From positions 1 through 64,000 of the forward strand of contig CAIYIS010000035.1 in the NCBI GenBank assembly GCA_903926385.1: 64,000 nucleotides of DNA. Reading direction: 5' to 3'. Both the position numbers and the translations under genes were made by a program. The number at the start of each line of letters is the position of its first letter. Position 1 is the first letter of the stretch. Shown here piece after piece: positions 1 through 64,000 of this stretch. The notes under the pieces were generated by a model, which saw nothing but the letters and a program-made list of their open reading frames with translations, was not told the DNA's origin and did not search any database. This DNA comes from an uncultured Bacteroidota bacterium. GTDB lineage: Bacteria > Bacteroidota > Bacteroidia > 2-12-FULL-35-15.

Positions 1-3000
1 AGAATTTAACGCTACACTAGAGGTTGCTCCACTACAAATTGTTTGTGGTGTTGCCGAACCTACAGGCATTGGATTTACTACTGCGGCAACTGTGGTTGAT
101 GCTGTACATCCGAATGGATCGGTAAATGTTACATTGTAGTTCCCGCCATCTGTTACCAAAGCACTTGCTATAGTTGGGTTCTGAACACTGTATGTGTTCG
201 GTCCTGACCATGCGTATGTACCTGTAGCCACAGGAGGAGTAAAGCGATATGCATCTGCTGTTGCAGTCCATGTTGTAGCGTTACGTCCTGAAACCGGAGT
301 AGCAAGCGTTCCCAATGAATTTTCAATTCCTTGAGTTGTTGTAGGGTAAGTTGTAGTTACAGAAGTGTTATGGATTTCTATGACACCTGATTGGTATAAT
401 ATAATCTCACCTGAAACAGTACCTGTATAACTTAATGTTGGTTCGTTAGTCCAGCGAATAACAAAACGATTTGGACTTGAAAGATTAAAGTAATCGATTT
501 GTCCAGCTGAAGCTGTCAAGTCGCACCAGTTAATCGCTACAACACTATTAGGAGTTGTAGTAGACGGAATAGTTTGTCCTGCGCAACATCCAGCACCCGA
601 AGTTAAATCAAAAGAAATAAAACCGTTTGTTGAAATGATTAAGTTAGAGTACGAAGTACCATAATAGTTAAACGCAAATCCAATAGGAACAGATCCACTT
701 ACAACATCATCTCCTGTTGGTCCTGCTGAAGTAGCGCCTGTCGGTGTTACTGGTGCATATCCAATAGATGATACAGAATAATTACCAACTATTGGTTGAG
801 TAACTACTCCTGTTGAAGTTAAATTTAAAGCACTTGCCTCACATACCGGAGAGTTAGAACCGGCAGTAATTGTAGGCAACGAAGTAACTGTAGCTGTAGC
901 TGTAGCTGTAGAAACACAAGTTCCTTGTGTAACTGTTACAGTATAAGTACCGGCAGTTGAAACCGAAGCTGTTTGAGCAGTACCTAAACCGCCTGTCCAT
1001 GAATAAGAAGTGGCACCCGCAGGCAATGCTGTTACTGTAGCTGCATTACCAGCACATAATCCGACTGAACTTGGCGACATAGTAGCCAAAGCATTTGTAG
1101 TTACAGATAAAGAAGATGAAGCTGTACTTCCGCAAGCATCAGAGATTGCACACGCATATGTGTGTGTTCCTGCAGATGCGGTAATTGTAGCTGTTGAGCC
1201 AGTAAATGCATTTCCGTCCTCAGTCCATACAAAAGTATAAGGAGAACCGCCTGCTATAGGATGAGCTGTTACTGTTTGAACACCCACACAAGATGTAGCA
1301 CCTCCTGTAGTTAATGCACCTGCAGTTAATGGTGTGGTAGTAACGGTTACTGAACCAGTACTAGAACACCCTGCAGTATTTGTAGCCTGAACAGTATATG
1401 TAGTTGTAGTAGCTACTGTAGCAACCGGATTCATTATTGAAGATGAAGATAAACCGGCAGAAGGATTCCAAGAGTAAACCAAATTAGGGTCACCATAAGA
1501 ATACGTAACGGTTCCATTTATACAACGAGGAGTATTAGTAAACGCAAATGCTCCGCCTGTTCCAGCTCCTCCACATCCTTGTTGAATAGTGATATTCGCA
1601 TCAGATGCCCATGTGGTACCAAATGTAGTTCCGTTGGTATAATTAACCGATCCACTTGAAACGACCACAATTCCGTATGTTTGACCAGCAGGAATAGTTA
1701 TGTTTGCATCTACGTTAACTAAAGCAGGAGCACCAACTGCAACAGCAGCTGATCCAGCCAAAGTCCAGCCAACGCTGCTTGATAAAGTTGGACCAGCAAA
1801 ACCTCCTGCTTTATACCAAACTTCAGCAGTTCCTGTTGTCGTTGTATAAATAGAGAAATAATGAAGCGTAACAGTATTTGTTGCCGTAATATTGAAAGCA
1901 TTTCCGCTTGCACCATTACCTCCTGCCATAGCAGTAGTTAAACTTCCTCCAACAAATGTTCCTGCATCTAATTGGGTGGTTCCTCCTGTACATGTGCTAG
2001 GAGGTGTTGCAGTTACAGTAGTCATGGTAGGGTTTGAACCTTTACCAACAGTTACTGTAGAACTAGCATTACAACCTGCCACTGCGTCATTAGCAACTAC
2101 AGTATATATATAAGATCCATTAGCTGTAGGGGTAACTGTTACCTGACCTGGGTTTGCACCACCGGCCAATGAACCTGTTATTCCACTTCCTGTGCCCGGA
2201 GCTGCTGTCCATGTTGAGGTTGAATAAACGTTACCATTTGTATTGCTTAATTGATTGAAGGATAATGTAACTGAACCGGCACCGCAAATAGCATTAGTAC
2301 TTGCCACTGCCTGAATTGCATCAGGAGTAGTTACTGTTTCTGTTACAGCTGTTGTAGGGCTGGGACATCCGTTGGTTCCTTTTTCGCTTACATACCATGT
2401 GGTGGTTGCACCGATAGCAGTCAAATAGGTTGTTGAACCGGTGCCCGGCAATTGTTGTTGTATAACAAGATTGTCGATGGCTGTGCTCATCGATACACCT
2501 CCTGTGCGACCAGCAATTACATGTTTCCATGTTGCTTTGTTGGCACTTAAATAGCCGGCTGGTAACTGAACATTGTTAAAGATTGTTGTTCCGCCAACCA
2601 CTAATGTTAACTGACCGCTTGCATTAACTGTAACCGTGTAATGTTGCGAACCTGAGTTTAACCAAGCAGAGTTACTGGAATAGCCAAGTACTGCACCTCC
2701 CACTGTTGCAGGGTATGATGCGGCAGTCTGATTATACAATAAGTAGATACCTTGAATATTATTACCTGTTGTTCCGTAGGCATCAAAACTGATGCGTAAT
2801 TTAGTACCCGAACCTTGTTCCTGACCAACTGCTGTAATGGTAGCATCCGCATCATTTGCAAAATTGTAACTGAAACCATCAGCCATATTACTTACTGCAG
2901 CACCTACTGTTGCAGCATCAAAATCTACTTGTAACAGAGTCGTTGTAATTCCACTTGCAGGAACTGTTAGACCACCTTGCTGACTTGTAGTATTCGGATA

Positions 3001-6000
3001 TAATGTACAAACCCCACTTGCTATTGCAGCTACTCCCGAAAGTGTTCCGGTACCGGCTCCTGAAGCAAAGTTGTTGGTATAATAAGTTTGTAAAGTGCTC
3101 GGAGGTCCTTGTTGTAAAGTGCCGCCTGTAGACTGGTTGTACCAGTTAAACTGACCTGAACCACTGCCGCCTGCTGTTGAAACAACAGATGCTGTTGGTA
3201 TTCCATATCCGCATTGTGTTTGATTGGTTGCTGAAGGTGCAGAAGGTACTGACGACATTCCCATCGCAATGGTATTCGAAAAATCACAAACACCTCCACT
3301 TGCAGTTACTGTATAAGTAGTAGCAGCAGAAGGTGTAACTGTAACAACATTTCCACTTAAGTTGCCTGGCTGCCAAGTCCAAGTATATGAACCTGCTCCT
3401 TGAACAGTTGTTTGACATCCGAATATTAAATTAGGACGGTTTGTTGAAGTAGTTGGGGCACCAGGTGCTGAACAAACGGTTGCTGCATCAGCATAATAAT
3501 AAATAGCGCTTGCAAATGCTGTTGTTGAGTATGAAATAGTGGTACTTCCTGTCCATGTAGCGTTATTGAAACATGTTTCAATAATAATGTTGGAAACACC
3601 ATCCCAATTGAACGCAGTGCTGAATGTATGAGTGTTTAAACTGTTTGCAACTATTGAATAAGACGCATTGGTATAAACTTGAGTTAATCCCGTTTGGAAG
3701 GTTGCCGGCAATGCTGCCAATGCTGTAGTTCCCATACTGATTGTAAAGTTTGTCAAAGCAGGAGGAGCTGTAATTGTTCCTACGTTAAGCGACATACTGG
3801 TAATATTACCTGGAGCAACACCTTGTGCAATCAACTCAGAGGCTAATATCAAATATTGATTTTTATTACCCCAATAAGTAGTGTAGTAAGGATTAGGTTG
3901 TCCGGTAGTAGTAGCAACGCCAGAACCAATCTGTTTTGAACCAGTACCGATAACATTAGTTACCGCAGTTAAGGTAGCAGGGTTACCTGCACATACAGGG
4001 TTAGCCGATGCTGTGACAGTAATAGGAGGTACAGTAGTTAAAGTAGCCACTATAGAACCAGCAGTACTCCAGCACGAAGAAGCATTATCTCTTGCTCTTA
4101 CATAATAAGTTCCGGTGCTTGGCACTGAATAAGGAGTATTTGTTGTTCCGTCATCAGCTACCAAGGAGGTAGATAAAGTGGAAGAGCTGGAACCTTGCCA
4201 GTAATTGGTTGTACCTGAACCTGCTGTAGACGATACCAAGTTAACAGTACAACCAGGATTGCCTCCCGGTGTAGTAATGCTTGGTGCTGCCGGACCTGAA
4301 GGGAAATCAGTAACAGTAATGCTTCCTGCACCCGGTGACCAGTTTAAGTAAGTGTTGTTTTGTGAACGGATATAATAAGTTCCGTTTATAGAGATGGAAT
4401 AATTACCCGAAACAGGACTTGCTGTGCTTGTTCCTGTGGAGGAAGTTTCCCAATACCAAGTTTCGCCACCCGGTGCACTGCCTACTGCAGCAATGTTTCC
4501 TCCTGTGGCACAGTTAGGAACACCCACTTCAACAGGGTTAGCAGGATTTGCAGGCAAAGGTAATAGAGTTACCTTGTAGTCTTCTGTTTCTCCGTACGTC
4601 CAGGCACCACAAGCATTACTTGCTCCAAGAGCAGCCGGATAACAACAGTAATATGCTGAACTAACACGCATTCCTGTTAAACCGGCAACTGCATTCATTG
4701 GAACAGCAACACTTGCTGTTCCTGACCATGCCGCACCTGAAGAGTTATTGTTTCCTGAAATATTAAAAAATTCGTTAACATCATAACTTCCGCTTTGGTT
4801 AAAATCAATCCATACACCTATTCCATTATAAACACCGCTGCTTACAGATAAAGAGTAAGTTTGTCCGGGTACCAACGATGTGGTGGCAGCACCTGTTGCA
4901 GGGTTAGAATAATAATAAGGCTGAGCATTTAATGCTGCCGGTGAGTGGTTCAATGTATTTAATGTAACATTGGATATTACTCCATAATACGACCCACTAG
5001 TTCCTGAAGTATAAGTAGGTTGACAATAACAATTCACAAATGAATTCATAGTAACATATACAGGGGTAGAAATGATAAATGCTCCACCGCTGGTACAAGT
5101 AACTATACATTGATAATAAGCAGCGGCCGTTTGATTAACAACGGCTGTACCATTGGTCGCTCCTGTAATATTAGCATATGTAAATCCATCTGCAGACGAT
5201 TGCCACTGGTAGGTAAGACCTGCAGCTGTATAAGATGTTCCTAAGCTTAACGTAAAGTTAGTTCCTGAACAAGCCGGGTTAACAGAAGGAACAGTGGTGC
5301 TGGCAGCAGGTGTTCCGGAGCAACCTGTAGTTGCAACAATGTTAATTACGTAATCTTCGGTTTCTCCCCAAGAATAAGTGGTACAAGGACCTGTCACTCC
5401 ATTTTCAGTTGTTACTACACGCATTACCGTTTGTCCAACGGTTGCTCCAATAGGAATTACAATATTCCCTGCATCAGTATGATTTCCTGTAAAACTGGCG
5501 CCTGAATAGGCGGTTTCACCTGCGTCGGTAAATAAACCGTTTTGGTTATAATCTATATAAATAACAATATTGTTTGCATAACTACCACCACAAGTAGTTT
5601 GTGTAACTGAAAAAGGGACACTTTGCAATTGCGAAACGGATGGTACAGCAGGTGCACCTACACCGCTTCTGTAATTAGAATACATGCTTACCACAGAACC
5701 AGGTCCGGGAGCAAGCGTAGCACATCCTGAGGTATTGTTTAATGTTCCAAATGTAACATTGGATATATCTTCATCGGAAGTAGATGTTGCAGCAGAAGTA
5801 CAATATACTAAACATCCAGTACCCGTTTGCATAGTAACGTTTAAAGGTGTTGATATACCTGTATTTCCGGAACAGGTTACAGCACAACGGTAATAGGTAG
5901 CCACAGATTGTGTTCCTGTTCTGGTTGAAGAGGTAGCGCCTGCAATATTTGACCAAGTAATATTGTCTGTTGATGATTGCCATTGGTAGGTAACACCCGA

Positions 6001-6705
6001 ACCAGTAGTTGTATTTTGTAATGAAAGAGTAAAATTAGCTGCTGCACAAACCGGATTATTATTAACAATCGTATTTCCCGGTGCAGGCGTTCCGCTGCAA
6101 AGAGATAAAGCAGAAATACTGAAATCATCCACAGTTAAATACCAAGGTCCACTAGTAGGTACACATTTAATACCGAGATAATAACTTCCACTTGTTGCAG
6201 GAGAAAATGTTCCTGTTAGCTGTGCATAAGTTGAATTAATAGGTGAAGCAATTGTGGCTATTGTATTTGGTTGTAGAGCAACAGTAGTACCACTACCATA
6301 GGTTAATGATAAAGATGTCCATCCAGATAGACCATCAGTAACATACCATGTGCCAACTGAATAAGTAGTACCTGCAACGAGGTTAAATGGGCCAACGGCA
6401 TAAACTTGCGTAACAGTGCCGTATCTAAATGACATGAATCTAGTATCGGCACCATGACTAGCGCGATTGTAACTTCCTGGAGCAGCAATGTAAGTAGGTT
6501 GAAGTGTTGTAGTACCTGTTCGGGTCCAAGCTCCTCCTGCTACCGTAGGAAAACCATTGGCAGCCGCAATCCCGGCAAAACTCTCTGTGTAAGGTAGTGC
6601 TATCTGTGCATTCACATTCGTGGCTGTTAATCCTACTAGGAAAACAGCACACACCAACCACCGAAGAATACTTCGTGTTGGATTTTGGGTAATTGTTTTT
6701 GTCAT
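1..6705 (-). CDS. Giant secreted GEVED/Ig-like repeat protein, N-terminal part (runs off window)
   Basis: An open frame runs from the ATG at 6705-6703 to the window edge (2235 codons seen, no stop). The N-terminus MTKTITQNPTRSILRWLV, a hydrophobic core and a VNAQ cleavage site form a signal peptide. Two GEVED-type domains are visible: an Asp-rich YIDYNQNG segment then GETEDYVINI near residue 447, and WIDFNQSG then GETEDYKV near residue 705. Between and after them lie many Ig-like/PKD-like modules with TYYVRA-, TYTVTV- and YQWQSS-type strands, Cys pairs and Thr/Ser-rich linkers. This composition is typical of very large T9SS-exported surface or adhesin proteins of Bacteroidota; the sorting domain would lie beyond the left edge. 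Export is inferred from the signal peptide and architecture. A good promoter lies about 155 bp upstream. Confidence 0.85.
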   Translation of the reverse strand, partial: MTKTITQNPTRSILRWLVCAVFLVGLTATNVNAQIALPYTESFAGIAAANGFPTVAGGAWTRTGTTTLQPTYIAAPGSYNRASHGADTRFMSFRYGTVTQVYAVGPFNLVAGTTYSVGTWYVTDGLSGWTSLSLTYGSGTTVALQPNTIATIASPINSTYAQLTGTFSPATSGSYYLGIKCVPTSGPWYLTVDDFSISALSLCSGTPAPGNTIVNNNPVCAAANFTLSLQNTTTGSGVTYQWQSSTDNITWSNIAGATSSTRTGTQSVATYYRCAVTCSGNTGISTPLNVTMQTGTGCLVYCTSAATSTSDEDISNVTFGTLNNTSGCATLAPGPGSVVSMYSNYRSGVGAPAVPSVSQLQSVPFSVTQTTCGGSYANNIVIYIDYNQNGLFTDAGETAYSGASFTGNHTDAGNIVIPIGATVGQTVMRVVTTENGVTGPCTTYSWGETEDYVINIVATTGCSGTPAASTTVPSVNPACSGTNFTLSLGTSYTAAGLTYQWQSSADGFTYANITGATNGTAVVNQTAAAYYQCIVTCTSGGAFIISTPVYVTMNSFVNCYCQPTYTSGTSGSYYGVISNVTLNTLNHSPAALNAQPYYYSNPATGAATTSLVPGQTYSLSVSSGVYNGIGVWIDFNQSGSYDVNEFFNISGNNNSSGAAWSGTASVAVPMNAVAGLTGMRVSSAYYCCYPAALGASNACGAWTYGETEDYKVTLLPLPANPANPVEVGVPNCATGGNIAAVGSAPGGETWYWETSSTGTSTASPVSGNYSISINGTYYIRSQNNTYLNWSPGAGSITVTDFPSGPAAPSITTPGGNPGCTVNLVSSTAGSGTTNYWQGSSSSTLSTSLVADDGTTNTPYSVPSTGTYYVRARDNASSCWSTAGSIVATLTTVPPITVTASANPVCAGNPATLTAVTNVIGTGSKQIGSGVATTTGQPNPYYTTYWGNKNQYLILASELIAQGVAPGNITSMSLNVGTITAPPALTNFTISMGTTALAALPATFQTGLTQVYTNASYSIVANSLNTHTFSTAFNWDGVSNIIIETCFNNATWTGSTTISYSTTAFASAIYYYADAATVCSAPGAPTTSTNRPNLIFGCQTTVQGAGSYTWTWQPGNLSGNVVTVTPSAATTYTVTASGGVCDFSNTIAMGMSSVPSAPSATNQTQCGYGIPTASVVSTAGGSGSGQFNWYNQSTGGTLQQGPPSTLQTYYTNNFASGAGTGTLSGVAAIASGVCTLYPNTTSQQGGLTVPASGITTTLLQVDFDAATVGAAVSNMADGFSYNFANDADATITAVGQEQGSGTKLRISFDAYGTTGNNIQGIYLLYNQTAASYPATVGGAVLGYSSNSAWLNSGSQHYTVTVNASGQLTLVVGGTTIFNNVQLPAGYLSANKATWKHVIAGRTGGVSMSTAIDNLVIQQQLPGTGSTTYLTAIGATTTWYVSEKGTNGCPSPTTAVTETVTTPDAIQAVASTNAICGAGSVTLSFNQLSNTNGNVYSTSTWTAAPGTGSGITGSLAGGANPGQVTVTPTANGSYIYTVVANDAVAGCNASSTVTVGKGSNPTMTTVTATPPSTCTGGTTQLDAGTFVGGSLTTAMAGGNGASGNAFNITATNTVTLHYFSIYTTTTGTAEVWYKAGGFAGPTLSSSVGWTLAGSAAVAVGAPALVNVDANITIPAGQTYGIVVVSSGSVNYTNGTTFGTTWASDANITIQQGCGGAGTGGAFAFTNTPRCINGTVTYSYGDPNLVYSWNPSAGLSSSSIMNPVATVATTTTYTVQATNTAGCSSTGSVTVTTTPLTAGALTTGGATSCVGVQTVTAHPIAGGSPYTFVWTEDGNAFTGSTATITASAGTHTYACAISDACGSTASSSLSVTTNALATMSPSSVGLCAGNAATVTALPAGATSYSWTGGLGTAQTASVSTAGTYTVTVTQGTCVSTATATATVTSLPTITAGSNSPVCEASALNLTSTGVVTQPIVGNYSVSSIGYAPVTPTGATSAGPTGDDVVSGSVPIGFAFNYYGTSYSNLIISTNGFISFDLTSGAGCCAGQTIPSTTTPNSVVAINWCDLTASAGQIDYFNLSSPNRFVIRWTNEPTLSYTGTVSGEIILYQSGVIEIHNTSVTTTYPTTTQGIENSLGTLATPVSGRNATTWTATADAYRFTPPVATGTYAWSGPNTYSVQNPTIASALVTDGGNYNVTFTDPFGCTASTTVAAVVNPMPVGSATPQTICSGATSSVALNS

Positions 6706-7343
6706 TTGTTTTTGTTTTAATTATTAATTGATTGTTTTGTTTAAATTGTTGTTGTTGTTTTTGATTTTTTCAGCGTCATTACTTTCTGTTTCGTTTTTAT
6801 TGGTATTTCTGTTAATTAATTATTATTATTTTGAATTATCTTTCTTATTTTTTGTCTTGCAAAGTAAACGTTAAATTATGATATCGCAAAATATTTTGTC
6901 GCCAACTTAATGTTGTTTGGCTTTATTGGATTTTTTTTGGTTTTTGTTTATTCTTAATTTCATCCCTTGGAATTGACCGTTATTAAATTGATAAAGAGCT
7001 AAATGATATAGGTCATGTTTTGCTTTTGAGTCAATTTGTACTCTCAAATAAATTTCATCGATAAAATTTCTTATATCCTATAGATGCATTTTTTGGGCAA
7101 AAGGTTGCACGAATGTGAAAAAAAAGTTTCAGTAATCTTATTCCGTTATTGATAAGGCGATAAAAATAACATAAAGATAATTTTGCCCTTGCATAGCAAT
7201 TCGTTTAATCGGAAAAGGGGCAGGCAGGTTTTGAGAACCAAACTATACATATAAGGTGTAGGACATACGAGGTAAATGGGCGTTTTTGTGTAAAGTGCTC
7301 TCTTATATCTGTATATATAAACAAAAGGAAGTTTTTTTCACTT
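6706..7343. other. Gene-free AT-rich leader and upstream region
   Basis: No credible gene is present. The part next to the giant gene (6706-6860) is a T-rich stretch that would be its untranslated leader. Beyond the promoter I see only AT-rich DNA up to the phased repeat array. Confidence 0.6.
6860..6890 (-). promoter_or_regulatory. Bacteroidota-type promoter for the giant secreted protein
   Basis: On the minus strand TTTG (6887-6890) is followed by exactly 19 bases and then TTACTTTG (6860-6867), one mismatch from the TAnnTTTG -7 box of the phylum. It would give a roughly 150-base AT-rich leader before the ATG at 6705. Confidence 0.55.
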
Positions 7344-7735
7344 TTCCGAGTTCGGGAATGAGGCAAATGAAGTCATTTGACACGTTCCCCAGCAGAACAA
7401 TGAGGCAAAAGAGTTCATTTGGCACATTCCCCAACTCGGGATAAGGGCAAATGAGTTCATTTGCCTCACTCCCAATCTCGGGATAAAGGTAAATGAGTTC
7501 ATTTGGCGCACTCCCAATCTTGGGATAAAGGCAAATGAATTCATTTGGCACATTCCCCAACTCAGGATAAAGGCAAATGAGTTCATTTGGCACATTCCCC
7601 AACTCAGGATAAAGGCAAATGAGTTCGTTTGGTTCATTCCGTTGCTGGGTAACATGTCAAATGAGTTCATTTGGCACATTCCCGAACTCGGGATAGAGGC
7701 AAATGACATTATTTACCACTATCCGATTCTCCGGA
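7344..7735. repeat. Phased dyad array A: nine 42-bp units with two alternating palindromes
   Basis: A dyad CAAATGA-nn-TCATTTG recurs at 7364, 7406, 7448, 7490, 7532, 7574, 7616, 7658 and 7700, exactly 42 bp apart with no indel; the last right arm is degenerate. The copy at 7532-7547 is fully self-complementary. Halfway between successive copies lies a second dyad of the form TCCCGA-nn-TCGGGA, clearest at 7680-7693 and 7344-7357, centred 21 bp from the first. The region is therefore about 19 dyads at 21-bp spacing with two alternating sequences. It lies between the 3' end of recX and the promoter of the giant secreted protein. Both minus-strand frames stay open through it, as expected when a 14-codon unit without stops is repeated; I do not regard it as coding. 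Confidence 0.9.
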
Positions 7736-8352
7736 AAACGAACAAAAGGTAATTATGGTTTTAACTTTTGGAAAGAAAAAGGAGAAAACCAATGGATGAA
7801 AGGTGAAGGAAGTAGTTCAGAACGGATGTAAAAGTAAGTTTTCGGAAAGGGGGAAAAAGAAATGGGGAAGACCATTTGCTAGTTGCCTGTTCCCACAAAC
7901 ATTCAACTATTGAACAACCGGCCTTGCCCCTTTTCTCATCAATCAAAATAACTATCAACTAAAATCTATTCAAAGAAAACTACATTATGGCAAATAATAC
8001 TTTTTCTGAAGAATAAAACACGAATGATTTTAGTATTAACTTTTTATTCGGGGTCAAAAGTAGAACAGGTTCAATTTTCAAACAAGAGCAAAAGTCAGTT
8101 TTAAAGTTGCTTTTCGGCAGGTTAAAAACTAACGCAAATCATGATTTGCTTAGATGCATCCAAAAACGGGGGATTTGAGGGCAGATAATTTTGCGATTTA
8201 AAGCATTTATCAATGTTCGAGTAAATCTATTTTATGTAAAATAATTCGATCAAGAAAGATGATGAGGAAGGACAAAAAGAATGAAATTAGTTAATCGTAA
8301 GATTAATATTCGATGTAAAAATAAAAGTTTTTGAGATTTTAAATAAAACAAA
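7736..8352. other. Gene-free interval between array A and recX
   Basis: AT-rich DNA of about 600 bp. A 65-codon open frame on the minus strand (7761-7958) has no recognisable features and no supporting context. I see no strong terminator for recX and no further repeat. Confidence 0.5.
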
Positions 8353-8841
8353 TTACTCCTCATCCAATTTCAGGATTTCCCAGATGAGGTCTTGCTCAAA
8401 ACCACGCGAAGCAACGAACTTAGCGATTTTGTATTTTCGAATATATTCCTTTCCTCCTTTTATTTCTTTCGATTTTTTGGCAATCAAATCGCGAATGGTT
8501 TTGGCGTAATCGGTATCGTCTATCTGCTGCATGGCTTTACGGATGCAGTAATCGGATATCTTTCGTTTCTTAAGTTCGAGTTTAATTTTTATTCTTCCCC
8601 ATTTTTTTATTCTGAATTTGCCTCCGGCAAAAGCAATAGCAAAACGTTCTTCGTTCAGAAAATTATCGGTTATCAGTCGAGCAATGATGTTTTCCACCTC
8701 CAGCGAATGCAAACCCCAATCGTAAAGCTTGTCGCGCATTTCCTGCTGACAGCGCTCCTGATAAGCACAGGTAGCCTCAGCTCTTATCAAGGCCTGATTG
8801 GGTGTTAGTTTTTTCTTTGGTTTGTTTTCTTCGTACATCAT
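8353..8841 (-). CDS. recX: Regulatory protein RecX
   Basis: RecX binds RecA and restrains filament extension, so it modulates recombination and the SOS response. The 162-residue protein shows the three-helix tandem repeats of the family. Residues of the type ALIRAEATCAYQERCQQEMRDK form the first repeat, LITDNFLNEERFAIAFAGGKF the central one with the conserved F/L-N-E/D-ERFA segment, and WGRIKIKLELKKRKIS the third. The length is usual for Bacteroidota RecX. The start at 8841 reads MMYEENKP; the second Met is an equally possible start. It lies 69 bp downstream of the DUF58 gene on the same strand, so co-transcription is possible. recA is not in the window. Confidence 0.88.
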   Translation of the reverse strand: MMYEENKPKKKLTPNQALIRAEATCAYQERCQQEMRDKLYDWGLHSLEVENIIARLITDNFLNEERFAIAFAGGKFRIKKWGRIKIKLELKKRKISDYCIRKAMQQIDDTDYAKTIRDLIAKKSKEIKGGKEYIRKYKIAKFVASRGFEQDLIWEILKLDEE

Positions 8842-8910
8842 TTTTGTTTTTGCATGAAGTGTATTGTTCAGTTTCTATTGCCCTCGCTTCGCAAAATTTG
8901 GAAGGTGTTG

Positions 8911-10245
8911 TTAAATCAAACCTCTTGCTTTTAATTCTAAATACTTATTAATGGTGTTTACCGAAAGTTGTTGAGGAGCCGTCAGAATACTCTGAATACC
9001 GTACTTCTCGAGCTCTTTTACAATTAGCTTTTTTTCATACGCCAATTTTTCGGCTATGGTTTTGTTATATATTTCTTCGGCAGATGTAGCCGCTTTATCA
9101 ATAAACGAGCGCAGTTCGGTATTCTCAAAAAAGATAACCACCAGCAAATGGACTTTGGCCAATCGCCTGATGTATTTGAGTTGTCGCTGCAAGCCCGACA
9201 AACTCTCGAAATTAGAATACAGCAATACCAAACTACGTTGATTAATTTTTGTTTTTATCGTTGCATATAAATGTTCGTAATCACTTTCAAGGTATCCCGT
9301 TTTTTGATTGTAGAGCAACTCCAGTATTTTCCTAAGCTGAGCATTTCGTCTATCCGCAGGTAATATCGCTTGCACCCGGTTCGAAAACGTGATGATACCT
9401 GCTTTGTCTTGCTTGAGCATAGCAATGTTTGAAATAACAAGAGAAGAGTTGATGGCATAATCCAACAAACTTAATCCTTCGAAAGGCATACGCATAATGC
9501 GACCCATATCTATAACCGAATACACCTGCTGCGACTTCTCATCCTGATATTGATTAATCATCAGTTTATTTTTCCGGGCTGTTGCTTTCCAGTTGATGGT
9601 GCGGTAATCATCGCCAGCCACATATTCTTTTATTTGTTCAAACTCGGCATTGTTTCCGCGTCTGCGAATTTTCTTAATTCCTGCATCAGTTAGTTGATTC
9701 GAAATAGCAAGCAGTTCGAATTTGCGCATTTGCATAAACGATGGATACACGGGCACCATCATGTCTTGCGAAAAACGATAGCGTCTTTGCATAAACCCAA
9801 TCGGACTTTTCACAAATACATTGACAGCACCAAAGCTATACTCTCCGCGCTTTACAGGACGCAAGTCATATTCAATTGTTTTGCTTTTCCCCGAATCGAT
9901 ATTCAATTTAAACTCCTTATCGCGCACCTGAAACTGAAACGGCAATTCATCAATAACAGATATTCGTACGGGAAACAGATATTGATTTTCGAGTACTATC
10001 TGCACTGGGTTATCATCTCCATTCGATAATTTATCAAGCGTATCTCGCCTCGCAAAAAAACCTTTTCGATTGGAATATAAAATAAGAGTATCCACCACCA
10101 CTAAAACCACAAGGATGATTAAAGCAATATTGGCAATGCCGTAAACAAAGGGAAAGAAAAATCCGAACACGAGCAATACCGCTTCGACTGCTACTACATA
10201 GTAGAGCATGCTTGCTACATAAATGGATTTTAAAAACTGTTTCAA
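8911..10245 (-). CDS. DUF58 domain protein, partner of the MoxR ATPase
   Basis: This 444-residue protein has two adjacent N-terminal membrane segments (about residues 10-55, rich in Val/Leu/Phe), then a beta-rich middle region. The DUF58 signature follows: the FEQIKEYVAGDDYRTINWKATAR type segment around residues 205-225, and a vWA-like C-terminal half starting with YSVIDMGR. DUF58 proteins are encoded next to MoxR ATPases across Bacteroidota and are thought to act with them in a chaperone or metal-insertion-like process at the membrane; the exact role is unknown. The MoxR gene lies 43 bp upstream. The start codon at 10245 is TTG (AAA-CAG follows), preceded by the purine-rich AGAAAGAAG. The first in-frame ATG (residue 13, 10209) would cut into the first membrane segment, so I prefer TTG. 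Confidence 0.88.
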   Translation of the reverse strand: MKQFLKSIYVASMLYYVVAVEAVLLVFGFFFPFVYGIANIALIILVVLVVVDTLILYSNRKGFFARRDTLDKLSNGDDNPVQIVLENQYLFPVRISVIDELPFQFQVRDKEFKLNIDSGKSKTIEYDLRPVKRGEYSFGAVNVFVKSPIGFMQRRYRFSQDMMVPVYPSFMQMRKFELLAISNQLTDAGIKKIRRRGNNAEFEQIKEYVAGDDYRTINWKATARKNKLMINQYQDEKSQQVYSVIDMGRIMRMPFEGLSLLDYAINSSLVISNIAMLKQDKAGIITFSNRVQAILPADRRNAQLRKILELLYNQKTGYLESDYEHLYATIKTKINQRSLVLLYSNFESLSGLQRQLKYIRRLAKVHLLVVIFFENTELRSFIDKAATSAEEIYNKTIAEKLAYEKKLIVKELEKYGIQSILTAPQQLSVNTINKYLELKARGLI

Positions 10246-10288
10246 CTTTTTACTTCTTTCTATTATAAATTTCGGATGTAGAAAAACA

Positions 10289-11266
10289 CTAACGCGGCAC
10301 TTCTACTTTTTCTATTATTTGTTTGATAATAGCATCAGCAGTTAATCCTTCCATTTCCTTTTCAGGAGTTAATATTACCCGGTGTTTCAATACTGGTATG
10401 GCAACAAATTTTATATCATCAGGAGTTACAAAATCGCGACCACGCATTGCCGCTATTGCTTTAGCACTTGTAAGAATAGCTAATGATGCGCGAGGCGAAG
10501 CTCCTAAATACAAGGAAGAATTGTTTCGAGTTTGATTTACAATTTGTGCTATGTACGAAATCAGATTTTCATCAATGTGAAGTTCGCTTAACTTTCCTCT
10601 GTAAAGTTTTATCTGCTCAGCATTCATCACCGAATCGATACAATTAATATCAACCGTATTTTTTCGTGCATGATAGGCAGCGATTATTTTTGTTTCATCT
10701 TCGAGCGAAGGATAATGCACTTCTATTTTAAAAATAAAACGGTCTAATTGTGCTTCGGGCAAACGATAGGTTCCTTCCTGTTCAATGGGGTTTTGAGTTG
10801 CCAATACAATAAAAGGAGCTTCGAGCGGATACGTTTTTCCATCCACTGTTATTTGTCTTTCTTCCATCGCTTCGAACAATGCGCTCTGTGTTTTAGCAGG
10901 AGCACGATTGATCTCATCTATCAATACAATGTTCGAAAACAAAGGCCCCTGTTTGAATTCAAATTCGGTAGTCTTTAGATTATAAATACTGGTGCCTATG
11001 ATATCAGATGGCATAAGGTCGGGAGTAAACTGAATACGCGAAAAACCAACCGACATAGTACGCGAAAGAATTTTAGCAATAAGAGTTTTTGCAACTCCAG
11101 GTACTCCTTCTATCAACACATGACCATCGGCCAAAACAGCTGCTATCAGCAATTCTGTCATTTGGTCTTGACCTACAATTATTTTATTTACTTCCTGCTT
11201 AATGTTGGCCACGGCCTGTTGCAAGCCCGATAAATCAACTCTATTGTGAAACATTTGTTCTTCCAT
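10289..11266 (-). CDS. MoxR family AAA+ ATPase
   Basis: The 325-residue AAA+ ATPase has all MoxR-type motifs. Walker A is GVPGVAKT near residue 55, Walker B is VLIDEINRAP near residue 114, and ATQNPIEQEGTYRLPEAQLDRF carries sensor 1 and the MoxR hallmark. A C-terminal lid contains LGASPRASLA. MoxR ATPases act as chaperones for maturation of protein complexes, usually with vWA/DUF58 partners, which matches the downstream neighbour. The start reads MEEQMFHN; the ATG at 11266 is preferred. A TATTTTTG box lies a short distance upstream on the minus strand (near 11321), but no matching -33 element is evident. Known: family and pairing. Inferred: that the two genes form an operon. Confidence 0.93.
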   Translation of the reverse strand: MEEQMFHNRVDLSGLQQAVANIKQEVNKIIVGQDQMTELLIAAVLADGHVLIEGVPGVAKTLIAKILSRTMSVGFSRIQFTPDLMPSDIIGTSIYNLKTTEFEFKQGPLFSNIVLIDEINRAPAKTQSALFEAMEERQITVDGKTYPLEAPFIVLATQNPIEQEGTYRLPEAQLDRFIFKIEVHYPSLEDETKIIAAYHARKNTVDINCIDSVMNAEQIKLYRGKLSELHIDENLISYIAQIVNQTRNNSSLYLGASPRASLAILTSAKAIAAMRGRDFVTPDDIKFVAIPVLKHRVILTPEKEMEGLTADAIIKQIIEKVEVPR

Positions 11267-11491
11267 GTATACTTATGTTGTGTTGTTATTTCATTTAATT
11301 GTTTTCAAAAATACATATTAAAAAGGAAATGAGATTTAGGTAATGGAGAATATTAACTACAATTAAAAACAATTCAGTTAAATATTATTTTCGTGTAAGT
11401 GGGTTTAACATGTTCTGAGCAGAACAAATTAATTAACGGGAAAAACTAAAAGAGTAAGAAACTTAAATTAAGAATAACCCTTCCAAAAAGG

Positions 11492-12853
11492 TTACTGAAT
11501 AAGGTATTCCCAAAGAGGGCCCTTTTTACCCTTAGCCCTCATCATTTTCATAACAGGCCCTAAGTCTTCATCCATAAACACCCATTTTCTTCCCGTCTTT
11601 TTAGCTTCCTGTTTTATTTCGTCCGAAGAAATATCTTTAGATATATAGTATACAGAACTCATCAGTTCATCCTCATGCTGAATAAGACCCTCAGCAATGG
11701 CTCGCGAACACAACTGAGTACCTGGGTAAATGCGAACACCCATAGTTGGGAAAAATACTGTAGGCGGCAACTTCATTGCATTTTGCATTGTTTCAGCAAT
11801 GGTAGCCTTGGTTTCGTTGTTACCTCCCAAAATAAGAAAGTGAGCAAAATTAACATCCTGCTTTTGGCAAATAATGGAAGTTTCAATTATATCCTGAACA
11901 GTAAATTTTTTATTGAAACTTTCGAGCATAGCTTCAGAAATACTATCTGTACCAAATTCGATATGTGTGAGGCCAGATGCTTTAAATAATTTCAGGTGTT
12001 CAGCACTCAAATTAAACGGTGTGAAATAAGCTCCCCATCTAACCTTTACACCACTTGCTATTATTTTTTCAGCAAGGTCTATATTGTAATTATTGGAAAT
12101 ATTGAAAACAGAGTCCGTAAAAAAAACATAATCTACATTATAATCCTTCCTCATCTTTTTCAAATTTTCAACCACCAAATCTGCATCCAGATTTCTGGTA
12201 AACTTCCCTTCAATAAGCGGATAACTGCAGTAATCGCAGGCATAGGGGCAGCCTCGCTTGGTTTGTATATTCAACATACCACTGTGTTGCCAATAATAAC
12301 TCAACAGAGATGGCTCAAACTCCAATCTCAGATTTTTCGAATAAGCAGTTCGTTCATTAGCTATTATCCCTTTTTCTGATTTATATACAAGTCCCTCTAT
12401 TTGTTCGAAAGGAGCTCCTGTTTCAAGTGCTTTTACTAACTTACATAAAGACTCCTCCCCTTCACCTCTGACACCAAAATCAGGTTGAAAATATTCAAAA
12501 AGCTTTTGGGGAAATATGGAATAGCCCGCACCTCCAATCACAATTTTGGATGAAGTATTTTGTCGGATATGATTTATTATTGAAAGATAATAATCAATAA
12601 AATTTTGAGTATCGTAAACATTTACGTTATCTACATTTCGAAGCGAAATGCCCACCAACAAAGGCTGTTCTGCTTTCATAATTGCTGCCAACTCATCAAA
12701 TGTTTGCAGATTAAAATCGAAGATAACTACTCTGTAATCGTCTAGATTTTCCCTTAGATAAGTAGCCAAATATGAAACGCCAAGTGGATAAACAGGATAA
12801 GGCACTTTGAGCTGATTTCCTGAAATTAATAAAATAACTTTATTCTCCTTCAT
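11492..12853 (-). CDS. B12-binding domain radical SAM protein
   Basis: The 453-residue protein has an N-terminal cobalamin-binding-like Rossmann region (residues 1-135). This region contains YPLGVSYLATYL, a GISLRN turn and IVIGGAGYSIFP. The radical SAM cluster motif is C202-PYA-C206-DY-C209 within KRGCPYACDYCSYP. A TIM-barrel core follows, with HIEFGTDS and FLILGG strands. The combination defines the large B12-binding radical SAM class, whose members methylate, rearrange or cleave diverse substrates. Nothing in the neighbourhood identifies the substrate. The classical DxHxxG cobalamin-ligand motif is not obvious, so cobalamin may be bound base-off or not at all. It stands alone between 225- and 150-bp gaps. 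Confidence 0.85.
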   Translation of the reverse strand: MKENKVILLISGNQLKVPYPVYPLGVSYLATYLRENLDDYRVVIFDFNLQTFDELAAIMKAEQPLLVGISLRNVDNVNVYDTQNFIDYYLSIINHIRQNTSSKIVIGGAGYSIFPQKLFEYFQPDFGVRGEGEESLCKLVKALETGAPFEQIEGLVYKSEKGIIANERTAYSKNLRLEFEPSLLSYYWQHSGMLNIQTKRGCPYACDYCSYPLIEGKFTRNLDADLVVENLKKMRKDYNVDYVFFTDSVFNISNNYNIDLAEKIIASGVKVRWGAYFTPFNLSAEHLKLFKASGLTHIEFGTDSISEAMLESFNKKFTVQDIIETSIICQKQDVNFAHFLILGGNNETKATIAETMQNAMKLPPTVFFPTMGVRIYPGTQLCSRAIAEGLIQHEDELMSSVYYISKDISSDEIKQEAKKTGRKWVFMDEDLGPVMKMMRAKGKKGPLWEYLIQ

Positions 12854-13003
12854 AAAGCGGGCGAGTGGATAACGTTCTTACTTGTCACAATTCAGGAATG
12901 AAAGTGTGGTAGTATTAAGAATAGCACAGTTTAAATAAGAGTTATTTCTAAAATGAAGTAGTAAAATCATTATGAAACCAATGTTATCACCCCCCTATTA
13001 TAT

Positions 13004-14806
13004 CTAGTTTAATGAATAGGTAAGTTTAATATTGTCTAATTCTTTTTCTGCCGACAATAGTTCTTTGTCAAATTCTGTACGGTCTGCAATAAAAGATTCT
13101 TTCAGATTCCGGTAGTAAACTACCGCATCGTTCATGTTGCGAACAAAAGTTTGGAAATAACTTTTTCTTTTTACATCCACCAACTCTGCTGCACATTTCT
13201 CAAGTTCTTCTTTGAGATAATTGAGATAAATTTTCATCTCAGCAATAAACATGTGAGGACGTTTTTTATTAGTCATAATATCCGTTCTGCCATAAATATG
13301 ATCTACCATGGTTTGCAGAGAAACAATTTCAGAAAAGTTAACGATGTTGGGCCCAGGACAAACATTTACGCTGGTTGTATAATTCAGAAAAGTTTCATGA
13401 TAAAGAAGCGAAGCTGCATTACTTAACCCTACGCACAAACATTCTTTTGCCGTAATTTCAGCTTTTTGTTTTTCGAATTGCTCTTGGCTTAAACCTAATC
13501 CTTTTAATTGTTCCAGTTTAAGTGCTTGATATTTTTGCGAAGCCAAACAAATAGGTTCTTCAGTAAACTCTGTATTAAATCCAAGATGCTTTTCAACACA
13601 TGGACTTCCTGGCTTGCCTTCTGCAATACGTTCTTGTTTTTCTAAATCAGCGGTAGTTCCTTTTAGATAATAAAACCGAATGCCCAAAGGAGAATTATTG
13701 CTTAAAATAACATCTTTTTCTGTTGATGCGCAAAGCAGATTTAATGTATGTCCGTCCACGGTAGTCGCTTCCGGAACCAATAAAAATGGTGTACCCCAAC
13801 CTGTGCTCGAAACCTCATAATATTTATGAAGAAAATTATCCTCTTCGTATGTACCAATACCTCCCTGCACTGTAATTTGAATTTCGGGATGTGTAGTAAA
13901 TGTTAAATTCAATTTCTTTTGAATAGCCGTTTTGTAAACATCAAAAATGGCATCCGATAATTCTTTCTTTTTGTTTTTAAACTCTTCCATGATTGGGCCA
14001 AGCAAATAACCTTCGGTAGGAAAAGCATGACCTCCACAGTTAAGTCCTGATTCAATTCTGAATTCGCTTACCCAGATTCCTTTCTTAGCAAGAAATTTAC
14101 CCTGAATAAGTGCCGACCTGAAATCACTTACTTTAATAACTACTTTTTTGGTGAATTCGAAATTTTCATTCGGATCGAATGCATCAAAATTTTCAAGATA
14201 ACTGTATAATCTGGGGTTCATTCCTGCAGAAAAAACAATAGAAGAATTGGATAAATCACTCTTGATATAACCTCTGAGTGCTGCCACTGCATCCGAACCA
14301 TCTACAATCAAATTACCGTCTTTGTCTCGGTTCTCTCTATCTCCTTTAGTCAGAATATTCACATCTATGCTACCGGCAAAAAGTTGAGTTCGCAGGTAAG
14401 CTTCTTTTATCTTCTTTTCTGCCTCGTTAGAGCAGTTTACCATATCTAAATAAAGTTTCTTAAGCCCACTGTCAGGCGGTAGCATTTCGAAATACTTTAC
14501 AATTTCGGCACCCCTTTCAAACGCTTCGGTTTTTAACTTTTGCATTTGTTGCTGAACGATGGTATTAACAAGATTCAAGTAATCGGTTACGCGTTTTGCA
14601 CGGTAATCAGGTTCAGTTTTTGGAATGGGTTCGTATTTCTGGTCGATGGTAGGATAATAATGTTTCCTCATCATCTCTATTAAGCGGTCTTCAATAATCG
14701 ATATCACAGACGAAATCCCGAAACGAGCTACCTTAATAGGAGAATCCACTGTGTAGCAGAGCCCCATTACCGGTATATGGAATTTATGAACGTTGGTATT
14801 TGTCAT
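13004..14806 (-). CDS. 600-residue protein of uncertain function, possible nitronate-monooxygenase-like TIM barrel
   Basis: I do not recognise a characterised homologue. The N-terminus (IPVMGLCYTVDSPIKVARFG, then ISSVISIIEDRL) resembles the opening of nitronate monooxygenase/IMPDH-type flavin TIM barrels, where substrate-loop residues precede the first helix. In the same order as that family come GGHAF (near residue 258), VQGGIGTYEE (near 315) and a GTPFLLVPEA strand (near 340), comparable with the GGH, GGI and GT-FL-PEA flavin-phosphate motifs. A long helical insertion (residues 45-140) and a helical C-terminal third (residues 440-600, with FNYTTSVNVCPGPNI-like segment) are extra. No signal peptide, so probably cytoplasmic. 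Family-level call is inference from motif order only. It is transcribed alone. Confidence 0.5.
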   Translation of the reverse strand: MTNTNVHKFHIPVMGLCYTVDSPIKVARFGISSVISIIEDRLIEMMRKHYYPTIDQKYEPIPKTEPDYRAKRVTDYLNLVNTIVQQQMQKLKTEAFERGAEIVKYFEMLPPDSGLKKLYLDMVNCSNEAEKKIKEAYLRTQLFAGSIDVNILTKGDRENRDKDGNLIVDGSDAVAALRGYIKSDLSNSSIVFSAGMNPRLYSYLENFDAFDPNENFEFTKKVVIKVSDFRSALIQGKFLAKKGIWVSEFRIESGLNCGGHAFPTEGYLLGPIMEEFKNKKKELSDAIFDVYKTAIQKKLNLTFTTHPEIQITVQGGIGTYEEDNFLHKYYEVSSTGWGTPFLLVPEATTVDGHTLNLLCASTEKDVILSNNSPLGIRFYYLKGTTADLEKQERIAEGKPGSPCVEKHLGFNTEFTEEPICLASQKYQALKLEQLKGLGLSQEQFEKQKAEITAKECLCVGLSNAASLLYHETFLNYTTSVNVCPGPNIVNFSEIVSLQTMVDHIYGRTDIMTNKKRPHMFIAEMKIYLNYLKEELEKCAAELVDVKRKSYFQTFVRNMNDAVVYYRNLKESFIADRTEFDKELLSAEKELDNIKLTYSLN

Positions 14807-15029
14807 TTGCTTTTGTTTTATGATTTACAAAGGAAACGTATATATCAGAAAGAAAGTATGATTAATATCACAATTTACCTCTGTGAGTTTTTGCGTTTGG
14901 TATTAAATGCAAATGGAAAGTCTTTAACAGTTATATTATGAGTATCCCTTCTTTTAATAGCAAACATGCTATTTCAGTAGTATGGATATCTCTTTTACCA
15001 AAAAGACAGTAACTAGTTAAGAACTTATA

Positions 15030-15551
15030 TTACTTGAGTGGCAGGTCAGAAACTTCAATCTTTTTATGTTTGGCCTTTAAGTCTTCGATTACCTTTAATG
15101 CCTTTTTCGATTTCACCTTTGTAAATTCCTTGGTAGGTTTTTCAATATAATAATCTGTTCCTACTTTTACTTCACCCACCTGCTCAAACTGCACCTGAGC
15201 TTCATATACTACAGTAGAAGATGTATCAGCCGACATTCGTTTAACAAATACCATATCTTCCTCAATCATTCTAGAAACAAACAGGGTGCTATCCACCCAG
15301 TATCCTCTAATTTTTTTAGGCCCAAAAGTTTTAATTTCGTTCCCTTCATTTTTACGGTACGACACTTTCACGAAATTATCATAATCCCGTTTTGTGTTCT
15401 TTTTTATTTCTCCCCATAACGTATCATTCGTCAATTGAATTACGTACCCCTTAAAATATTTAGCCTGGGCGAATGTTGTTTTGTTGCTTGCTATAAAGCA
15501 GCCTACCATCAAGCTTAATATGTATATTTTATTTTTCACTGAATTGTTCAT
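15030..15551 (-). CDS. Small secreted or periplasmic protein of unknown function
   Basis: A 173-residue protein with an N-terminal signal peptide (charged start, IYILSLMVGCFIAS core, probable cleavage after TFAQ). The mature part begins AKYFKGYVIQLTNDTLWGEI, a pattern seen in many uncharacterised Bacteroidota exported proteins that start with a short beta-barrel-like repeat. The rest is rich in Lys and Val strands, ending KAKHKKIEVSDLPLK. No membrane anchor or T9SS domain is visible. It follows nadD on the same strand after 45 bp. I cannot assign a function. Confidence 0.7.
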   Translation of the reverse strand: MNNSVKNKIYILSLMVGCFIASNKTTFAQAKYFKGYVIQLTNDTLWGEIKKNTKRDYDNFVKVSYRKNEGNEIKTFGPKKIRGYWVDSTLFVSRMIEEDMVFVKRMSADTSSTVVYEAQVQFEQVGEVKVGTDYYIEKPTKEFTKVKSKKALKVIEDLKAKHKKIEVSDLPLK

Positions 15552-15596
15552 TTAATATTGAAACCAAAAATAAGAATAATATCGGCTTCGCATTCA

Positions 15597-16172
15597 TTAT
15601 TTTTCATAAAAATGCATAGCCCTCAAATATTCCCAAACAGGTTCGGCAACAAAATACCTTAAATCTCTTTTCTCTTTTACAGCCGAACGAATAGCCGTAG
15701 ATGATATTTCCATAAGCGGAGCATTTACCAGCTTTACTTTTCTGTGCTTCTCGAAGTCATCTGCTTTGTCGTTTGCCCTCGGGTAAACATATAATTCATA
15801 TTGTTTCAGAATTTCTTCATGGTTTTTCCATTTATGAAAACTCTTCAGATTGTCCGAACCCATAATTAATACGAACTCATGTTGAGGGTATTTTTCGTGA
15901 AGATGTGTTAAGGTATTAATAGTATAAGATGGCTGAGGAAGTTTAAATTCAATATTGCTTGCCTTATACTTATTCGAATCGCCAATAGCAAGATTTACCA
16001 TGTGCAGCCTTTGCCTTTCGTCTAACAAACTACTTTTAATTTTCAATGGATTTTGTGGAGAAACCACAAACCAGATTCTTTCCAGGTCGGTATATTCAAG
16101 CATATAATTAGCAATAACCATATGCCCCACATGAATGGGATTAAACGACCCAAAAAACAAACCTATTTTCAT
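15597..16172 (-). CDS. nadD: Nicotinate-nucleotide adenylyltransferase
   Basis: NadD adenylates nicotinate mononucleotide in NAD biosynthesis, in the cytoplasm. The protein starts MKIGLFFGSFNPIHVGH, the nucleotidyltransferase signature with the HxGH element, within the first 17 residues as is usual. It also has the family's FVVSPQNPLK substrate loop, the IMGSDNLKSFHKWK segment and the C-terminal ISSTAIRSAVKE (ISST-IR) motif. I place the start at the ATG at 16172 (191 residues). A longer in-frame version beginning with GTG at 16223 would overlap the preceding gene by 16 bp and adds a non-conserved Lys/Asn-rich tail. The upstream TM2-like gene ends at 16208, so the two are closely spaced. Confidence 0.93.
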   Translation of the reverse strand: MKIGLFFGSFNPIHVGHMVIANYMLEYTDLERIWFVVSPQNPLKIKSSLLDERQRLHMVNLAIGDSNKYKASNIEFKLPQPSYTINTLTHLHEKYPQHEFVLIMGSDNLKSFHKWKNHEEILKQYELYVYPRANDKADDFEKHRKVKLVNAPLMEISSTAIRSAVKEKRDLRYFVAEPVWEYLRAMHFYEK

Positions 16173-16207
16173 TGGCTTATTACTATTATTCTTTTGTTTT
16201 ACTTCTT

Positions 16208-16630
16208 TTATTCCTTTATCCACATAAAAACATGAGGATTGTTTTCATATTGTGTAATGTCTTTACTGAACACAATCACACAAAAATCTATCAACGGTAT
16301 TATGCCAAAACATCCTCCAAAGGTGGCAGCATATACCACAGGCACCCAAGGTTTAGTTCCAAGCATAACCCTATGTGCACCCATAAAACCGAAAGGTGCC
16401 GGAAATGCAAACAATGCCGAAACGAATTTCTTTTGAAATGTCTTTTTTCGCAATTCTGTATTGCCGGGTAATAAAGTATCTTCTACAACTCCTGTTGGAT
16501 TAAGGATTACCTCGTCTCCGTTTTCACTGTACACATACAGTTTAATATTCGAATATTGATTTGCCTTTGACTGCCCACCGAAAATCAAAAATATAAAAAT
16601 CAATAATGTTAACTGCAAAGGTACTCTCAT
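16208..16630 (-). CDS. TM2-domain-like small membrane protein
   Basis: A 140-residue protein. A signal peptide or first membrane segment (LQLTLLIFIFLIFGG) is followed by a short polar region. Then comes a TM2-like module: KKFVSALFAFPAPFGFMGAH with the G-x-H-R-x-x-L-G turn (GAHRVMLG), and a second membrane helix ending PLIDFCVIVFSKDI. TM2 domains are short two-helix membrane modules with a conserved GAHRFYxG turn and a DxxxI/L end; their function is mostly unknown. The gene lies between sod and nadD on the same strand, separated from sod by a terminator-like hairpin, and is probably co-transcribed with nadD. Confidence 0.7.
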   Translation of the reverse strand: MRVPLQLTLLIFIFLIFGGQSKANQYSNIKLYVYSENGDEVILNPTGVVEDTLLPGNTELRKKTFQKKFVSALFAFPAPFGFMGAHRVMLGTKPWVPVVYAATFGGCFGIIPLIDFCVIVFSKDITQYENNPHVFMWIKE

Positions 16631-16644
16631 CTTTATAAAATAAA

Positions 16645-16672
16645 AACGGGGACGCTTTAAGCAATCCCCGTT
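16645..16672 (-). terminator. Hairpin downstream of superoxide dismutase
   Basis: AACGGGGA (16645-16652) pairs with TCCCCGTT (16665-16672) across a 12-base loop. On the minus strand the stem is followed by TTTTATTTTAT, as expected for a factor-independent terminator of the sod transcript, 18 bp past its stop codon. Confidence 0.7.
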
Positions 16673-16690
16673 AATAAAATCATACTATTA

Positions 16691-17296
16691 TTAAAGTGCT
16701 GCTTTGTATCTTCTTGCTACTTCTTTCCAGTTAATCACATTCCAGAATGCCGCCACATAGTCAGGGCGTCTGTTTTGGTAATGCAAATAGTACGCATGCT
16801 CCCAAACATCAATTGCCATAATAGGTGTTCCTTTAACCTCAGCAATATCCATTAATGGATTATCCTGATTAGCAGTTGAAGTGATTGCAAGTTTGCCATC
16901 TTTTACAAGCAACCATGCCCATCCCGATCCAAAACGAGTTGCCGCTGCTGCTGCAAATTGTGCTTTAAAATCAGCGAAAGAAACAAATGCTGTATTGATT
17001 GCTGTCAGTAATTCTCCTTCCGGTTCGCCACCTGTACTAGGTGCCATAATATTCCAGAACAAGGAATGGTTAAAATGTCCGCCTCCGTTATTTCTTACCG
17101 GCATTGGATATTTCGAAATATTCTTGCAGATTTCTTCAATACTTAGTTTCTCTGCATCTGTTCCTGCAATAGCATTGTTCAGATTGGTAACATAAGCCTG
17201 ATGATGTTTGGAGTGATGGATCTCCATTGTTCTTGCATCAATATGCGGTTCCAAAGCCGCGTACTCGTAAGGTAATTTTGGTAATTCAAATGACAT
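16691..17296 (-). CDS. Superoxide dismutase (Fe/Mn family)
   Basis: Dismutates superoxide to peroxide and oxygen. The 201-residue protein has the usual length and the four metal ligands in context: His27 in [13 protein letters not shown], His77 in [11 protein letters not shown], and Asp163 and His167 in [11 protein letters not shown]. There is no signal peptide, so it is cytoplasmic. The sequence alone does not settle whether iron or manganese is used. The gene is divergent from alanine dehydrogenase across a 314-bp gap. A TACTTTTG -7 box lies at 17337-17344 on the minus strand. The following hairpin suggests a monocistronic transcript. Confidence 0.95.
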
Positions 17297-17610
17297 AATA
17301 TAAATTATTAGTGGTTGTTATTAAAAAAATTCATCTCAAAAGTACATATTTTATCATTAGTAAAAAGAAAAATGTATTACTAACCTTGCACACTTCACTT
17401 TTGCTCACATAAATAATAATCGCATTTTATTACATAAATAGAACTCCTAAACACGACCGTTTTTTTATGAAAATTTTGAAGTTCCTTACTTGTTGATTAG
17501 TCACCATTTCCATCTACTAACAATTCACACTTAATAAATATTTCAGAATTTTAAGATTCGTTGCAATAGTTTTAGTAAATTTGTTAACAATTTAATCTGT
17601 CCTTTTTACA
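17297..17610. promoter_or_regulatory. Divergent promoter region between sod and alanine dehydrogenase
   Basis: This 314-bp gene-free interval holds a TACTTTTG -7 box on the minus strand (17337-17344) facing sod and TAAATTTG on the plus strand (17576-17583) facing alanine dehydrogenase. Neither has a convincing TTG at the -33 position. No repeat or long dyad was seen. Confidence 0.4.
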
Positions 17611-18828
17611 ATGAAAACATCCAAAGAATTAATGGCTGAACTTACCAAAACTGCCCGTATGCCGCAGGAAGAAATGCTGGAAATAGGCAGAAAAAAAGGT
17701 AAGTTATTTATTGGTATTCCAAAAGAAATTTCCTTTCAGGAAAACAGAGTGGCTCTGGTGCCCGATGCTGTTGCCTTACTGGTTAACAACGGGCACGAAG
17801 TAGTGGTCGAAACCAATGCTGGTGCAATGGCAAATTTTCAAGACAACGATTATTCCGAAGCGGGTGCTCACATTGCACACTCTGCCGAAGAGGTTTTTAA
17901 AGCTGATATTATTTTAAAAGTTGCTCCTCCTTCTCCTGTTGAGATTGGAATGATGCAACAAAAACAAACTCTTATTTCTGCCCTTCAACTCACTGTTCAA
18001 CCCGAAGATTATTTAAAACAATTAATGGCAAAACGAATTACTGCCATTGCTTTCGATTGGATAAAAGGAGAAGACGGCATTTACACCGTTATTCGTTCTA
18101 TGGGCGAAATTGCCGGAGGCACTTCTATACTTATTGCTGCCGAGTACCTCAGCAATGTTAATCACGGACAAGGTTCTATTTTAGGTGGTATATCAGGCAT
18201 TTCTCCTACCGAAGTTATTATTCTAGGAGCAGGAACTGTTGGCGAATTTGCCACAAGAGCGGCTCTCGGACTTGGTGCTTCTGTTAAAGTATTCGACAAT
18301 TCTATTTATCGATTAAGACGTTTGCAAACCTCCATTGGCACTCGTGTTTTCACTTCGGTTATTCAACCTCGCGTGTTGGCCAAACATCTGAAAACAGCCG
18401 ATGTGGTGATAGGCGCTATCCGTTCCAAACAAGGACGAACGCCTCAAATCGTAACAGAAGAGATGGTAAGCGAAATGAAAACAGGCTCTGTTATTATTGA
18501 TGTCAGCATCGACCAAGGCGGATGTTTCGAAACATCCGAAGTAACTAATCATACTAAACCGGTTTTTCGTAAGCATGGGGTTATTCATTATTGTGTTCCT
18601 AATATCGCTTCTCGTGTGTCGCGTACTGCCTCTTATGCATTAAGCACCATTTTTGCTCCTATACTTATTAATATAGGCGAGCAAGGCGGAGTGGATAATA
18701 TGCTTAAAAGAGATGCCGGAGTTAGAAATGGTATATACATATATAATGGTACACTCACCAATCAGATGCTGGGCGAAATGTTCAAGTTACCTTACAAAGA
18801 CATTAATCTTCTGATGGCCGCTATGTAG
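17611..18828 (+). CDS. ald: Alanine dehydrogenase
   Basis: The family catalyses NAD-dependent oxidative deamination of L-alanine to pyruvate and ammonia. The 405-residue protein has the N-terminal AlaDH/PNT catalytic domain: IGIPKEISFQENRVAL-type start, then ALVPDAVALLVNNGHEV. The NAD-binding Rossmann core has ILGAGTVGEFATRAALG around residues 200-215. A strand with DVSIDQGGCFETS lies around residues 295-310, where the alanine dehydrogenase DQGG signature is expected. The first 30 residues (MKTSKELMAEL...) are an extension common in Bacteroidota members. A related possibility is the alpha subunit of NAD(P) transhydrogenase, but length and DQGG favour alanine dehydrogenase. Confidence 0.9.
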   Translation: MKTSKELMAELTKTARMPQEEMLEIGRKKGKLFIGIPKEISFQENRVALVPDAVALLVNNGHEVVVETNAGAMANFQDNDYSEAGAHIAHSAEEVFKADIILKVAPPSPVEIGMMQQKQTLISALQLTVQPEDYLKQLMAKRITAIAFDWIKGEDGIYTVIRSMGEIAGGTSILIAAEYLSNVNHGQGSILGGISGISPTEVIILGAGTVGEFATRAALGLGASVKVFDNSIYRLRRLQTSIGTRVFTSVIQPRVLAKHLKTADVVIGAIRSKQGRTPQIVTEEMVSEMKTGSVIIDVSIDQGGCFETSEVTNHTKPVFRKHGVIHYCVPNIASRVSRTASYALSTIFAPILINIGEQGGVDNMLKRDAGVRNGIYIYNGTLTNQMLGEMFKLPYKDINLLMAAM

Positions 18829-18853
18829 TTTAGTGATTAATTAATCATTAAAC
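18828..18853. other. 26-bp dyad after alanine dehydrogenase
   Basis: GTTTAGTGATTAA and TTAATCATTAAAC form a 13+13 dyad with one mismatch and no loop, starting at the last base of the ald stop codon. It lacks a T-run, so it is not a typical terminator; it could be a protein-binding site or an RNA processing hairpin. Confidence 0.4.
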
Positions 18854-18886
18854 ATCTCAATTCTCAAATCTAATATCTCAAATCTA
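18854..18886 (+). repeat. Short dispersed repeat copy 1 (ATCTCAA-rich)
   Basis: A roughly 32-base stretch of ATCTCAAAT-type sequence, immediately before the ATG at 18890, matches 21161-21192 at 30 of 32 bases. Origin is unknown. Confidence 0.55.
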
Positions 18887-18889
18887 ACA

Positions 18890-19306
18890 ATGGCTATCCC
18901 TTCAAAAAATTCTGATTTATACAGACGTCTTCGACTTTACGGCTTTGGCTTTCTGCTCGGATTGCTTATTGTAAGTTTTGTTTACAAAGGCAAAGGATGC
19001 CAAATGCCAAACTCTGCTAAAATGGAAGAACTCAGCTGGCAAAAACTGCAATACACTCCTCACAGCGGTACTTCTAAACCATGCCGAAACATTACAGAAG
19101 CCGATATAAAACAAGTACTCAAAAACGGAAAAGTGAATTACTCCATGAGCGATGTAAGGCATAAACCTTATTCTTCCTACGCTGTAGAAGGTTTGTCGGC
19201 TTTAGGGAGAAAACTAAGAATAATGATTGACGATGTAGATACCATTTCAAAAGTCACCTTCACCATCGATTTATCTTCCGAAAAAGATACCTGCGATTGC
19301 CGGTAA
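18890..19306 (+). CDS. DUF4258 domain protein with membrane anchor
   Basis: A 138-residue protein. A membrane segment (YGFGFLLGLLIVSFVY, about residues 16-32) is followed by KGKGCQMPN and a DUF4258-like domain. The recognisable elements are ITEADIKQVLKNGKVNY, then SDVRHKPYSSYAVEG, GRKLRIMI and a final DTCDCR Cys pair, which matches the usual order of the family. Biochemical function of DUF4258 is unknown; some relatives sit in toxin-antitoxin or mobile contexts, but this membrane-anchored form does not. It follows alanine dehydrogenase by 61 bp on the same strand. Confidence 0.7.
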   Translation: MAIPSKNSDLYRRLRLYGFGFLLGLLIVSFVYKGKGCQMPNSAKMEELSWQKLQYTPHSGTSKPCRNITEADIKQVLKNGKVNYSMSDVRHKPYSSYAVEGLSALGRKLRIMIDDVDTISKVTFTIDLSSEKDTCDCR

Positions 19307-19374
19307 CACCTCATCCCATTTTCCAGCAATACTTATCACCTTTCATCTTATCTATATATAATGTATTTATTTTT

Positions 19375-19597
19375 GCTCCATCGGGGCTAACTGTTTGTAG
19401 ATATTTTTATCGTCAATGAATTTAAGTAATAACGGAGTTTAATTTTTGCCCCATCGGGGCTAACTGTTTGTAGATATTTTTATCGTCAATAAATTTAAGT
19501 AATAACGGAGTTTAATTTTTGCCCCATCGGGGCTAACTGTTTGTAGATATTATTAATGATAATAAAATTAAGCCCTGTAAGGGCGACCTGTCCTTTT
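19375..19597. repeat. REP-like palindromic repeat cluster, copy 1
   Basis: Three units begin at 19375, 19448 and 19521, exactly 73 bp apart. Each starts with a hairpin GCCCC-ATC-GGGGC (first copy degenerate) followed by TAACTGTTTGTAG. A different terminal hairpin, GCCCT-GTA-AGGGC then GACCTGTCCTTTT, closes the cluster at about 19572-19597. The same head-and-tail arrangement occurs at 21358-21506. This hairpin plus conserved flank resembles REP elements moved by RAYT (TnpA-REP) enzymes, but no such gene is in the window. Confidence 0.85.
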
Positions 19598-19650
19598 AGC
19601 AACTAAAATTAATATCCCTCTTATCATTCCTAAGATTATATTTATCTGAA

Positions 19651-19762
19651 CGCCTCACCCCTTTATCCCCTCTCCAAAAGAGAGGGGCGAAGCTTAGTGA
19701 CACTTATATTTTGATTGTACTTATTCACCCCTCTCCTTTGGAGAGGGGCCGGGGGTGAGGCG
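19651..19762. repeat. 112-bp inverted-repeat element (MITE-like)
   Basis: Perfect 11-bp terminal inverted repeats CGCCTCACCCC (19651-19661) and GGGGTGAGGCG (19752-19762) enclose two internal hairpins, CTCTCC-AAAA-GAGAGG near 19670-19687 and CCCCTCTCC-TTT-GGAGAGGGG near 19729-19748. There is no coding content. A half copy lies at 38325-38359. It looks like a non-autonomous mobile or REP-related sequence. Confidence 0.75.
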
Positions 19763-19800
19763 CTTTTGCAATCTATGAATTAATACCATGTATAAAACCA

Positions 19801-19840
19801 AAGGGGAATAAAAAGCGGCCAACTGCTTTCTATTCCCCTT
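19801..19840. terminator. Long hairpin near the end of proline dehydrogenase
   Basis: AAGGGGAATA (19801-19810) pairs with TATTCCCCTT (19831-19840), with a further AGC/GCT pair inside. It lies 39 bp past the proline dehydrogenase stop. There is no clean U-run, so function as a terminator is uncertain. Confidence 0.4.
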
Positions 19841-19879
19841 CATTAATTACGGCCTTTTACTATCTCAAGCCATCACCGT

Positions 19880-21067
19880 TTATTTCTTCACCAGCGTAAG
19901 CGCTACCGAAGCTCTTCTGTCTTTTTCTTTCATTATCAAACCCAACTCACGTCCGGTTTGTCCTTTCACCGAAGTATTTTCCTGAGCTCTGCGGATAAGG
20001 TAAGGCATCACTTCTTTGATAGGGCCATAAGGCACATATTTCGAAACATTATAACCAGCCTCTGCCAGGTTGTAACTTATATGGTCGCTCATGCCGAGCA
20101 ATTGCGAGAAATAAATATTTTTGTTTTGAGCTTTTATCCCTTTCTTTTCCATCATTTGCACCAAAGCAAGCGAAGAATCTTCGTTATGCGTTCCGGCACA
20201 AATAGCAATGCGGTCGATATGGTCTACACAAAACGACATAGCCTCATCATAATCCTTGTCGGTATCCGCTTTGGTATCGTGTATGGGCGATGGATAGCCT
20301 TTCTCCGCAGCTCTTGCACGTTCTTTTTCCATGTAAGCACCACGCACTAGTTTGGCTCCTATGTAATAATTTCCTTTCAAGGCATTGTCGAACGAAGCTT
20401 TTAAATAAGCCAATCTGTCTTTACGGTAAAGTTGATAGGTATTATAAATAAGTGGTTTTTCGATATTGTACAAAGCCATCATTTCGTTTGCCAAATCATC
20501 TATCGAGTCCTGAATCCAGCTATGTTCTGCATCTATAAACATGGGCACATTTTTTTCGTAAGCCGATTTGCAAATAGCCGCCACACGGTTTCTTACACGC
20601 GCAAATTCTTTTTGTTCTTCTTCTGTCAATGTTTCTTTGGCCGACACTTTTTCGAGCAAAGCCATACGCGCAAGCCCCGTTACTTTAAACACACAAAACG
20701 GAATGTTGGTATCAGCCTTTGCTCTCTCCACATTGGCAAGCGTTTCGGTCATACAAATATCAAGGTCTTCTTCGGCCTCTTTACCTTCCACCGAATAATC
20801 CAATATAGTACCTATGTTGTGTTTACTTAGGTCAATCACTGTTTTGTCGCACTCCTTTATATCTTCTCCACCGCAAAACTGCTTAAACACCGTAGCTTTA
20901 ATAATGCGCTTAATAGGCAAGTTGAGTTTAAGAGCCAAATTAGTAAGCCCCTTACCCATACTCACAAACCAGTTGTACGAAATAAATTTAAAAAGCCAGT
21001 ACGAACGAACTAAATCCTTATCCGTTTTTCCCGAAAACGAAACTTTGGTATTATTAAATGATAGCAT
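19880..21067 (-). CDS. Proline dehydrogenase (monofunctional)
   Basis: Oxidises L-proline to pyrroline-5-carboxylate using FAD, the first step of proline catabolism. The protein shows ProDH TIM-barrel motifs: YSVEGKEAEEDLD, VFKVTGLAR, MFIDAEHSWIQDSIDDLA, QLYRKDRLAYL, and GAKLVRGAYMEKER, which carries substrate-binding residues. AGTHNEDSS and a final GRELGL helix follow. I place the start at ATG 21067 (MLSFNNTKVSF, 395 residues). The in-frame extension to 21115 adds a hydrophobic stretch with no family equivalent. There is no fused pyrroline-5-carboxylate dehydrogenase domain, so the second enzyme must be encoded elsewhere. The gene is bracketed by two copies of the same REP-like cluster. Confidence 0.9.
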   Translation of the reverse strand: MLSFNNTKVSFSGKTDKDLVRSYWLFKFISYNWFVSMGKGLTNLALKLNLPIKRIIKATVFKQFCGGEDIKECDKTVIDLSKHNIGTILDYSVEGKEAEEDLDICMTETLANVERAKADTNIPFCVFKVTGLARMALLEKVSAKETLTEEEQKEFARVRNRVAAICKSAYEKNVPMFIDAEHSWIQDSIDDLANEMMALYNIEKPLIYNTYQLYRKDRLAYLKASFDNALKGNYYIGAKLVRGAYMEKERARAAEKGYPSPIHDTKADTDKDYDEAMSFCVDHIDRIAICAGTHNEDSSLALVQMMEKKGIKAQNKNIYFSQLLGMSDHISYNLAEAGYNVSKYVPYGPIKEVMPYLIRRAQENTSVKGQTGRELGLIMKEKDRRASVALTLVKK

Positions 21068-21160
21068 TGCTTTATTTTTTTGTGCCGCAAAGATAACAAA
21101 AAGAACTGCAGCCACCCTCCGCTCTTCTCAAACTGACAACAATCATAGTTCAAATCTCCA

Positions 21161-21192
21161 ATCTCAATACTCACATCTAATATCTCAAATCT
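21161..21192 (+). repeat. Short dispersed repeat copy 2 (ATCTCAA-rich)
   Basis: Matches 18854-18885 at 30 of 32 bases. It lies about 95 bp upstream of the proline dehydrogenase start in a region without other features. Confidence 0.5.
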
Positions 21193-21357
21193 TTTTTAGG
21201 CAACATGACGTAGGCAAGTGAAGTTCTATGTATCCTCCGGAAGTCGGTGTTAAGCAAGCTCGTTTTTTTCCTCCCTGCGTTCTTTCAGTTCCCCTCATTT
21301 TCCGTCCCCTCATCTGAAAAACTATTCATTAGAAAGTAATAACGAAACTTAATTTCT

Positions 21358-21506
21358 GCCCCATCGGGGCTACCTGTTTGTAGAAATTTTTAACAACAAT
21401 AAAATTAAGTAATATCAGAGTTTAGTTTTGCCCCATCGGGGCTACCTGTTTGTAGAAATTTTTAACAGCAATCAAATTAAGCCCTATAAGGGCGACCTGT
21501 CCTTTT
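21358..21506. repeat. REP-like palindromic repeat cluster, copy 2
   Basis: Two units start at 21358 and 21430 (72 bp apart). Each has GCCCC-ATC-GGGGC then TACCTGTTTGTAG. The terminal hairpin GCCCT-ATA-AGGGC followed by GACCTGTCCTTTT lies at 21481-21506. Order and orientation are the same as in the cluster at 19375-19597, with one unit fewer. Confidence 0.85.
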
Positions 21507-21560
21507 CATTCTAAAATCCTACAAATCTAAAATTCTAAAATTCCTTCCACCTCCCAAACC

Positions 21561-21959
21561 CTACCCCCTCTTCCTTTTCAAAAGCTCATTTATCTCCTTC
21601 ACATACCCCAACTCTCTTTTCAAAAACTCCATCTCCTGCTCTTTCTTTTCCAGTTCCAATAACTTTTCAGCAAGCAATTTTTCACATTCCGTTTGCTTTA
21701 CTTCTGCATCCACTTTAATTGCCATCGCATCTCCATTCTTTAAGCTAAGCCGTGCCGAACATTCAGCAAAAAAATCATAATTCACAATCTCACTTATTAA
21801 TTTCAATTGCGAAATCTGCATCGATTCCTGACGGTAAAATCTGCTTATACTCGTCACATGCAAATGCATTTCATTCGCCAGTCGGGTCTCCCCATAATTC
21901 TTCTCTGTCATTACTTTTTTAATAATACTACCAATGTGTAATTCCTTCTTCTCTTCCAT
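21561..21959 (-). CDS. Small helix-turn-helix protein with C-terminal coiled coil
   Basis: A 132-residue protein. Residues 8-60 (IGSIIKKVMTEKNYGETRLANEM, then HVTSISRFYRQESMQISQLKLIS) have the spacing of an Xre-like helix-turn-helix. Residues 85-128 are a Lys/Glu/Leu heptad region that should form a coiled coil, probably for dimerisation. Such proteins are frequent in Bacteroidota and are annotated as transcriptional regulators, but targets are unknown. It is divergent from gyrB, with phased array B starting 92 bp upstream of its start codon. DNA binding is inferred from the fold only. Confidence 0.6.
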   Translation of the reverse strand: MEEKKELHIGSIIKKVMTEKNYGETRLANEMHLHVTSISRFYRQESMQISQLKLISEIVNYDFFAECSARLSLKNGDAMAIKVDAEVKQTECEKLLAEKLLELEKKEQEMEFLKRELGYVKEINELLKRKRG

Positions 21960-22050
21960 AATTTAATTGCTTTTTTAAAAAATTAATGTTCTAATATACA
22001 TAAGCTCTCTCCTCGTCTGTAAATACCCTCGTCAACATTCTCCCGATTAA

Positions 22051-22428
22051 TAGCAAAATCACCAAACCTCCTAGCAAACTTCATCCGCCCCTTAGCAAAT
22101 CTGCTAAAACCCCGAGAAGATTTCATGCGCCTATCAGCAAAACTACTGAGACACTGAGCAAAGTTAACGAAACACATAGCAAAGTTAGCAAAATACATAA
22201 CACAATTAGCAAAACAAGTAACATAATTAACGAAACTCATAACACAACTAACAAAACACATAACACAGCAAACAAAACACATCAAACAGTTAGCAAACCG
22301 AATAGCACAATTAGCGAAACGAATAGCACAATTAGCAAAAAACACAGTACAATTAGCGAAACTCATAGCAGAGTAAGCAAATCGCATAACGCAATTACCA
22401 AAACACTTAGTACATTTAATAAATTAAA
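22051..22428. repeat. Phased array B: eighteen 21-bp units
   Basis: A T-A-(G/A)-C-A-(A/C)-A core recurs every 21 bp without indels at 22051, 22072, 22093, then (degenerate) 22114, 22135, 22156, and 22177, 22198, 22219, 22240, 22261, 22282, 22303, 22324, 22345, 22366, 22387 and 22408. The usual unit also contains a second AATTAGCAAAAC-like core, which places an A-tract once per 21 bp. The total span is 378 bp. Unlike the other arrays, I see no strong dyad in the unit. The minus strand is open for 134 codons with a seven-residue repeat (FANCAIR-like), a consequence of the 21-bp period. It ends 279 bp before the gyrB start. Confidence 0.88.
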
Positions 22429-24668
<2,240 letters not shown>

Positions 24669-24693
24669 TAAAAGTATTATCTATCCGGAATTA

Positions 24694-24728
24694 AAAAAGC
24701 GTTCTGCAATGTGCAGAACGCTTTTTTT
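24694..24728. terminator. Bidirectional terminator after gyrB
   Basis: A perfect 10-bp stem GCGTTCTGCA / TGCAGAACGC (24699-24708, 24712-24721) with a 3-base loop is flanked by A6 on the left and T7 on the right. It can therefore terminate gyrB and the convergent gene that ends at 24747. Confidence 0.92.
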
Positions 24729-24746
24729 GTTTCTTGATTCAGCTTA

Positions 24747-27194
24747 CTAATTCTTAATAATTTTTTCTCTCACAATACCCTTCTCGGTTTTCACCTCCAC
24801 AAAATAAATCCCTTTAACTTCTTTGCTTAAATCTATTGTTAGCTTCCTGTCATCAAAGATCTTTTGAAGGACTTCAAAGCCCAATACATTTGTCACTTTT
24901 ATGCTTTCTATTTTGTTTTTATTACATTCTATAGTTAGCTGATTGGTAAAGGGGTTTGGGTAGATTTGCATTCCGTTATTATTTATTTCAGATATCCCCA
25001 TACTACCTGCATTAATAGTTAGTGAATCAGTAATAGTATTAAATACTACAGGAACACCTGCTGAATCATTCGCTACATAATTTGAAATAGATAAATTCAA
25101 AAAGGAAGTTGAGGAAATGGAAGAATTAAGTTGAAATTTAAAATCTGCAATCTTTCCATATCCGCTTGCATTGGTATGATTGATTCGTGTTTCAGCACCG
25201 TACGCAGTAACTGCCAAAGGATCTACGTTACTTATCTTAATAGCATTTGTACCGGGGGTTCCCAGCCAGCTTGCAGGATAAGAAATGTTTTCCGTACCCT
25301 GCTGAACAAGGGATGCAGTATAATTTACATTAAAAGCTAAACCATACAAATTACTTACAGGAGTCACAGAAGTACCTGCCCATAATTCTACATCTACTAT
25401 ATCTCCTGCATTGTAAGAGGTACTATTTGTTACAAAATAAAGATCAGGTGCATTCAATTTTGCTTCATTATTATTGTGGGTGATTATGGCATGAGTTAAA
25501 TTAAAATTCAGATTGACAGCCAGGGTGTCATTATTATCTATTACTCCATCACCATTACAATCTGCGTGTTTTATATCAGCACCATTTGATTCATAAAATC
25601 CCCAATTGGCACATGAATCAGCCTGCCATAGATTACTTGTTACAAGTCGGGGACTTCCTGTTTGCCCGTAAAACAAACCGATTGGCAAAAGATCTGTATT
25701 ATCTACAATGTGATTGGCATCGGCATCTCCGGGCCAAACATCATTTGCTACCTGATTCCATTTAAAAATAAATGTATCATAAGCTCCAACCGGAGTTAAG
25801 GGAAACACACCCGCATTAGGGTCGACATCCACTGTACTACCAAAATATCCTGTTACATACAAATTATTATTTGAATCGATAGTCATCAAATTCCTGTATA
25901 TACAAACGGCATTTGCAACTCCTTTTGCCCAGATAAAATTCCCGTTCGCATCCAGTTTCTGAATCACAAGTCCGCTTCCGCCTGTAACTCGATAAGTGGC
26001 AGGACCCGGATCAAAGTCAACAGAGTCTCCTGCCAAAAACTGAGTATAAACATTACCAAATGCATCGTTCAGGATTGTGCATCCCCAATCATCTCCGTTT
26101 CCATTGCCAACACCAATGCCCCATACAAATGCACCGTTGTTATCAAGTTTCAAAATATAAGCATCCTTATAAGGACCGACTGCTGCTACAGGATATATCC
26201 CCGGGCCAGGATCCAAATCAATAGTATCCATAAACCGCCCGGAAGTATAAATATTTCCGGCATTATCCAGACTTATTGTAAATCCTTCTTGTATGTGCCC
26301 TCCCGATAACTGGTCTGCCCAAACAAATGTACCGTTGTTGTCGAGCTTCAAAATAAAAGCATCACAATTACCTCCAAGGGTTGCATCTAAATAATAAGTG
26401 CCGAGACCCGGATCGAAGTCAGCAATTGAAGAGAAACTACCTGTTATATAAATGCTACCAACATTATCAAGTGCCATGCCTACTACATTACAACCATATT
26501 GTCCATCAGCAAAGGTTTTTGCCCATATAAAATTTCCGTTGGCATCTAATTTCTCAACAAAACCCTGATAAACACCATAAGCAGAGGAAGTAAGCAGGAA
26601 TACCCCTGCTCCGGGGTCGAAATCAACGGTATCATCAAACCCACCTGTAAGAATAAGGTCTCCGGAAGGATCCATTTTGAGTGAAGAAATAAATTCTTGA
26701 TCACCTCCTGCAAGTTGCTTTACCCAAATAAAATTACCAAGACTATCCAATTTCAAAATAAATGCATCAGAAAATGAAGGCGTATCACACATTAAATTTG
26801 AAACTCCGGAACCAAAATCAAAATCTACGGTGTCCGAAAAAAATCCTGTTAAATATATATTTCTGTTTATATCTGTTGAAATAGTATATGCAGTTGATTT
26901 CAATGAAAATAATTTCGCCCAAATCAAGTTACCGGAAGCACTTAGTTTTTGAATATAACTCTGACTGGTCCCAGAATTATTGGTAAAATTGTATGTTCCG
27001 GCTCCCGGATCAAGATCTATTGTTCCCTCAAAATTACCAACAGTATAAATATTGCCGGATGCATCTTTATTAATTGACATACTAAACGCATTTGTTGTAG
27101 CACCTAATTGTGATGCCCATACTAAATTTTCGGACTGCCCATTAGCAATCAAATTTGAAATTAGAATTAAGGATAGAATAAGGATATTTTTCAT
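24747..27194 (-). CDS. T9SS type A secreted beta-propeller-like protein with dockerin-like and cohesin-like segments
   Basis: An 815-residue protein with a signal peptide (MKNILILSLILISNLIANGQ). Residues 25-480 are about nine tandem repeats of a propeller-like unit: GNIY(T/V)-G-F-x-x-T-x-D-x-D-P-G-x-G-x-Y, then a strand ending FI-KLD-G-F-W, of the SBBP-repeat type. Residues about 484-550 contain two Asp/Asn-rich loops (GDADANHIVDNTDLLPIG and DCNGDGVIDNNDTL) that resemble a dockerin calcium-binding pair. Residues about 575-725 resemble a cohesin-like beta-sandwich (YNAGDIVDVELWAG). The last 80 residues are a type A T9SS sorting domain (MQIYPNPF, GIYFVEVKT, REKIIKN). Known: sorting-domain role. 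Inferred: surface-exposed or released structural or binding protein. Confidence 0.85.
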   Translation of the reverse strand: MKNILILSLILISNLIANGQSENLVWASQLGATTNAFSMSINKDASGNIYTVGNFEGTIDLDPGAGTYNFTNNSGTSQSYIQKLSASGNLIWAKLFSLKSTAYTISTDINRNIYLTGFFSDTVDFDFGSGVSNLMCDTPSFSDAFILKLDSLGNFIWVKQLAGGDQEFISSLKMDPSGDLILTGGFDDTVDFDPGAGVFLLTSSAYGVYQGFVEKLDANGNFIWAKTFADGQYGCNVVGMALDNVGSIYITGSFSSIADFDPGLGTYYLDATLGGNCDAFILKLDNNGTFVWADQLSGGHIQEGFTISLDNAGNIYTSGRFMDTIDLDPGPGIYPVAAVGPYKDAYILKLDNNGAFVWGIGVGNGNGDDWGCTILNDAFGNVYTQFLAGDSVDFDPGPATYRVTGGSGLVIQKLDANGNFIWAKGVANAVCIYRNLMTIDSNNNLYVTGYFGSTVDVDPNAGVFPLTPVGAYDTFIFKWNQVANDVWPGDADANHIVDNTDLLPIGLFYGQTGSPRLVTSNLWQADSCANWGFYESNGADIKHADCNGDGVIDNNDTLAVNLNFNLTHAIITHNNNEAKLNAPDLYFVTNSTSYNAGDIVDVELWAGTSVTPVSNLYGLAFNVNYTASLVQQGTENISYPASWLGTPGTNAIKISNVDPLAVTAYGAETRINHTNASGYGKIADFKFQLNSSISSTSFLNLSISNYVANDSAGVPVVFNTITDSLTINAGSMGISEINNNGMQIYPNPFTNQLTIECNKNKIESIKVTNVLGFEVLQKIFDDRKLTIDLSKEVKGIYFVEVKTEKGIVREKIIKN

Positions 27195-27375
27195 TTGAGA
27201 TAAGTTTATTTATTTATAAAATCAGAATACAATTCAAACTACAAGATTTAGTTTATAATACTAGCATGGTTAATGGACAAAATAACAGTTCCTTATTATA
27301 AAAGCATCGCTACTTTTACATTGAATCCCTTCTTTTGTTTAACCCTTACAATATCTGATGACAAATCAACTAACG

Positions 27376-30300
27376 CTACCTCACCAGCGTAACGTGTCCT
27401 ATGTATTTATGCTCCTGATGATGGATATCGACAAGAGTAACCACATAAACATATACGTCCTGCTGCACCTCAGCGCCTGCAAATGTTCCATCCCAATGGT
27501 CATTTATATCATAACAGTAAAAAATACGATTTCCCCAACGGTCGAATATATTCATATTAAAATCTAATATGCCCGTTCCTTTTCCAAAAAATTCATCATT
27601 ATCCCCATCACCGTTTGGTGTAAATGCATTTGGAATATAGAACGTACATTCCGGTTCTATTATCACACAAATCTCTGTTGTGTCTATACAATGTCCGTTA
27701 GAAACGGTAAGCAACACACAATAAGTTCCGATACGATAATAAGTATGCGAAGGATTTTGTGCAGTGCTAGTATTCGTACTCGATGAATACATATCTCCAA
27801 AATCCCAGTTCCATGACGTTGCTCCCAATGAGTGATCAGTAAATTGCACCACAGCATTCGATATTGTAGTAACAGCAGGTGCGGTAAACTCAGCATTAGG
27901 CACAGGATAAACAGTAACCATATTCGTATTTGTAATGGAAGCTACACATCCAAAATTGGAGGTATCAGATAAAGTTATTGAGTAAGTTCCTGCATTATTA
28001 TAACAGAACGTAGGACTCTGCTGATTGGATACGGCTCCTGCTCCACTTCCAAAATTCCATCCGTAACCGGTAATACTTCCTGATGAAATTGTACTTGTAT
28101 TGGTAAACGTAGCACAATATGGAGCACAACCCGAAACTGGCCCTGTGAACGAAGGAACCGGCAAAGGATTAATAGTTACAAGAGCACTTCCGCTAAATGT
28201 TCCCGTACAGTTTATATCCGAAATATTAGTTACTGTATAGGTTCCTACTCCCGGATTTACGATAGTATAAGGTGATGCTCCTACTGCTACTGTCACCGGT
28301 GTTGTTCCGTCTGTATATGTCATACTCCATGGTGGACTTCCCGTTAAAGTAATCACTACCGGCATGGTATTATTACCTGCACACACACTTCCTCCTCCAT
28401 TAACTGTAGCACTTGGCAACTGATTTACTGTAACGGTTGAGACTGCAGTATTCGAACAACCAAGCGATGTTCCGGTAACTGTATAAGAAGCATTTGCCAT
28501 TGGAGTTGCTGTAGCTGCACCTCCCACACCTCCGGTTGCACCAGCTGTCCATGTATATGTAGTAGCCCCTGCAGCCAGAAGATTTGCCGTTTGTCCTGCA
28601 CAAATGGTAGGAGAATTTACCGTCACCACCGGCACTGGATTAACAGTTATCGTTACTTGACTGGTAGATACCGGGCATGGAGGATTAGCTATTGACCATT
28701 GAAATACATTGGCCCCGATGGCAAGTCCTGTAACAGTAGAAGTAGGAGAAGTGGTATTAGTAATCGTTCCTGAACCACTAATTATACTCCACGTTCCGGT
28801 ACCAACCACAGCTGCATTTCCGGCAAGTGTTGTATTATCTACACATAACGACTGATTAGGTCCGGCCTGAGCCACCGTAGGAGTTGCCACTCCGTTTATG
28901 GTCACCTGACTGGTAGATGCAGGGCAAGGTGCATTCGAAATTGTCCATTCAAAAACGTTAGCTCCAACACCAAGTGCTGTTATAGTCGATGTTTCTGAAG
29001 CAGTATTGGTAATGGTACCACTTCCACTAAATACAGTCCATAATCCTGTTCCCACAGTCGGTAAATTTCCAGCAAGCGTTGCATTCGTTCCGCATAATGT
29101 TTGAGTCGGTCCGGCCACTGCCACTGTAGGTGGTGTTACCCCTGTTATGGTCACCTGGCTAGATGTACTCGGACAAATAGGATTTGCTATGGTCCATTCA
29201 AATACATTAGCTCCTGCTCCCAAAGCTGTAATTGCCGAAGTAGCAAGATTAGGACTGCTTATAGTTCCCGCCCCGCTGATTAATGTCCATGTACCTATTC
29301 CCACCAAGGCAGTATTTCCGGCAAGTGTTGCATTTGTACCACAAACCGTTTGATTTGGTCCAGATGATGCTACAGTCGGAATTCCAACTCCTGTAATGGT
29401 TACTTGACTAACGGATGCCGGACATGGTGCATTACTTATTGTCCATTGAAACACGTTTGCTCCCACTCCTAAAGCGGTTATTGTTGATGATTCTGAAGCT
29501 GTATTGGTAATAGTTCCTGTTCCGCTCACCACATTCCATACACCTGTTCCAACAGTTGGAATGTTTGCTGCAAACGTAGCATTCGTGCCACATACTGTTT
29601 GATTAGGTCCGGCTACAGCCACTGTAGGAACATCTACTGCAGTTATTGTAACCTGACTGGATGAAGGAGGACAAATCGGATTATCAATCGTCCATTGAAA
29701 CACATTAGCCCCGAAACCAAGACCCGTTACTGTTGAGGTAGGAGAATTAATATTGGTAATGGTTCCTGTTCCACTTATCAATGACCATGTACCTGTACCC
29801 ACAAGAGCTGTATTTCCTGCCAAAGTTGCATTTGTTCCACACACCGTTTGATTAGTGCCTGCGTTGGAAACAGTAGGAGGAGTAATTCCTGTTATTGTAA
29901 CCTGACTCGAAGAAACCGGACATGGTGCATTTGCTATAGTCCATGCAAATACATTAGCACCTGCTCCCAATGCGGTTACTGTGGTTGCTTCTGAATTCAG
30001 ATTGGTGAACGTACCGCTTCCACTTATTACACTCCATGTACCTACCCCTATTGTGGCAATATTACCTGCCAGGGTTGCATTAGTTCCGCATACCGTTTGA
30101 TTGGCTCCTGCCACCGAAACTGTAGGCACTGCACTCACATTTATTGTCACCTGACTTACAGATGGTGGACAATTTGCAACAGTAATTGTCCAGGTAAACA
30201 CATTGGCACCCACTCCAAGACCCGTAACTGTGGTATTTTCAAGGGCAGTATTAGTAATGGTTCCTGTTCCACTCACAAGTGTCCAAGTTCCAACTCCTAT

Positions 30301-33300
30301 AACAGCAGTATTTCCGGCTAATGTTGTATTATTTGCACAAATATTCTGGTTAGTACCTGCATTCGCTGGCGTCTGAGGAATCGCTCCTGTTATCGTAACC
30401 TGACTGGTGGTTGGAGGACAAGGTAAATCATCTACTTCCCACTGAAAAACATTTGGCCCCACACCTAAACCTGTAATAGTTGTGGTTGGAGAATTAGGTG
30501 AAGTTATAGTTCCCGCTCCGCTAATCAATGTCCATGTGCCCACTCCCACTGTTGCCGGAGTGGCTGCCATAGTAGCTGAGGTTCCGCAAATGGTTTGAGG
30601 AGCACCAGCAGCCGCAACTGTAGGCACACCCACACTTGTTATTGTTACTTGGTCTGTTGATGGTGGACAAGGTAAATTATCAATTTGCCATTGAAAAACA
30701 TTGGCACCTATACCAAGTGCAGAGATTCCGCTCGTTGGTGAATTTGGAGAAGTAATTGTTCCAGTACCGCTTATTAATATCCAAGTTCCTGTGCCTACTA
30801 GTGGAGTATTAGCCGCCATTGTTGCCGTTGTTCCGCACACCGTTTGATCGGCTCCTGCAGCTGCAACATCAGGAACCGGTACACTCGTAATCGTAACCTG
30901 ACTTGTGGTTGGCGGGCAAGGTAAGTTATCCACCTCCCATTGAAACACGTTGGCTCCTGCACCAAGTCCGGTTATTCCGCTTGTTGGTGAATTTGGAGAA
31001 GTAATAGTTCCGGTACCACTTATTAATGTCCACGTTCCTGTTCCTACCAATGCAGGTGTAGCTGCCATAGTTGCCGTAGTTCCGCAAACTGTTTGAGGAG
31101 GCCCTGCATTCGCTACAGTTGGTATTCCAACTCCAGTTATGGTTACCTGATCTGAAGAGGACGGACAAGGCGGATTGCTGATTGTCCATTGAAAAACATT
31201 AGGCCCTACACCAAGTCCTGTGATTCCCGAAGTAGCCGAAGCAGGACTTGTTATTGTTCCCGCCCCACTGATAATCGTCCATAATCCAGTTCCGGTTACT
31301 GGAGCGTTGCCTGCTAAACTTGTAGTTGGTCCGCAAACCGTAACATCAGGGCCAGCATTCGCTACATCCGGGACATTTATTCCTGTTATAGTTACCTGAC
31401 TGGTGGATGGAGGGCATGGAGGATTTGAAATGGTCCATTGAAAAACATTGGCTCCCAATCCTAAACCGGTTATTCCAGTTGTAGGCGAAGTTGGAGTAGT
31501 TATCACTCCTGTACCGCTTATCAAAGTCCATAACCCTGTCCCTATAACAGGATTATTTCCTGCCATAGTTGCTGTCGTTCCACAAACTGACTGTGGCGGG
31601 CCGGCTGATGCTACAGTCGGGCCGGCAACTCCGGTTATTATCACCGTATCTATTGAAGAAGGACAATTGACCAAACTAATCGTCCATACAAAAACGTTTG
31701 GACCAATTCCCAAATTGGTAATTCCTGATGTGGCCGAATGAATGGATGTTATAGTTCCCGACCCACTTGCAAGTGTCCAAGTTCCCAAACCTACAAGTGC
31801 AGGGTTACCAGCCAAAGTAACAAGAGGAACACAAACGGTCTGATCGGGTCCGGCATTGGCTACTGTGGGTGCGCTCACACTTGTAATTGTTACCTGACCA
31901 TTGGTTGGATTGCAAGGTGGATTTGTAACCGTCCATTGAAAAACATTGGCTCCCAAACCTAATCCGGTTACGGTAGTCACATTCGATGCAGGATTGGTTA
32001 TCACTCCCGAGCCACTTACCAAAGTCCATGTTCCGGTGCCATGCAGTGGAACAGTCGCTGCCATCGTGCAAGTTGTACCGCAAACAGTTTGCGGAGGCCC
32101 TGGTACCGCTGCTGAAGTTTGGGCTATTCTTGTAATGGTTACCTGACTGGTTGAAGGAGGGCATGGTGGATTAGTAATCGTCCACTGGAATACACTAACA
32201 CCTACTGGTAAAAGCGAAACGGCAGTTGTGGGTGATGAAGGATTACTGATTGTTCCACCTCCACTAATCAGAGTCCATGTTCCTGTACCAACAGTTGGCG
32301 TATTCGCAGCCATTGTAACGGTGACTACACAAGTTGTTTGATTCGGCCCTGCATTGGCAATAGAAGGTTGACTAATCCCATTAATCGTCACCTGACTAGT
32401 TGATGGAGGACAAGGTGGACTGGAAATAGTCCATTGAAAAACATTGGGACCAGTTGCCAAACCGGTTATTGTACTTGTTGGTGATGTAGGTGTGGTGATA
32501 GTACCCGAACCACTCACTAATGTCCATAATCCGGTTCCTATGACAGGAGTATTTGCCGCCATTGTTACTGAAGTTGCACAAACGGTTTGAGTAGGCCCAG
32601 CATTAGCCGTAGTAGGACCCGCCACAGTAGAAACAGTTACCTGACTTGTGGTTGGAGCACAAGGAGGATTGTCTATTTCCCACTGAAATACATTAGCACC
32701 AATAGATAAACCAGTGATTGTTGTGGTTGGTGAATTCGGATTTGTTATCGTTCCTGTTCCACTTATTAGTGTCCATGTTCCTGTTCCTATTACAGCCGCA
32801 TTTCCTGCCATGGTTGCTGTAGTCGAACATATATTTTGGTTAGGCCCTGCTGCTGCCACAGTTGGAGGCACTACAACTGTTATGGTCACCTGGCTGAATG
32901 ATATTGGGCAAGGAGGATTGCTTATAGTCCATTGAAAAACATTGGCTCCTACACCCAAAGCTGTTACCCCTGAGGATGGTGAGGATGGGTTTGTAATTGT
33001 ACCTGTTCCACTGATAAGTGTCCAAACACCAACTCCTACAACAGCCGTGTTCGCTGCTAATGTTGCGGTTGTTCCGCATACCGATTGATTTGGGCCTGCA
33101 TTCGAAACTGTTGATGTGGGTGCAGAAGTGATAGTAACCTGACTAAATGTAGTCGGGCAAGGAGCATTACTTACTGTCCATTCAAAAACATTGGCTCCTG
33201 CCCCTAGTCCGGTAATATCTGTTATTTCCGAATTGGGAGTCACTATGGTTCCTGTTCCGATTATTAAGGTCCATATTCCTGTGCCGGGTAAAGCAGTATT

Positions 33301-36300
33301 AGCTGCCATTGTGGTTAATGAACCGCATACAGTTTGGTCGGGTCCGGCTACAGCCACTGCAGGTGGGGTTACTCCTGTTATTGTTACCTGGCTGGAAGAT
33401 ACAGGACATGGAGGATTCGAGATGGTCCATTGAAAAACATTGGCACCGGCTCCGATACCGGTTATGGTTGTTGTTGGCGAATTGGATGTTGTTATTGTTC
33501 CCGAACCGCTTACTAATGTCCACACTCCGGTTCCCACCAAGGGAGCATTTCCGGCCATAGTGGCGGTTGTTCCACAAATTGTTTGATTCGGTCCAGCTAA
33601 TGCAACTGTTGGAGGATTTACAGGTGTAATTGTTACTTGACTTTGTGTTTGCGGACAAGGAGGACTAGTTATAGTCCATTGAAATACATTTGGTCCTGCA
33701 CCAAGTCCGGTAACACCCGAAGTTGGTGAGGAAGGATTGGTAATTGTTCCTGCTCCGCTTACCAATGTCCATGTTCCTGTTCCAAGTATGGCTGTATTAC
33801 CTGCCAAGGTGGCCGTATTTCCGCAAACATTTTGATTTGCTCCTGCATTGGCTACAGTTGGTGTTGGCGATTTGGTTATGGTAACCTGACTAGAAGATAC
33901 AGGGCAAGGAGGATTCGAAATGGTCCATTGAAATACATTGGCTCCTACCGGTAAACCCGTAACCGTAGAAGTTGCAGAATTTGGATTAGTTATTGTCCCT
34001 CCTCCGCTAAGCAAAACCCAAGTCCCTGTACCTATTGCGGGCACATTTCCGGCTAAAGTTGTACTATTGGCACACAGAGTCTGATTAGGCCCTGCATTGG
34101 CAATAGTTGGATTAGCCATTGCATTTATGGTTACCTGGTCTGTTGAAGAAGGACAAGGTGCATTCGAGATGGTCCATTGAAAAACATTTGGTCCGTTTCC
34201 AAGAGCTGTTAAACCTGATGTCGGTGAAGCTGAGTTGGTAATTGTACCTGTTCCGCTTACCAATGTCCACACACCTGTACCTACCAGTGCTGTATTTCCT
34301 GCCAAGGTGGCTGTATTACCACAAAAAGTTTGATCAGGTCCGGCTGCTGCTACAGTTGGAACAGCTACCCCTGTAATGGTTACCTGACTATTAGTAGACG
34401 GACAAGGAGGGTTGCTTATTGTCCATTGAAAAACATTGGGTCCTACTCCAAGTCCGGTGATGCCTGATGTTGGTGATGATGGAGTGGTGATGGTACCCGC
34501 ACCACTAACAAGAGTCCATACTCCCGTTCCTATTAATGCTGTATTTCCTGCTAGAGTGGCTGTGTTTCCGCATACCGTTTGATTAGGTCCGGCTGCTGCA
34601 ACGGTTGGTACAGTCACACCTGTAATGGTTACCTGGCTATTGGTAGAAGGACATGGTGCATTGCTTATAGTCCATTGAAAAACATTAGGCCCTACTCCAA
34701 GCCCGGTAACTCCGGATGTTGGAGAAGCTGGTGTTGTGATGGTTCCAGTGCCACTAACAAGAGTCCATACTCCTGTTCCTATTACTGCTGTATTTCCTGC
34801 TAAAGTTGCTGTTGTTCCACAAACAGTTTGATTGGGTCCGGCTGCTGCTACAGTTGGAACCGGAACACTTGTAATTGTTTGCTGACTCGAAGTTGTCGGG
34901 CAAGGCGCATCCGTAATAGTCCATTGAAAAACATTCGGTCCTGCAGCCAATCCGCTTACTGTTGTTCCTGGTGAGTTTGGATTCGCGATGGTTCCAGCTC
35001 CACTTACTACAGTCCAAATTCCAACACCAATTGAAACCGGATTTCCGGATAAATTAGTACTTGAACCACAAATATTTTGAGGACCTCCTGCTACTGCTAT
35101 AGTGGCATCCATCACTCTGGTGATAGTTACCTGACTGACTGAATTAGGGCAAGGCGGATTACTGATTATCCACTGATACATGCCGGAACCGACTCCAAGT
35201 CCAGTGACGGTTGACGTAGGTGAATTAGGGTTTGTTATTGTTCCGGTGCCGCTAAGCTGTACCCATGTTCCTGTACCAACTAATGGTGTATTTCCGGCTA
35301 AGGTAACAGTTGGTCCACATACTGTTTGATTGGGTCCGGCTGCAGATACGGTTGGATTGGCAACTCCTGTTATGGTTACCTGACTACTCGATGCAGGACA
35401 AGGAGGATTTGTGATTGTCCATTGAAAAACATTTGCTCCCACACCAAGTCCGGTAATTCCCGATGTTGGAGAAGAAGGTGTGGTGATGGTACCTGCACCA
35501 CTCACCAGTGTCCATATTCCTGTGCCCACAATAGCTGTATTTCCTGCCAAGGTTGCAGTTGTTCCACAAATTGTCTGAGCAGGCCCTGCGTTTGCCACAG
35601 TCGGATTAGCAACTCCTGTAATGGTGACCTGACTATTGGTTGCTGGGCAAGGAGGATCAGTAATCGTCCATTGAAACACATTAGCACCTGCTCCTAAAGC
35701 TGTAATACCTGATGTTGGAGAAGCCGGATTGGTAATGGTACCAGCCCCGCTCACAAGTGTCCATGCTCCGGTTCCCACTAAAGCGGTATTTCCGGCAAGC
35801 GTTGCCGCTGTTCCGCAAATGGTTTGATTAGCTCCGGCTGATGCTACTGTTGGTGTAATACCTGTTACTGTTACCGTGTTTGTTGCTACACACATATTGG
35901 CATCTGTTACAGTAACCGTATACGTGCCGGGTCCTAAAGCAGTGGCCGTTTGAGTAGATTGCCCTCCCGATGCCCATGAGTATGTATAAGGTCCGGCAAC
36001 ACCTATTGGCGTTGCTGTTGCTGTTCCACTATTTAAACCAGAACAAGATGCTGTACTTGCCATATTGGGCGGGCAACATGCAACCAGAGCATTAAAAGCA
36101 GTGGCCCCATCTGTAACACATCCTGCACTTGTCCAGGCAGCCGATTCTCCGTCTCCTGATGTATTAATATTTACCGCCAAACTCATACCGGGATTACACC
36201 CTGTTGTTACAGTTATATCCCAACAAAAGTCCCATTCAACTGGTAAAGGGTTTACATAACAATTGTCACAGGAAACGCCATCCCCAAAATTATTGCCGGG

Positions 36301-37191
36301 GTTACCATCCGTAACACAAACATAGTCTCCGAATATATCACAACATTGATATTCTCCATCAAAATAAAAACCAGCAGGCCATGATGTACCATTTGCTGAA
36401 CTAACAGTTCCTGCAGGATAATAAGACCAATTACCGCAAGCCGCAAGAGCTCCAACGCCCCAGTATGCAGGAGTATTCAACAATGGTGGAGGGGGAAAAG
36501 TTACCAAACTACCTAGATTCCATCCTGCTCCGAAAGTCATCTGAACTCCATGAAGCCAGTTATTTGATATTTGAGTAAACTGGTCAATGTGGTAACAGAA
36601 ATGAACGGTTTGTCCCGGCTGATAACTGCCGTTTACAGGTAAGGGAGTTATGGTGAGAGAGGATGCATTTAAACAGTTAGAACAATCCTGATAAGCATTT
36701 ACATTTAATGTAAACGTTCCCGTTTGTCCAGTGTTACCACTAATGAAAATGGTGTATTGATTTCCAGGAACCAATCCACTTAAAATGTTTAAGGTTGCTG
36801 TACCTCCTGCTCCAACAATACAGCCCATTCCAGACAAACTGGAACATACAGCACCACTGTATAAAGCAATATTAGGATTGGCAAAAGTAGCTCCGGTTAC
36901 ACTGACCACTACACCATAGCCATTTGAAGGTTGAGTAAATGTATACCATACACTATTAGCAGGCGATGCCATGCCACAACCGGTTAAGGTAGTATAAGGC
37001 GATTCGGGTGTAGCATTCACAAGGGTTCCCGCCACAGAGGTTGTGGCACCGTTTAATACACCAGTGCCGCAAGCACCCGGAGATGCCAAAGTGCCGAGGT
37101 TTTGAGCTCCCGAACAATTGTCGTTTGCAGGTTGTGCAAATGCCACTGCCGAGATAAAAATAAAATAAAATAACAGTAATCTTAACTTCAT
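27376..37191 (-). CDS. Giant T9SS type B adhesin-like protein with 29 tandem 83-residue repeats
   Basis: A 3271-residue protein. The signal peptide is MKLRLLLFYFIFISAVAFAQ. Residues about 22-160 resemble a pre-peptidase C-terminal-like domain (NDNCSGAQNLG, NSVWYTF). A Cys-rich region follows, with FGAGWNLGSLVTFPPPP and HFCYHIDQ. From about residue 440 to 2850 come 29 tandem repeats of about 83 residues (249 bp), with consensus PTVANAGPNQTVCGTTATLAG, then GTGTWTLVSG(T/A)GTIT, GVGANVFQWTI and PPCP-SQVTITG. These are PKD/Ig-like sandwiches, probably with one disulphide each. Two further Ig-like modules and two PKD domains (GWNFGSG, WNWDFGD) lead to the CHU_C gliding-motility-type domain (IPNAFTPNGDGDND, FDRWGN, KYIGHVTLVR). 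It should be exported by the T9SS and act as an adhesin or motility surface protein. It overlaps the small upstream gene by 4 bp. Confidence 0.92.
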   Translation of the reverse strand: MKLRLLLFYFIFISAVAFAQPANDNCSGAQNLGTLASPGACGTGVLNGATTSVAGTLVNATPESPYTTLTGCGMASPANSVWYTFTQPSNGYGVVVSVTGATFANPNIALYSGAVCSSLSGMGCIVGAGGTATLNILSGLVPGNQYTIFISGNTGQTGTFTLNVNAYQDCSNCLNASSLTITPLPVNGSYQPGQTVHFCYHIDQFTQISNNWLHGVQMTFGAGWNLGSLVTFPPPPLLNTPAYWGVGALAACGNWSYYPAGTVSSANGTSWPAGFYFDGEYQCCDIFGDYVCVTDGNPGNNFGDGVSCDNCYVNPLPVEWDFCWDITVTTGCNPGMSLAVNINTSGDGESAAWTSAGCVTDGATAFNALVACCPPNMASTASCSGLNSGTATATPIGVAGPYTYSWASGGQSTQTATALGPGTYTVTVTDANMCVATNTVTVTGITPTVASAGANQTICGTAATLAGNTALVGTGAWTLVSGAGTITNPASPTSGITALGAGANVFQWTITDPPCPATNSQVTITGVANPTVANAGPAQTICGTTATLAGNTAIVGTGIWTLVSGAGTITTPSSPTSGITGLGVGANVFQWTITNPPCPASSSQVTITGVANPTVSAAGPNQTVCGPTVTLAGNTPLVGTGTWVQLSGTGTITNPNSPTSTVTGLGVGSGMYQWIISNPPCPNSVSQVTITRVMDATIAVAGGPQNICGSSTNLSGNPVSIGVGIWTVVSGAGTIANPNSPGTTVSGLAAGPNVFQWTITDAPCPTTSSQQTITSVPVPTVAAAGPNQTVCGTTATLAGNTAVIGTGVWTLVSGTGTITTPASPTSGVTGLGVGPNVFQWTISNAPCPSTNSQVTITGVTVPTVAAAGPNQTVCGNTATLAGNTALIGTGVWTLVSGAGTITTPSSPTSGITGLGVGPNVFQWTISNPPCPSTNSQVTITGVAVPTVAAAGPDQTFCGNTATLAGNTALVGTGVWTLVSGTGTITNSASPTSGLTALGNGPNVFQWTISNAPCPSSTDQVTINAMANPTIANAGPNQTLCANSTTLAGNVPAIGTGTWVLLSGGGTITNPNSATSTVTGLPVGANVFQWTISNPPCPVSSSQVTITKSPTPTVANAGANQNVCGNTATLAGNTAILGTGTWTLVSGAGTITNPSSPTSGVTGLGAGPNVFQWTITSPPCPQTQSQVTITPVNPPTVALAGPNQTICGTTATMAGNAPLVGTGVWTLVSGSGTITTSNSPTTTITGIGAGANVFQWTISNPPCPVSSSQVTITGVTPPAVAVAGPDQTVCGSLTTMAANTALPGTGIWTLIIGTGTIVTPNSEITDITGLGAGANVFEWTVSNAPCPTTFSQVTITSAPTSTVSNAGPNQSVCGTTATLAANTAVVGVGVWTLISGTGTITNPSSPSSGVTALGVGANVFQWTISNPPCPISFSQVTITVVVPPTVAAAGPNQNICSTTATMAGNAAVIGTGTWTLISGTGTITNPNSPTTTITGLSIGANVFQWEIDNPPCAPTTSQVTVSTVAGPTTANAGPTQTVCATSVTMAANTPVIGTGLWTLVSGSGTITTPTSPTSTITGLATGPNVFQWTISSPPCPPSTSQVTINGISQPSIANAGPNQTTCVVTVTMAANTPTVGTGTWTLISGGGTISNPSSPTTAVSLLPVGVSVFQWTITNPPCPPSTSQVTITRIAQTSAAVPGPPQTVCGTTCTMAATVPLHGTGTWTLVSGSGVITNPASNVTTVTGLGLGANVFQWTVTNPPCNPTNGQVTITSVSAPTVANAGPDQTVCVPLVTLAGNPALVGLGTWTLASGSGTITSIHSATSGITNLGIGPNVFVWTISLVNCPSSIDTVIITGVAGPTVASAGPPQSVCGTTATMAGNNPVIGTGLWTLISGTGVITTPTSPTTGITGLGLGANVFQWTISNPPCPPSTSQVTITGINVPDVANAGPDVTVCGPTTSLAGNAPVTGTGLWTIISGAGTITSPASATSGITGLGVGPNVFQWTISNPPCPSSSDQVTITGVGIPTVANAGPPQTVCGTTATMAATPALVGTGTWTLISGTGTITSPNSPTSGITGLGAGANVFQWEVDNLPCPPTTSQVTITSVPVPDVAAAGADQTVCGTTATMAANTPLVGTGTWILISGTGTITSPNSPTSGISALGIGANVFQWQIDNLPCPPSTDQVTITSVGVPTVAAAGAPQTICGTSATMAATPATVGVGTWTLISGAGTITSPNSPTTTITGLGVGPNVFQWEVDDLPCPPTTSQVTITGAIPQTPANAGTNQNICANNTTLAGNTAVIGVGTWTLVSGTGTITNTALENTTVTGLGVGANVFTWTITVANCPPSVSQVTINVSAVPTVSVAGANQTVCGTNATLAGNIATIGVGTWSVISGSGTFTNLNSEATTVTALGAGANVFAWTIANAPCPVSSSQVTITGITPPTVSNAGTNQTVCGTNATLAGNTALVGTGTWSLISGTGTITNINSPTSTVTGLGFGANVFQWTIDNPICPPSSSQVTITAVDVPTVAVAGPNQTVCGTNATFAANIPTVGTGVWNVVSGTGTITNTASESSTITALGVGANVFQWTISNAPCPASVSQVTITGVGIPTVASSGPNQTVCGTNATLAGNTALVGIGTWTLISGAGTISSPNLATSAITALGAGANVFEWTIANPICPSTSSQVTITGVTPPTVAVAGPTQTLCGTNATLAGNLPTVGTGLWTVFSGSGTITNTASETSTITALGVGANVFEWTISNAPCPASTSQVTINGVATPTVAQAGPNQSLCVDNTTLAGNAAVVGTGTWSIISGSGTITNTTSPTSTVTGLAIGANVFQWSIANPPCPVSTSQVTITVNPVPVVTVNSPTICAGQTANLLAAGATTYTWTAGATGGVGGAATATPMANASYTVTGTSLGCSNTAVSTVTVNQLPSATVNGGGSVCAGNNTMPVVITLTGSPPWSMTYTDGTTPVTVAVGASPYTIVNPGVGTYTVTNISDINCTGTFSGSALVTINPLPVPSFTGPVSGCAPYCATFTNTSTISSGSITGYGWNFGSGAGAVSNQQSPTFCYNNAGTYSITLSDTSNFGCVASITNTNMVTVYPVPNAEFTAPAVTTISNAVVQFTDHSLGATSWNWDFGDMYSSSTNTSTAQNPSHTYYRIGTYCVLLTVSNGHCIDTTEICVIIEPECTFYIPNAFTPNGDGDNDEFFGKGTGILDFNMNIFDRWGNRIFYCYDINDHWDGTFAGAEVQQDVYVYVVTLVDIHHQEHKYIGHVTLVR
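28645..35870 (-). repeat. 29 tandem 249-bp coding repeats inside the giant adhesin gene
   Basis: About 7.2 kb of DNA repeats at 249 bp with almost no length change, each unit encoding the same PKD/Ig-like fold. Neighbouring copies (for example repeats 5 to 7 or 24 to 28) are more alike than distant ones, as expected from unequal crossing-over or gene conversion. Copy number could vary between strains and could be miscounted in short-read assemblies. Confidence 0.85.
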
Positions 37192-37373
37192 GAGCAGCTA
37201 TTTTCTTTTGATTGTTTATTGTGAAGAGATTCTTTATAAAAGTTTTCTTTTTCGGGCGACTTATTATTTTGGATTGTAATGCTGTTTGGCAATGTTCTGT
37301 TTTGTGCTGAAATGCTACCAACACTAACTAAGTAAACAAGAACAATACTTGAAATGTAAAATTTTATTTTCAT
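37188..37373 (-). CDS. Small secreted peptide, translationally coupled to the giant adhesin
   Basis: A 61-residue open frame with a clear signal peptide (MKIKFYISSIVLVYLVSVGSISAQ, AQ-type cleavage). A short polar mature part of about 37 residues follows (NRTLPNSITIQNN..., Lys/Asn/Glu-rich, ending ENSCS). Its TGA overlaps the adhesin ATG as ATGA (37188-37191), the arrangement typical of translational coupling. No homologue is recognised. It may be a genuine small exported protein, or a leader that sets adhesin translation. Support: a plausible signal peptide and the exact 4-bp overlap. Against: short length and no known family. Confidence 0.5.
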   Translation of the reverse strand: MKIKFYISSIVLVYLVSVGSISAQNRTLPNSITIQNNKSPEKENFYKESLHNKQSKENSCS

Positions 37374-37699
37374 AGTTACTAATTAAAAAAAACTTGGTAA
37401 AATATTTTTCGTAAAAATATAACTTTTTATGGATAAAAAAAATTCATTTCGTCAAATATTACCATAATATCGTTCATTTTCATTTTGCTTTAATAAAACA
37501 CACTTCTTTAATTTCTTCCTATCTATAGGTCTTTCTTTTCAATATATATCATAAAATGAAAAAACGAAATTAATCACCCACCTACTTATAAGACGATAAA
37601 ATAATTCAAAAGGTTGCATGAGGATTGAGAATTTACAAAAAATGGAATAAAAGCTCTTACCCCAGCTGAAACAGGAGTTTAAAGTTTCAAGTTGGCTTA
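37374..37699. other. AT-rich upstream region of the small peptide/adhesin pair
   Basis: No gene seen. The region contains long A and T tracts, which may include the promoter for the minus-strand pair, but no TAnnTTTG box could be placed with confidence. Array D begins immediately beyond. Confidence 0.5.
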
Positions 37700-38051
37700 C
37701 TGGAAAAGTTTACAGTATATGGTTTCTTTTAAATTCGCTTATTGCAAAAGTTTGCAGTATATGGTTTCCTTTTAAACTGCTTACTGTAAAAGTTTGCAGT
37801 ATATGGTTTCCTTTTAAACTGCTTACTGTAAAAGTTTACAGTGTATGGTTTCCCTTTAAACTGCTTACTGTAAAAGTTTACAGTATAAAGTTTCCTTCTA
37901 AACCACCTATTGTAAAAGTTTACAGTATATGGTTTCCTTCTAAACTGCTTACTGTAAAAGTTTACAGTACATGCTTTCCTTCTAAACTACTTACTGTAAA
38001 AGTTTACAGTATATGGTTTCTTTTAAATCTGCTTATCGCAAAAATTTGCTG
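37700..38051. repeat. Phased dyad array D: nine 42-bp units
   Basis: The dyad CTGTAAA-AG-TTTACAG recurs at 37700, 37742, 37784, 37826, 37868, 37910, 37952, 37994 and 38036, exactly 42 bp apart with no indel; end copies are degenerate. Copies at 37742 and 37784 share a T-to-G change in the right arm (TTTGCAG), and in 37742 this is matched in the left arm (TTGCAAA). Centred 21 bp from each is a weaker dyad GTTT-N6-AAAC in GGTTTCCTTTTAAACTGC. The architecture is thus the same as in array A (two alternating dyads every 21 bp, nine 42-bp units) with entirely different sequence. It lies 327 bp upstream of the small peptide/adhesin start and 139 bp from the tRNA. Confidence 0.92.
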
Positions 38052-38065
38052 TAAATGGTTACAAT

Positions 38066-38129
38066 CCCCCCTACCCCCCTCCCCCCATTCATAATACATA
38101 ATTCACAATCTATAATTCCCCTTCCCCCC
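38066..38129. other. C-rich tract with quadruplex potential on the minus strand
   Basis: Three C6 runs (38066-38071, 38074-38079, 38081-38086) separated by one or two bases are followed by C4 and C6 runs at 38118-38129. On the minus strand these are G-runs that meet the usual pattern for a G-quadruplex. It lies between array D and tRNA-Ser. Confidence 0.5.
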
Positions 38130-38167
38130 TTTCTAAAACTTCCGGTATCGGCATTAACTTATTTTAT

Positions 38168-38175
38168 TACATTTG
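38168..38175 (+). promoter_or_regulatory. Possible -7 box for tRNA-Ser
   Basis: TACATTTG matches TAnnTTTG and lies 15 bp before the tRNA 5' end, a sensible distance. No clear TTG at the -33 position. Confidence 0.4.
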
Positions 38176-38189
38176 CACCCCAATAAAAC

Positions 38190-38279
38190 GGAGAGGTGTC
38201 AGAGTGGTCGAATGAGCAAGCCTGGAAAGTTTGTATACTCGCAAGGGTATCGCGGGTTCGAATCCCGCCCTCTCCGCCA
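38190..38279 (+). tRNA. tRNA-Ser (anticodon GGA)
   Basis: The sequence folds as a class II tRNA. The acceptor stem GGAGAGG pairs with CCTCTCC, and the D arm is GAGTGGTCGAATGAGC. The anticodon stem CAAGC/GTTTG encloses the loop CTGGAAA with anticodon GGA. The long variable arm is TACTC-GCAA-GGGTA, the T arm is GCGGG-TTCGAAT-CCCGC, and discriminator G is followed by an encoded CCA. It reads UCC and UCU codons. No other tRNA is adjacent. Confidence 0.96.
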
Positions 38280-38324
38280 GCAATTATTCTTTTAATTAAC
38301 CATTAAGCAATAAATTCGTCCTTC

Positions 38325-38359
38325 CTTCTCTCTTTAGGAGAGGAGATAAAGGGGTGAGG
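38325..38359 (+). repeat. Half copy of the inverted-repeat element in a gene leader
   Basis: TTCTCTC-TTTA-GGAGAGGAG followed by ATAAAGGGGTGAGG is the inverse of the left half of the element at 19651-19762; the last 14 bases are identical to its arm. It ends 6 bp before the ATG at 38366 and therefore supplies the purine-rich ribosome-binding region of that gene. Confidence 0.7.
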
Positions 38360-38365
38360 TAGCGG

Positions 38366-40255
38366 ATGAAAACCAAACTATCAAACGACAATCTTCTTCT
38401 TCTGGCCATCCTGTTTATAGCAGCTGTACTTCGTTTCTGGAATTATACCAATATGCCTTACATGCACGATGAACTCAGTGCATTATCCCGAACTCATTTC
38501 AATTCATTATCCGAACTTATTACCAATGGAGCTCGCACAGACGGGCACCCCATAGGTGTTCAGGTTTTTCTGTATTACTGGACCATGTTGTTTGGCGAAA
38601 ACGAAATGATAGTAAAGCTGCCTTTTATTTTACTCGGATTGGCAAGCATTTATATAGCTTACCAAATAGCTGCCCGCTGGTTTAATGTTTCGGTTGCCCT
38701 TGTAGTGGCTTCGTTTATGGCCGTTATGCAATACATGGTTACTTACAGCGAACTTGCCCGACCTTACATAAGTGGTGTTTTCTTTACCCTGATGATGGTA
38801 TGGTGCTGGAGCAATTATTTGTTTAACGAAGATGGTAAACAAAGAAAATGGCTGATAAAATACATTGTATTTGCTGTTCTCTCGTGTTACGACCATCACT
38901 TCGCCACATTGTTTGCTTTATTGGTTGGGCTTTCCGGTTTTTTCTTTATCACCAAAATCAATTGGAAAGGTTATCTCATTGCATTGGCTGGCATTCTTGT
39001 TCTGTACATTCCCCATATCAGCATTACCCTGTATCAGTTCAGCAAAGGAGGATTGGGAGGTAATGACGGATGGCTTGGCAAACCCGACCCTAATTGGTTA
39101 CTCATGTATTTTCAGTATGCTTTGCATTATTCCTATGTAATGTACGGTCTGGTGGTGGTACTTCTGTTGTTCAGTTTAATAAAATACAGCAACCGAATAA
39201 AAGAAACACAAAAATTCAGAATGGTTTCGGCCCTGTGGTTTCTGTTGGTATTTTTTATTGAATATTATTATTCATTAAAAGTAAATCCAATTATTCAGTT
39301 CTCCACCATGATTTTTGTGTTCCCGTTTCTCCTCATGTTTGTGTTTTCTCTCCTGTCCGAACTCAACTTTTATTTCAAATCGGTTATTGTTTCGCTTATT
39401 TTAATTGTCGGAATCATCACGCTGAGTGTAACCCGCAAACACTTTCAGTTGTTTTACCACCAGCCTTATCAGGAAATGGTAACCAATACCTATAAAACGC
39501 TTGACGAAATAGGCGGTGAATCGAAAGCCACCATCGAATTGCTTATTCCTCCAACCTACAAGGAACATTATTTTAAAAAATTCGGACGCGAGTTTAAGTG
39601 TATTTACTACAACCCATTCGACACAAAGAAAGACACCAAAGCTTTCCGCGAATTTGTAAATCATCTCACCACCGACTATTTTATTTTTGGTAACCCTCCT
39701 TTGGAATACATTCAAATTATTAAAGAAAAATACCCTTATATAATGAAGAAAGAAGAAGGGTTTACCTATTCGTTTTACTGTTTCTCCAAACAAAAACCAG
39801 CTTCAGAAATAAAAGAAGACATCATCATTTCGAAACCGATAGACCTCACAGCAGGCACCTACAAGCTTGATTCTACTATGGAATACGGCCCTGCATTTGC
39901 AGATAAATTAAAAAACTTAACCAAAGGAAGACATAATATCCTTACCATTTCCGCATCTGTCTATTCTCCCGACTCGCTCGATAACCCCACCATAGTGGCC
40001 GATATACAAGAAGATGACAATTCGTTATACTGGAATGGTTCGGATTATCAGAATTACAGAAACAATACGACAGGAGCTAACACCGTATATTTCTCCAAAC
40101 TGATGACCGACTTTAACCTGAAAGGCTATCCTCGCCCTCAAATTAAAGTGTACATGTGGAACAGAGGGAAAAAGAATATCACTGTGGAAAATGTGAAACT
40201 GGAAGTCATCGAGAGCAATCCGGTGATTTATGGTTTGTTCGAACCACTGGATTAA
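38366..40255 (+). CDS. GT39/ArnT-like membrane glycosyltransferase
   Basis: A 629-residue integral membrane protein. The first helix is LLLLAILFIAAVLRFW, and the first periplasmic loop has the acidic pair of the GT-C fold (NMPYMHDELSALSR, Asp-Glu near residue 34), followed by GHPIG. About ten more hydrophobic helices occupy residues 60-355. The soluble C-terminal part (residues about 370-629) starts TRKHFQLFYHQPYQEM and ends in a beta-rich region. The family transfers sugars from polyprenyl-phosphate donors to protein or lipid. The acceptor here is unknown; glycosylation of surface proteins is a possibility given the many exported proteins nearby, but that is speculation. It stands alone between the tRNA and pgk. 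Confidence 0.75.
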   Translation: MKTKLSNDNLLLLAILFIAAVLRFWNYTNMPYMHDELSALSRTHFNSLSELITNGARTDGHPIGVQVFLYYWTMLFGENEMIVKLPFILLGLASIYIAYQIAARWFNVSVALVVASFMAVMQYMVTYSELARPYISGVFFTLMMVWCWSNYLFNEDGKQRKWLIKYIVFAVLSCYDHHFATLFALLVGLSGFFFITKINWKGYLIALAGILVLYIPHISITLYQFSKGGLGGNDGWLGKPDPNWLLMYFQYALHYSYVMYGLVVVLLLFSLIKYSNRIKETQKFRMVSALWFLLVFFIEYYYSLKVNPIIQFSTMIFVFPFLLMFVFSLLSELNFYFKSVIVSLILIVGIITLSVTRKHFQLFYHQPYQEMVTNTYKTLDEIGGESKATIELLIPPTYKEHYFKKFGREFKCIYYNPFDTKKDTKAFREFVNHLTTDYFIFGNPPLEYIQIIKEKYPYIMKKEEGFTYSFYCFSKQKPASEIKEDIIISKPIDLTAGTYKLDSTMEYGPAFADKLKNLTKGRHNILTISASVYSPDSLDNPTIVADIQEDDNSLYWNGSDYQNYRNNTTGANTVYFSKLMTDFNLKGYPRPQIKVYMWNRGKKNITVENVKLEVIESNPVIYGLFEPLD

Positions 40256-40380
40256 TCACCAAAAAAAATAACCACAAAGCACTTTCAGATTTTACTTACC
40301 GAAGTGAGATTAATACTGTAATCTCTCTTGACGAATAACCGCTGACTTACTTTGTGGTTAAAAACCAAAAACCAACTTTA

Positions 40381-41571
40381 TTAATACTCTATAGCCTCCA
40401 CACCCGGCAAACTTCCGCTTTCGATGTATTCGAGCAATGCACCTCCGCCAGTGGAAACATAACTTACCTGATCGCCCAAATGATATTTATTAATGGCAGC
40501 TACCGAATCGCCACCACCTATTAAAGAGTATGCCCCTTTTTTAGTAGCTTTAACAATAGAATCGGCAACAGCTTTGGTTCCATGTTCGAAACTACTCATC
40601 TCAAACACGCCCATAGGCCCGTTCCATAATATTATCTTAGAATTTTTAATTACTTCATCATAGTTTTTCTCTGTCACAGGCCCTATGTCGAGTCCCATCC
40701 ATCCATCAGGGATATTGGTTATTTCTACTGTTTGTTTCTTTGCATCGTTCGAAAAAGCATCTCCAATAACAGTGTCTACCGGAATATAAATGTTCACTCC
40801 TTTTTCTTTTCCTTCTTTCAGAATTTTTAAAGCAATGGCCAATTTATCTTCTTCCACAAGCGAACTTCCTACTTTGCCATGCAATGCTTTTATAAAAGTA
40901 TACGCCATTCCACCTCCAATAATCAGGTTATCTATTTTGTCCAGCAGATTTTCGATAATCAATATTTTTCCGGAAACCTTAGCTCCTCCCATAATGGCAG
41001 TAACAGGTCTTTCTTTACTGTTCAGCACCTTATTGATACTTGCCAGTTCATTGGCCATAACGTATCCAAACACTTTATCATTCGGAAAAAATTTAGCAAC
41101 AATGGTAGTAGAAGCATGAGCACGGTGAGCGGTACCAAACGCATCGTTTACATAAACATTGCCAAGGGTTGATAATTCCTGAGCAAACGATTCGGTACCG
41201 GCTGTTTCCTGTTTGTGAAAACGAAGATTTTCGAGTAATAAAACTTCACCTGCTTTTAAATCGGCTGCTGCTGTTTGGGCTATTGCACCCACAGAGTCGG
41301 TAGCAAACTTAACAGGCAAACCCAGCAAATCGCTTAAATGAGCAACGATATGTTTTAACGAATATTTTTCTTCGGGTACATCTTTTGGTCGCCCGAGGTG
41401 AGACATTAATACAACGGCACCACCGTCCTTCAATATTTTATTAATGGTAGGCAAAGCAGCACGCATACGAGTGTCGTCAGTAATACTGAATGCAGCATCG
41501 AGCGGTACATTAAAATCAACTCTTACTAAGGCTTTCTTTCCAGCGAAATTATAATTATCAACGGTTTTCAT
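40381..41571 (-). CDS. pgk: Phosphoglycerate kinase
   Basis: Glycolytic enzyme that transfers phosphate between 1,3-bisphosphoglycerate and ADP. Starting at ATG 41571 ([23 protein letters not shown]) the protein has 396 residues, the family norm. Motifs seen are [59 protein letters not shown] and the nucleotide-binding GGGDSVAAI near the C-terminus. A longer in-frame start (41610) would add a non-conserved hydrophobic tail and overlap the promoter, so it was rejected. No gapA neighbour is present. A promoter is visible just upstream of the chosen start. Confidence 0.96.
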
Positions 41572-41607
41572 AATCAGAATTAGAATTAGTTTAACATTAA
41601 GGGTGCA

Positions 41608-41642
41608 CAAAAGTAACTTTTCTATCGATTCGGCTTAACAAA
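41608..41642 (-). promoter_or_regulatory. pgk promoter
   Basis: On the minus strand TTTG (41639-41642), 23 bases, then TACTTTTG (41608-41615), a perfect -7 box. The leader to the ATG at 41571 is about 30 bases. Confidence 0.6.
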
Positions 41643-41664
41643 AAATAATCTGATTAATAGCAAC

Positions 41665-41694
41665 AAAAAATCCCGAATTGCTTCGGGACTTTTT
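41665..41694 (-). terminator. Terminator after the RsbW-like gene
   Basis: TCCCGAA (41671-41677) pairs with TTCGGGA (41682-41688) around a TTGC loop. On the minus strand the stem is followed by TTTTTTG, a good factor-independent terminator. It separates the upstream operon from pgk. Confidence 0.88.
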
Positions 41695-41719
41695 ACGCAT
41701 GTTGAGAGGCACTATTTGA

Positions 41720-42130
41720 TTAACTTATTTTAAAATCAAGCACCACAGTGGCACCGTTATCTTCGAATGATACTTTATCAGCCAGATTGCGCATAAGGAA
41801 TACACCTCTGCCATTTGGTTTGTCTATGTTGTCGGGGTTAGTTGGGTCGGGAAGGTCGTTGTAGTTAAACCCTTTTCCCTCGTCTTTGATAATAAATGAT
41901 ACCTGAGCGGGGGTAGATTTGAAAAAGATGTCAATCCATTTGGCAGGATTGGCCTGATTACCGTGATAAATGGCATTATTAACGGCCTCCGTTATGGCCA
42001 CCAAAATATTACCATAATAATCTTCGCTGATGTTATACAAATCGCATACATCTTCTATCATCCGTTCAACAAGAATAATGTTTTCTGCTCGGGATGGGAT
42101 TCTCAATTTTTGATTCTCTGACAGTACCAT
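41720..42130 (-). CDS. RsbW-like ATP-binding protein (serine kinase/anti-sigma type)
   Basis: A 136-residue GHKL ATPase of the HATPase_c_2 type. The N-box is AITEAVNNAIYHGN, followed by IIKDEGKGFN (D-G-G-F type G1 box) and NGRGVFLMRNLADKV (G2). The family phosphorylates anti-sigma-factor antagonists in partner-switching pathways, or acts in related regulation. No antagonist or phosphatase gene is in the window, so the partner is unknown. It begins 6 bp after the stop codon of the DUF4175 gene and is followed by a strong terminator, so the two form a transcription unit. Confidence 0.88.
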   Translation of the reverse strand: MVLSENQKLRIPSRAENIILVERMIEDVCDLYNISEDYYGNILVAITEAVNNAIYHGNQANPAKWIDIFFKSTPAQVSFIIKDEGKGFNYNDLPDPTNPDNIDKPNGRGVFLMRNLADKVSFEDNGATVVLDFKIS

Positions 42131-42136
42131 GTTCTT

Positions 42137-45100
42137 CTATTTTTCTAATTGGTTAAAATATAAGTTTACTTTTTCTTTGTAGAAAGGATTTAATGATGGC
42201 GAAACCGTTTTCAGTAATTCCGTCTCCTTCTCTCTTACTCTATTATACTCCAAAAATCCGATTTGGTTGCGTTTATTTTCATCCTTGGCCTCATTCGACT
42301 GTCTTTTCTCGTCCATTTCCCTCTCTTTCTCAGCCTTTTCGCTCTCCAAAAGTTTTGTTAAAATTTCTTCTTGTCTATTCAAAGTTTCTTGCGAAATCAT
42401 CTTATTTACCAGGTCGGTTTCGGTTTGTTCCATCTTATCGGCCAATTTTCCCATCGAGCCTCCACCCTTTCCATCTTTATTAATATTATCGGCCATTTTC
42501 TGAATTTCCTGACGAATGGCCGCTTGCTGTGCTGCCAGTTTGGCCAGCTCCTGACTCATGCCCTGAGTGCCCATCCCCGATTTATTTCCCGGTTTGTTTC
42601 CGTTCTTTTCCATGCCTTCTTTCAGCTTTTTAATCTGAGCATTTAGTTCTTCCTGCATTTTACGCACACTTCCTGCCGATGGCTTCTTGCCTTTACCTCC
42701 GGGCTTTTTACAACTTCCGCTTCCGGGAGGCCCGTTCTTAGGTTTGGCTTCGGCCTGCATCTGCTGCAGCGATTCGTTGAGAATTAATGCCAGATTATTA
42801 ATAGAAGTCATAGCAAACTGCTGACGACTTTTACCTTCTTCCTTATGATTTCTTCCATCCATCGACACCGTTTCCGATTCCTGTATTTCGTCCACAGCCT
42901 TTTCCATATTCATGTTTATGGCCGATATCTCTTTGTTTACGGTTTCCTTAATTTTAGGGTTACGTTTACTTAATGCCAGCAAACTATCTTCAATCATCTT
43001 GGAGTCGTCCTGCAATTTCTTTTGTTTTTGCCCCACTTTGGCTATCTGAGGGTCGTTTACTTTAGTTTTGTTAAACTCTGCCATCAACGATTCCTGTCCA
43101 AACGAAAGATGAATCAAATTTTCTAATATCTGACGCAGTTTGTCTATGTCCTCTCCTTCTTGCTCCTGTTCTTCTTTTTCCTGCATCTCGGCCATTTCTT
43201 TTGCCATCTTTTCCATTTTTTCAGCCGCGCTCTTCTGCGATTTCGAAGCCCCTTTCTTCTGTCCGCTTTTCAACTGCTCGCTGCTGCTCTCCATATCTTT
43301 TTTAATGTCTTCGCTCTTTTGTTCGGAGCTTTCCATTTTTTTCGGTTCCTCCAGCTCGCTGTTCTTTTTCTCCATCTCCTTGAGGTCTTTCTTCAGGTCT
43401 TCCATTTGTTTGTTCAACTGGTCCTGCTTTTCTTTTTGCTCCTTCGCATCCGACTTTTTATCCTCTGTTTTTTTTGCCTCTTCGTTTTCCTTTTTGGCCA
43501 AATCATTCAACTTATCAATGTTCTCCTGAATTTTTTGTTCCAATTCCATCTTTTTAAACAATTCCATATTACGGTCGAGTTCTTTCATGATGTCTTTGTT
43601 ATCGAGCTTCATTTTATCCAACGCATCCTGCACTTTTTCCTTATCCATTTTCTCCAACAGCTTTTGGAGTTCCTCATATTTTTCTTTCAATTCGGGAGTC
43701 ATTACTTTATCAAAAAGTTCCTGAAGCTGCTGTTGTTTTTCCAGAATCTTTTCGTCCATCTGCTTGTATTCGCTTTTCTGTTCGTTGTTTTTCTGATTTT
43801 CATTCTTCACATTCTCCACCTTTTTCTGAAGGTCTTTCTGCTTGTCGAGCAAATCCTGCAATTTCTTTTTCTCTTCCCAGGTAAGATCTTTTTTCTCGGT
43901 TACTTTGCGTTGCAAGTCGGCCAGTTCTTTCTGAATATCCTTGGCCTGTTTAATACTTTCCTGTAGGTCGTCTTTTATTTTGTTATTGTTCAAATCTGTA
44001 TTTTCAGCCAGTTCTTTAAGCGATGGAGCCTTGTACACCATTTTTTGCGTACGTGCCGATTTGCTTCCCGTTACACCATCATTGTCCCAAATTTCAAAAT
44101 AATATTCTATCTGATCTCCGGGCGAAATGCCAAACTCGTTCATATCCCAGTAATGATAAAACTGGTCTTGAGTAGCTGCTTTGTTAACGGCAATAGTGGT
44201 TGATTTTATTTCCTGTTTTTTCTCCTTTTCGTTAGTGGTGGCCAGTGTATCGCCCGAAACAATAAAACGATAATTAAACGTAAGTTTATTAAACCCATAA
44301 TCGTCTTTTACCTCACCATGGAAAGAAATTTTGCGAGTAGACAAAGTATCTTTTTTCTCTTCCACCACTATTTGCGGATAAGCATCCGGAATAACATTGA
44401 TATTATACGTTACCGAATCTTTACTTTTCAAAAACTGATTAGAAGTGGTTACCGAATACGTTTTATCTCTGAAATAACGCGAAGCATACATAAAGCTATT
44501 CTCCGAACTTGGCGACACCGCAAACGAAGTATCGTTGAAATTCAACTTAAGCGATTTGGTGTTTTGTGTAGTAAAATTCAAGCTTACTTTGGTTCCTGCC
44601 GGTATCACCAGGTCGCCAGTGTTTTTTAATACTTCATCCTTTTTGCCAAGATAAGCCGGATAAGCAAGGGCAATATCAAAGTTGAGCAAAATAGGATTGG
44701 GCAATGCCACCAGCTCGTATTCCTTCGATTTAAAACCATCGGCCAACAATTGAAAACTTATGTTTTTCTGAACATTTTTAAACAAATAATTAAAGTTCAC
44801 AATGTTTTCTTTGTTCAGCTTAAACTCGTTTCCTTCTATTTCTACAAACACATTATCGGGCACTTCGTTTCCGGTAAGTTTTACTTTCAACTCAAAATCC
44901 TGCTGAGCTACCGTTTTCAAATCAGTATTGGTAATAACAAACTGAAAAGGGGCTTGTTTTTCGAAATATTCGCTGTGCTTTACCAGCCTCTCGGTACCAT
45001 CGGCAATAATGCCCGGTGCGGCAAACAAAATAACCAGAATAAGCACCACCGGAGCCACTGCATATTTTAAATACTTGCGGTTTTCGCCAAAATCTACTGC

Positions 45101-45577
45101 CGATGTAAACGGAATAGGTTTCAGTTCTTTTGTTTTTTGCTCAATGCTGGCCTCTATTAGGGAGGATTGACTATTGCCTATAGAATACTGCGACAGTGGT
45201 TCGTCAGCAAACTGCTTGCACTGTTCCTGCAGTTGCAACACATTTAATAATTTATCCTGAACGTTCGAAAAGTGCTGTCCTATTATCTTTGCCGCATCGG
45301 TATACGAAATTATAGTTCCCATTTTGTACAAATGCGAAAGCGGAATAAAAATATACTTTACCACCACAAAGCCTGTGGATATCACAAACGAATAAAACAA
45401 AATGGTACGAACAATGGTATTGAAGTGGGCAAAATACTCGAGAGCGGTAACCGAAATAAAAAACAACAATACCAGCGCCACACTATAAATCAGCCCTCGC
45501 AGCAACTGATTTTTATAGTATTTCCGGATAAATTCATCCAGTTTCTCTAATAACGACTGATAGTTTGTTTTCAACAT
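42137..45577 (-). CDS. Large membrane protein with coiled coil, DUF4175-like
   Basis: An 1146-residue protein. Two membrane helices at residues 25-75 (GLIYSVALVLLFFISV and ILFYSFVISTGFVVV) and a third near 170-190 (VAPVVLILVILFAA) anchor it. Residues 200-530 are a beta-rich extracytoplasmic region with several Ig-like strands. Residues 540-830 are extremely rich in Lys, Glu and Gln (QKDLQKKVENVKNENQ type) and should form long coiled coils. A further helical part with Gly/Lys-rich linkers follows, ending VNLYFNQLEK. This architecture corresponds to the DUF4175 family of Bacteroidota; its function is unknown. The unusually strong coding bias leaves a 268-codon open frame on the opposite strand, which is a shadow. 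Confidence 0.8.
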   Translation of the reverse strand: MLKTNYQSLLEKLDEFIRKYYKNQLLRGLIYSVALVLLFFISVTALEYFAHFNTIVRTILFYSFVISTGFVVVKYIFIPLSHLYKMGTIISYTDAAKIIGQHFSNVQDKLLNVLQLQEQCKQFADEPLSQYSIGNSQSSLIEASIEQKTKELKPIPFTSAVDFGENRKYLKYAVAPVVLILVILFAAPGIIADGTERLVKHSEYFEKQAPFQFVITNTDLKTVAQQDFELKVKLTGNEVPDNVFVEIEGNEFKLNKENIVNFNYLFKNVQKNISFQLLADGFKSKEYELVALPNPILLNFDIALAYPAYLGKKDEVLKNTGDLVIPAGTKVSLNFTTQNTKSLKLNFNDTSFAVSPSSENSFMYASRYFRDKTYSVTTSNQFLKSKDSVTYNINVIPDAYPQIVVEEKKDTLSTRKISFHGEVKDDYGFNKLTFNYRFIVSGDTLATTNEKEKKQEIKSTTIAVNKAATQDQFYHYWDMNEFGISPGDQIEYYFEIWDNDGVTGSKSARTQKMVYKAPSLKELAENTDLNNNKIKDDLQESIKQAKDIQKELADLQRKVTEKKDLTWEEKKKLQDLLDKQKDLQKKVENVKNENQKNNEQKSEYKQMDEKILEKQQQLQELFDKVMTPELKEKYEELQKLLEKMDKEKVQDALDKMKLDNKDIMKELDRNMELFKKMELEQKIQENIDKLNDLAKKENEEAKKTEDKKSDAKEQKEKQDQLNKQMEDLKKDLKEMEKKNSELEEPKKMESSEQKSEDIKKDMESSSEQLKSGQKKGASKSQKSAAEKMEKMAKEMAEMQEKEEQEQEGEDIDKLRQILENLIHLSFGQESLMAEFNKTKVNDPQIAKVGQKQKKLQDDSKMIEDSLLALSKRNPKIKETVNKEISAINMNMEKAVDEIQESETVSMDGRNHKEEGKSRQQFAMTSINNLALILNESLQQMQAEAKPKNGPPGSGSCKKPGGKGKKPSAGSVRKMQEELNAQIKKLKEGMEKNGNKPGNKSGMGTQGMSQELAKLAAQQAAIRQEIQKMADNINKDGKGGGSMGKLADKMEQTETDLVNKMISQETLNRQEEILTKLLESEKAEKEREMDEKRQSNEAKDENKRNQIGFLEYNRVREKETELLKTVSPSLNPFYKEKVNLYFNQLEK

Positions 45578-45942
45578 TTCCTTCCTTTACAGCAAAAATT
45601 ATTCCTTTTTACCGAACTTCAAAGGTAGGTATTCTTATCACTGTATATTAATCTGTGAAAAATAAATTTTGTTAAAATGAGATGAGAGATAGGATGGGTG
45701 GAAAAGAAAATTATGAAACCGAAATTTCATCCCTGAACAAAAGTGCTTTTACCTTAACATTAGTCTCCATTTCTCTTTTTTGAGAATATAAATCGAGGCA
45801 GAAGGAGAATTGCCTTATTCAGAAACAAGCATTTTATCATTATGACATTCCAAGTTTTGTTCAAGCGATGGCTTCTTTTGTTTGCCTCAAGTCTTCCTGT
45901 TTTGACAGAAAATAAGTGCTTACATGTCAAAAACCACCATTT
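45578..45942. other. Gene-free interval upstream of the DUF4175 gene
   Basis: I see no convincing gene. A 72-codon minus-strand frame (45760-45978) runs into array C and has no supporting features. AT-rich; the DUF4175 promoter is presumably here but was not placed. Confidence 0.45.
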
Positions 45943-46129
45943 GTTAAAGAGATTCATTCTCTTGTTAAAATTACTCAACAGTTTTACAAGAGATTCTATC
46001 TTGCGTTAAAGAGAATCGTCCTTTTGTTAAAGAGATTCATTCTCTTGTTAAAGAGCTGAAGTTTTTGCACGAGATATTCAATCTTGCGTTAAAGACATTC
46101 AATGTCTCGTTAAAGAGATTCCATCTCTT
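45943..46129. repeat. Phased dyad array C: nine roughly 21-bp hairpin units
   Basis: GTTAAAGAGATTC-like units start at 45943, 45964, 45984, 46005, 46026, 46047, 46067, 46088 and 46109. Spacing is 21 bp except for two 20-bp units. Nearly every unit holds its own dyad, and the arms change together: AAGAGA...TCTCTT (45947-45963), CAAGA...TCTTG (about 45987-46004), GACATT-C-AATGTC (46094-46106). The last unit makes a perfect 11+11 dyad GTTAAAGAGAT-TCC-ATCTCTTTAAC (46109-46133). Paired changes suggest the symmetry, not the sequence, is maintained. It ends 315 bp before the carboxypeptidase start. Confidence 0.85.
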
Positions 46130-46130
46130 T

Positions 46131-46443
46131 AACAAATGGAGATTTCTAGCACTTTCGAAGTTTTACTCATATTAATAACAACATAACAGAAAATGAAATC
46201 TAACTTTCAGTTACGCAAGTCATGGGTTTAATGAAATAAATCATTAAAAATTGGAAGTGGAAAGCCCTTGGGGAGCGCTCAAACTTAATATAAACGTCCC
46301 AAACATTCCCTCCCCTCCCCCAACCTGAAATCCGAAATTTGCAATCCAATTTTTTTTTACCGCCTCAAAATCTCCCCTCATCTCCTTTTTAATTCTTCAA
46401 TCAATTTAATTTTTACTTTTGGCAAATAAATAAATTTATAAAA
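46131..46443 (+). promoter_or_regulatory. Carboxypeptidase upstream region
   Basis: Gene-free 313 bp. A TACTTTTG -7 box lies at 46414-46421, 22 bp before the start codon, without a clear TTG partner. A C-rich run (CCC-T-CCCC-T-CCCCC, 46308-46321) is also present. Confidence 0.45.
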
Positions 46444-49400
46444 ATGAAAAAAGTTACACTCATCTTATTCTGTTTGTTTTCCCTCGTTGGCTATTCTCAA
46501 ACATTAACCACCAAACAAGCAAAAACAATTAATAAATTATTTAAGCACAAAACCGAAGTATATTTCACCTTCAACATTTCGAATCCATCCGAAATAACCA
46601 CCCTCACCCGCATCATTTCTATTGACAATGTAAAAAACGGTGTGGTATGGGCTTATGCCAACAAAAACGAGTTTACCAAATTTATAGTGTTAAATTATAA
46701 ATACAAAATACTAACCAATCCCTGCGATTTGATAAAGGTAAAAACCAAGAGCAACGCCACCTTTGGTATGAACAAAACCGTAACAGCTTATCCCACTTAT
46801 CCCGCTTACGAAGCCCTGATGTCACAATACGCCACCACATACCCTTCCATTTGCAAACTCGTAAACATTGGTACATTGCCCAGCGGGCGCAAATTACTTG
46901 CTCTTAAAATCACCGACAATGTAAATGTAAGAGAAGATGAACCTCAGTTTTTGTACACCTCCTCTATGCATGGTGACGAAACAGCAGGTTATGCGGATAT
47001 GCTTAATTTTATTGACTATTTGCTCACCAATTACGGAACCAACCCTCGCGTAACGTCCATGATTAATAATGTAGAACTTTGGATAAACCCATTGGCAAAC
47101 CCTGACGGAACCTATGCCGGAGGCAACACCACTGTTAATGGAGCTACGCGTTACAACGCCAACATCATCGACCTAAACCGTAACTACCCCGACCCTGCAG
47201 CCGGACAACATCCTGATGGAAATGCATGGCAACCCGAAACAGTTTACTGGATGGCTTTTGCCGATTCTATTAATCTTACTCAGTCGGCCAATTTTCATGG
47301 TGGTTCAGAAGTTGTAAATTATCCCTGGGATACCTGGGCTGCCTTGCACGCAGATAATAACTGGTGGATGAGAGAAGCACATAAATATGCCGATACCGCT
47401 CAAGCCAATGCCGCAGCCGGCTATTTTACAAGTGTAAATGCAAACGGAATCACGGACGGTTACGCTTGGTACACCATTACCGGAGGCCGTCAGGATTACA
47501 TGAATTACTTTAAACATTGCAGAGAAGTTACCATCGAGTTATCGAATACCAAACTTATTCCTACCACCGAATTTGCTTCGAATTACAGTGCCAATGTAAA
47601 ATCGTTTATGAATTACATCGAAGAAAGCGAGCGAGGCATACGCGGTATTATTAAAGATGCATGTACCAATCAACCCATCAAAGCAAAAGTATTTATTACC
47701 GGTCACGATTTCGACAGCTCTCATGTATATTCAGCTTTACCCATTGGCGACTATCACCGTTTGATTTATCAGGGATCATACAATGTTACCTTTTCGGCAC
47801 CGGGATATGTTTCTCAAACCATCAATGGTGTAAATGTGGTGGATGGCATTGCCACTGTTTTGAATATTAACTTAAGTCCTACCCCTCCTGTTTCCAGCTT
47901 TGCTCTTACCTCTATGGACAATTGCAGTGGCGTGGTTAACTTTTCGGATATGAGCGGAAGTGCTAACACATGGTCTTGGCATTTTGGTGACGGAACCACA
48001 TCCAACGTTCAAAACCCAACACATATTTATACCGCCAGCGGAACTTATAATGTAAGTCTTGCTATCTCTAATTGTGCCGGCTCCGACTCTTTGTATCAAA
48101 GTAATTTTATCACCATCAATGTTACCAGCACACCGGTTACTCAAAGCGATTCTTCACTTACCTGTTTGCCTGCTTCGTTAACCTTAACCGCTGCTTCAGC
48201 AGGAACCATTAACTGGTACGATGCTCCAACAGGAGGAAATCTGGTAGGAACAGGAAGCTCATTTGTTACCCCTGTATTGAATACCACCACCAGTTATTAT
48301 GCTGAAAATGTTGTTACGGGGGCTTCGCAATATGTAGGCCCGGTAGACAATACCATTGGAACAGGAAATAATACCACTTCTGCAACATATCACTATTTAA
48401 AATTCACTTCCTCCGTTCCTTTCACTTTGGTGTCCGTTTGGGTATCGGCCGGAACTGCCGGAAACAGAACAATAGAATTACGCAACAGCGGAGGAACAGT
48501 ATTGCAATCGGCAGTGGTAAACGTACCGGCAGGAGCATCGCGTATCACACTTAATTTTGCTGTGCCTGTTGGTACCAACCTTCAACTCGGAACTGCTGGT
48601 GGAAGCAATATGTACAGAAATCAATCGGGTGCGGTTTATCCTTATACACTAGCCGGAATTGTTTCCATAACCGGTTACGATGTTAACTCCGGGCCGGGAT
48701 ATTATTTCTTTTACGATTGGGAAGTGGCTGCATCTTGCTCCAGCGCTCGCGCTATAGCTACTGCTACTATCAATCCATCAACACCTGTAGCTAATGCTAT
48801 TTCTTCTGCCGATACTTCTATTTGTGCAGGAGCTTCAGCTGTGTTTACTGCCAATGCCACCAACGGTGGAAACTTCCCGGTTTATCAATGGTTGATTAAC
48901 GGAAGCAATGCAGCCGGTAATATCAATCCTTTTACCACATCAGCATTGAACAACGGAGATGTAGTGACTTGTATTGTTACCTCTTCGAATACATGTGCTA
49001 CCAATAATCCTGCATCTTCTAACAGTATCAATGTACTCGTTCATCCTTTGCCTACCACTCCTGTGGTTACTCAGGCAGGAACAGTTTTAAATTCGAATGC
49101 CTCGTCAGGAAACCAATGGTATGCCAATTCATCAGGAATGATTGGCGGTGCTAATGCAACTTCATACTCTCCGTCTGCATCTGACGGATATTATACCATC
49201 GTTACAGATTCTTACGGCTGTACTTCTGCTGCCTCTAACACCATTCAGTTTGTGTGGACAGGCATTGCTTCGTTCAGCAACAGCAGCAGCGTTCACATGT
49301 ATCCAAATCCGGCAGGAGAAGAAATAAATGTGGATATTAATGCAGGCAGCAATTCTGAAGTAACCATCGAAGTATACAATACCATAGGCAAACAAATTTT

Positions 49401-49530
49401 CAGTGAAACTACTTCTGAACCGAAAACAAAAATTAACTGCACTAATTATGCTAACGGAATTTATTTCTTAACAGTGAAAAGCGGAAACGAAATTCATACA
49501 GAGAAATTTATTGTAAAGAAAGTAAATTAG
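46444..49530 (+). CDS. T9SS-secreted M14 zinc carboxypeptidase with PKD and Ig-like domains
   Basis: A 1028-residue protein with a signal peptide ending VGYSQ. The M14 peptidase domain (residues about 110-395) has the zinc ligands SMHGDETAGY (His and Glu) and NFHGGSEVVNYPW (His). It also has the substrate-binding NPDG and DLNRNYP (Asn-Arg), and the catalytic Glu in REVTIELSN. A carboxypeptidase regulatory-like sandwich (GIRGIIKDACTNQPI) follows, then a PKD domain (TWSWHFGDGTTS), Ig-like modules of the NWYDAPTGG type, and a type A T9SS sorting domain (VHMYPNPAGEE, GIYFLTVKSG, EKFIVKKV). It should cleave C-terminal residues from peptides outside the cell. A strong terminator follows. Confidence 0.94.
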   Translation: MKKVTLILFCLFSLVGYSQTLTTKQAKTINKLFKHKTEVYFTFNISNPSEITTLTRIISIDNVKNGVVWAYANKNEFTKFIVLNYKYKILTNPCDLIKVKTKSNATFGMNKTVTAYPTYPAYEALMSQYATTYPSICKLVNIGTLPSGRKLLALKITDNVNVREDEPQFLYTSSMHGDETAGYADMLNFIDYLLTNYGTNPRVTSMINNVELWINPLANPDGTYAGGNTTVNGATRYNANIIDLNRNYPDPAAGQHPDGNAWQPETVYWMAFADSINLTQSANFHGGSEVVNYPWDTWAALHADNNWWMREAHKYADTAQANAAAGYFTSVNANGITDGYAWYTITGGRQDYMNYFKHCREVTIELSNTKLIPTTEFASNYSANVKSFMNYIEESERGIRGIIKDACTNQPIKAKVFITGHDFDSSHVYSALPIGDYHRLIYQGSYNVTFSAPGYVSQTINGVNVVDGIATVLNINLSPTPPVSSFALTSMDNCSGVVNFSDMSGSANTWSWHFGDGTTSNVQNPTHIYTASGTYNVSLAISNCAGSDSLYQSNFITINVTSTPVTQSDSSLTCLPASLTLTAASAGTINWYDAPTGGNLVGTGSSFVTPVLNTTTSYYAENVVTGASQYVGPVDNTIGTGNNTTSATYHYLKFTSSVPFTLVSVWVSAGTAGNRTIELRNSGGTVLQSAVVNVPAGASRITLNFAVPVGTNLQLGTAGGSNMYRNQSGAVYPYTLAGIVSITGYDVNSGPGYYFFYDWEVAASCSSARAIATATINPSTPVANAISSADTSICAGASAVFTANATNGGNFPVYQWLINGSNAAGNINPFTTSALNNGDVVTCIVTSSNTCATNNPASSNSINVLVHPLPTTPVVTQAGTVLNSNASSGNQWYANSSGMIGGANATSYSPSASDGYYTIVTDSYGCTSAASNTIQFVWTGIASFSNSSSVHMYPNPAGEEINVDINAGSNSEVTIEVYNTIGKQIFSETTSEPKTKINCTNYANGIYFLTVKSGNEIHTEKFIVKKVN

Positions 49531-49557
49531 GTTTGCTGAAAACACAATAGCAAAAAC

Positions 49558-49592
49558 AAAAAAGCTTCTTATTTAAATAAGAAGCTTTTTTG
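49558..49592. terminator. Perfect palindromic terminator after the carboxypeptidase
   Basis: AAAAAAGCTTCTTATTT and its exact complement form a dyad flanked by A- and T-runs, starting about 28 bp after the stop at 49530. It could act in both directions. Confidence 0.88.
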
Positions 49593-49624
49593 TTTAAACC
49601 GGTTTTCTTTCCTGTGTTGTTTTA

Positions 49625-49637
49625 ATCTAAATTAGAT
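49625..49637. promoter_or_regulatory. Possible operator for the toxin-antitoxin pair
   Basis: ATCTAA-A-TTAGAT is a perfect 6+6 dyad 44 bp before the antitoxin ATG. Antitoxins of this type often repress their own operon at such sites. Inference from position and symmetry only. Confidence 0.45.
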
Positions 49638-49680
49638 AATGAGAAAATAAATTTAGTAATTTTATGCAAAATTTATTGCA

Positions 49681-49911
49681 ATGAATATTCAAACTGAAAA
49701 ATTAGAATTGATAAAAATGCTGATGTCGATACAAGACGCAGCGGTTCTGAAAAAGATAAAGACTCTTTTGGAAAAAGAACAAGAGCAAGACTTTTTCGAC
49801 AACCTTAACAAAGAACAAATAGCATCCATCGAACGAGGTTTGGATGATATTGCGAAAGGCAGAACTATTCCCCATGCCCAAGCAAAAAAGCGTTACCAGA
49901 AATGGCTTTAG
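49681..49911 (+). CDS. Antitoxin of a ParE-type toxin-antitoxin pair
   Basis: A 76-residue protein. The first 45 residues are helical (KLELIKMLMSIQDAAVLKKIKTLLEKE). A short segment NKEQIASIERGLDDIAKGRTIPHAQA follows, resembling the C-terminal toxin-binding tails of addiction-module components that end with H-E/A-x-x-K-RY-KWL. It overlaps the toxin gene by 10 bp, a typical arrangement for such pairs. No independent DNA-binding domain is recognised. Assigned mostly from context and tail similarity. Confidence 0.8.
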   Translation: MNIQTEKLELIKMLMSIQDAAVLKKIKTLLEKEQEQDFFDNLNKEQIASIERGLDDIAKGRTIPHAQAKKRYQKWL

Positions 49912-50201
49912 AGATTATCTGGTCGCAGGAAGCAGATAATAATCTTGCTGCTATTATTTCTTATTTAGAAAACAACTGGACTGAAAAAGAATTAAAAAAA
50001 TTTGCAAGTATACTAGAAGAGAAAATTAATCTGATTGCCGAATATCCCCTATCCGGAAAACAGTCTCAACGGTTACATGGAACCAGAGAGTGCATTCTTA
50101 CCAAACATAACACATTATTTTATGTGGTGAATAAAACCAATCTTTATATAGTCTCTATCTGGGACAACCGACAGAATCCGGATAAATTAAAACAGAAATA
50201 G
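49902..50201 (+). CDS. RelE/ParE family toxin
   Basis: A 99-residue protein with the family fold: IIWSQEADNNLAAIISYLENNW at the N-terminus, helical KFASILEEKINLIAEYP, and the strands SQRLHGTRECILTKHNTLFYVV and LYIVSIWDNRQNP. The C-terminal VSIWDNRQNPDKL is the hallmark of the RelE/ParE plasmid-stabilisation group. ParE-like members poison gyrase and RelE-like members cleave mRNA; the sequence does not decide. Its stop codon abuts that of the convergent helicase gene with no gap (TAGCTA). gyrB lies 25 kb away, which is not evidence of a link. Confidence 0.88.
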   Translation: MALEIIWSQEADNNLAAIISYLENNWTEKELKKFASILEEKINLIAEYPLSGKQSQRLHGTRECILTKHNTLFYVVNKTNLYIVSIWDNRQNPDKLKQK

Positions 50202-51419
50202 CTATTTTCTTGGCGGTCGTTTACCTTTACTAAATCCTTTCTTTTTCGGAAAGGATTTTTTCTTTTTAACAAGAGGAGTGTACTCGGGACCTTGCCCAAT
50301 GCTTGGCGGAAGGGGAAGTTTTTTCACTTCACTTCCTATAAGTGTTTCTATCTGTAAAAACTTTTGCTGGTCGTATTCGTTAATAAAGGTCAGCGCCACA
50401 CCTGTGGATGCTGCACGAGCCGTACGCCCTATCCGGTGAATATAATCTTCGGCATCGCCAGGCACATCATAATTAATCACCAGTCCTATATCTTCTATAT
50501 CTATACCTCTCGAAAGAATATCGGTAGCCACCAATATCTGCAACTGCTTACTGCGGAAATTGCGCAACACCTCTTCTCTTTCGTTTTGTTCCAGGTCGGA
50601 GTGAATTGCTTTTGCTTTGAGATGGGCTTTTTGCAAATCGCGCTCCAGTTCTTTTACTTTAAGTTTGGTAGAAACAAAAATGATTACACTCGTTAATTCT
50701 TTTCCTTCGAGTAATGATTTTATCAATGCATTTTTCTGCGTATCGTAAACCAGGTAAGCACCCTGCATAACTCCTTCGGCAGGCTTAGAAATAGAAATGC
50801 TGATGTGTTCCGGATTATGAAGCAGTTTGGTAGCCAAGGTACGAATGGCAGAAGGCATGGTAGCCGAAAACATAAGTGTTTGTCGTTGTTTCGGAAGGTA
50901 GGTAGTAATTTTTAAGATATCATCCACAAACCCCATGTCGAGCATACGGTCGGCTTCGTCCAGAATAAGTGTTTCCACATTATCGAACTTAACATAGCCC
51001 ATATTCAAATGCGCCATCAGTCGGCCGGGAGTAGCAATAATAATATTAGCACCATCGGTAAGTGCGCGTCTTTCTTTTTCGAAAACAATACCATCACTGC
51101 CTCCATAGATAGCAATGGAACTAACCGAAGTAAAATAAGAGAACCCCTGCAATGCCTGATCAATCTGCAAAGCCAGTTCTCGAGTAGGAACTACAATCAG
51201 TGTATTGACACTGTCGGTAGGATTAACGGAAAGTTTATTAAGTATAGGAAGCAGGAAGGCAGCTGTTTTTCCAGTACCGGTTTGTGCGCAACCTATTAAA
51301 TCTTTATTGTTTTGAATGATGGGAATGGCTTGTTCCTGAATTGGTGTTGGGTTTTCAAAACCCATTGAATCCAGCCCTTCTTGCAGGTTGGTTTCAAAAT
51401 TAAAATCTTTAAATGTCAA
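50202..51419 (-). CDS. DEAD-box RNA helicase (RhlE-like)
   Basis: A 405-residue ATP-dependent RNA helicase. It has the Q motif (FENPTPIQEQAIP), motif I AQTGTGKTAAF, PTRELALQI, TPGRL, DEAD within LDEADRMLDMGF, SAT in MFSATMP, IIFVSTK, RGIDIEDIGLVINYD, and HRIGRTARA. The basic C-terminal tail (KKKKSFPKKKGFSKGKRPPRK) is typical of RhlE-type enzymes of Bacteroidota that act in ribosome assembly or mRNA turnover, often at low temperature. Sub-family is inferred. Confidence 0.94.
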   Translation of the reverse strand: MTFKDFNFETNLQEGLDSMGFENPTPIQEQAIPIIQNNKDLIGCAQTGTGKTAAFLLPILNKLSVNPTDSVNTLIVVPTRELALQIDQALQGFSYFTSVSSIAIYGGSDGIVFEKERRALTDGANIIIATPGRLMAHLNMGYVKFDNVETLILDEADRMLDMGFVDDILKITTYLPKQRQTLMFSATMPSAIRTLATKLLHNPEHISISISKPAEGVMQGAYLVYDTQKNALIKSLLEGKELTSVIIFVSTKLKVKELERDLQKAHLKAKAIHSDLEQNEREEVLRNFRSKQLQILVATDILSRGIDIEDIGLVINYDVPGDAEDYIHRIGRTARAASTGVALTFINEYDQQKFLQIETLIGSEVKKLPLPPSIGQGPEYTPLVKKKKSFPKKKGFSKGKRPPRK

Positions 51420-51497
51420 ATTGTTTTTTCGTTTTATTTTTACGAAGGTAGGTTATTTTTTTGGATTGAAAAAAGTAAACCAATATCGGGGCTGATA

Positions 51498-52820
51498 TTA
51501 ACGTGCTCTCTTAATTTCAAAATCGCCTGCACCAAACGCATAAGCGGTAACATCGCCATCATCGTTATAATGCGGTTCTACTTTCAATTCGCGACCGGTT
51601 ACTTTGCTGATACCTTTGGCCACTACTCTGGCAATGTCCCATCCGTTCAACTTTTTCAAACGTCCGCTTTTCTTCTCGGCAGCCAGTGCTTCTTTGTTCA
51701 AAGTAGCTTCTTTCATTTTCTTCACTGCCATTTCTGTTAACGAAAGGTATTCATCCGTTTTTACCGGTGATTGATTATTGGCAATGGGTGCCTGAATGTC
51801 AACTTTAGAATTCTCCTTCTTTGCAACAGGCTCAACTATTTCATTGGTTGGCTCATGTACCTCATGTGTCGACTCCATTACATTCACCAGTGATGGTGCG
51901 CTTACCTTATCATGAGCTGATTCTTTTATTTCACTTTCTAAAGGAGAAGAATGATGCGAAGATTTTTTTGCCACTAAGCCATTTGCAGCACGAGGAGCAG
52001 TATTAGTATTTTTCTTTTCTACTTTATTGTCTGATTTTTCCAATGCCTTAGGCTGAACAACAGTTGCTACCTGAACCGGTTTTTTACTACTATTTATATT
52101 TGCCAGTTCCGCTCCCGGGTGAGGAGTGTTAAACATAAAGTACAAACCAAACATTAATAAAATGGAAGCTGCTGCAGCCATGTAATAATACAATGGTATC
52201 ACTCTGCGTTCTCTTCGTTTCAAAGCATCTTTGTTTTCGAACACTATAGCGGTATCGGGTTGTAGTTTTGCTTTCTGATAAAGGGCCAGCTCTTTTTGCA
52301 AACCACTATCCGATTGAATTTGCTTTCTCAGCACACGCTCTTCGGCCGGTGACAATAAACCTTCGGTAAGCGCAATTAGTGCCTCACCCACATTTCCATT
52401 TCCAACGGATATGGCAGGGGTGAGGGCTTTTTTCAGTGCATCTTTATTTGCGAAAACCACCGACTGGTCGGATTGTAATTTTGTTTTCTGAAATAAAAGA
52501 TACGTTGCTCTGGCATGGGGATGTTGAAGCAAATAGTTTTCGAGCATGCTCTGTTCAGTTGCATTCAGGGCATTTTCTACTGCTCTGATAAAATACTCCT
52601 GCTGATTATGCTCGTTAATTTCTTTTTTTAATTCCGATTTATTTTCAAATGTAATATTCGAAAAATCATCGAGGGTGATGTTTTCGAAACTTTCGAATTC
52701 ATCTCTTAATTCGGGATTTTGTTCTACAAACAATAACAAGTCCGCCACCTGCTCAGGTGTCAGATTTCCCTCGTGATAATCGAGGAAAAATGCTTCGTAA
52801 TTGTTTTTAGTTATTTTCAT
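51498..52820 (-). CDS. Anti-sigma-factor-like membrane protein
   Basis: A 440-residue protein. The N-terminal cytoplasmic part holds three related segments of the type FFLDYHEGNLTPEQVADLL, each about 75 residues apart (residues 12, 80 and 145), and has no zinc-binding His-Cys motif. A single membrane helix (YYYMAAAASILLMFGLYFMF) lies near residues 207-227. The C-terminal half is extracytoplasmic, Pro/Lys/Glu-rich, and ends in an AYAFGAGDFEIKRAR region. The gene starts directly after the stop codon of the ECF sigma gene (TAAATG), the arrangement of sigma/anti-sigma pairs. Function is inferred from that context and topology. Confidence 0.75.
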   Translation of the reverse strand: MKITKNNYEAFFLDYHEGNLTPEQVADLLLFVEQNPELRDEFESFENITLDDFSNITFENKSELKKEINEHNQQEYFIRAVENALNATEQSMLENYLLQHPHARATYLLFQKTKLQSDQSVVFANKDALKKALTPAISVGNGNVGEALIALTEGLLSPAEERVLRKQIQSDSGLQKELALYQKAKLQPDTAIVFENKDALKRRERRVIPLYYYMAAAASILLMFGLYFMFNTPHPGAELANINSSKKPVQVATVVQPKALEKSDNKVEKKNTNTAPRAANGLVAKKSSHHSSPLESEIKESAHDKVSAPSLVNVMESTHEVHEPTNEIVEPVAKKENSKVDIQAPIANNQSPVKTDEYLSLTEMAVKKMKEATLNKEALAAEKKSGRLKKLNGWDIARVVAKGISKVTGRELKVEPHYNDDGDVTAYAFGAGDFEIKRAR

Positions 52821-53306
52821 TTAAATTACATTCTCCAATTTACCGATGTACTCTTTCAAAAATGTTCTTGCTCTGAAAATGTACACTTTTACCTGTGATT
52901 CTTTTAGTCCGGTAAGGTCGCCTATTTCGGCATAATTATACCCTTCGTAATCTCTTAGCAAAATAACAGTGCGCTGAATTTCGGGAAGTTTACTCAAGGC
53001 CTCATTCAGCACTTCTTTCAAATCGCTGTACTGTTCGTTTCGGCCAAGGTTTTTATTACTTACCTCTGTCAGGTCGGTTTTGTTTTTTTCGCGTTTTATG
53101 GCATCGAGCATGGTGCGGTAGCCGGTAGAAAACATATACGCTTTGGCATTGCTACATTCCACATCCGACACTTTGAGCCATAATTTCTCGTATGTATCCT
53201 GCACAATATCGCGCGCTTTCTCTTCGTCCCTGATATTACTCAGAATAAACCGAAACAGATTATCAGCATATAAGTCAACTGTGTTGTTGAATTCTTCAAC
53301 TGTCAT
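52821..53306 (-). CDS. ECF-type RNA polymerase sigma factor
   Basis: A 161-residue sigma-70 family protein. Region 2 is present (YADNLFRFILSNIRDEEKARDIVQDTYEKLWLKV, with DIVQDTYEKLW for core binding), then region 4 (ALSKLPEIQRTVILLRDYEGYNYAEIGDLTGLKESQVKVYIFRAR) with its helix-turn-helix. Length and the absence of regions 1 and 3 identify the ECF group. It directs transcription of an unknown regulon, probably released by its membrane partner encoded next. Phased array E ends 278 bp upstream of its start codon. Confidence 0.93.
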   Translation of the reverse strand: MTVEEFNNTVDLYADNLFRFILSNIRDEEKARDIVQDTYEKLWLKVSDVECSNAKAYMFSTGYRTMLDAIKREKNKTDLTEVSNKNLGRNEQYSDLKEVLNEALSKLPEIQRTVILLRDYEGYNYAEIGDLTGLKESQVKVYIFRARTFLKEYIGKLENVI

Positions 53307-53583
53307 AAAAGCATTTTTTGTGCAAGATTTGTAGTAAGACGACTAAAGGGGGTGAAAAGTTACAGGGTTTTAAAAATAAATTTTTAAAAGTTTAAAATTT
53401 TACCTCGCCACCACAAATTTCCTTGTCTATTTAACAATTTGAATGTTTCCGAAACTGAAGTAAGTTCAATTTGTTTTCAAATTCAAAAGTAAGGTTTTAT
53501 TTAATTAGGTAGGGAAAAGGAAGGGCGTTTTTGATAAGCCAAGGATGAATTTCATGGGATATTTAACACTAAAACGATTGAAA
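53307..53583 (-). promoter_or_regulatory. Sigma factor upstream region
   Basis: Gene-free 277 bp between the sigma gene and array E. AT-rich. I could not place a confident promoter; an ECF-type autoregulated promoter would not match the phylum consensus. Confidence 0.35.
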
Positions 53584-53867
53584 ACGAAGCTATTTTTCCG
53601 CTTCATGTCGTTTTTTATCTAGGCAATAGCGTTTATCATTTCCGCTTTATCGTTTTTCATTTCCGCGATAGCGTTTCTGATTTCCGCGATAACGATTTTC
53701 ATTTTCGCTATAGCGTTTTTCATTTTCTCAATAACGTTTTTTGTTTTCGCATCATCGTTTTTCATTTCCGCTTTAGCGTTTTTCATTTTCTCAATAACGT
53801 TTTTTGTTTTCGCATCATCGTTTTTCATTTCCGCTTTAGCGTTTTTGATTTCCGTGATAGCGGAGAG
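53584..53867. repeat. Phased array E: about thirteen 21-bp units
   Basis: Units ATAGCGTTTTTCATTTCCGCT-like in sequence start at 53605, 53626, 53647, 53668, 53689, 53710, 53731, 53752, 53773, 53794, 53815, 53836 and 53857, exactly 21 bp apart; a weaker unit begins at 53584. The unit junctions are short dyads, best at 53706-53715 (CGCTATAGCG), with paired variants CGCGATAGCG and CGCTTTAGCG. A 63-bp superrepeat (53752-53814 and 53815 onward) shows local duplication. The minus strand is open for 69 codons with seven-residue KNAIAEM-type repeats, expected for a 21-bp period. Confidence 0.88.
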
Positions 53868-53888
53868 AATTTTAGCTTTATTATCATA

Positions 53889-53921
53889 AAAAAAGGTTCT
53901 CCTTTTTTCAAAACAGAACCT
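53889..53921 (-). terminator. Terminator of the type B T9SS operon
   Basis: AGGTTCT pairs with AGAACCT across a 14-base loop; on the minus strand the stem runs into TTTTTTT, 11 bp after the stop codon at 53932. Confidence 0.8.
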
Positions 53922-53931
53922 CCGATTTATT

Positions 53932-56103
53932 TTATTTCACAAGGGTAGCGCTTCCTATGTATTGCCGAAATTTATGATCGACATCATCGGTAAAAGAAAT
54001 TTTATAGATAAAAACATCCGAAGCTGCCGGGTGCCCATTGCAGGTTCCGTTCCATCCCTGATTTAGATCCGATGTTTCGAATAGTTTTTCGCCCCAGCGG
54101 TCGAAAATTAAAAACTGATAATCGTGTACACCCAGCAAAACGGGTTTAAATACATCATTCAATCCGTCATCACTAGGTGTAAACGCATTGGGCAACCAAA
54201 ACCGAAATTCGGGACGAATGATAACTTCGCTCTTTGCTGTGTCGGTGCAGCCATATATGTTGGTTACAATTTGGGTAATGGTATAGCTGCCCGGATGTGT
54301 ATAGATGTGAAATGCATTGCAGTCGTTACTGCTGCTTCCATCGCCCCACAATACTTCACAACTAAAAGCAGAAACACTTTGGTCGGTAAGGGTTATGAGA
54401 GGATAAAAAATGGAAGTGTCGTTAGGAGTAACTACAAAACCCGCCCGCGGCAATGGAAACACCTGCACATTGTTAGGTTTGGTAATGGTGTCCTTACATC
54501 CATGCTGAGTGGTTACTATTAAGGTTACATTATAATTTCCGGTGGATGCATAAGTGGTGGAAGGAAATTGTGCGTTAGAAGTGGTATTGTTTCCAAAATT
54601 CCAATTGTATGCAAGAGGAGTATCGGCATGAGAACTATCGGCAAAATAAACAGGTTGCATCTGACAGGCCACCGTAGAAATTAATCCGAAGTTGGCATCA
54701 GGTTTTGGAAAAACGTTCACATTATTAGTATAACTTGCCGTACAACCATTTTCGGAAACCGTAAGCGTGACGGGAAATGTACCTATCGAATCGAATGTAA
54801 TATTGGAAGGGTTCATTAAATTACTGGAAGCAGGATGAGCATTGGTTCCAAAATTCCATAAAAAACTTCCATTGCCCAAAAACGAACCTCCGGGCGTAAA
54901 CGAAAAACTATTTCCCTGTTCGCATTGCCCGGGGGGCGGAATAAAAAACGGTGCTAGATTAGGATAAATATAAAAAGTAGTTTGCCCAGTGTCTGAACAT
55001 GGTGTACCCATATTAATAGTAAGGCTTACCACGTAAACTCCCGAATCGGCATACGTCCATGTTGGAGCAGAAAGATTAGATGTGTCGGCCAAGGTAGTAG
55101 GGTCGCCAAAATCCCAATGATAACTAAAGGCATTGATGCTGGTATTATTAAAATTTACGGTGTTGCCAAAACAAAATGTGGTTTGAGATGGAATGGTGGA
55201 TGCCGCAACCACAGGGCAATTGGTAACATTAAACTGAAAATCTCTGCGGTGAATATCCAGCAAAACTCCATTGCGGTATTCGCTCACACAAACGGTCATT
55301 ACCCATTGTCCAATCATATTAGGTGTTCCTGTTAACTGCCCAGTTTGATGATTAATGTTGAAAGCCGGAGCCGAACTGATGGGATAAGCACCACTATATG
55401 GAGAAAGCCACTGCACTGTGGCATAAGGAGGAGGAGGAATAACCGCGGGGCAGCCTGTTCCGGCAGCAGCTCCTGCTATGGGGCAAGTAGAGTTTAACCC
55501 TTCAAAGGCATCACATAACTCGTAATATAAGGAATCACCATTGGGGTCGGTTGCGGAATTGTTATAAATCAACGGAACCCCAACACAAAAAAAAATGGAT
55601 GGAATTGTATTGTATCGCGGACTACTGTTTCCTGTTGCCAAGGATGGGTCGGGAATATGAGCCATGTAAGTGGCACCAACCGTTCCGGGAGTGACCAAAT
55701 TCATTACTGTAGTGTTTCGACAACACCGCTGGTAAACGATATCCTAGCCCCCGGCAAGCGGAGGTAAATTTAATGTGGTTTGATATACAGCTTCCTCCAC
55801 ACAAACGTTGTTTGGAGCAGTGTAACAAGGATTATTAATGGTAACCGGCAGTGATACCGAACCAGGGTAAGCAATACCAACACTATCCACTAATGTTCCA
55901 GACGAATTAAAAACAAACAAAGTTGCAGGATTATCGTAAGGTGCTTGTCCGTTAAAACAATCTCGGTATATTTTTAAGGTGATTTTATAATTATTGTTTC
56001 CAAGAAAATCGTAATAGATTTCGCCTCCTACTATGTGGGTGGCGAAAACACTAAACGAAATAGCAGTGAAAATAATTGATATGAGATACTGCCTTATTCT
56101 CAT
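53932..56103 (-). pseudogene. T9SS type B PKD protein interrupted by an in-frame TAG
   Basis: Reading from ATG 56103, a signal peptide and THIVGGEIYYDFLGNNNYKITLK start give 119 codons ending LPPLAGG. They then meet TAG (55744-55746). The same frame continues without shift as DIVYQRCCRNTTVMNLVTPGTVGATY and runs 603 further codons. Related proteins have Tyr between GG and the DIVYQRCCRN segment, so one base change (TAT or TAC to TAG) explains the stop. The downstream part has PKD domains (YHWDFGDP, FLWNFG, YNWNFGN), EVLWGDGSS and a CHU_C domain (LPNAFTPSDDGLND, FDRWGEKLF, RQYIGSATLVK). It is either a recent nonsense mutation, read-through, or a sequencing error. Last gene of a three-gene type B run. 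Confidence 0.88.
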
Positions 56104-56234
56104 GAATAAATGGTTTAACTATTATCCCTCAGGTTGGGTAAAACACTAAAATTGTTATAGTATCGTAAGTTTATTATTTAGTTAAATAAAAATCTGTATT
56201 TGCAACAGAAATATATAAAACCAAATTGCCTTTA

Positions 56235-59200
56235 TTATTTTTTTACCAATTGAAAAAATCCTGGAATAGACCTGCCATCAGCAACTGTTAATATAAAGTA
56301 ATAGGTCCCGTCAGAATATTTACTTCCGCTCCAATCGTTCAGATAGCTGCTGGTTCCATATATCTTTTTCCCCCATCGGTTATAAATCACCAACGAACTT
56401 CCAGGAAATTTGTCTAGATTTTCTACATAAAAATATTCGTTAATCGCACTACCACCTCCTATTGAAACAACATTAGGAATGGTAAGCACACAACTTAGTT
56501 CAACATTTACCTGAACAGTGTCGGTTCTTAAATAATGACAAAAATCCATTACCGTAACCATATACACACCGCCAGCATTAGTACTGATTAATGAAGTGGA
56601 AGGACCACTGTAAGTTGTCAGTGAATCAGTACCCGAAATGATGGACCAACTATATAAAAGTGGCGCAGCTCCACCGGTTGTCAGCGTATTTAATCCAACA
56701 GGATCTCCGGGACAAACGGTTATTGCATTTCCGGCATCCACCGATAATGAATTAGAAAGAATAGCTGTTATTCTTGTACTATCTACAACAGGAGGTGTTG
56801 GGTCTGGATTACCTGCACAAGCATCGGTAACAGTAAGCACATAAGTAGTAGTGTTGGAAATATTCACTGTTGGGTTGGCAACAGAAGCCGCTCCGTTACT
56901 CCAAGAATAGGTGTATGGTTCTACCCCCCCGGTTACACTGGAGTTTAAAGTAAATGAAGTTGGATTACATAGTGTGGTATCATTGCTTACCGTTAATGTC
57001 ATTGGCTCGTGCTGGCCTAAATACAAACTTGCAGTGTTAGAAGTAACACAGATATTTGGTGACACTAGTGATATGCTTATATTTTGCAAAGCAGTAACCG
57101 AAGAATTAACAGTACCGCTCACACAATAAACCACAGTATCAACTCCGGCAGGGAATACAATTTGTGAAGGCATTGCAGTTCCTGCAGTGTTATAATAATA
57201 ATCAGTTCCATTTACAGCCGAACCAGTAATATTCAGTTGAACTGTTGCGGCAACTCCTAAATAAGAAGTACGCACAAAATAAACACAAGCCGTTCCACAT
57301 CCTCTGTATAAAACTGTATCTGCTACTCCACCATAACTTATAACCGGGGTAATATTTACATTTATAGCAGGAACAACCGTAACAGCTACTGAGTTGGAAA
57401 CAGGAAGACTTGGGTCAGTTGGTGTAGCTGCACATGCATCATTAACAGTAACCATATATGTAGTGGATGTTCCCAGAGTAACTGAAGGATTGGCTACTGG
57501 GGCAGCTCCGTTGGTCCATAAATAGGTGTATGGTGCAATACCTCCTGACACGGTTGAATTGAGGGTTAAAGTACCCGAAGCACCGGAAATACAAAATGTG
57601 GTATCGTTAGAAACCGACAACTGAAGTGGAGCCACATCATTTATTGAAAAGGTTAGATTGTTTGAAGTGATACAAGTATTAGCCGGAAATACTGATAAAG
57701 TAACGCTTTCCAATCCTTCTGTAATCATATCGGAAACGGCATTTATACAATAGGTAACAACATTTACTCCTGCCGGGAAAATAAGTTGAGTTGGCAAGGG
57801 GGTTCCCGGATTGTTGTAATAATAATCCACCCCATTCTGAGCAATTCCACCAATATCTAATGTAAGCGTATCCGCATTTGTATTGGTAGCCGTTCGTGTA
57901 AAAGTAATACATGCCGTTCCGCACCCTTCATACAAAGTGGAACTGCTGATACCTGAATAACTGATTGCAGATGTAATATTAACAGCAACTGCATTTAATG
58001 GAATTGCAACCACATGTATGGAATCAGTAATTGATGGTGTGGGATCGGGCAATCCGGTACATGCATCGCTAACAGAAACAACAAAAGTAGTAGGACCAAA
58101 TACTGTTACTGTAGGGCTAGCAACAGAAGCCGCTCCTCCAGACCAAGTATAGGTATATGGTTCTACACCTCCGGTAACATTGGCGTTCAGCGTAACAGGA
58201 GCCCCTACACCCAAATCGCAAAAAGAAAATGTAGTATCGCTTACCGTCATCTGTAGTGGTTGGTGTTCGTCAATATACAACGACACAGTAGTACTTGTTG
58301 TGAGACATGGACCCGTTTGGTTAATGGATAATACGATGGATTCCATCCCTTCGGGAATTCCATCCGATACAGCATTTATACAATAAGAAATTGAATCTTG
58401 TCCGGGAGCAAATATTAATTGGCTAGGCAACATAGATCCTGCTATCCCTGTATTATAATCAACCCCATTAGTCGCCGAACCTGAAATAGAAAAATTTACA
58501 GTATCAGCATTGGCTAGATTAGTTGTTCTAACAAAATAAATACAAGCTAAACCACAACCTTCATATAAGGTGGTATCGTTAGCTCCTCCATAACTAATTT
58601 CGGGTAAAATCTGCACAGCTTGACTTGAAAAACTTCCAGCTTCAAGAAACACACCTGAATCGAGAATCCAATCCATACCGTCTGCAATAGCTATTTTAAT
58701 GTGATACGTTTGTCCACATTGTACTGGACTAATCGCAGTTAAAGGAACTGTAAAACCATTGTATTGGATAGTTAATCCATCAGGAGCAGTACCCGATCCT
58801 GACCCATCTCCATTATCAAAATAATACTGTGAGTTTACATTCAAATTCAAATTATTAATGGTTACAGGTATTGTGGTTCCTGGAATCAAAGCTATATTAG
58901 TTGAGTTATTCGAGAATGGCCCTGCAATTCCAGGTCCGCTAATAAAGAATCCAAAACCGTCATTAATACCACCTCCTGCATACACCATGTATTCGTCCGA
59001 ACCAAATACATATCTAAATTTTACCGTATCCGAAACAGGAACAAAGTCGAACTCTAAAACAGATGCATCATGACTAGCGTAAGGCGACATAATGATATCC
59101 AAATCAGGATCACCATTTAAGTTATTATTCATTGTTACGGAGGATTGATTATTCGGGCCAACTGCATCTTGAATACTACCTGACGTTAATAATACTCCAG

Positions 59201-59426
59201 ACTGGAATCCAATATTGGAGGCGCTGCCATTAAAGGTACCCGAAGCCTGAGCTGCTCCCGTGTAGGTTACATTGCTTACAGTAATTCCAGTTCCAACCAG
59301 ATAATTTTGCACCCATTGGGTTGGAGTTAATGTTCCATTAACTGTTAGCTGAGCATTAGCTGACAAGGATATTATTACTATTACAAAAATTGCAACTGTT
59401 TTTAAAAATGTAGTTTTTGCTTTCAT
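56235..59426 (-). CDS. Choice-of-anchor L T9SS type B protein with Calx-beta-like modules
   Basis: A 1063-residue protein with signal peptide (IFVIVIISLSANAQ). The choice-of-anchor L domain spans about residues 30-265 (SNVTYTGAAQASGTF, HDASVLEFDFVPVSDTVKFRYVFGSDEY, NDGFGFFISGPG, CGQTYHIKIAIADG). Then a pair of modules repeats three times. One is Calx-beta-like (LYEGCGLACIYFVRT, TNGVDY, LIFAPGQDSISYCINAVSDG), the other SprB/PKD-like (VTGGVEPYTYTWSGGAA). A fourth GGAAPLLYSW module and a CHU_C domain (IPNVVSIGGGSAINEYF, YNRWGKKIYG, PGFFQLVKK) end the protein. It starts 17 bp after the previous gene, so both share a transcript. T9SS export is known for the domain; ligand and function are unknown. 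Confidence 0.9.
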   Translation of the reverse strand: MKAKTTFLKTVAIFVIVIISLSANAQLTVNGTLTPTQWVQNYLVGTGITVSNVTYTGAAQASGTFNGSASNIGFQSGVLLTSGSIQDAVGPNNQSSVTMNNNLNGDPDLDIIMSPYASHDASVLEFDFVPVSDTVKFRYVFGSDEYMVYAGGGINDGFGFFISGPGIAGPFSNNSTNIALIPGTTIPVTINNLNLNVNSQYYFDNGDGSGSGTAPDGLTIQYNGFTVPLTAISPVQCGQTYHIKIAIADGMDWILDSGVFLEAGSFSSQAVQILPEISYGGANDTTLYEGCGLACIYFVRTTNLANADTVNFSISGSATNGVDYNTGIAGSMLPSQLIFAPGQDSISYCINAVSDGIPEGMESIVLSINQTGPCLTTSTTVSLYIDEHQPLQMTVSDTTFSFCDLGVGAPVTLNANVTGGVEPYTYTWSGGAASVASPTVTVFGPTTFVVSVSDACTGLPDPTPSITDSIHVVAIPLNAVAVNITSAISYSGISSSTLYEGCGTACITFTRTATNTNADTLTLDIGGIAQNGVDYYYNNPGTPLPTQLIFPAGVNVVTYCINAVSDMITEGLESVTLSVFPANTCITSNNLTFSINDVAPLQLSVSNDTTFCISGASGTLTLNSTVSGGIAPYTYLWTNGAAPVANPSVTLGTSTTYMVTVNDACAATPTDPSLPVSNSVAVTVVPAINVNITPVISYGGVADTVLYRGCGTACVYFVRTSYLGVAATVQLNITGSAVNGTDYYYNTAGTAMPSQIVFPAGVDTVVYCVSGTVNSSVTALQNISISLVSPNICVTSNTASLYLGQHEPMTLTVSNDTTLCNPTSFTLNSSVTGGVEPYTYSWSNGAASVANPTVNISNTTTYVLTVTDACAGNPDPTPPVVDSTRITAILSNSLSVDAGNAITVCPGDPVGLNTLTTGGAAPLLYSWSIISGTDSLTTYSGPSTSLISTNAGGVYMVTVMDFCHYLRTDTVQVNVELSCVLTIPNVVSIGGGSAINEYFYVENLDKFPGSSLVIYNRWGKKIYGTSSYLNDWSGSKYSDGTYYFILTVADGRSIPGFFQLVKK

Positions 59427-59443
59427 TGTTTTACTATTTATAG

Positions 59444-61603
59444 TTATCGTATTAAATTAAGGTTTCCTATTTTTCTTATTTCTTTGTTATTAAAAGTTTC
59501 TAAATCGAACATACATACATACTCTCCTGCAGGAGCTTCACCGCTCATGTAAATGCCATCCCAACCTTTGGTTATATCTGTAGAGATATAGATTAATTCA
59601 CCCCACCGATTATAAATTGTCATCCGATAAGATTTTAGTCCAATACCATAGCCCGTAAAGATATCATTTTTTCCATCATCATTAGGAGAAAATGAGTTAG
59701 GAAAGTAAAAATAAAAGTCGGGCAGAATAACCAATGTTTGAAAAACAGAATCTTTACACCCTTGTGCATTAGTTACAACTAGCGACACAAGATATGTTCC
59801 GTCAGTTGAATAATAATGCACAGGATTTTGGGTATGGGATGATGAATCGGCCGAGCTGTCACCAAAATTCCAAAGATATGAAGTCGCTCCGGCTGAGACA
59901 TTATTAAATTGGATATTTTGATTGGTGGTAAAATTAAAATGAAATCCTGCTTGGATAAAGTTGGTAACAACCGTAATCGGCTGAGATAAGGTTTGAGAAC
60001 ACTGATCGGTAACACTAACTGTGTAAGTAGTGGTATTTGCCGGATTAACAACCAATGAATCGAAACTTGAATTTCCGGGACTCCACGAGAAAGTATATGC
60101 AGGACGACCTCCGGAAACATTTGCTTTTAGTGTTAGCGCATCACCATAACATATATTTGTATCAGGTGTGACCGATAAAACCATAGGTGTATAGGCAGTA
60201 ACTGTAATATGCATACTGTCGGTAGCACTGTTTCCGCAAGCGTCTGTAACGGTGACGTAATATGTTGAGGTTTGCTGTGGATTAACAGTAGCAATATCAG
60301 TTGTACTATTTGCGTTTATCCAAGTGTACTGTAAAGGTGTGGCTGTAGTTCCTCCAGTGGTGACAGCATTTAATTGCATACTGCTGGGTGGACAAGAATA
60401 TGTAACATCAGGGTTGAGATTGACGGTTAGAGGAGGTGAGTCAGAAATTGTCAAAGTAATGGAGGCAGGAGGAGTAGAATTAATTATATTTAATATAAAG
60501 GTTTCATTTCCTTCCGTCAACAAATCAGGAGTTACATTGATTAGCATCGAAGCCGTATCAACATTAGCAGGAAAAATAATACTATCTCCAATTGCACTGT
60601 AATCTGCACCATTCAAGGCTGTTCCTCCTATAGTATAATATACAGTATCTGCATAAATCAAATTACAGGCAGTTCCGATTCGTTTAAAATGCAGTCTGGC
60701 TTTACCACAACCTTCGTATATCAAAGTGTTATTGATGGCAGGTTGATTATTCATAAAAGTATTTGATGTAATTTGAATTTGTTCCGGACTGGAAAAACTT
60801 CCTGCTTCTAAAAACACACCTGAATCAACGGAAGAATCGAAAGCATCTGCAATGGCAATTTTAATATGATATGTTTGGCCGCAGATAACAGGAGACATTG
60901 CAGTTAAAGGAACAGTAAAACCATCGTATTGCACTGTTGGTCCATCAGGAGCCGTTCCATTTCCGGATCCATTACCGTTATCAAAGTAAAATTGGCTGTG
61001 ATTATTTAAACTTAAATTATACATGGTTACCGGCAATGTAGTTCCAGGAATTAAGGCTATATTTTTGGCGTTATTACTGAAAGGACCTGTAATTCCGGGA
61101 CCGCTAATCAAAAAACCGAAACCATCATTAACAGTTGCAGGCAGTGGAGGAGAATTCACATATTCCATATACTCATCTGAAGCGAACACATAACGAAACT
61201 TGACGGTATCCGATCTGGGAATAAAATCAAATTCGAGAATACAAGCATCATGACTAACTGCAGGAGAAGTAATAATATTCAAATCAGCATCACCGGGAAG
61301 AGAGTTTACATTTGTAATACTAGGGTTATTATTTGGACCACATGCATTCGAAACGTGACCAGTGCAAAGCAACACACCCGAAGTCAATCCGATATTCGAT
61401 GCGGCACCGCTGAATGTTCCTCTCGCAAGAGCTGCACCAGCATATGTAATATTGGTGGCTGAAATACCTGAACCCAATAGTACATTTTGCACCAGTTGTG
61501 CTGGAGTCATTACCGAACTGGTTGTTAATTGCGCTTTCGAAATAATAGATACGAAAAACAACAAACAGAAAAATACAGACTTCTTATAATTTAAAAAACT
61601 CAT
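59444..61603 (-). CDS. Choice-of-anchor L T9SS type B protein (first gene of the cluster)
   Basis: A 719-residue protein from ATG 61603 (MSFLNYKKSVFFCLLFFVSIISKAQ, a good signal peptide). The in-frame extension to 61666 lies over the promoter and was rejected. The choice-of-anchor L domain spans about residues 30-280 (ATNITYAGAALARGTF, EFDFIPRSDTVKFRYVFASDEY, DGFGFLISGPGITG). It is followed by one Calx-beta-like module (LIYEGCGKARLHFKRI), two Ig-like modules, a PKD domain (YLWNFGDSSADSS) and a CHU_C domain (FPNSFSPNDDGKNDIF, YNRWGELIYI, IRKIGNLNLIR). It is clearly a paralogue of the next gene in its anchor domain. Confidence 0.92.
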   Translation of the reverse strand: MSFLNYKKSVFFCLLFFVSIISKAQLTTSSVMTPAQLVQNVLLGSGISATNITYAGAALARGTFSGAASNIGLTSGVLLCTGHVSNACGPNNNPSITNVNSLPGDADLNIITSPAVSHDACILEFDFIPRSDTVKFRYVFASDEYMEYVNSPPLPATVNDGFGFLISGPGITGPFSNNAKNIALIPGTTLPVTMYNLSLNNHSQFYFDNGNGSGNGTAPDGPTVQYDGFTVPLTAMSPVICGQTYHIKIAIADAFDSSVDSGVFLEAGSFSSPEQIQITSNTFMNNQPAINNTLIYEGCGKARLHFKRIGTACNLIYADTVYYTIGGTALNGADYSAIGDSIIFPANVDTASMLINVTPDLLTEGNETFILNIINSTPPASITLTISDSPPLTVNLNPDVTYSCPPSSMQLNAVTTGGTTATPLQYTWINANSTTDIATVNPQQTSTYYVTVTDACGNSATDSMHITVTAYTPMVLSVTPDTNICYGDALTLKANVSGGRPAYTFSWSPGNSSFDSLVVNPANTTTYTVSVTDQCSQTLSQPITVVTNFIQAGFHFNFTTNQNIQFNNVSAGATSYLWNFGDSSADSSSHTQNPVHYYSTDGTYLVSLVVTNAQGCKDSVFQTLVILPDFYFYFPNSFSPNDDGKNDIFTGYGIGLKSYRMTIYNRWGELIYISTDITKGWDGIYMSGEAPAGEYVCMFDLETFNNKEIRKIGNLNLIR

Positions 61604-61633
61604 TGTGTTATTAATGTCCTCCAATTTTAAATG

Positions 61634-61666
61634 CAAAAGTATAAAAACTATCCCCGCATTTGACAA
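61634..61666 (-). promoter_or_regulatory. Promoter of the choice-of-anchor L cluster
   Basis: On the minus strand TTG (61664-61666), 22 bases, then TACTTTTG (61634-61641), matching the TTG-N(17-23)-TAnnTTTG consensus. The leader to the ATG at 61603 is about 30 bases. Confidence 0.6.
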
Positions 61667-61801
61667 TTAAAACTGAATGACTTATTATATTTTTAAACGA
61701 TAACGTTCTTTAACTTGATTGAATCATTTCAATCATATAGATACATTTTTTATTAAAAAGGTTGCATTGGTTTTTATAATATTTCGCTATAAAATGGCAT
61801 T

Positions 61802-61835
61802 TTGACTTTATTTTACGTTAAAAGTTTTACTTTCG
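61802..61835 (+). promoter_or_regulatory. Promoter of the acyltransferase gene
   Basis: TTG (61802-61804), 23 bases, then TACTTTCG (61828-61835), one mismatch in the -7 box, 19 bp before the start codon. Confidence 0.45.
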
Positions 61836-61854
61836 CAAAAAATCAATCATTCGC

Positions 61855-62424
61855 ATGTTTAAATTGTTTTATAACTTGATGGGGTGGAAAGTGACTCACT
61901 TTCTTCCGGCTGAAATAAAAAAATGTGTAATTGTAGTGGCCCCACACACCAGCAACTGGGATTTTATTTATGGTATGGGCACAGTGGCTATTATGAAACT
62001 CAATCAAAAATTTGTAATTAAAAAAGAATGGATTCGTTTTCCATTCAAAAAATTATTTCTGTCGCTCGGAGCTTTGCCAATCGACAGAAATAAAAAATCA
62101 TCTGATCCGAATAAAAGTAGTACAGTACATGCTATGGCAGAACTATTCTCTAATCACACAGAATTACGTTTGGTTATCACTCCGGAAGGCACTCGTTCGC
62201 GTAGAGAAAAATGGAAAACCGGATTTTATTATGTAGCGATCAAAGCCAATGTGCCAATTGCTCTTGCGTTTATTAATTACGAAACCAAAACCTGCGGGAT
62301 AGACAAAATTATATACCCTTCGGGAGATTACAAGAAGGACATGAAAGAAATAATGGATTTTTATAAATACTTGAAAGGAAAAAATCACGAAAATTTTTCG
62401 ATCGATCTAGAATTATCACAATAG
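61855..62424 (+). CDS. PlsC-like 1-acylglycerol-3-phosphate acyltransferase family protein
   Basis: A 189-residue acyltransferase. The catalytic motif HTSNWD (HxxxxD, near residue 31) lies in VVAPHTSNWDFIYGMG. The phosphate-binding motif EGTRSR (near residue 116) follows in ITPEGTRSRREKWKTGFYYVA, and VPIALAFINYETK is motif IV. The short length without a membrane helix matches small PlsC-like proteins of Bacteroidota, whose acceptor may be lysophosphatidic acid or another lysolipid. It is monocistronic and divergent from the choice-of-anchor L cluster. Family is clear; substrate is not. Confidence 0.88.
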   Translation: MFKLFYNLMGWKVTHFLPAEIKKCVIVVAPHTSNWDFIYGMGTVAIMKLNQKFVIKKEWIRFPFKKLFLSLGALPIDRNKKSSDPNKSSTVHAMAELFSNHTELRLVITPEGTRSRREKWKTGFYYVAIKANVPIALAFINYETKTCGIDKIIYPSGDYKKDMKEIMDFYKYLKGKNHENFSIDLELSQ

Positions 62425-62745
62425 TCTTGTTCGAATAATTGGTTCGTATCCATACTCTTCTTTTTACAAAATGAATGGGATGAAAAAGGCGACTTGTTCA
62501 TGTAATACTTAATTTATTTCTTAGACTAACAAATACAGACAATCGGATATTAATTAGGTGTTTTGGAGTGAAAGTAATAAAGCAACTTGGTTAATGACTT
62601 TAAGTATAGAACTTTTCAGTGCCCTTTCGACATTATGCTAATATTAACTTAATGTAAACCTTGCCGATTTTAATAAAACAATACAATTAAAAAGTATATT
62701 TGCCCACTTTCAAATCAATGATTAATTTTTATTAAATTATAAGTA
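62425..62745 (+). promoter_or_regulatory. Upstream region of the DUF47/Pit pair
   Basis: Gene-free 321 bp. TATATTTG at 62695-62702 is a perfect -7 box 43 bp before the start codon; no TTG was found at the -33 distance. No Pho-box-like repeat was recognised and no phased repeat is present. Confidence 0.45.
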
Positions 62746-63390
62746 ATGAACTTAAATATTTTCAAATTTTTCCAGCCAAAAGACAGAATTTTTTATTTAC
62801 TTTTCGAAAAGTCATCGGCTAACGCGACCGAAACTTCGAAAGTATTGGTTGATCTAGTCAACGCCTCTACTTTTGAGCAAAGAAGAATTTTGGTAAGAGA
62901 AATAGAACGATTAGAGCATATCGGAGATAGTATAGCTCATGATACATTTAATGAATTAAGTGCTAATTTTATTACCCCATTCGATAGAAGCGATATACAC
63001 GACTTGATTTCTGCTATAGATGATATCGTAGATTCTGTGCATGGTGCTGCTAATCGTATCCAACTTTATAAATTAGAAATATTAACTCCTGCTATTATAA
63101 AATTGGCTGAACTAATCTTGAAAGCATGTGAAGAACTACAGTTGGCTATTTCGGAACTTCGGAATATGAAAAACATTAGTAAAATTAAAGAAGCAACAGT
63201 AAGGATAAATAGCATAGAAAATCATGCGGATGTTATTTTTGATACTGCAATTGGGTCATTATTTGATAGCGAAAAAGATGCTATTGAATTAATTAAAATG
63301 AAAGATATTCTTTCGGTACTCGAAAAAGCTACTGATAAATGCGAAGATGCAGCCAATGTTATTAATACCATACTCATTAAAAATGCCTAG
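62746..63390 (+). CDS. DUF47 (PhoU-like) phosphate transport regulator
   Basis: A 214-residue all-helical protein of the DUF47/PhoU-related group: KDRIFYLLFEKSSANATETSKVL at the N-terminus, IERLEHIGDSIAHDTFNELS with the family's E-x-x-x-D metal-binding pattern, FITPFDRSDIHDLISAIDDIVD, and the C-terminal ENHADVIFD and ATDKCEDAANVI. Genes of this family almost always precede a Pit transporter, as here (36 bp apart), and are thought to modulate it. No direct DNA-binding domain. Confidence 0.92.
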   Translation: MNLNIFKFFQPKDRIFYLLFEKSSANATETSKVLVDLVNASTFEQRRILVREIERLEHIGDSIAHDTFNELSANFITPFDRSDIHDLISAIDDIVDSVHGAANRIQLYKLEILTPAIIKLAELILKACEELQLAISELRNMKNISKIKEATVRINSIENHADVIFDTAIGSLFDSEKDAIELIKMKDILSVLEKATDKCEDAANVINTILIKNA

Positions 63391-63426
63391 AATTAAAAGT
63401 TTAATTCTTTAATTCTTTATTTCAAT

Positions 63427-64000
63427 ATGCTTTTACTTATAATAATAATAATATTTGCAATTGTTTTTGACCTTATTAATGGGTTTCACGATTCGGCAAA
63501 TTCAATAGCTACAATAGTTTCCACTAAAGTGCTCTCTCCTTTTCAGGCAGTTATTTGGGCTGCATTCTTTAACATCATAGCGTTTTGGATTTTTGATTTA
63601 AAAGTGGCAGACACTGTGGCAAAGATTGTAAACAATGATGTGATTAATTTTACCGTAATTTTTGCCGGTCTGCTTTCAGCTATTAGCTGGAATTTGCTTA
63701 CCTGGTGGTTCGGAATTCCTTCCAGTTCATCACACACATTGATGGGAGGACTGGCTGGTGCAGCCATAGCCTATGCAGGTTGGGGAGTGGTAAACCAGGA
63801 AAAAATTATCAAAACCTTCGCGTTTATTTTTCTTGCCCCTATTATCGGACTCATTATAGGTGCAACAATTAATATAATAATAATTAATATTTGCAAAAAG
63901 GCTCATCCGGCAAAAGCTGAAAGGTGGTTTAAAAGATTACAATTAGTTTCCTCCGGATTATTCAGTATAGGACATGGTGGTAACGATGCACAAAAAGTAA
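63427..64000 (+). CDS. pit: Inorganic phosphate transporter, Pit family (truncated by window end)
   Basis: An open frame of 191 codons to the right edge. The start MLLLIIIIIFAIVFDLINGFHDSANSIATIVSTKVL carries the Pit signature (NGFHDSAN). A second signature half follows near the edge as GHGGNDAQK. WWFGIPSSSSHTLMGGLAGAAIA is the conserved inner repeat. Multiple membrane helices are seen. It imports phosphate (often as a metal-phosphate complex) by proton symport. It begins 36 bp after the DUF47 gene. Confidence 0.93.
   Translation, partial: MLLLIIIIIFAIVFDLINGFHDSANSIATIVSTKVLSPFQAVIWAAFFNIIAFWIFDLKVADTVAKIVNNDVINFTVIFAGLLSAISWNLLTWWFGIPSSSSHTLMGGLAGAAIAYAGWGVVNQEKIIKTFAFIFLAPIIGLIIGATINIIIINICKKAHPAKAERWFKRLQLVSSGLFSIGHGGNDAQKV

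Follow-up and report, generated by a model that had tools for sequence, protein, structure and literature searches.

In plasmid iterons and centromere arrays, repeats that each span about two or four helical turns, and in many cases contain a dyad, stand head to tail beside the gene for a partner protein. In F-plasmid sopC, each of the 43-bp repeats contains a short-armed dyad. REP/BIME sequences, which occur with RAYT transposases, are dispersed intergenic dyad repeats; to our knowledge, 21-bp phasing is not one of their features. Phased cooperative multi-site operators, as generally understood, place dyad sites at whole-turn spacing upstream of a gene. Borg tandem repeats form many unrelated, fast-evolving and frequently intergenic arrays over one genome; their unit lengths vary (e.g. 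18, 20, 21 and 36 nt), and perfect units are a criterion for them (PMC9879509).

The array considered here, array D, belongs to a chromosomal class whose mode of action may partly resemble that of phased operators, iterons and centromere arrays, while differing from each. Where an iteron or centromere system has a single array and one sequence per replicon, this genome has about 250 chromosomal arrays with a separate sequence for each cluster, and the orphan genes beside them lack recognised Rep or ParB domains. As compared to phased operators, there is no known regulator, the sequence varies from array to array, and each array holds far more sites. Unlike REP/BIME elements, the arrays do not correlate with Y1 transposases. 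Unlike Borg repeats, they have periods fixed to multiples of 21, units that are 50-90% alike, many dyads, and a pairing with particular genes; the quantised 21n periods and imperfect units do not fit tandem repeats of the Borg type (compared with PMC9879509). A literature search found no published description of such arrays, although most subscription papers fell outside its scope, making this weak evidence of novelty.

Array D and its surroundings

Array D occupies positions 37695-38060 of the window, which is the entire 64,000-nt stretch of DNA analysed. It was delimited by TRF, cell-by-cell dyad analysis and symmetry tests and, like the other arrays, is listed without a strand. TRF reports a period of 42, 8.7 copies, 87% matches, 1% indels and a score of 511. 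Each of the nine 42-bp units combines a strong dyad cell of 7-2-7 geometry (9-2-9 in the consensus) with a weak GTTT-N6-AAAC dyad cell, the two centres being 21 bp apart. This is the array as the preliminary description had it, with nine strong dyads alternating with a weak one. When the array is cut into 21-bp cells, nine strong-dyad cells appear between 37696 and 38032, one per 42 bp, with the consensus TACTGTAAA-AG-TTTACAGTA, and the intervening cells of most units contain GTTT-N6-AAAC. Neighbouring 21-bp halves are only 18% identical, so the 42-bp period is genuine and does not reflect two similar 21-mers. The strong dyad exceeds that of shuffled units (p 0.005). The weak dyad is not significant in array D by itself (rank p 0.086), reaching significance across the 18 true 42-bp arrays analysed below. 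A CRISPR array is ruled out, as there are no unique spacers and the units are contiguous and alike, with 84% identity at lag 42.

The second strong-dyad cell (37738-37758) carries a change at 37742 that is matched in both arms, TTGCAAA/TTTGCAG, and that had been taken as a sign of maintained symmetry. The matched change is indeed present and occurs a second time in the 38032 cell, whereas that at 37780 is altered in one arm only, and several further units have one-sided breaks. In total, two compensated cells stand against nine one-sided cells (z = 1.0, not significant). The arm-to-arm covariation check suggested in the preliminary description, when run on array D, therefore leaves maintained symmetry unsupported, and covariation as proof of selection is rejected for array D and for most other arrays.

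The strong half-unit, TACTGTAAAAGTTTACAGTA (37696-37716 and the eight later strong-dyad cells), matches the form CTG-N10-CAG of the E. coli SOS box. As this form is absent from the other arrays, the likeness is probably a coincidence.

On one side, array D is 130 bp from a tRNA-Ser gene (GGA; 38190-38279, + strand; ARAGORN and Rfam), the only match of an Rfam scan at the site. This is followed by the gene for a 629-aa PMT_2-domain membrane protein (38366-40255, + strand; Pfam PMT_2, E 1.2e-10; orthologues), a conserved neighbour. On the other side is a giant gene encoding a 3271-aa repeat protein (27376-37191, - strand; an open reading frame with 249-bp internal repeats), the start of which is 490 bp from the array. 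This giant gene and a second one at 1-6705 (- strand), adjoining arrays D and A respectively, form a sequence cluster with 17 further genes that have upstream arrays; the clustering probably reflects common repeat or sorting domains.

The window contains four more arrays. Array A (7403-7760) has about 8.5 units of 42 bp, with a 7-2-7 dyad, CAAATGA-GT-TCATTTG, and TCCC-N6-GGGA located 21 bp away. Arrays of 21-bp period are found at 22157-22419 (TRF; dyad not significant) and at 45940-46129, where the units are mirror-armed (e.g. AAGAGA-TTCAT-TCTCTT), and an array of 21/63-bp period is found at 53609-53862 (TRF; dyad not significant). A 73-bp direct repeat at 19369-19555 (2.6 copies, 97% alike) does not obey the 21-bp rule.

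A genome-wide class of 21-bp periods

The agreement between arrays A and D had been judged too close for chance. This is borne out, though not as a special pairing of the two: both are members of a class that extends across the source genome (G000), whose draft assembly comprises 85 contigs totalling 4.27 Mb. Noncoding self-matches in this genome fall at lags of 21, 42, 63, 84, 105 and 126 bp and at little else. A survey of 1.14 Mb contains 66 arrays, 63 of them outside long reading frames (simple open-reading-frame calls), and 122 period-21n windows. Extrapolation gives about 250 arrays per genome, the counts covering about 27% of it as contig starts, which may be richer in arrays, and some whole contigs. 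Arrays are 105 to 840 bp long, with 50-90% likeness between units. Given this range of lengths, the unit number of nine that the preliminary description saw in both arrays is uninformative. The match between A and D was also to be considered coincidental if other arrays showed a broad spread of unit lengths and dyad geometries; the lengths do not spread, as the lags are all 21n, but the dyad geometry does, with gaps ranging from 0 to 12.

In a congener with about 75% protein identity (G014), 0.5 Mb contains 31 arrays of period 21 or 42, a density like that of the source genome, and few of these match the source-genome arrays in sequence. Across about 500 kb from eleven congeners without the orphan gene family described below, just two period-21n windows are present, both inside reading frames.

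Periods that are exact multiples of two turns argue for a DNA-level constraint, and multiples of 21 without classes at 31/32 or 52/53 point to whole helical turns: at 10.5 bp per turn, no whole number of bases smaller than 21 makes up whole turns. The whole-turn site spacing of phased multi-site operators is found here both in the 21n periods and in the exact 21-bp distance to a second dyad.

When arrays are compared with their column-permuted versions, dyads that recur every 21 bp reach significance (p <= 0.05) in 27 of the 63 source-genome arrays and in 12 of the 31 from G014. Dyad gaps vary widely beyond the true 42-bp subset. Within that subset (18 arrays from two species, three of them from the family of array A and one other a relative of D), a second symmetry centre is enriched at exactly 21 bp from the first relative to other offsets (Fisher p 7e-9). 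Averaging 16 of the true 42-bp arrays, which are largely unrelated, leaves the innermost pair unpaired (0.17) and the arms at distance 2-8 paired at about 0.8, followed by a linker near background (0.32-0.44). Beyond the linker, paired positions of 0.5-0.66 (null 0.25) match a dyad that is centred at 21 bp and has a gap near 6, after which pairing returns to background. The combination common to A and D, a 7-2-7 dyad with a weak dyad 21 bp away, is accordingly the usual average layout of true 42-bp arrays.

Sequence clusters of two to four members, in both orientations, take in 38 of the 66 arrays. Array D is related to an array on contig C15 (72%) and to short copies, of two units each, on C42 and C36, and array A has two related arrays. 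These relationships indicate that arrays are copied within the genome and diverge. A search with the array D sequence in 30 relatives, phages and viral contigs returned no matches beyond its own genome. At orthologous one-sided flanks, arrays are seldom shared; synteny is mostly inside operons, and pairwise orthologous intergenic regions are too short for array comparison.

A long dispersed family built on CGATGATAGGAAA (L042 11753-12593, L032 686-1057 and L030 112-224) reaches 840 bp and often lies near contig ends, which suggests that assemblies break in longer arrays. A 51-bp repeat at a contig start (L034 1-764), present in fifteen copies, appears by eye to be a collagen-like coding repeat.

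Orphan genes downstream of the arrays

A gene of about 230 codons recurs in the array flanks. Its ~230-aa product matches nothing in Pfam or NCBIfam and nothing informative in PHROGs, it has no recognised DNA-binding domain, and single-sequence structure prediction gave a pLDDT of 33, which is not usable. The family has a patchy distribution, with 22 of the 295 Bacteroidia genomes sampled having it, often as many copies, and none was found in plasmids, phages or viral sequences. A ParB/SopB centromere is ruled out by the lack of a ParB-type domain in the orphan proteins (Pfam, NCBIfam, PHROGs) and in the 629-aa neighbour (Pfam). An iteron or plasmid origin is likewise ruled out: no initiator gene is adjacent, array D being flanked by the giant repeat-protein gene, tRNA-Ser and the PMT_2 protein, and the orphan family has no Pfam match.

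The position of the arrays relative to this family is strict. The first six family hits in the surveyed sequence all adjoin an array, and loci from six genomes (G000, G004, G013, G014, G021 and G027) all have a 21-bp array upstream; the G011 locus is truncated by the end of its contig. In a profile search over seven genomes including CANJYB, an array (z 8.3 or more) lies within 800 bp upstream of 24 of 25 family genes, which share ancestry and do not amount to 25 independent events, and downstream of none. Among 611 other genes, the background is 6.7% upstream and 3.8% downstream. The first few members were found via array flanks and are biased towards arrays; the later ones came from a whole-genome protein search and are not. 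The association also holds in G021 and G027, which belong to other bacterial families and in which random samples (40 and 60 kb) contain zero period-21 windows at the same threshold.

The distance between array end and start codon is 54-390 bp, and in many family members an A-rich leader with a AAATATCAAT-like motif can be seen by eye in between. Three more orphan groups have upstream arrays, at 3/3, 3/3 and about 8/12 genes; some proteins of the last group have a C-terminal fn3 domain (27.0 bits, cut-off 25).

The upstream placement of a phased operator is seen here at the class level. For array D itself, such a position can be assigned only through the orthologous sites in relatives, located by the tRNA-Ser and 629-aa genes. 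In CANJYB, the site holds an array of TGTGGAA-N3-TTCCACA type and an intact orphan-family gene on the array side away from the tRNA, the side occupied by the giant gene in the source genome. In G014, an array of CCCTT-N4-AAGGG type precedes a 33-codon N-terminal remnant of an orphan-family gene (82% identity, E 2e-13). In G013, the array extends to the contig end. The array sequences differ in every genome compared. In the source genome, no remnant of the orphan gene was found between 37100 and 38200; of the pair, only the array is present. The simplest reading of these sites is an ancestral array-gene module whose gene decayed in G014 and is gone in G000, with gene loss being favoured over gain. 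Array D, which now has a giant surface-type gene on one side and tRNA-Ser on the other, may be a relic, or the giant gene may have co-opted it.

Possible roles of the arrays

In the best-supported reading, held tentatively at a probability of roughly 0.4, array D is an orphaned upstream element, helically phased and rich in dyads, that belonged to a fast-evolving array-gene module and served it as an operator or a nucleoprotein scaffold. In this genus and in some other families of the class, fast-evolving orphan genes of about 200-330 codons almost always have an array of this kind as their upstream partner. Each 21-bp step is exactly two turns at 10.5 bp per turn, and in about 40% of arrays each 21-bp cell presents a dyad roughly 16 bp wide. 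A putative dimeric DNA-binding protein, or protein family, could then occupy one site per two turns, all on one face, and its cooperative assembly would form the operator or scaffold controlling the adjacent gene. Such an assembly would hold only phase and symmetry, leaving each array to drift as a unit, which would explain fast sequence turnover with period and symmetry kept. At the D site, the partner gene would have been lost and the array left behind. Several observations weigh against a phased operator: the orphan proteins show no recognised DNA-binding domain, arm covariation is weak, the D site of the source genome has yielded no gene remnant that would give the direction of change, more than half of the arrays lack a significant dyad, some lie between convergent genes (about 13 of the 82 with both neighbours known), the main orphan family is absent beside most arrays (87), and array and protein similarity show no overall correlation (Mantel r 0.05).

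Alternatively, the arrays could be a mutational or selfish satellite that spreads and grows through slippage, through recombination or through an unknown enzyme working in 21-bp steps, with dyads as a by-product and orphan genes as tolerant neighbours. Multi-member clusters in both orientations (38/66 arrays), the short two-unit copies of D and the arrays unshared at most orthologous flanks are all consistent with this. It appears somewhat improbable given the strict upstream placement at orphan genes, retained across bacterial families, and the second dyad at exactly 21 bp; moreover, we know of no slippage mechanism that yields only multiples of 21. The dyads and dispersed copies also recall a REP/RAYT-type element made by a Y1 (IS200-like) transposase, and one array (L025) abuts a Y1-like open reading frame. 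This origin is largely refuted and retains very little probability, as the transposase does not track the repeats: PF01797 is found in 28 of 31 genomes, the array-rich source genome has just two weak Y1 matches, array-less genomes have as many or more, and G027, with arrays at its orphan gene, has zero.

The distance from array end to start codon (54-390 bp) and the common A-rich leader would also suit a transcribed 5' leader in which the units form a row of hairpins, serving the downstream gene as an attenuator, a sponge or a stability element. The dyads could supply 6-8 bp stems, and the non-pairing cells of array D favour G-T over A-C by 11 to 4. The G-T lean is rejected as a sign of RNA pairing, however, since it is inconsistent among arrays and tracks base composition (r 0.36). 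Hairpins do not account for exact multiples of 21, the 2-base gaps of many arrays are tight for RNA loops, and arrays occur between convergent genes too; an RNA-level role is therefore unlikely. A further possibility is DNA curvature, in which in-phase repeats sum a bend regardless of sequence, for nucleoid architecture or promoter geometry. Here, 21 being the smallest whole-turn number of bases and the period being constant while sequences differ both fit, whereas the dyads, the layout of a 7-2-7 dyad with a second dyad, and the link to one gene class are left unexplained, making curvature a distinctly unlikely account.

Returning to the phased upstream element, a broader proposal is possible though doubtful: that the arrays and their genes represent a new genetic module, whose element is recognised by phase and mirror symmetry instead of a fixed sequence, which is paired with a large set of fast-evolving orphan proteins, has its own sequence in each array-gene pair, and is multiplied many times per genome in some Bacteroidia. 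If true, 21-bp phase and dyads alone would flag genes invisible to sequence-family models, so that orphan gene modules of environmental bacteria could be found and studied by this route. It would also be a natural case of helical phase kept while sequence varies, in which the natural variation among arrays could serve to test whether phased sites act through assembly on one face.

Tight co-evolution of protein and array is rejected, given the lack of overall correlation, though array sharing exceeds the null in 6 of the 9 closest protein pairs. Orphan genes of three species (L175, L170 and L027) have GTACC/GGTAC-type upstream arrays in common, yet the arrays of L169 and L047, the nearest to L027 by protein, are more diverged. 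Judged from these sequences, array and protein appear to diverge at different rates. At another pair of loci, a 528-bp duplicate (L040 1489-2012 and L130 4157-4684; 97% identity) spans an array and the start of an orphan gene, and in the L130 copy the gene match ends after 17 codons.
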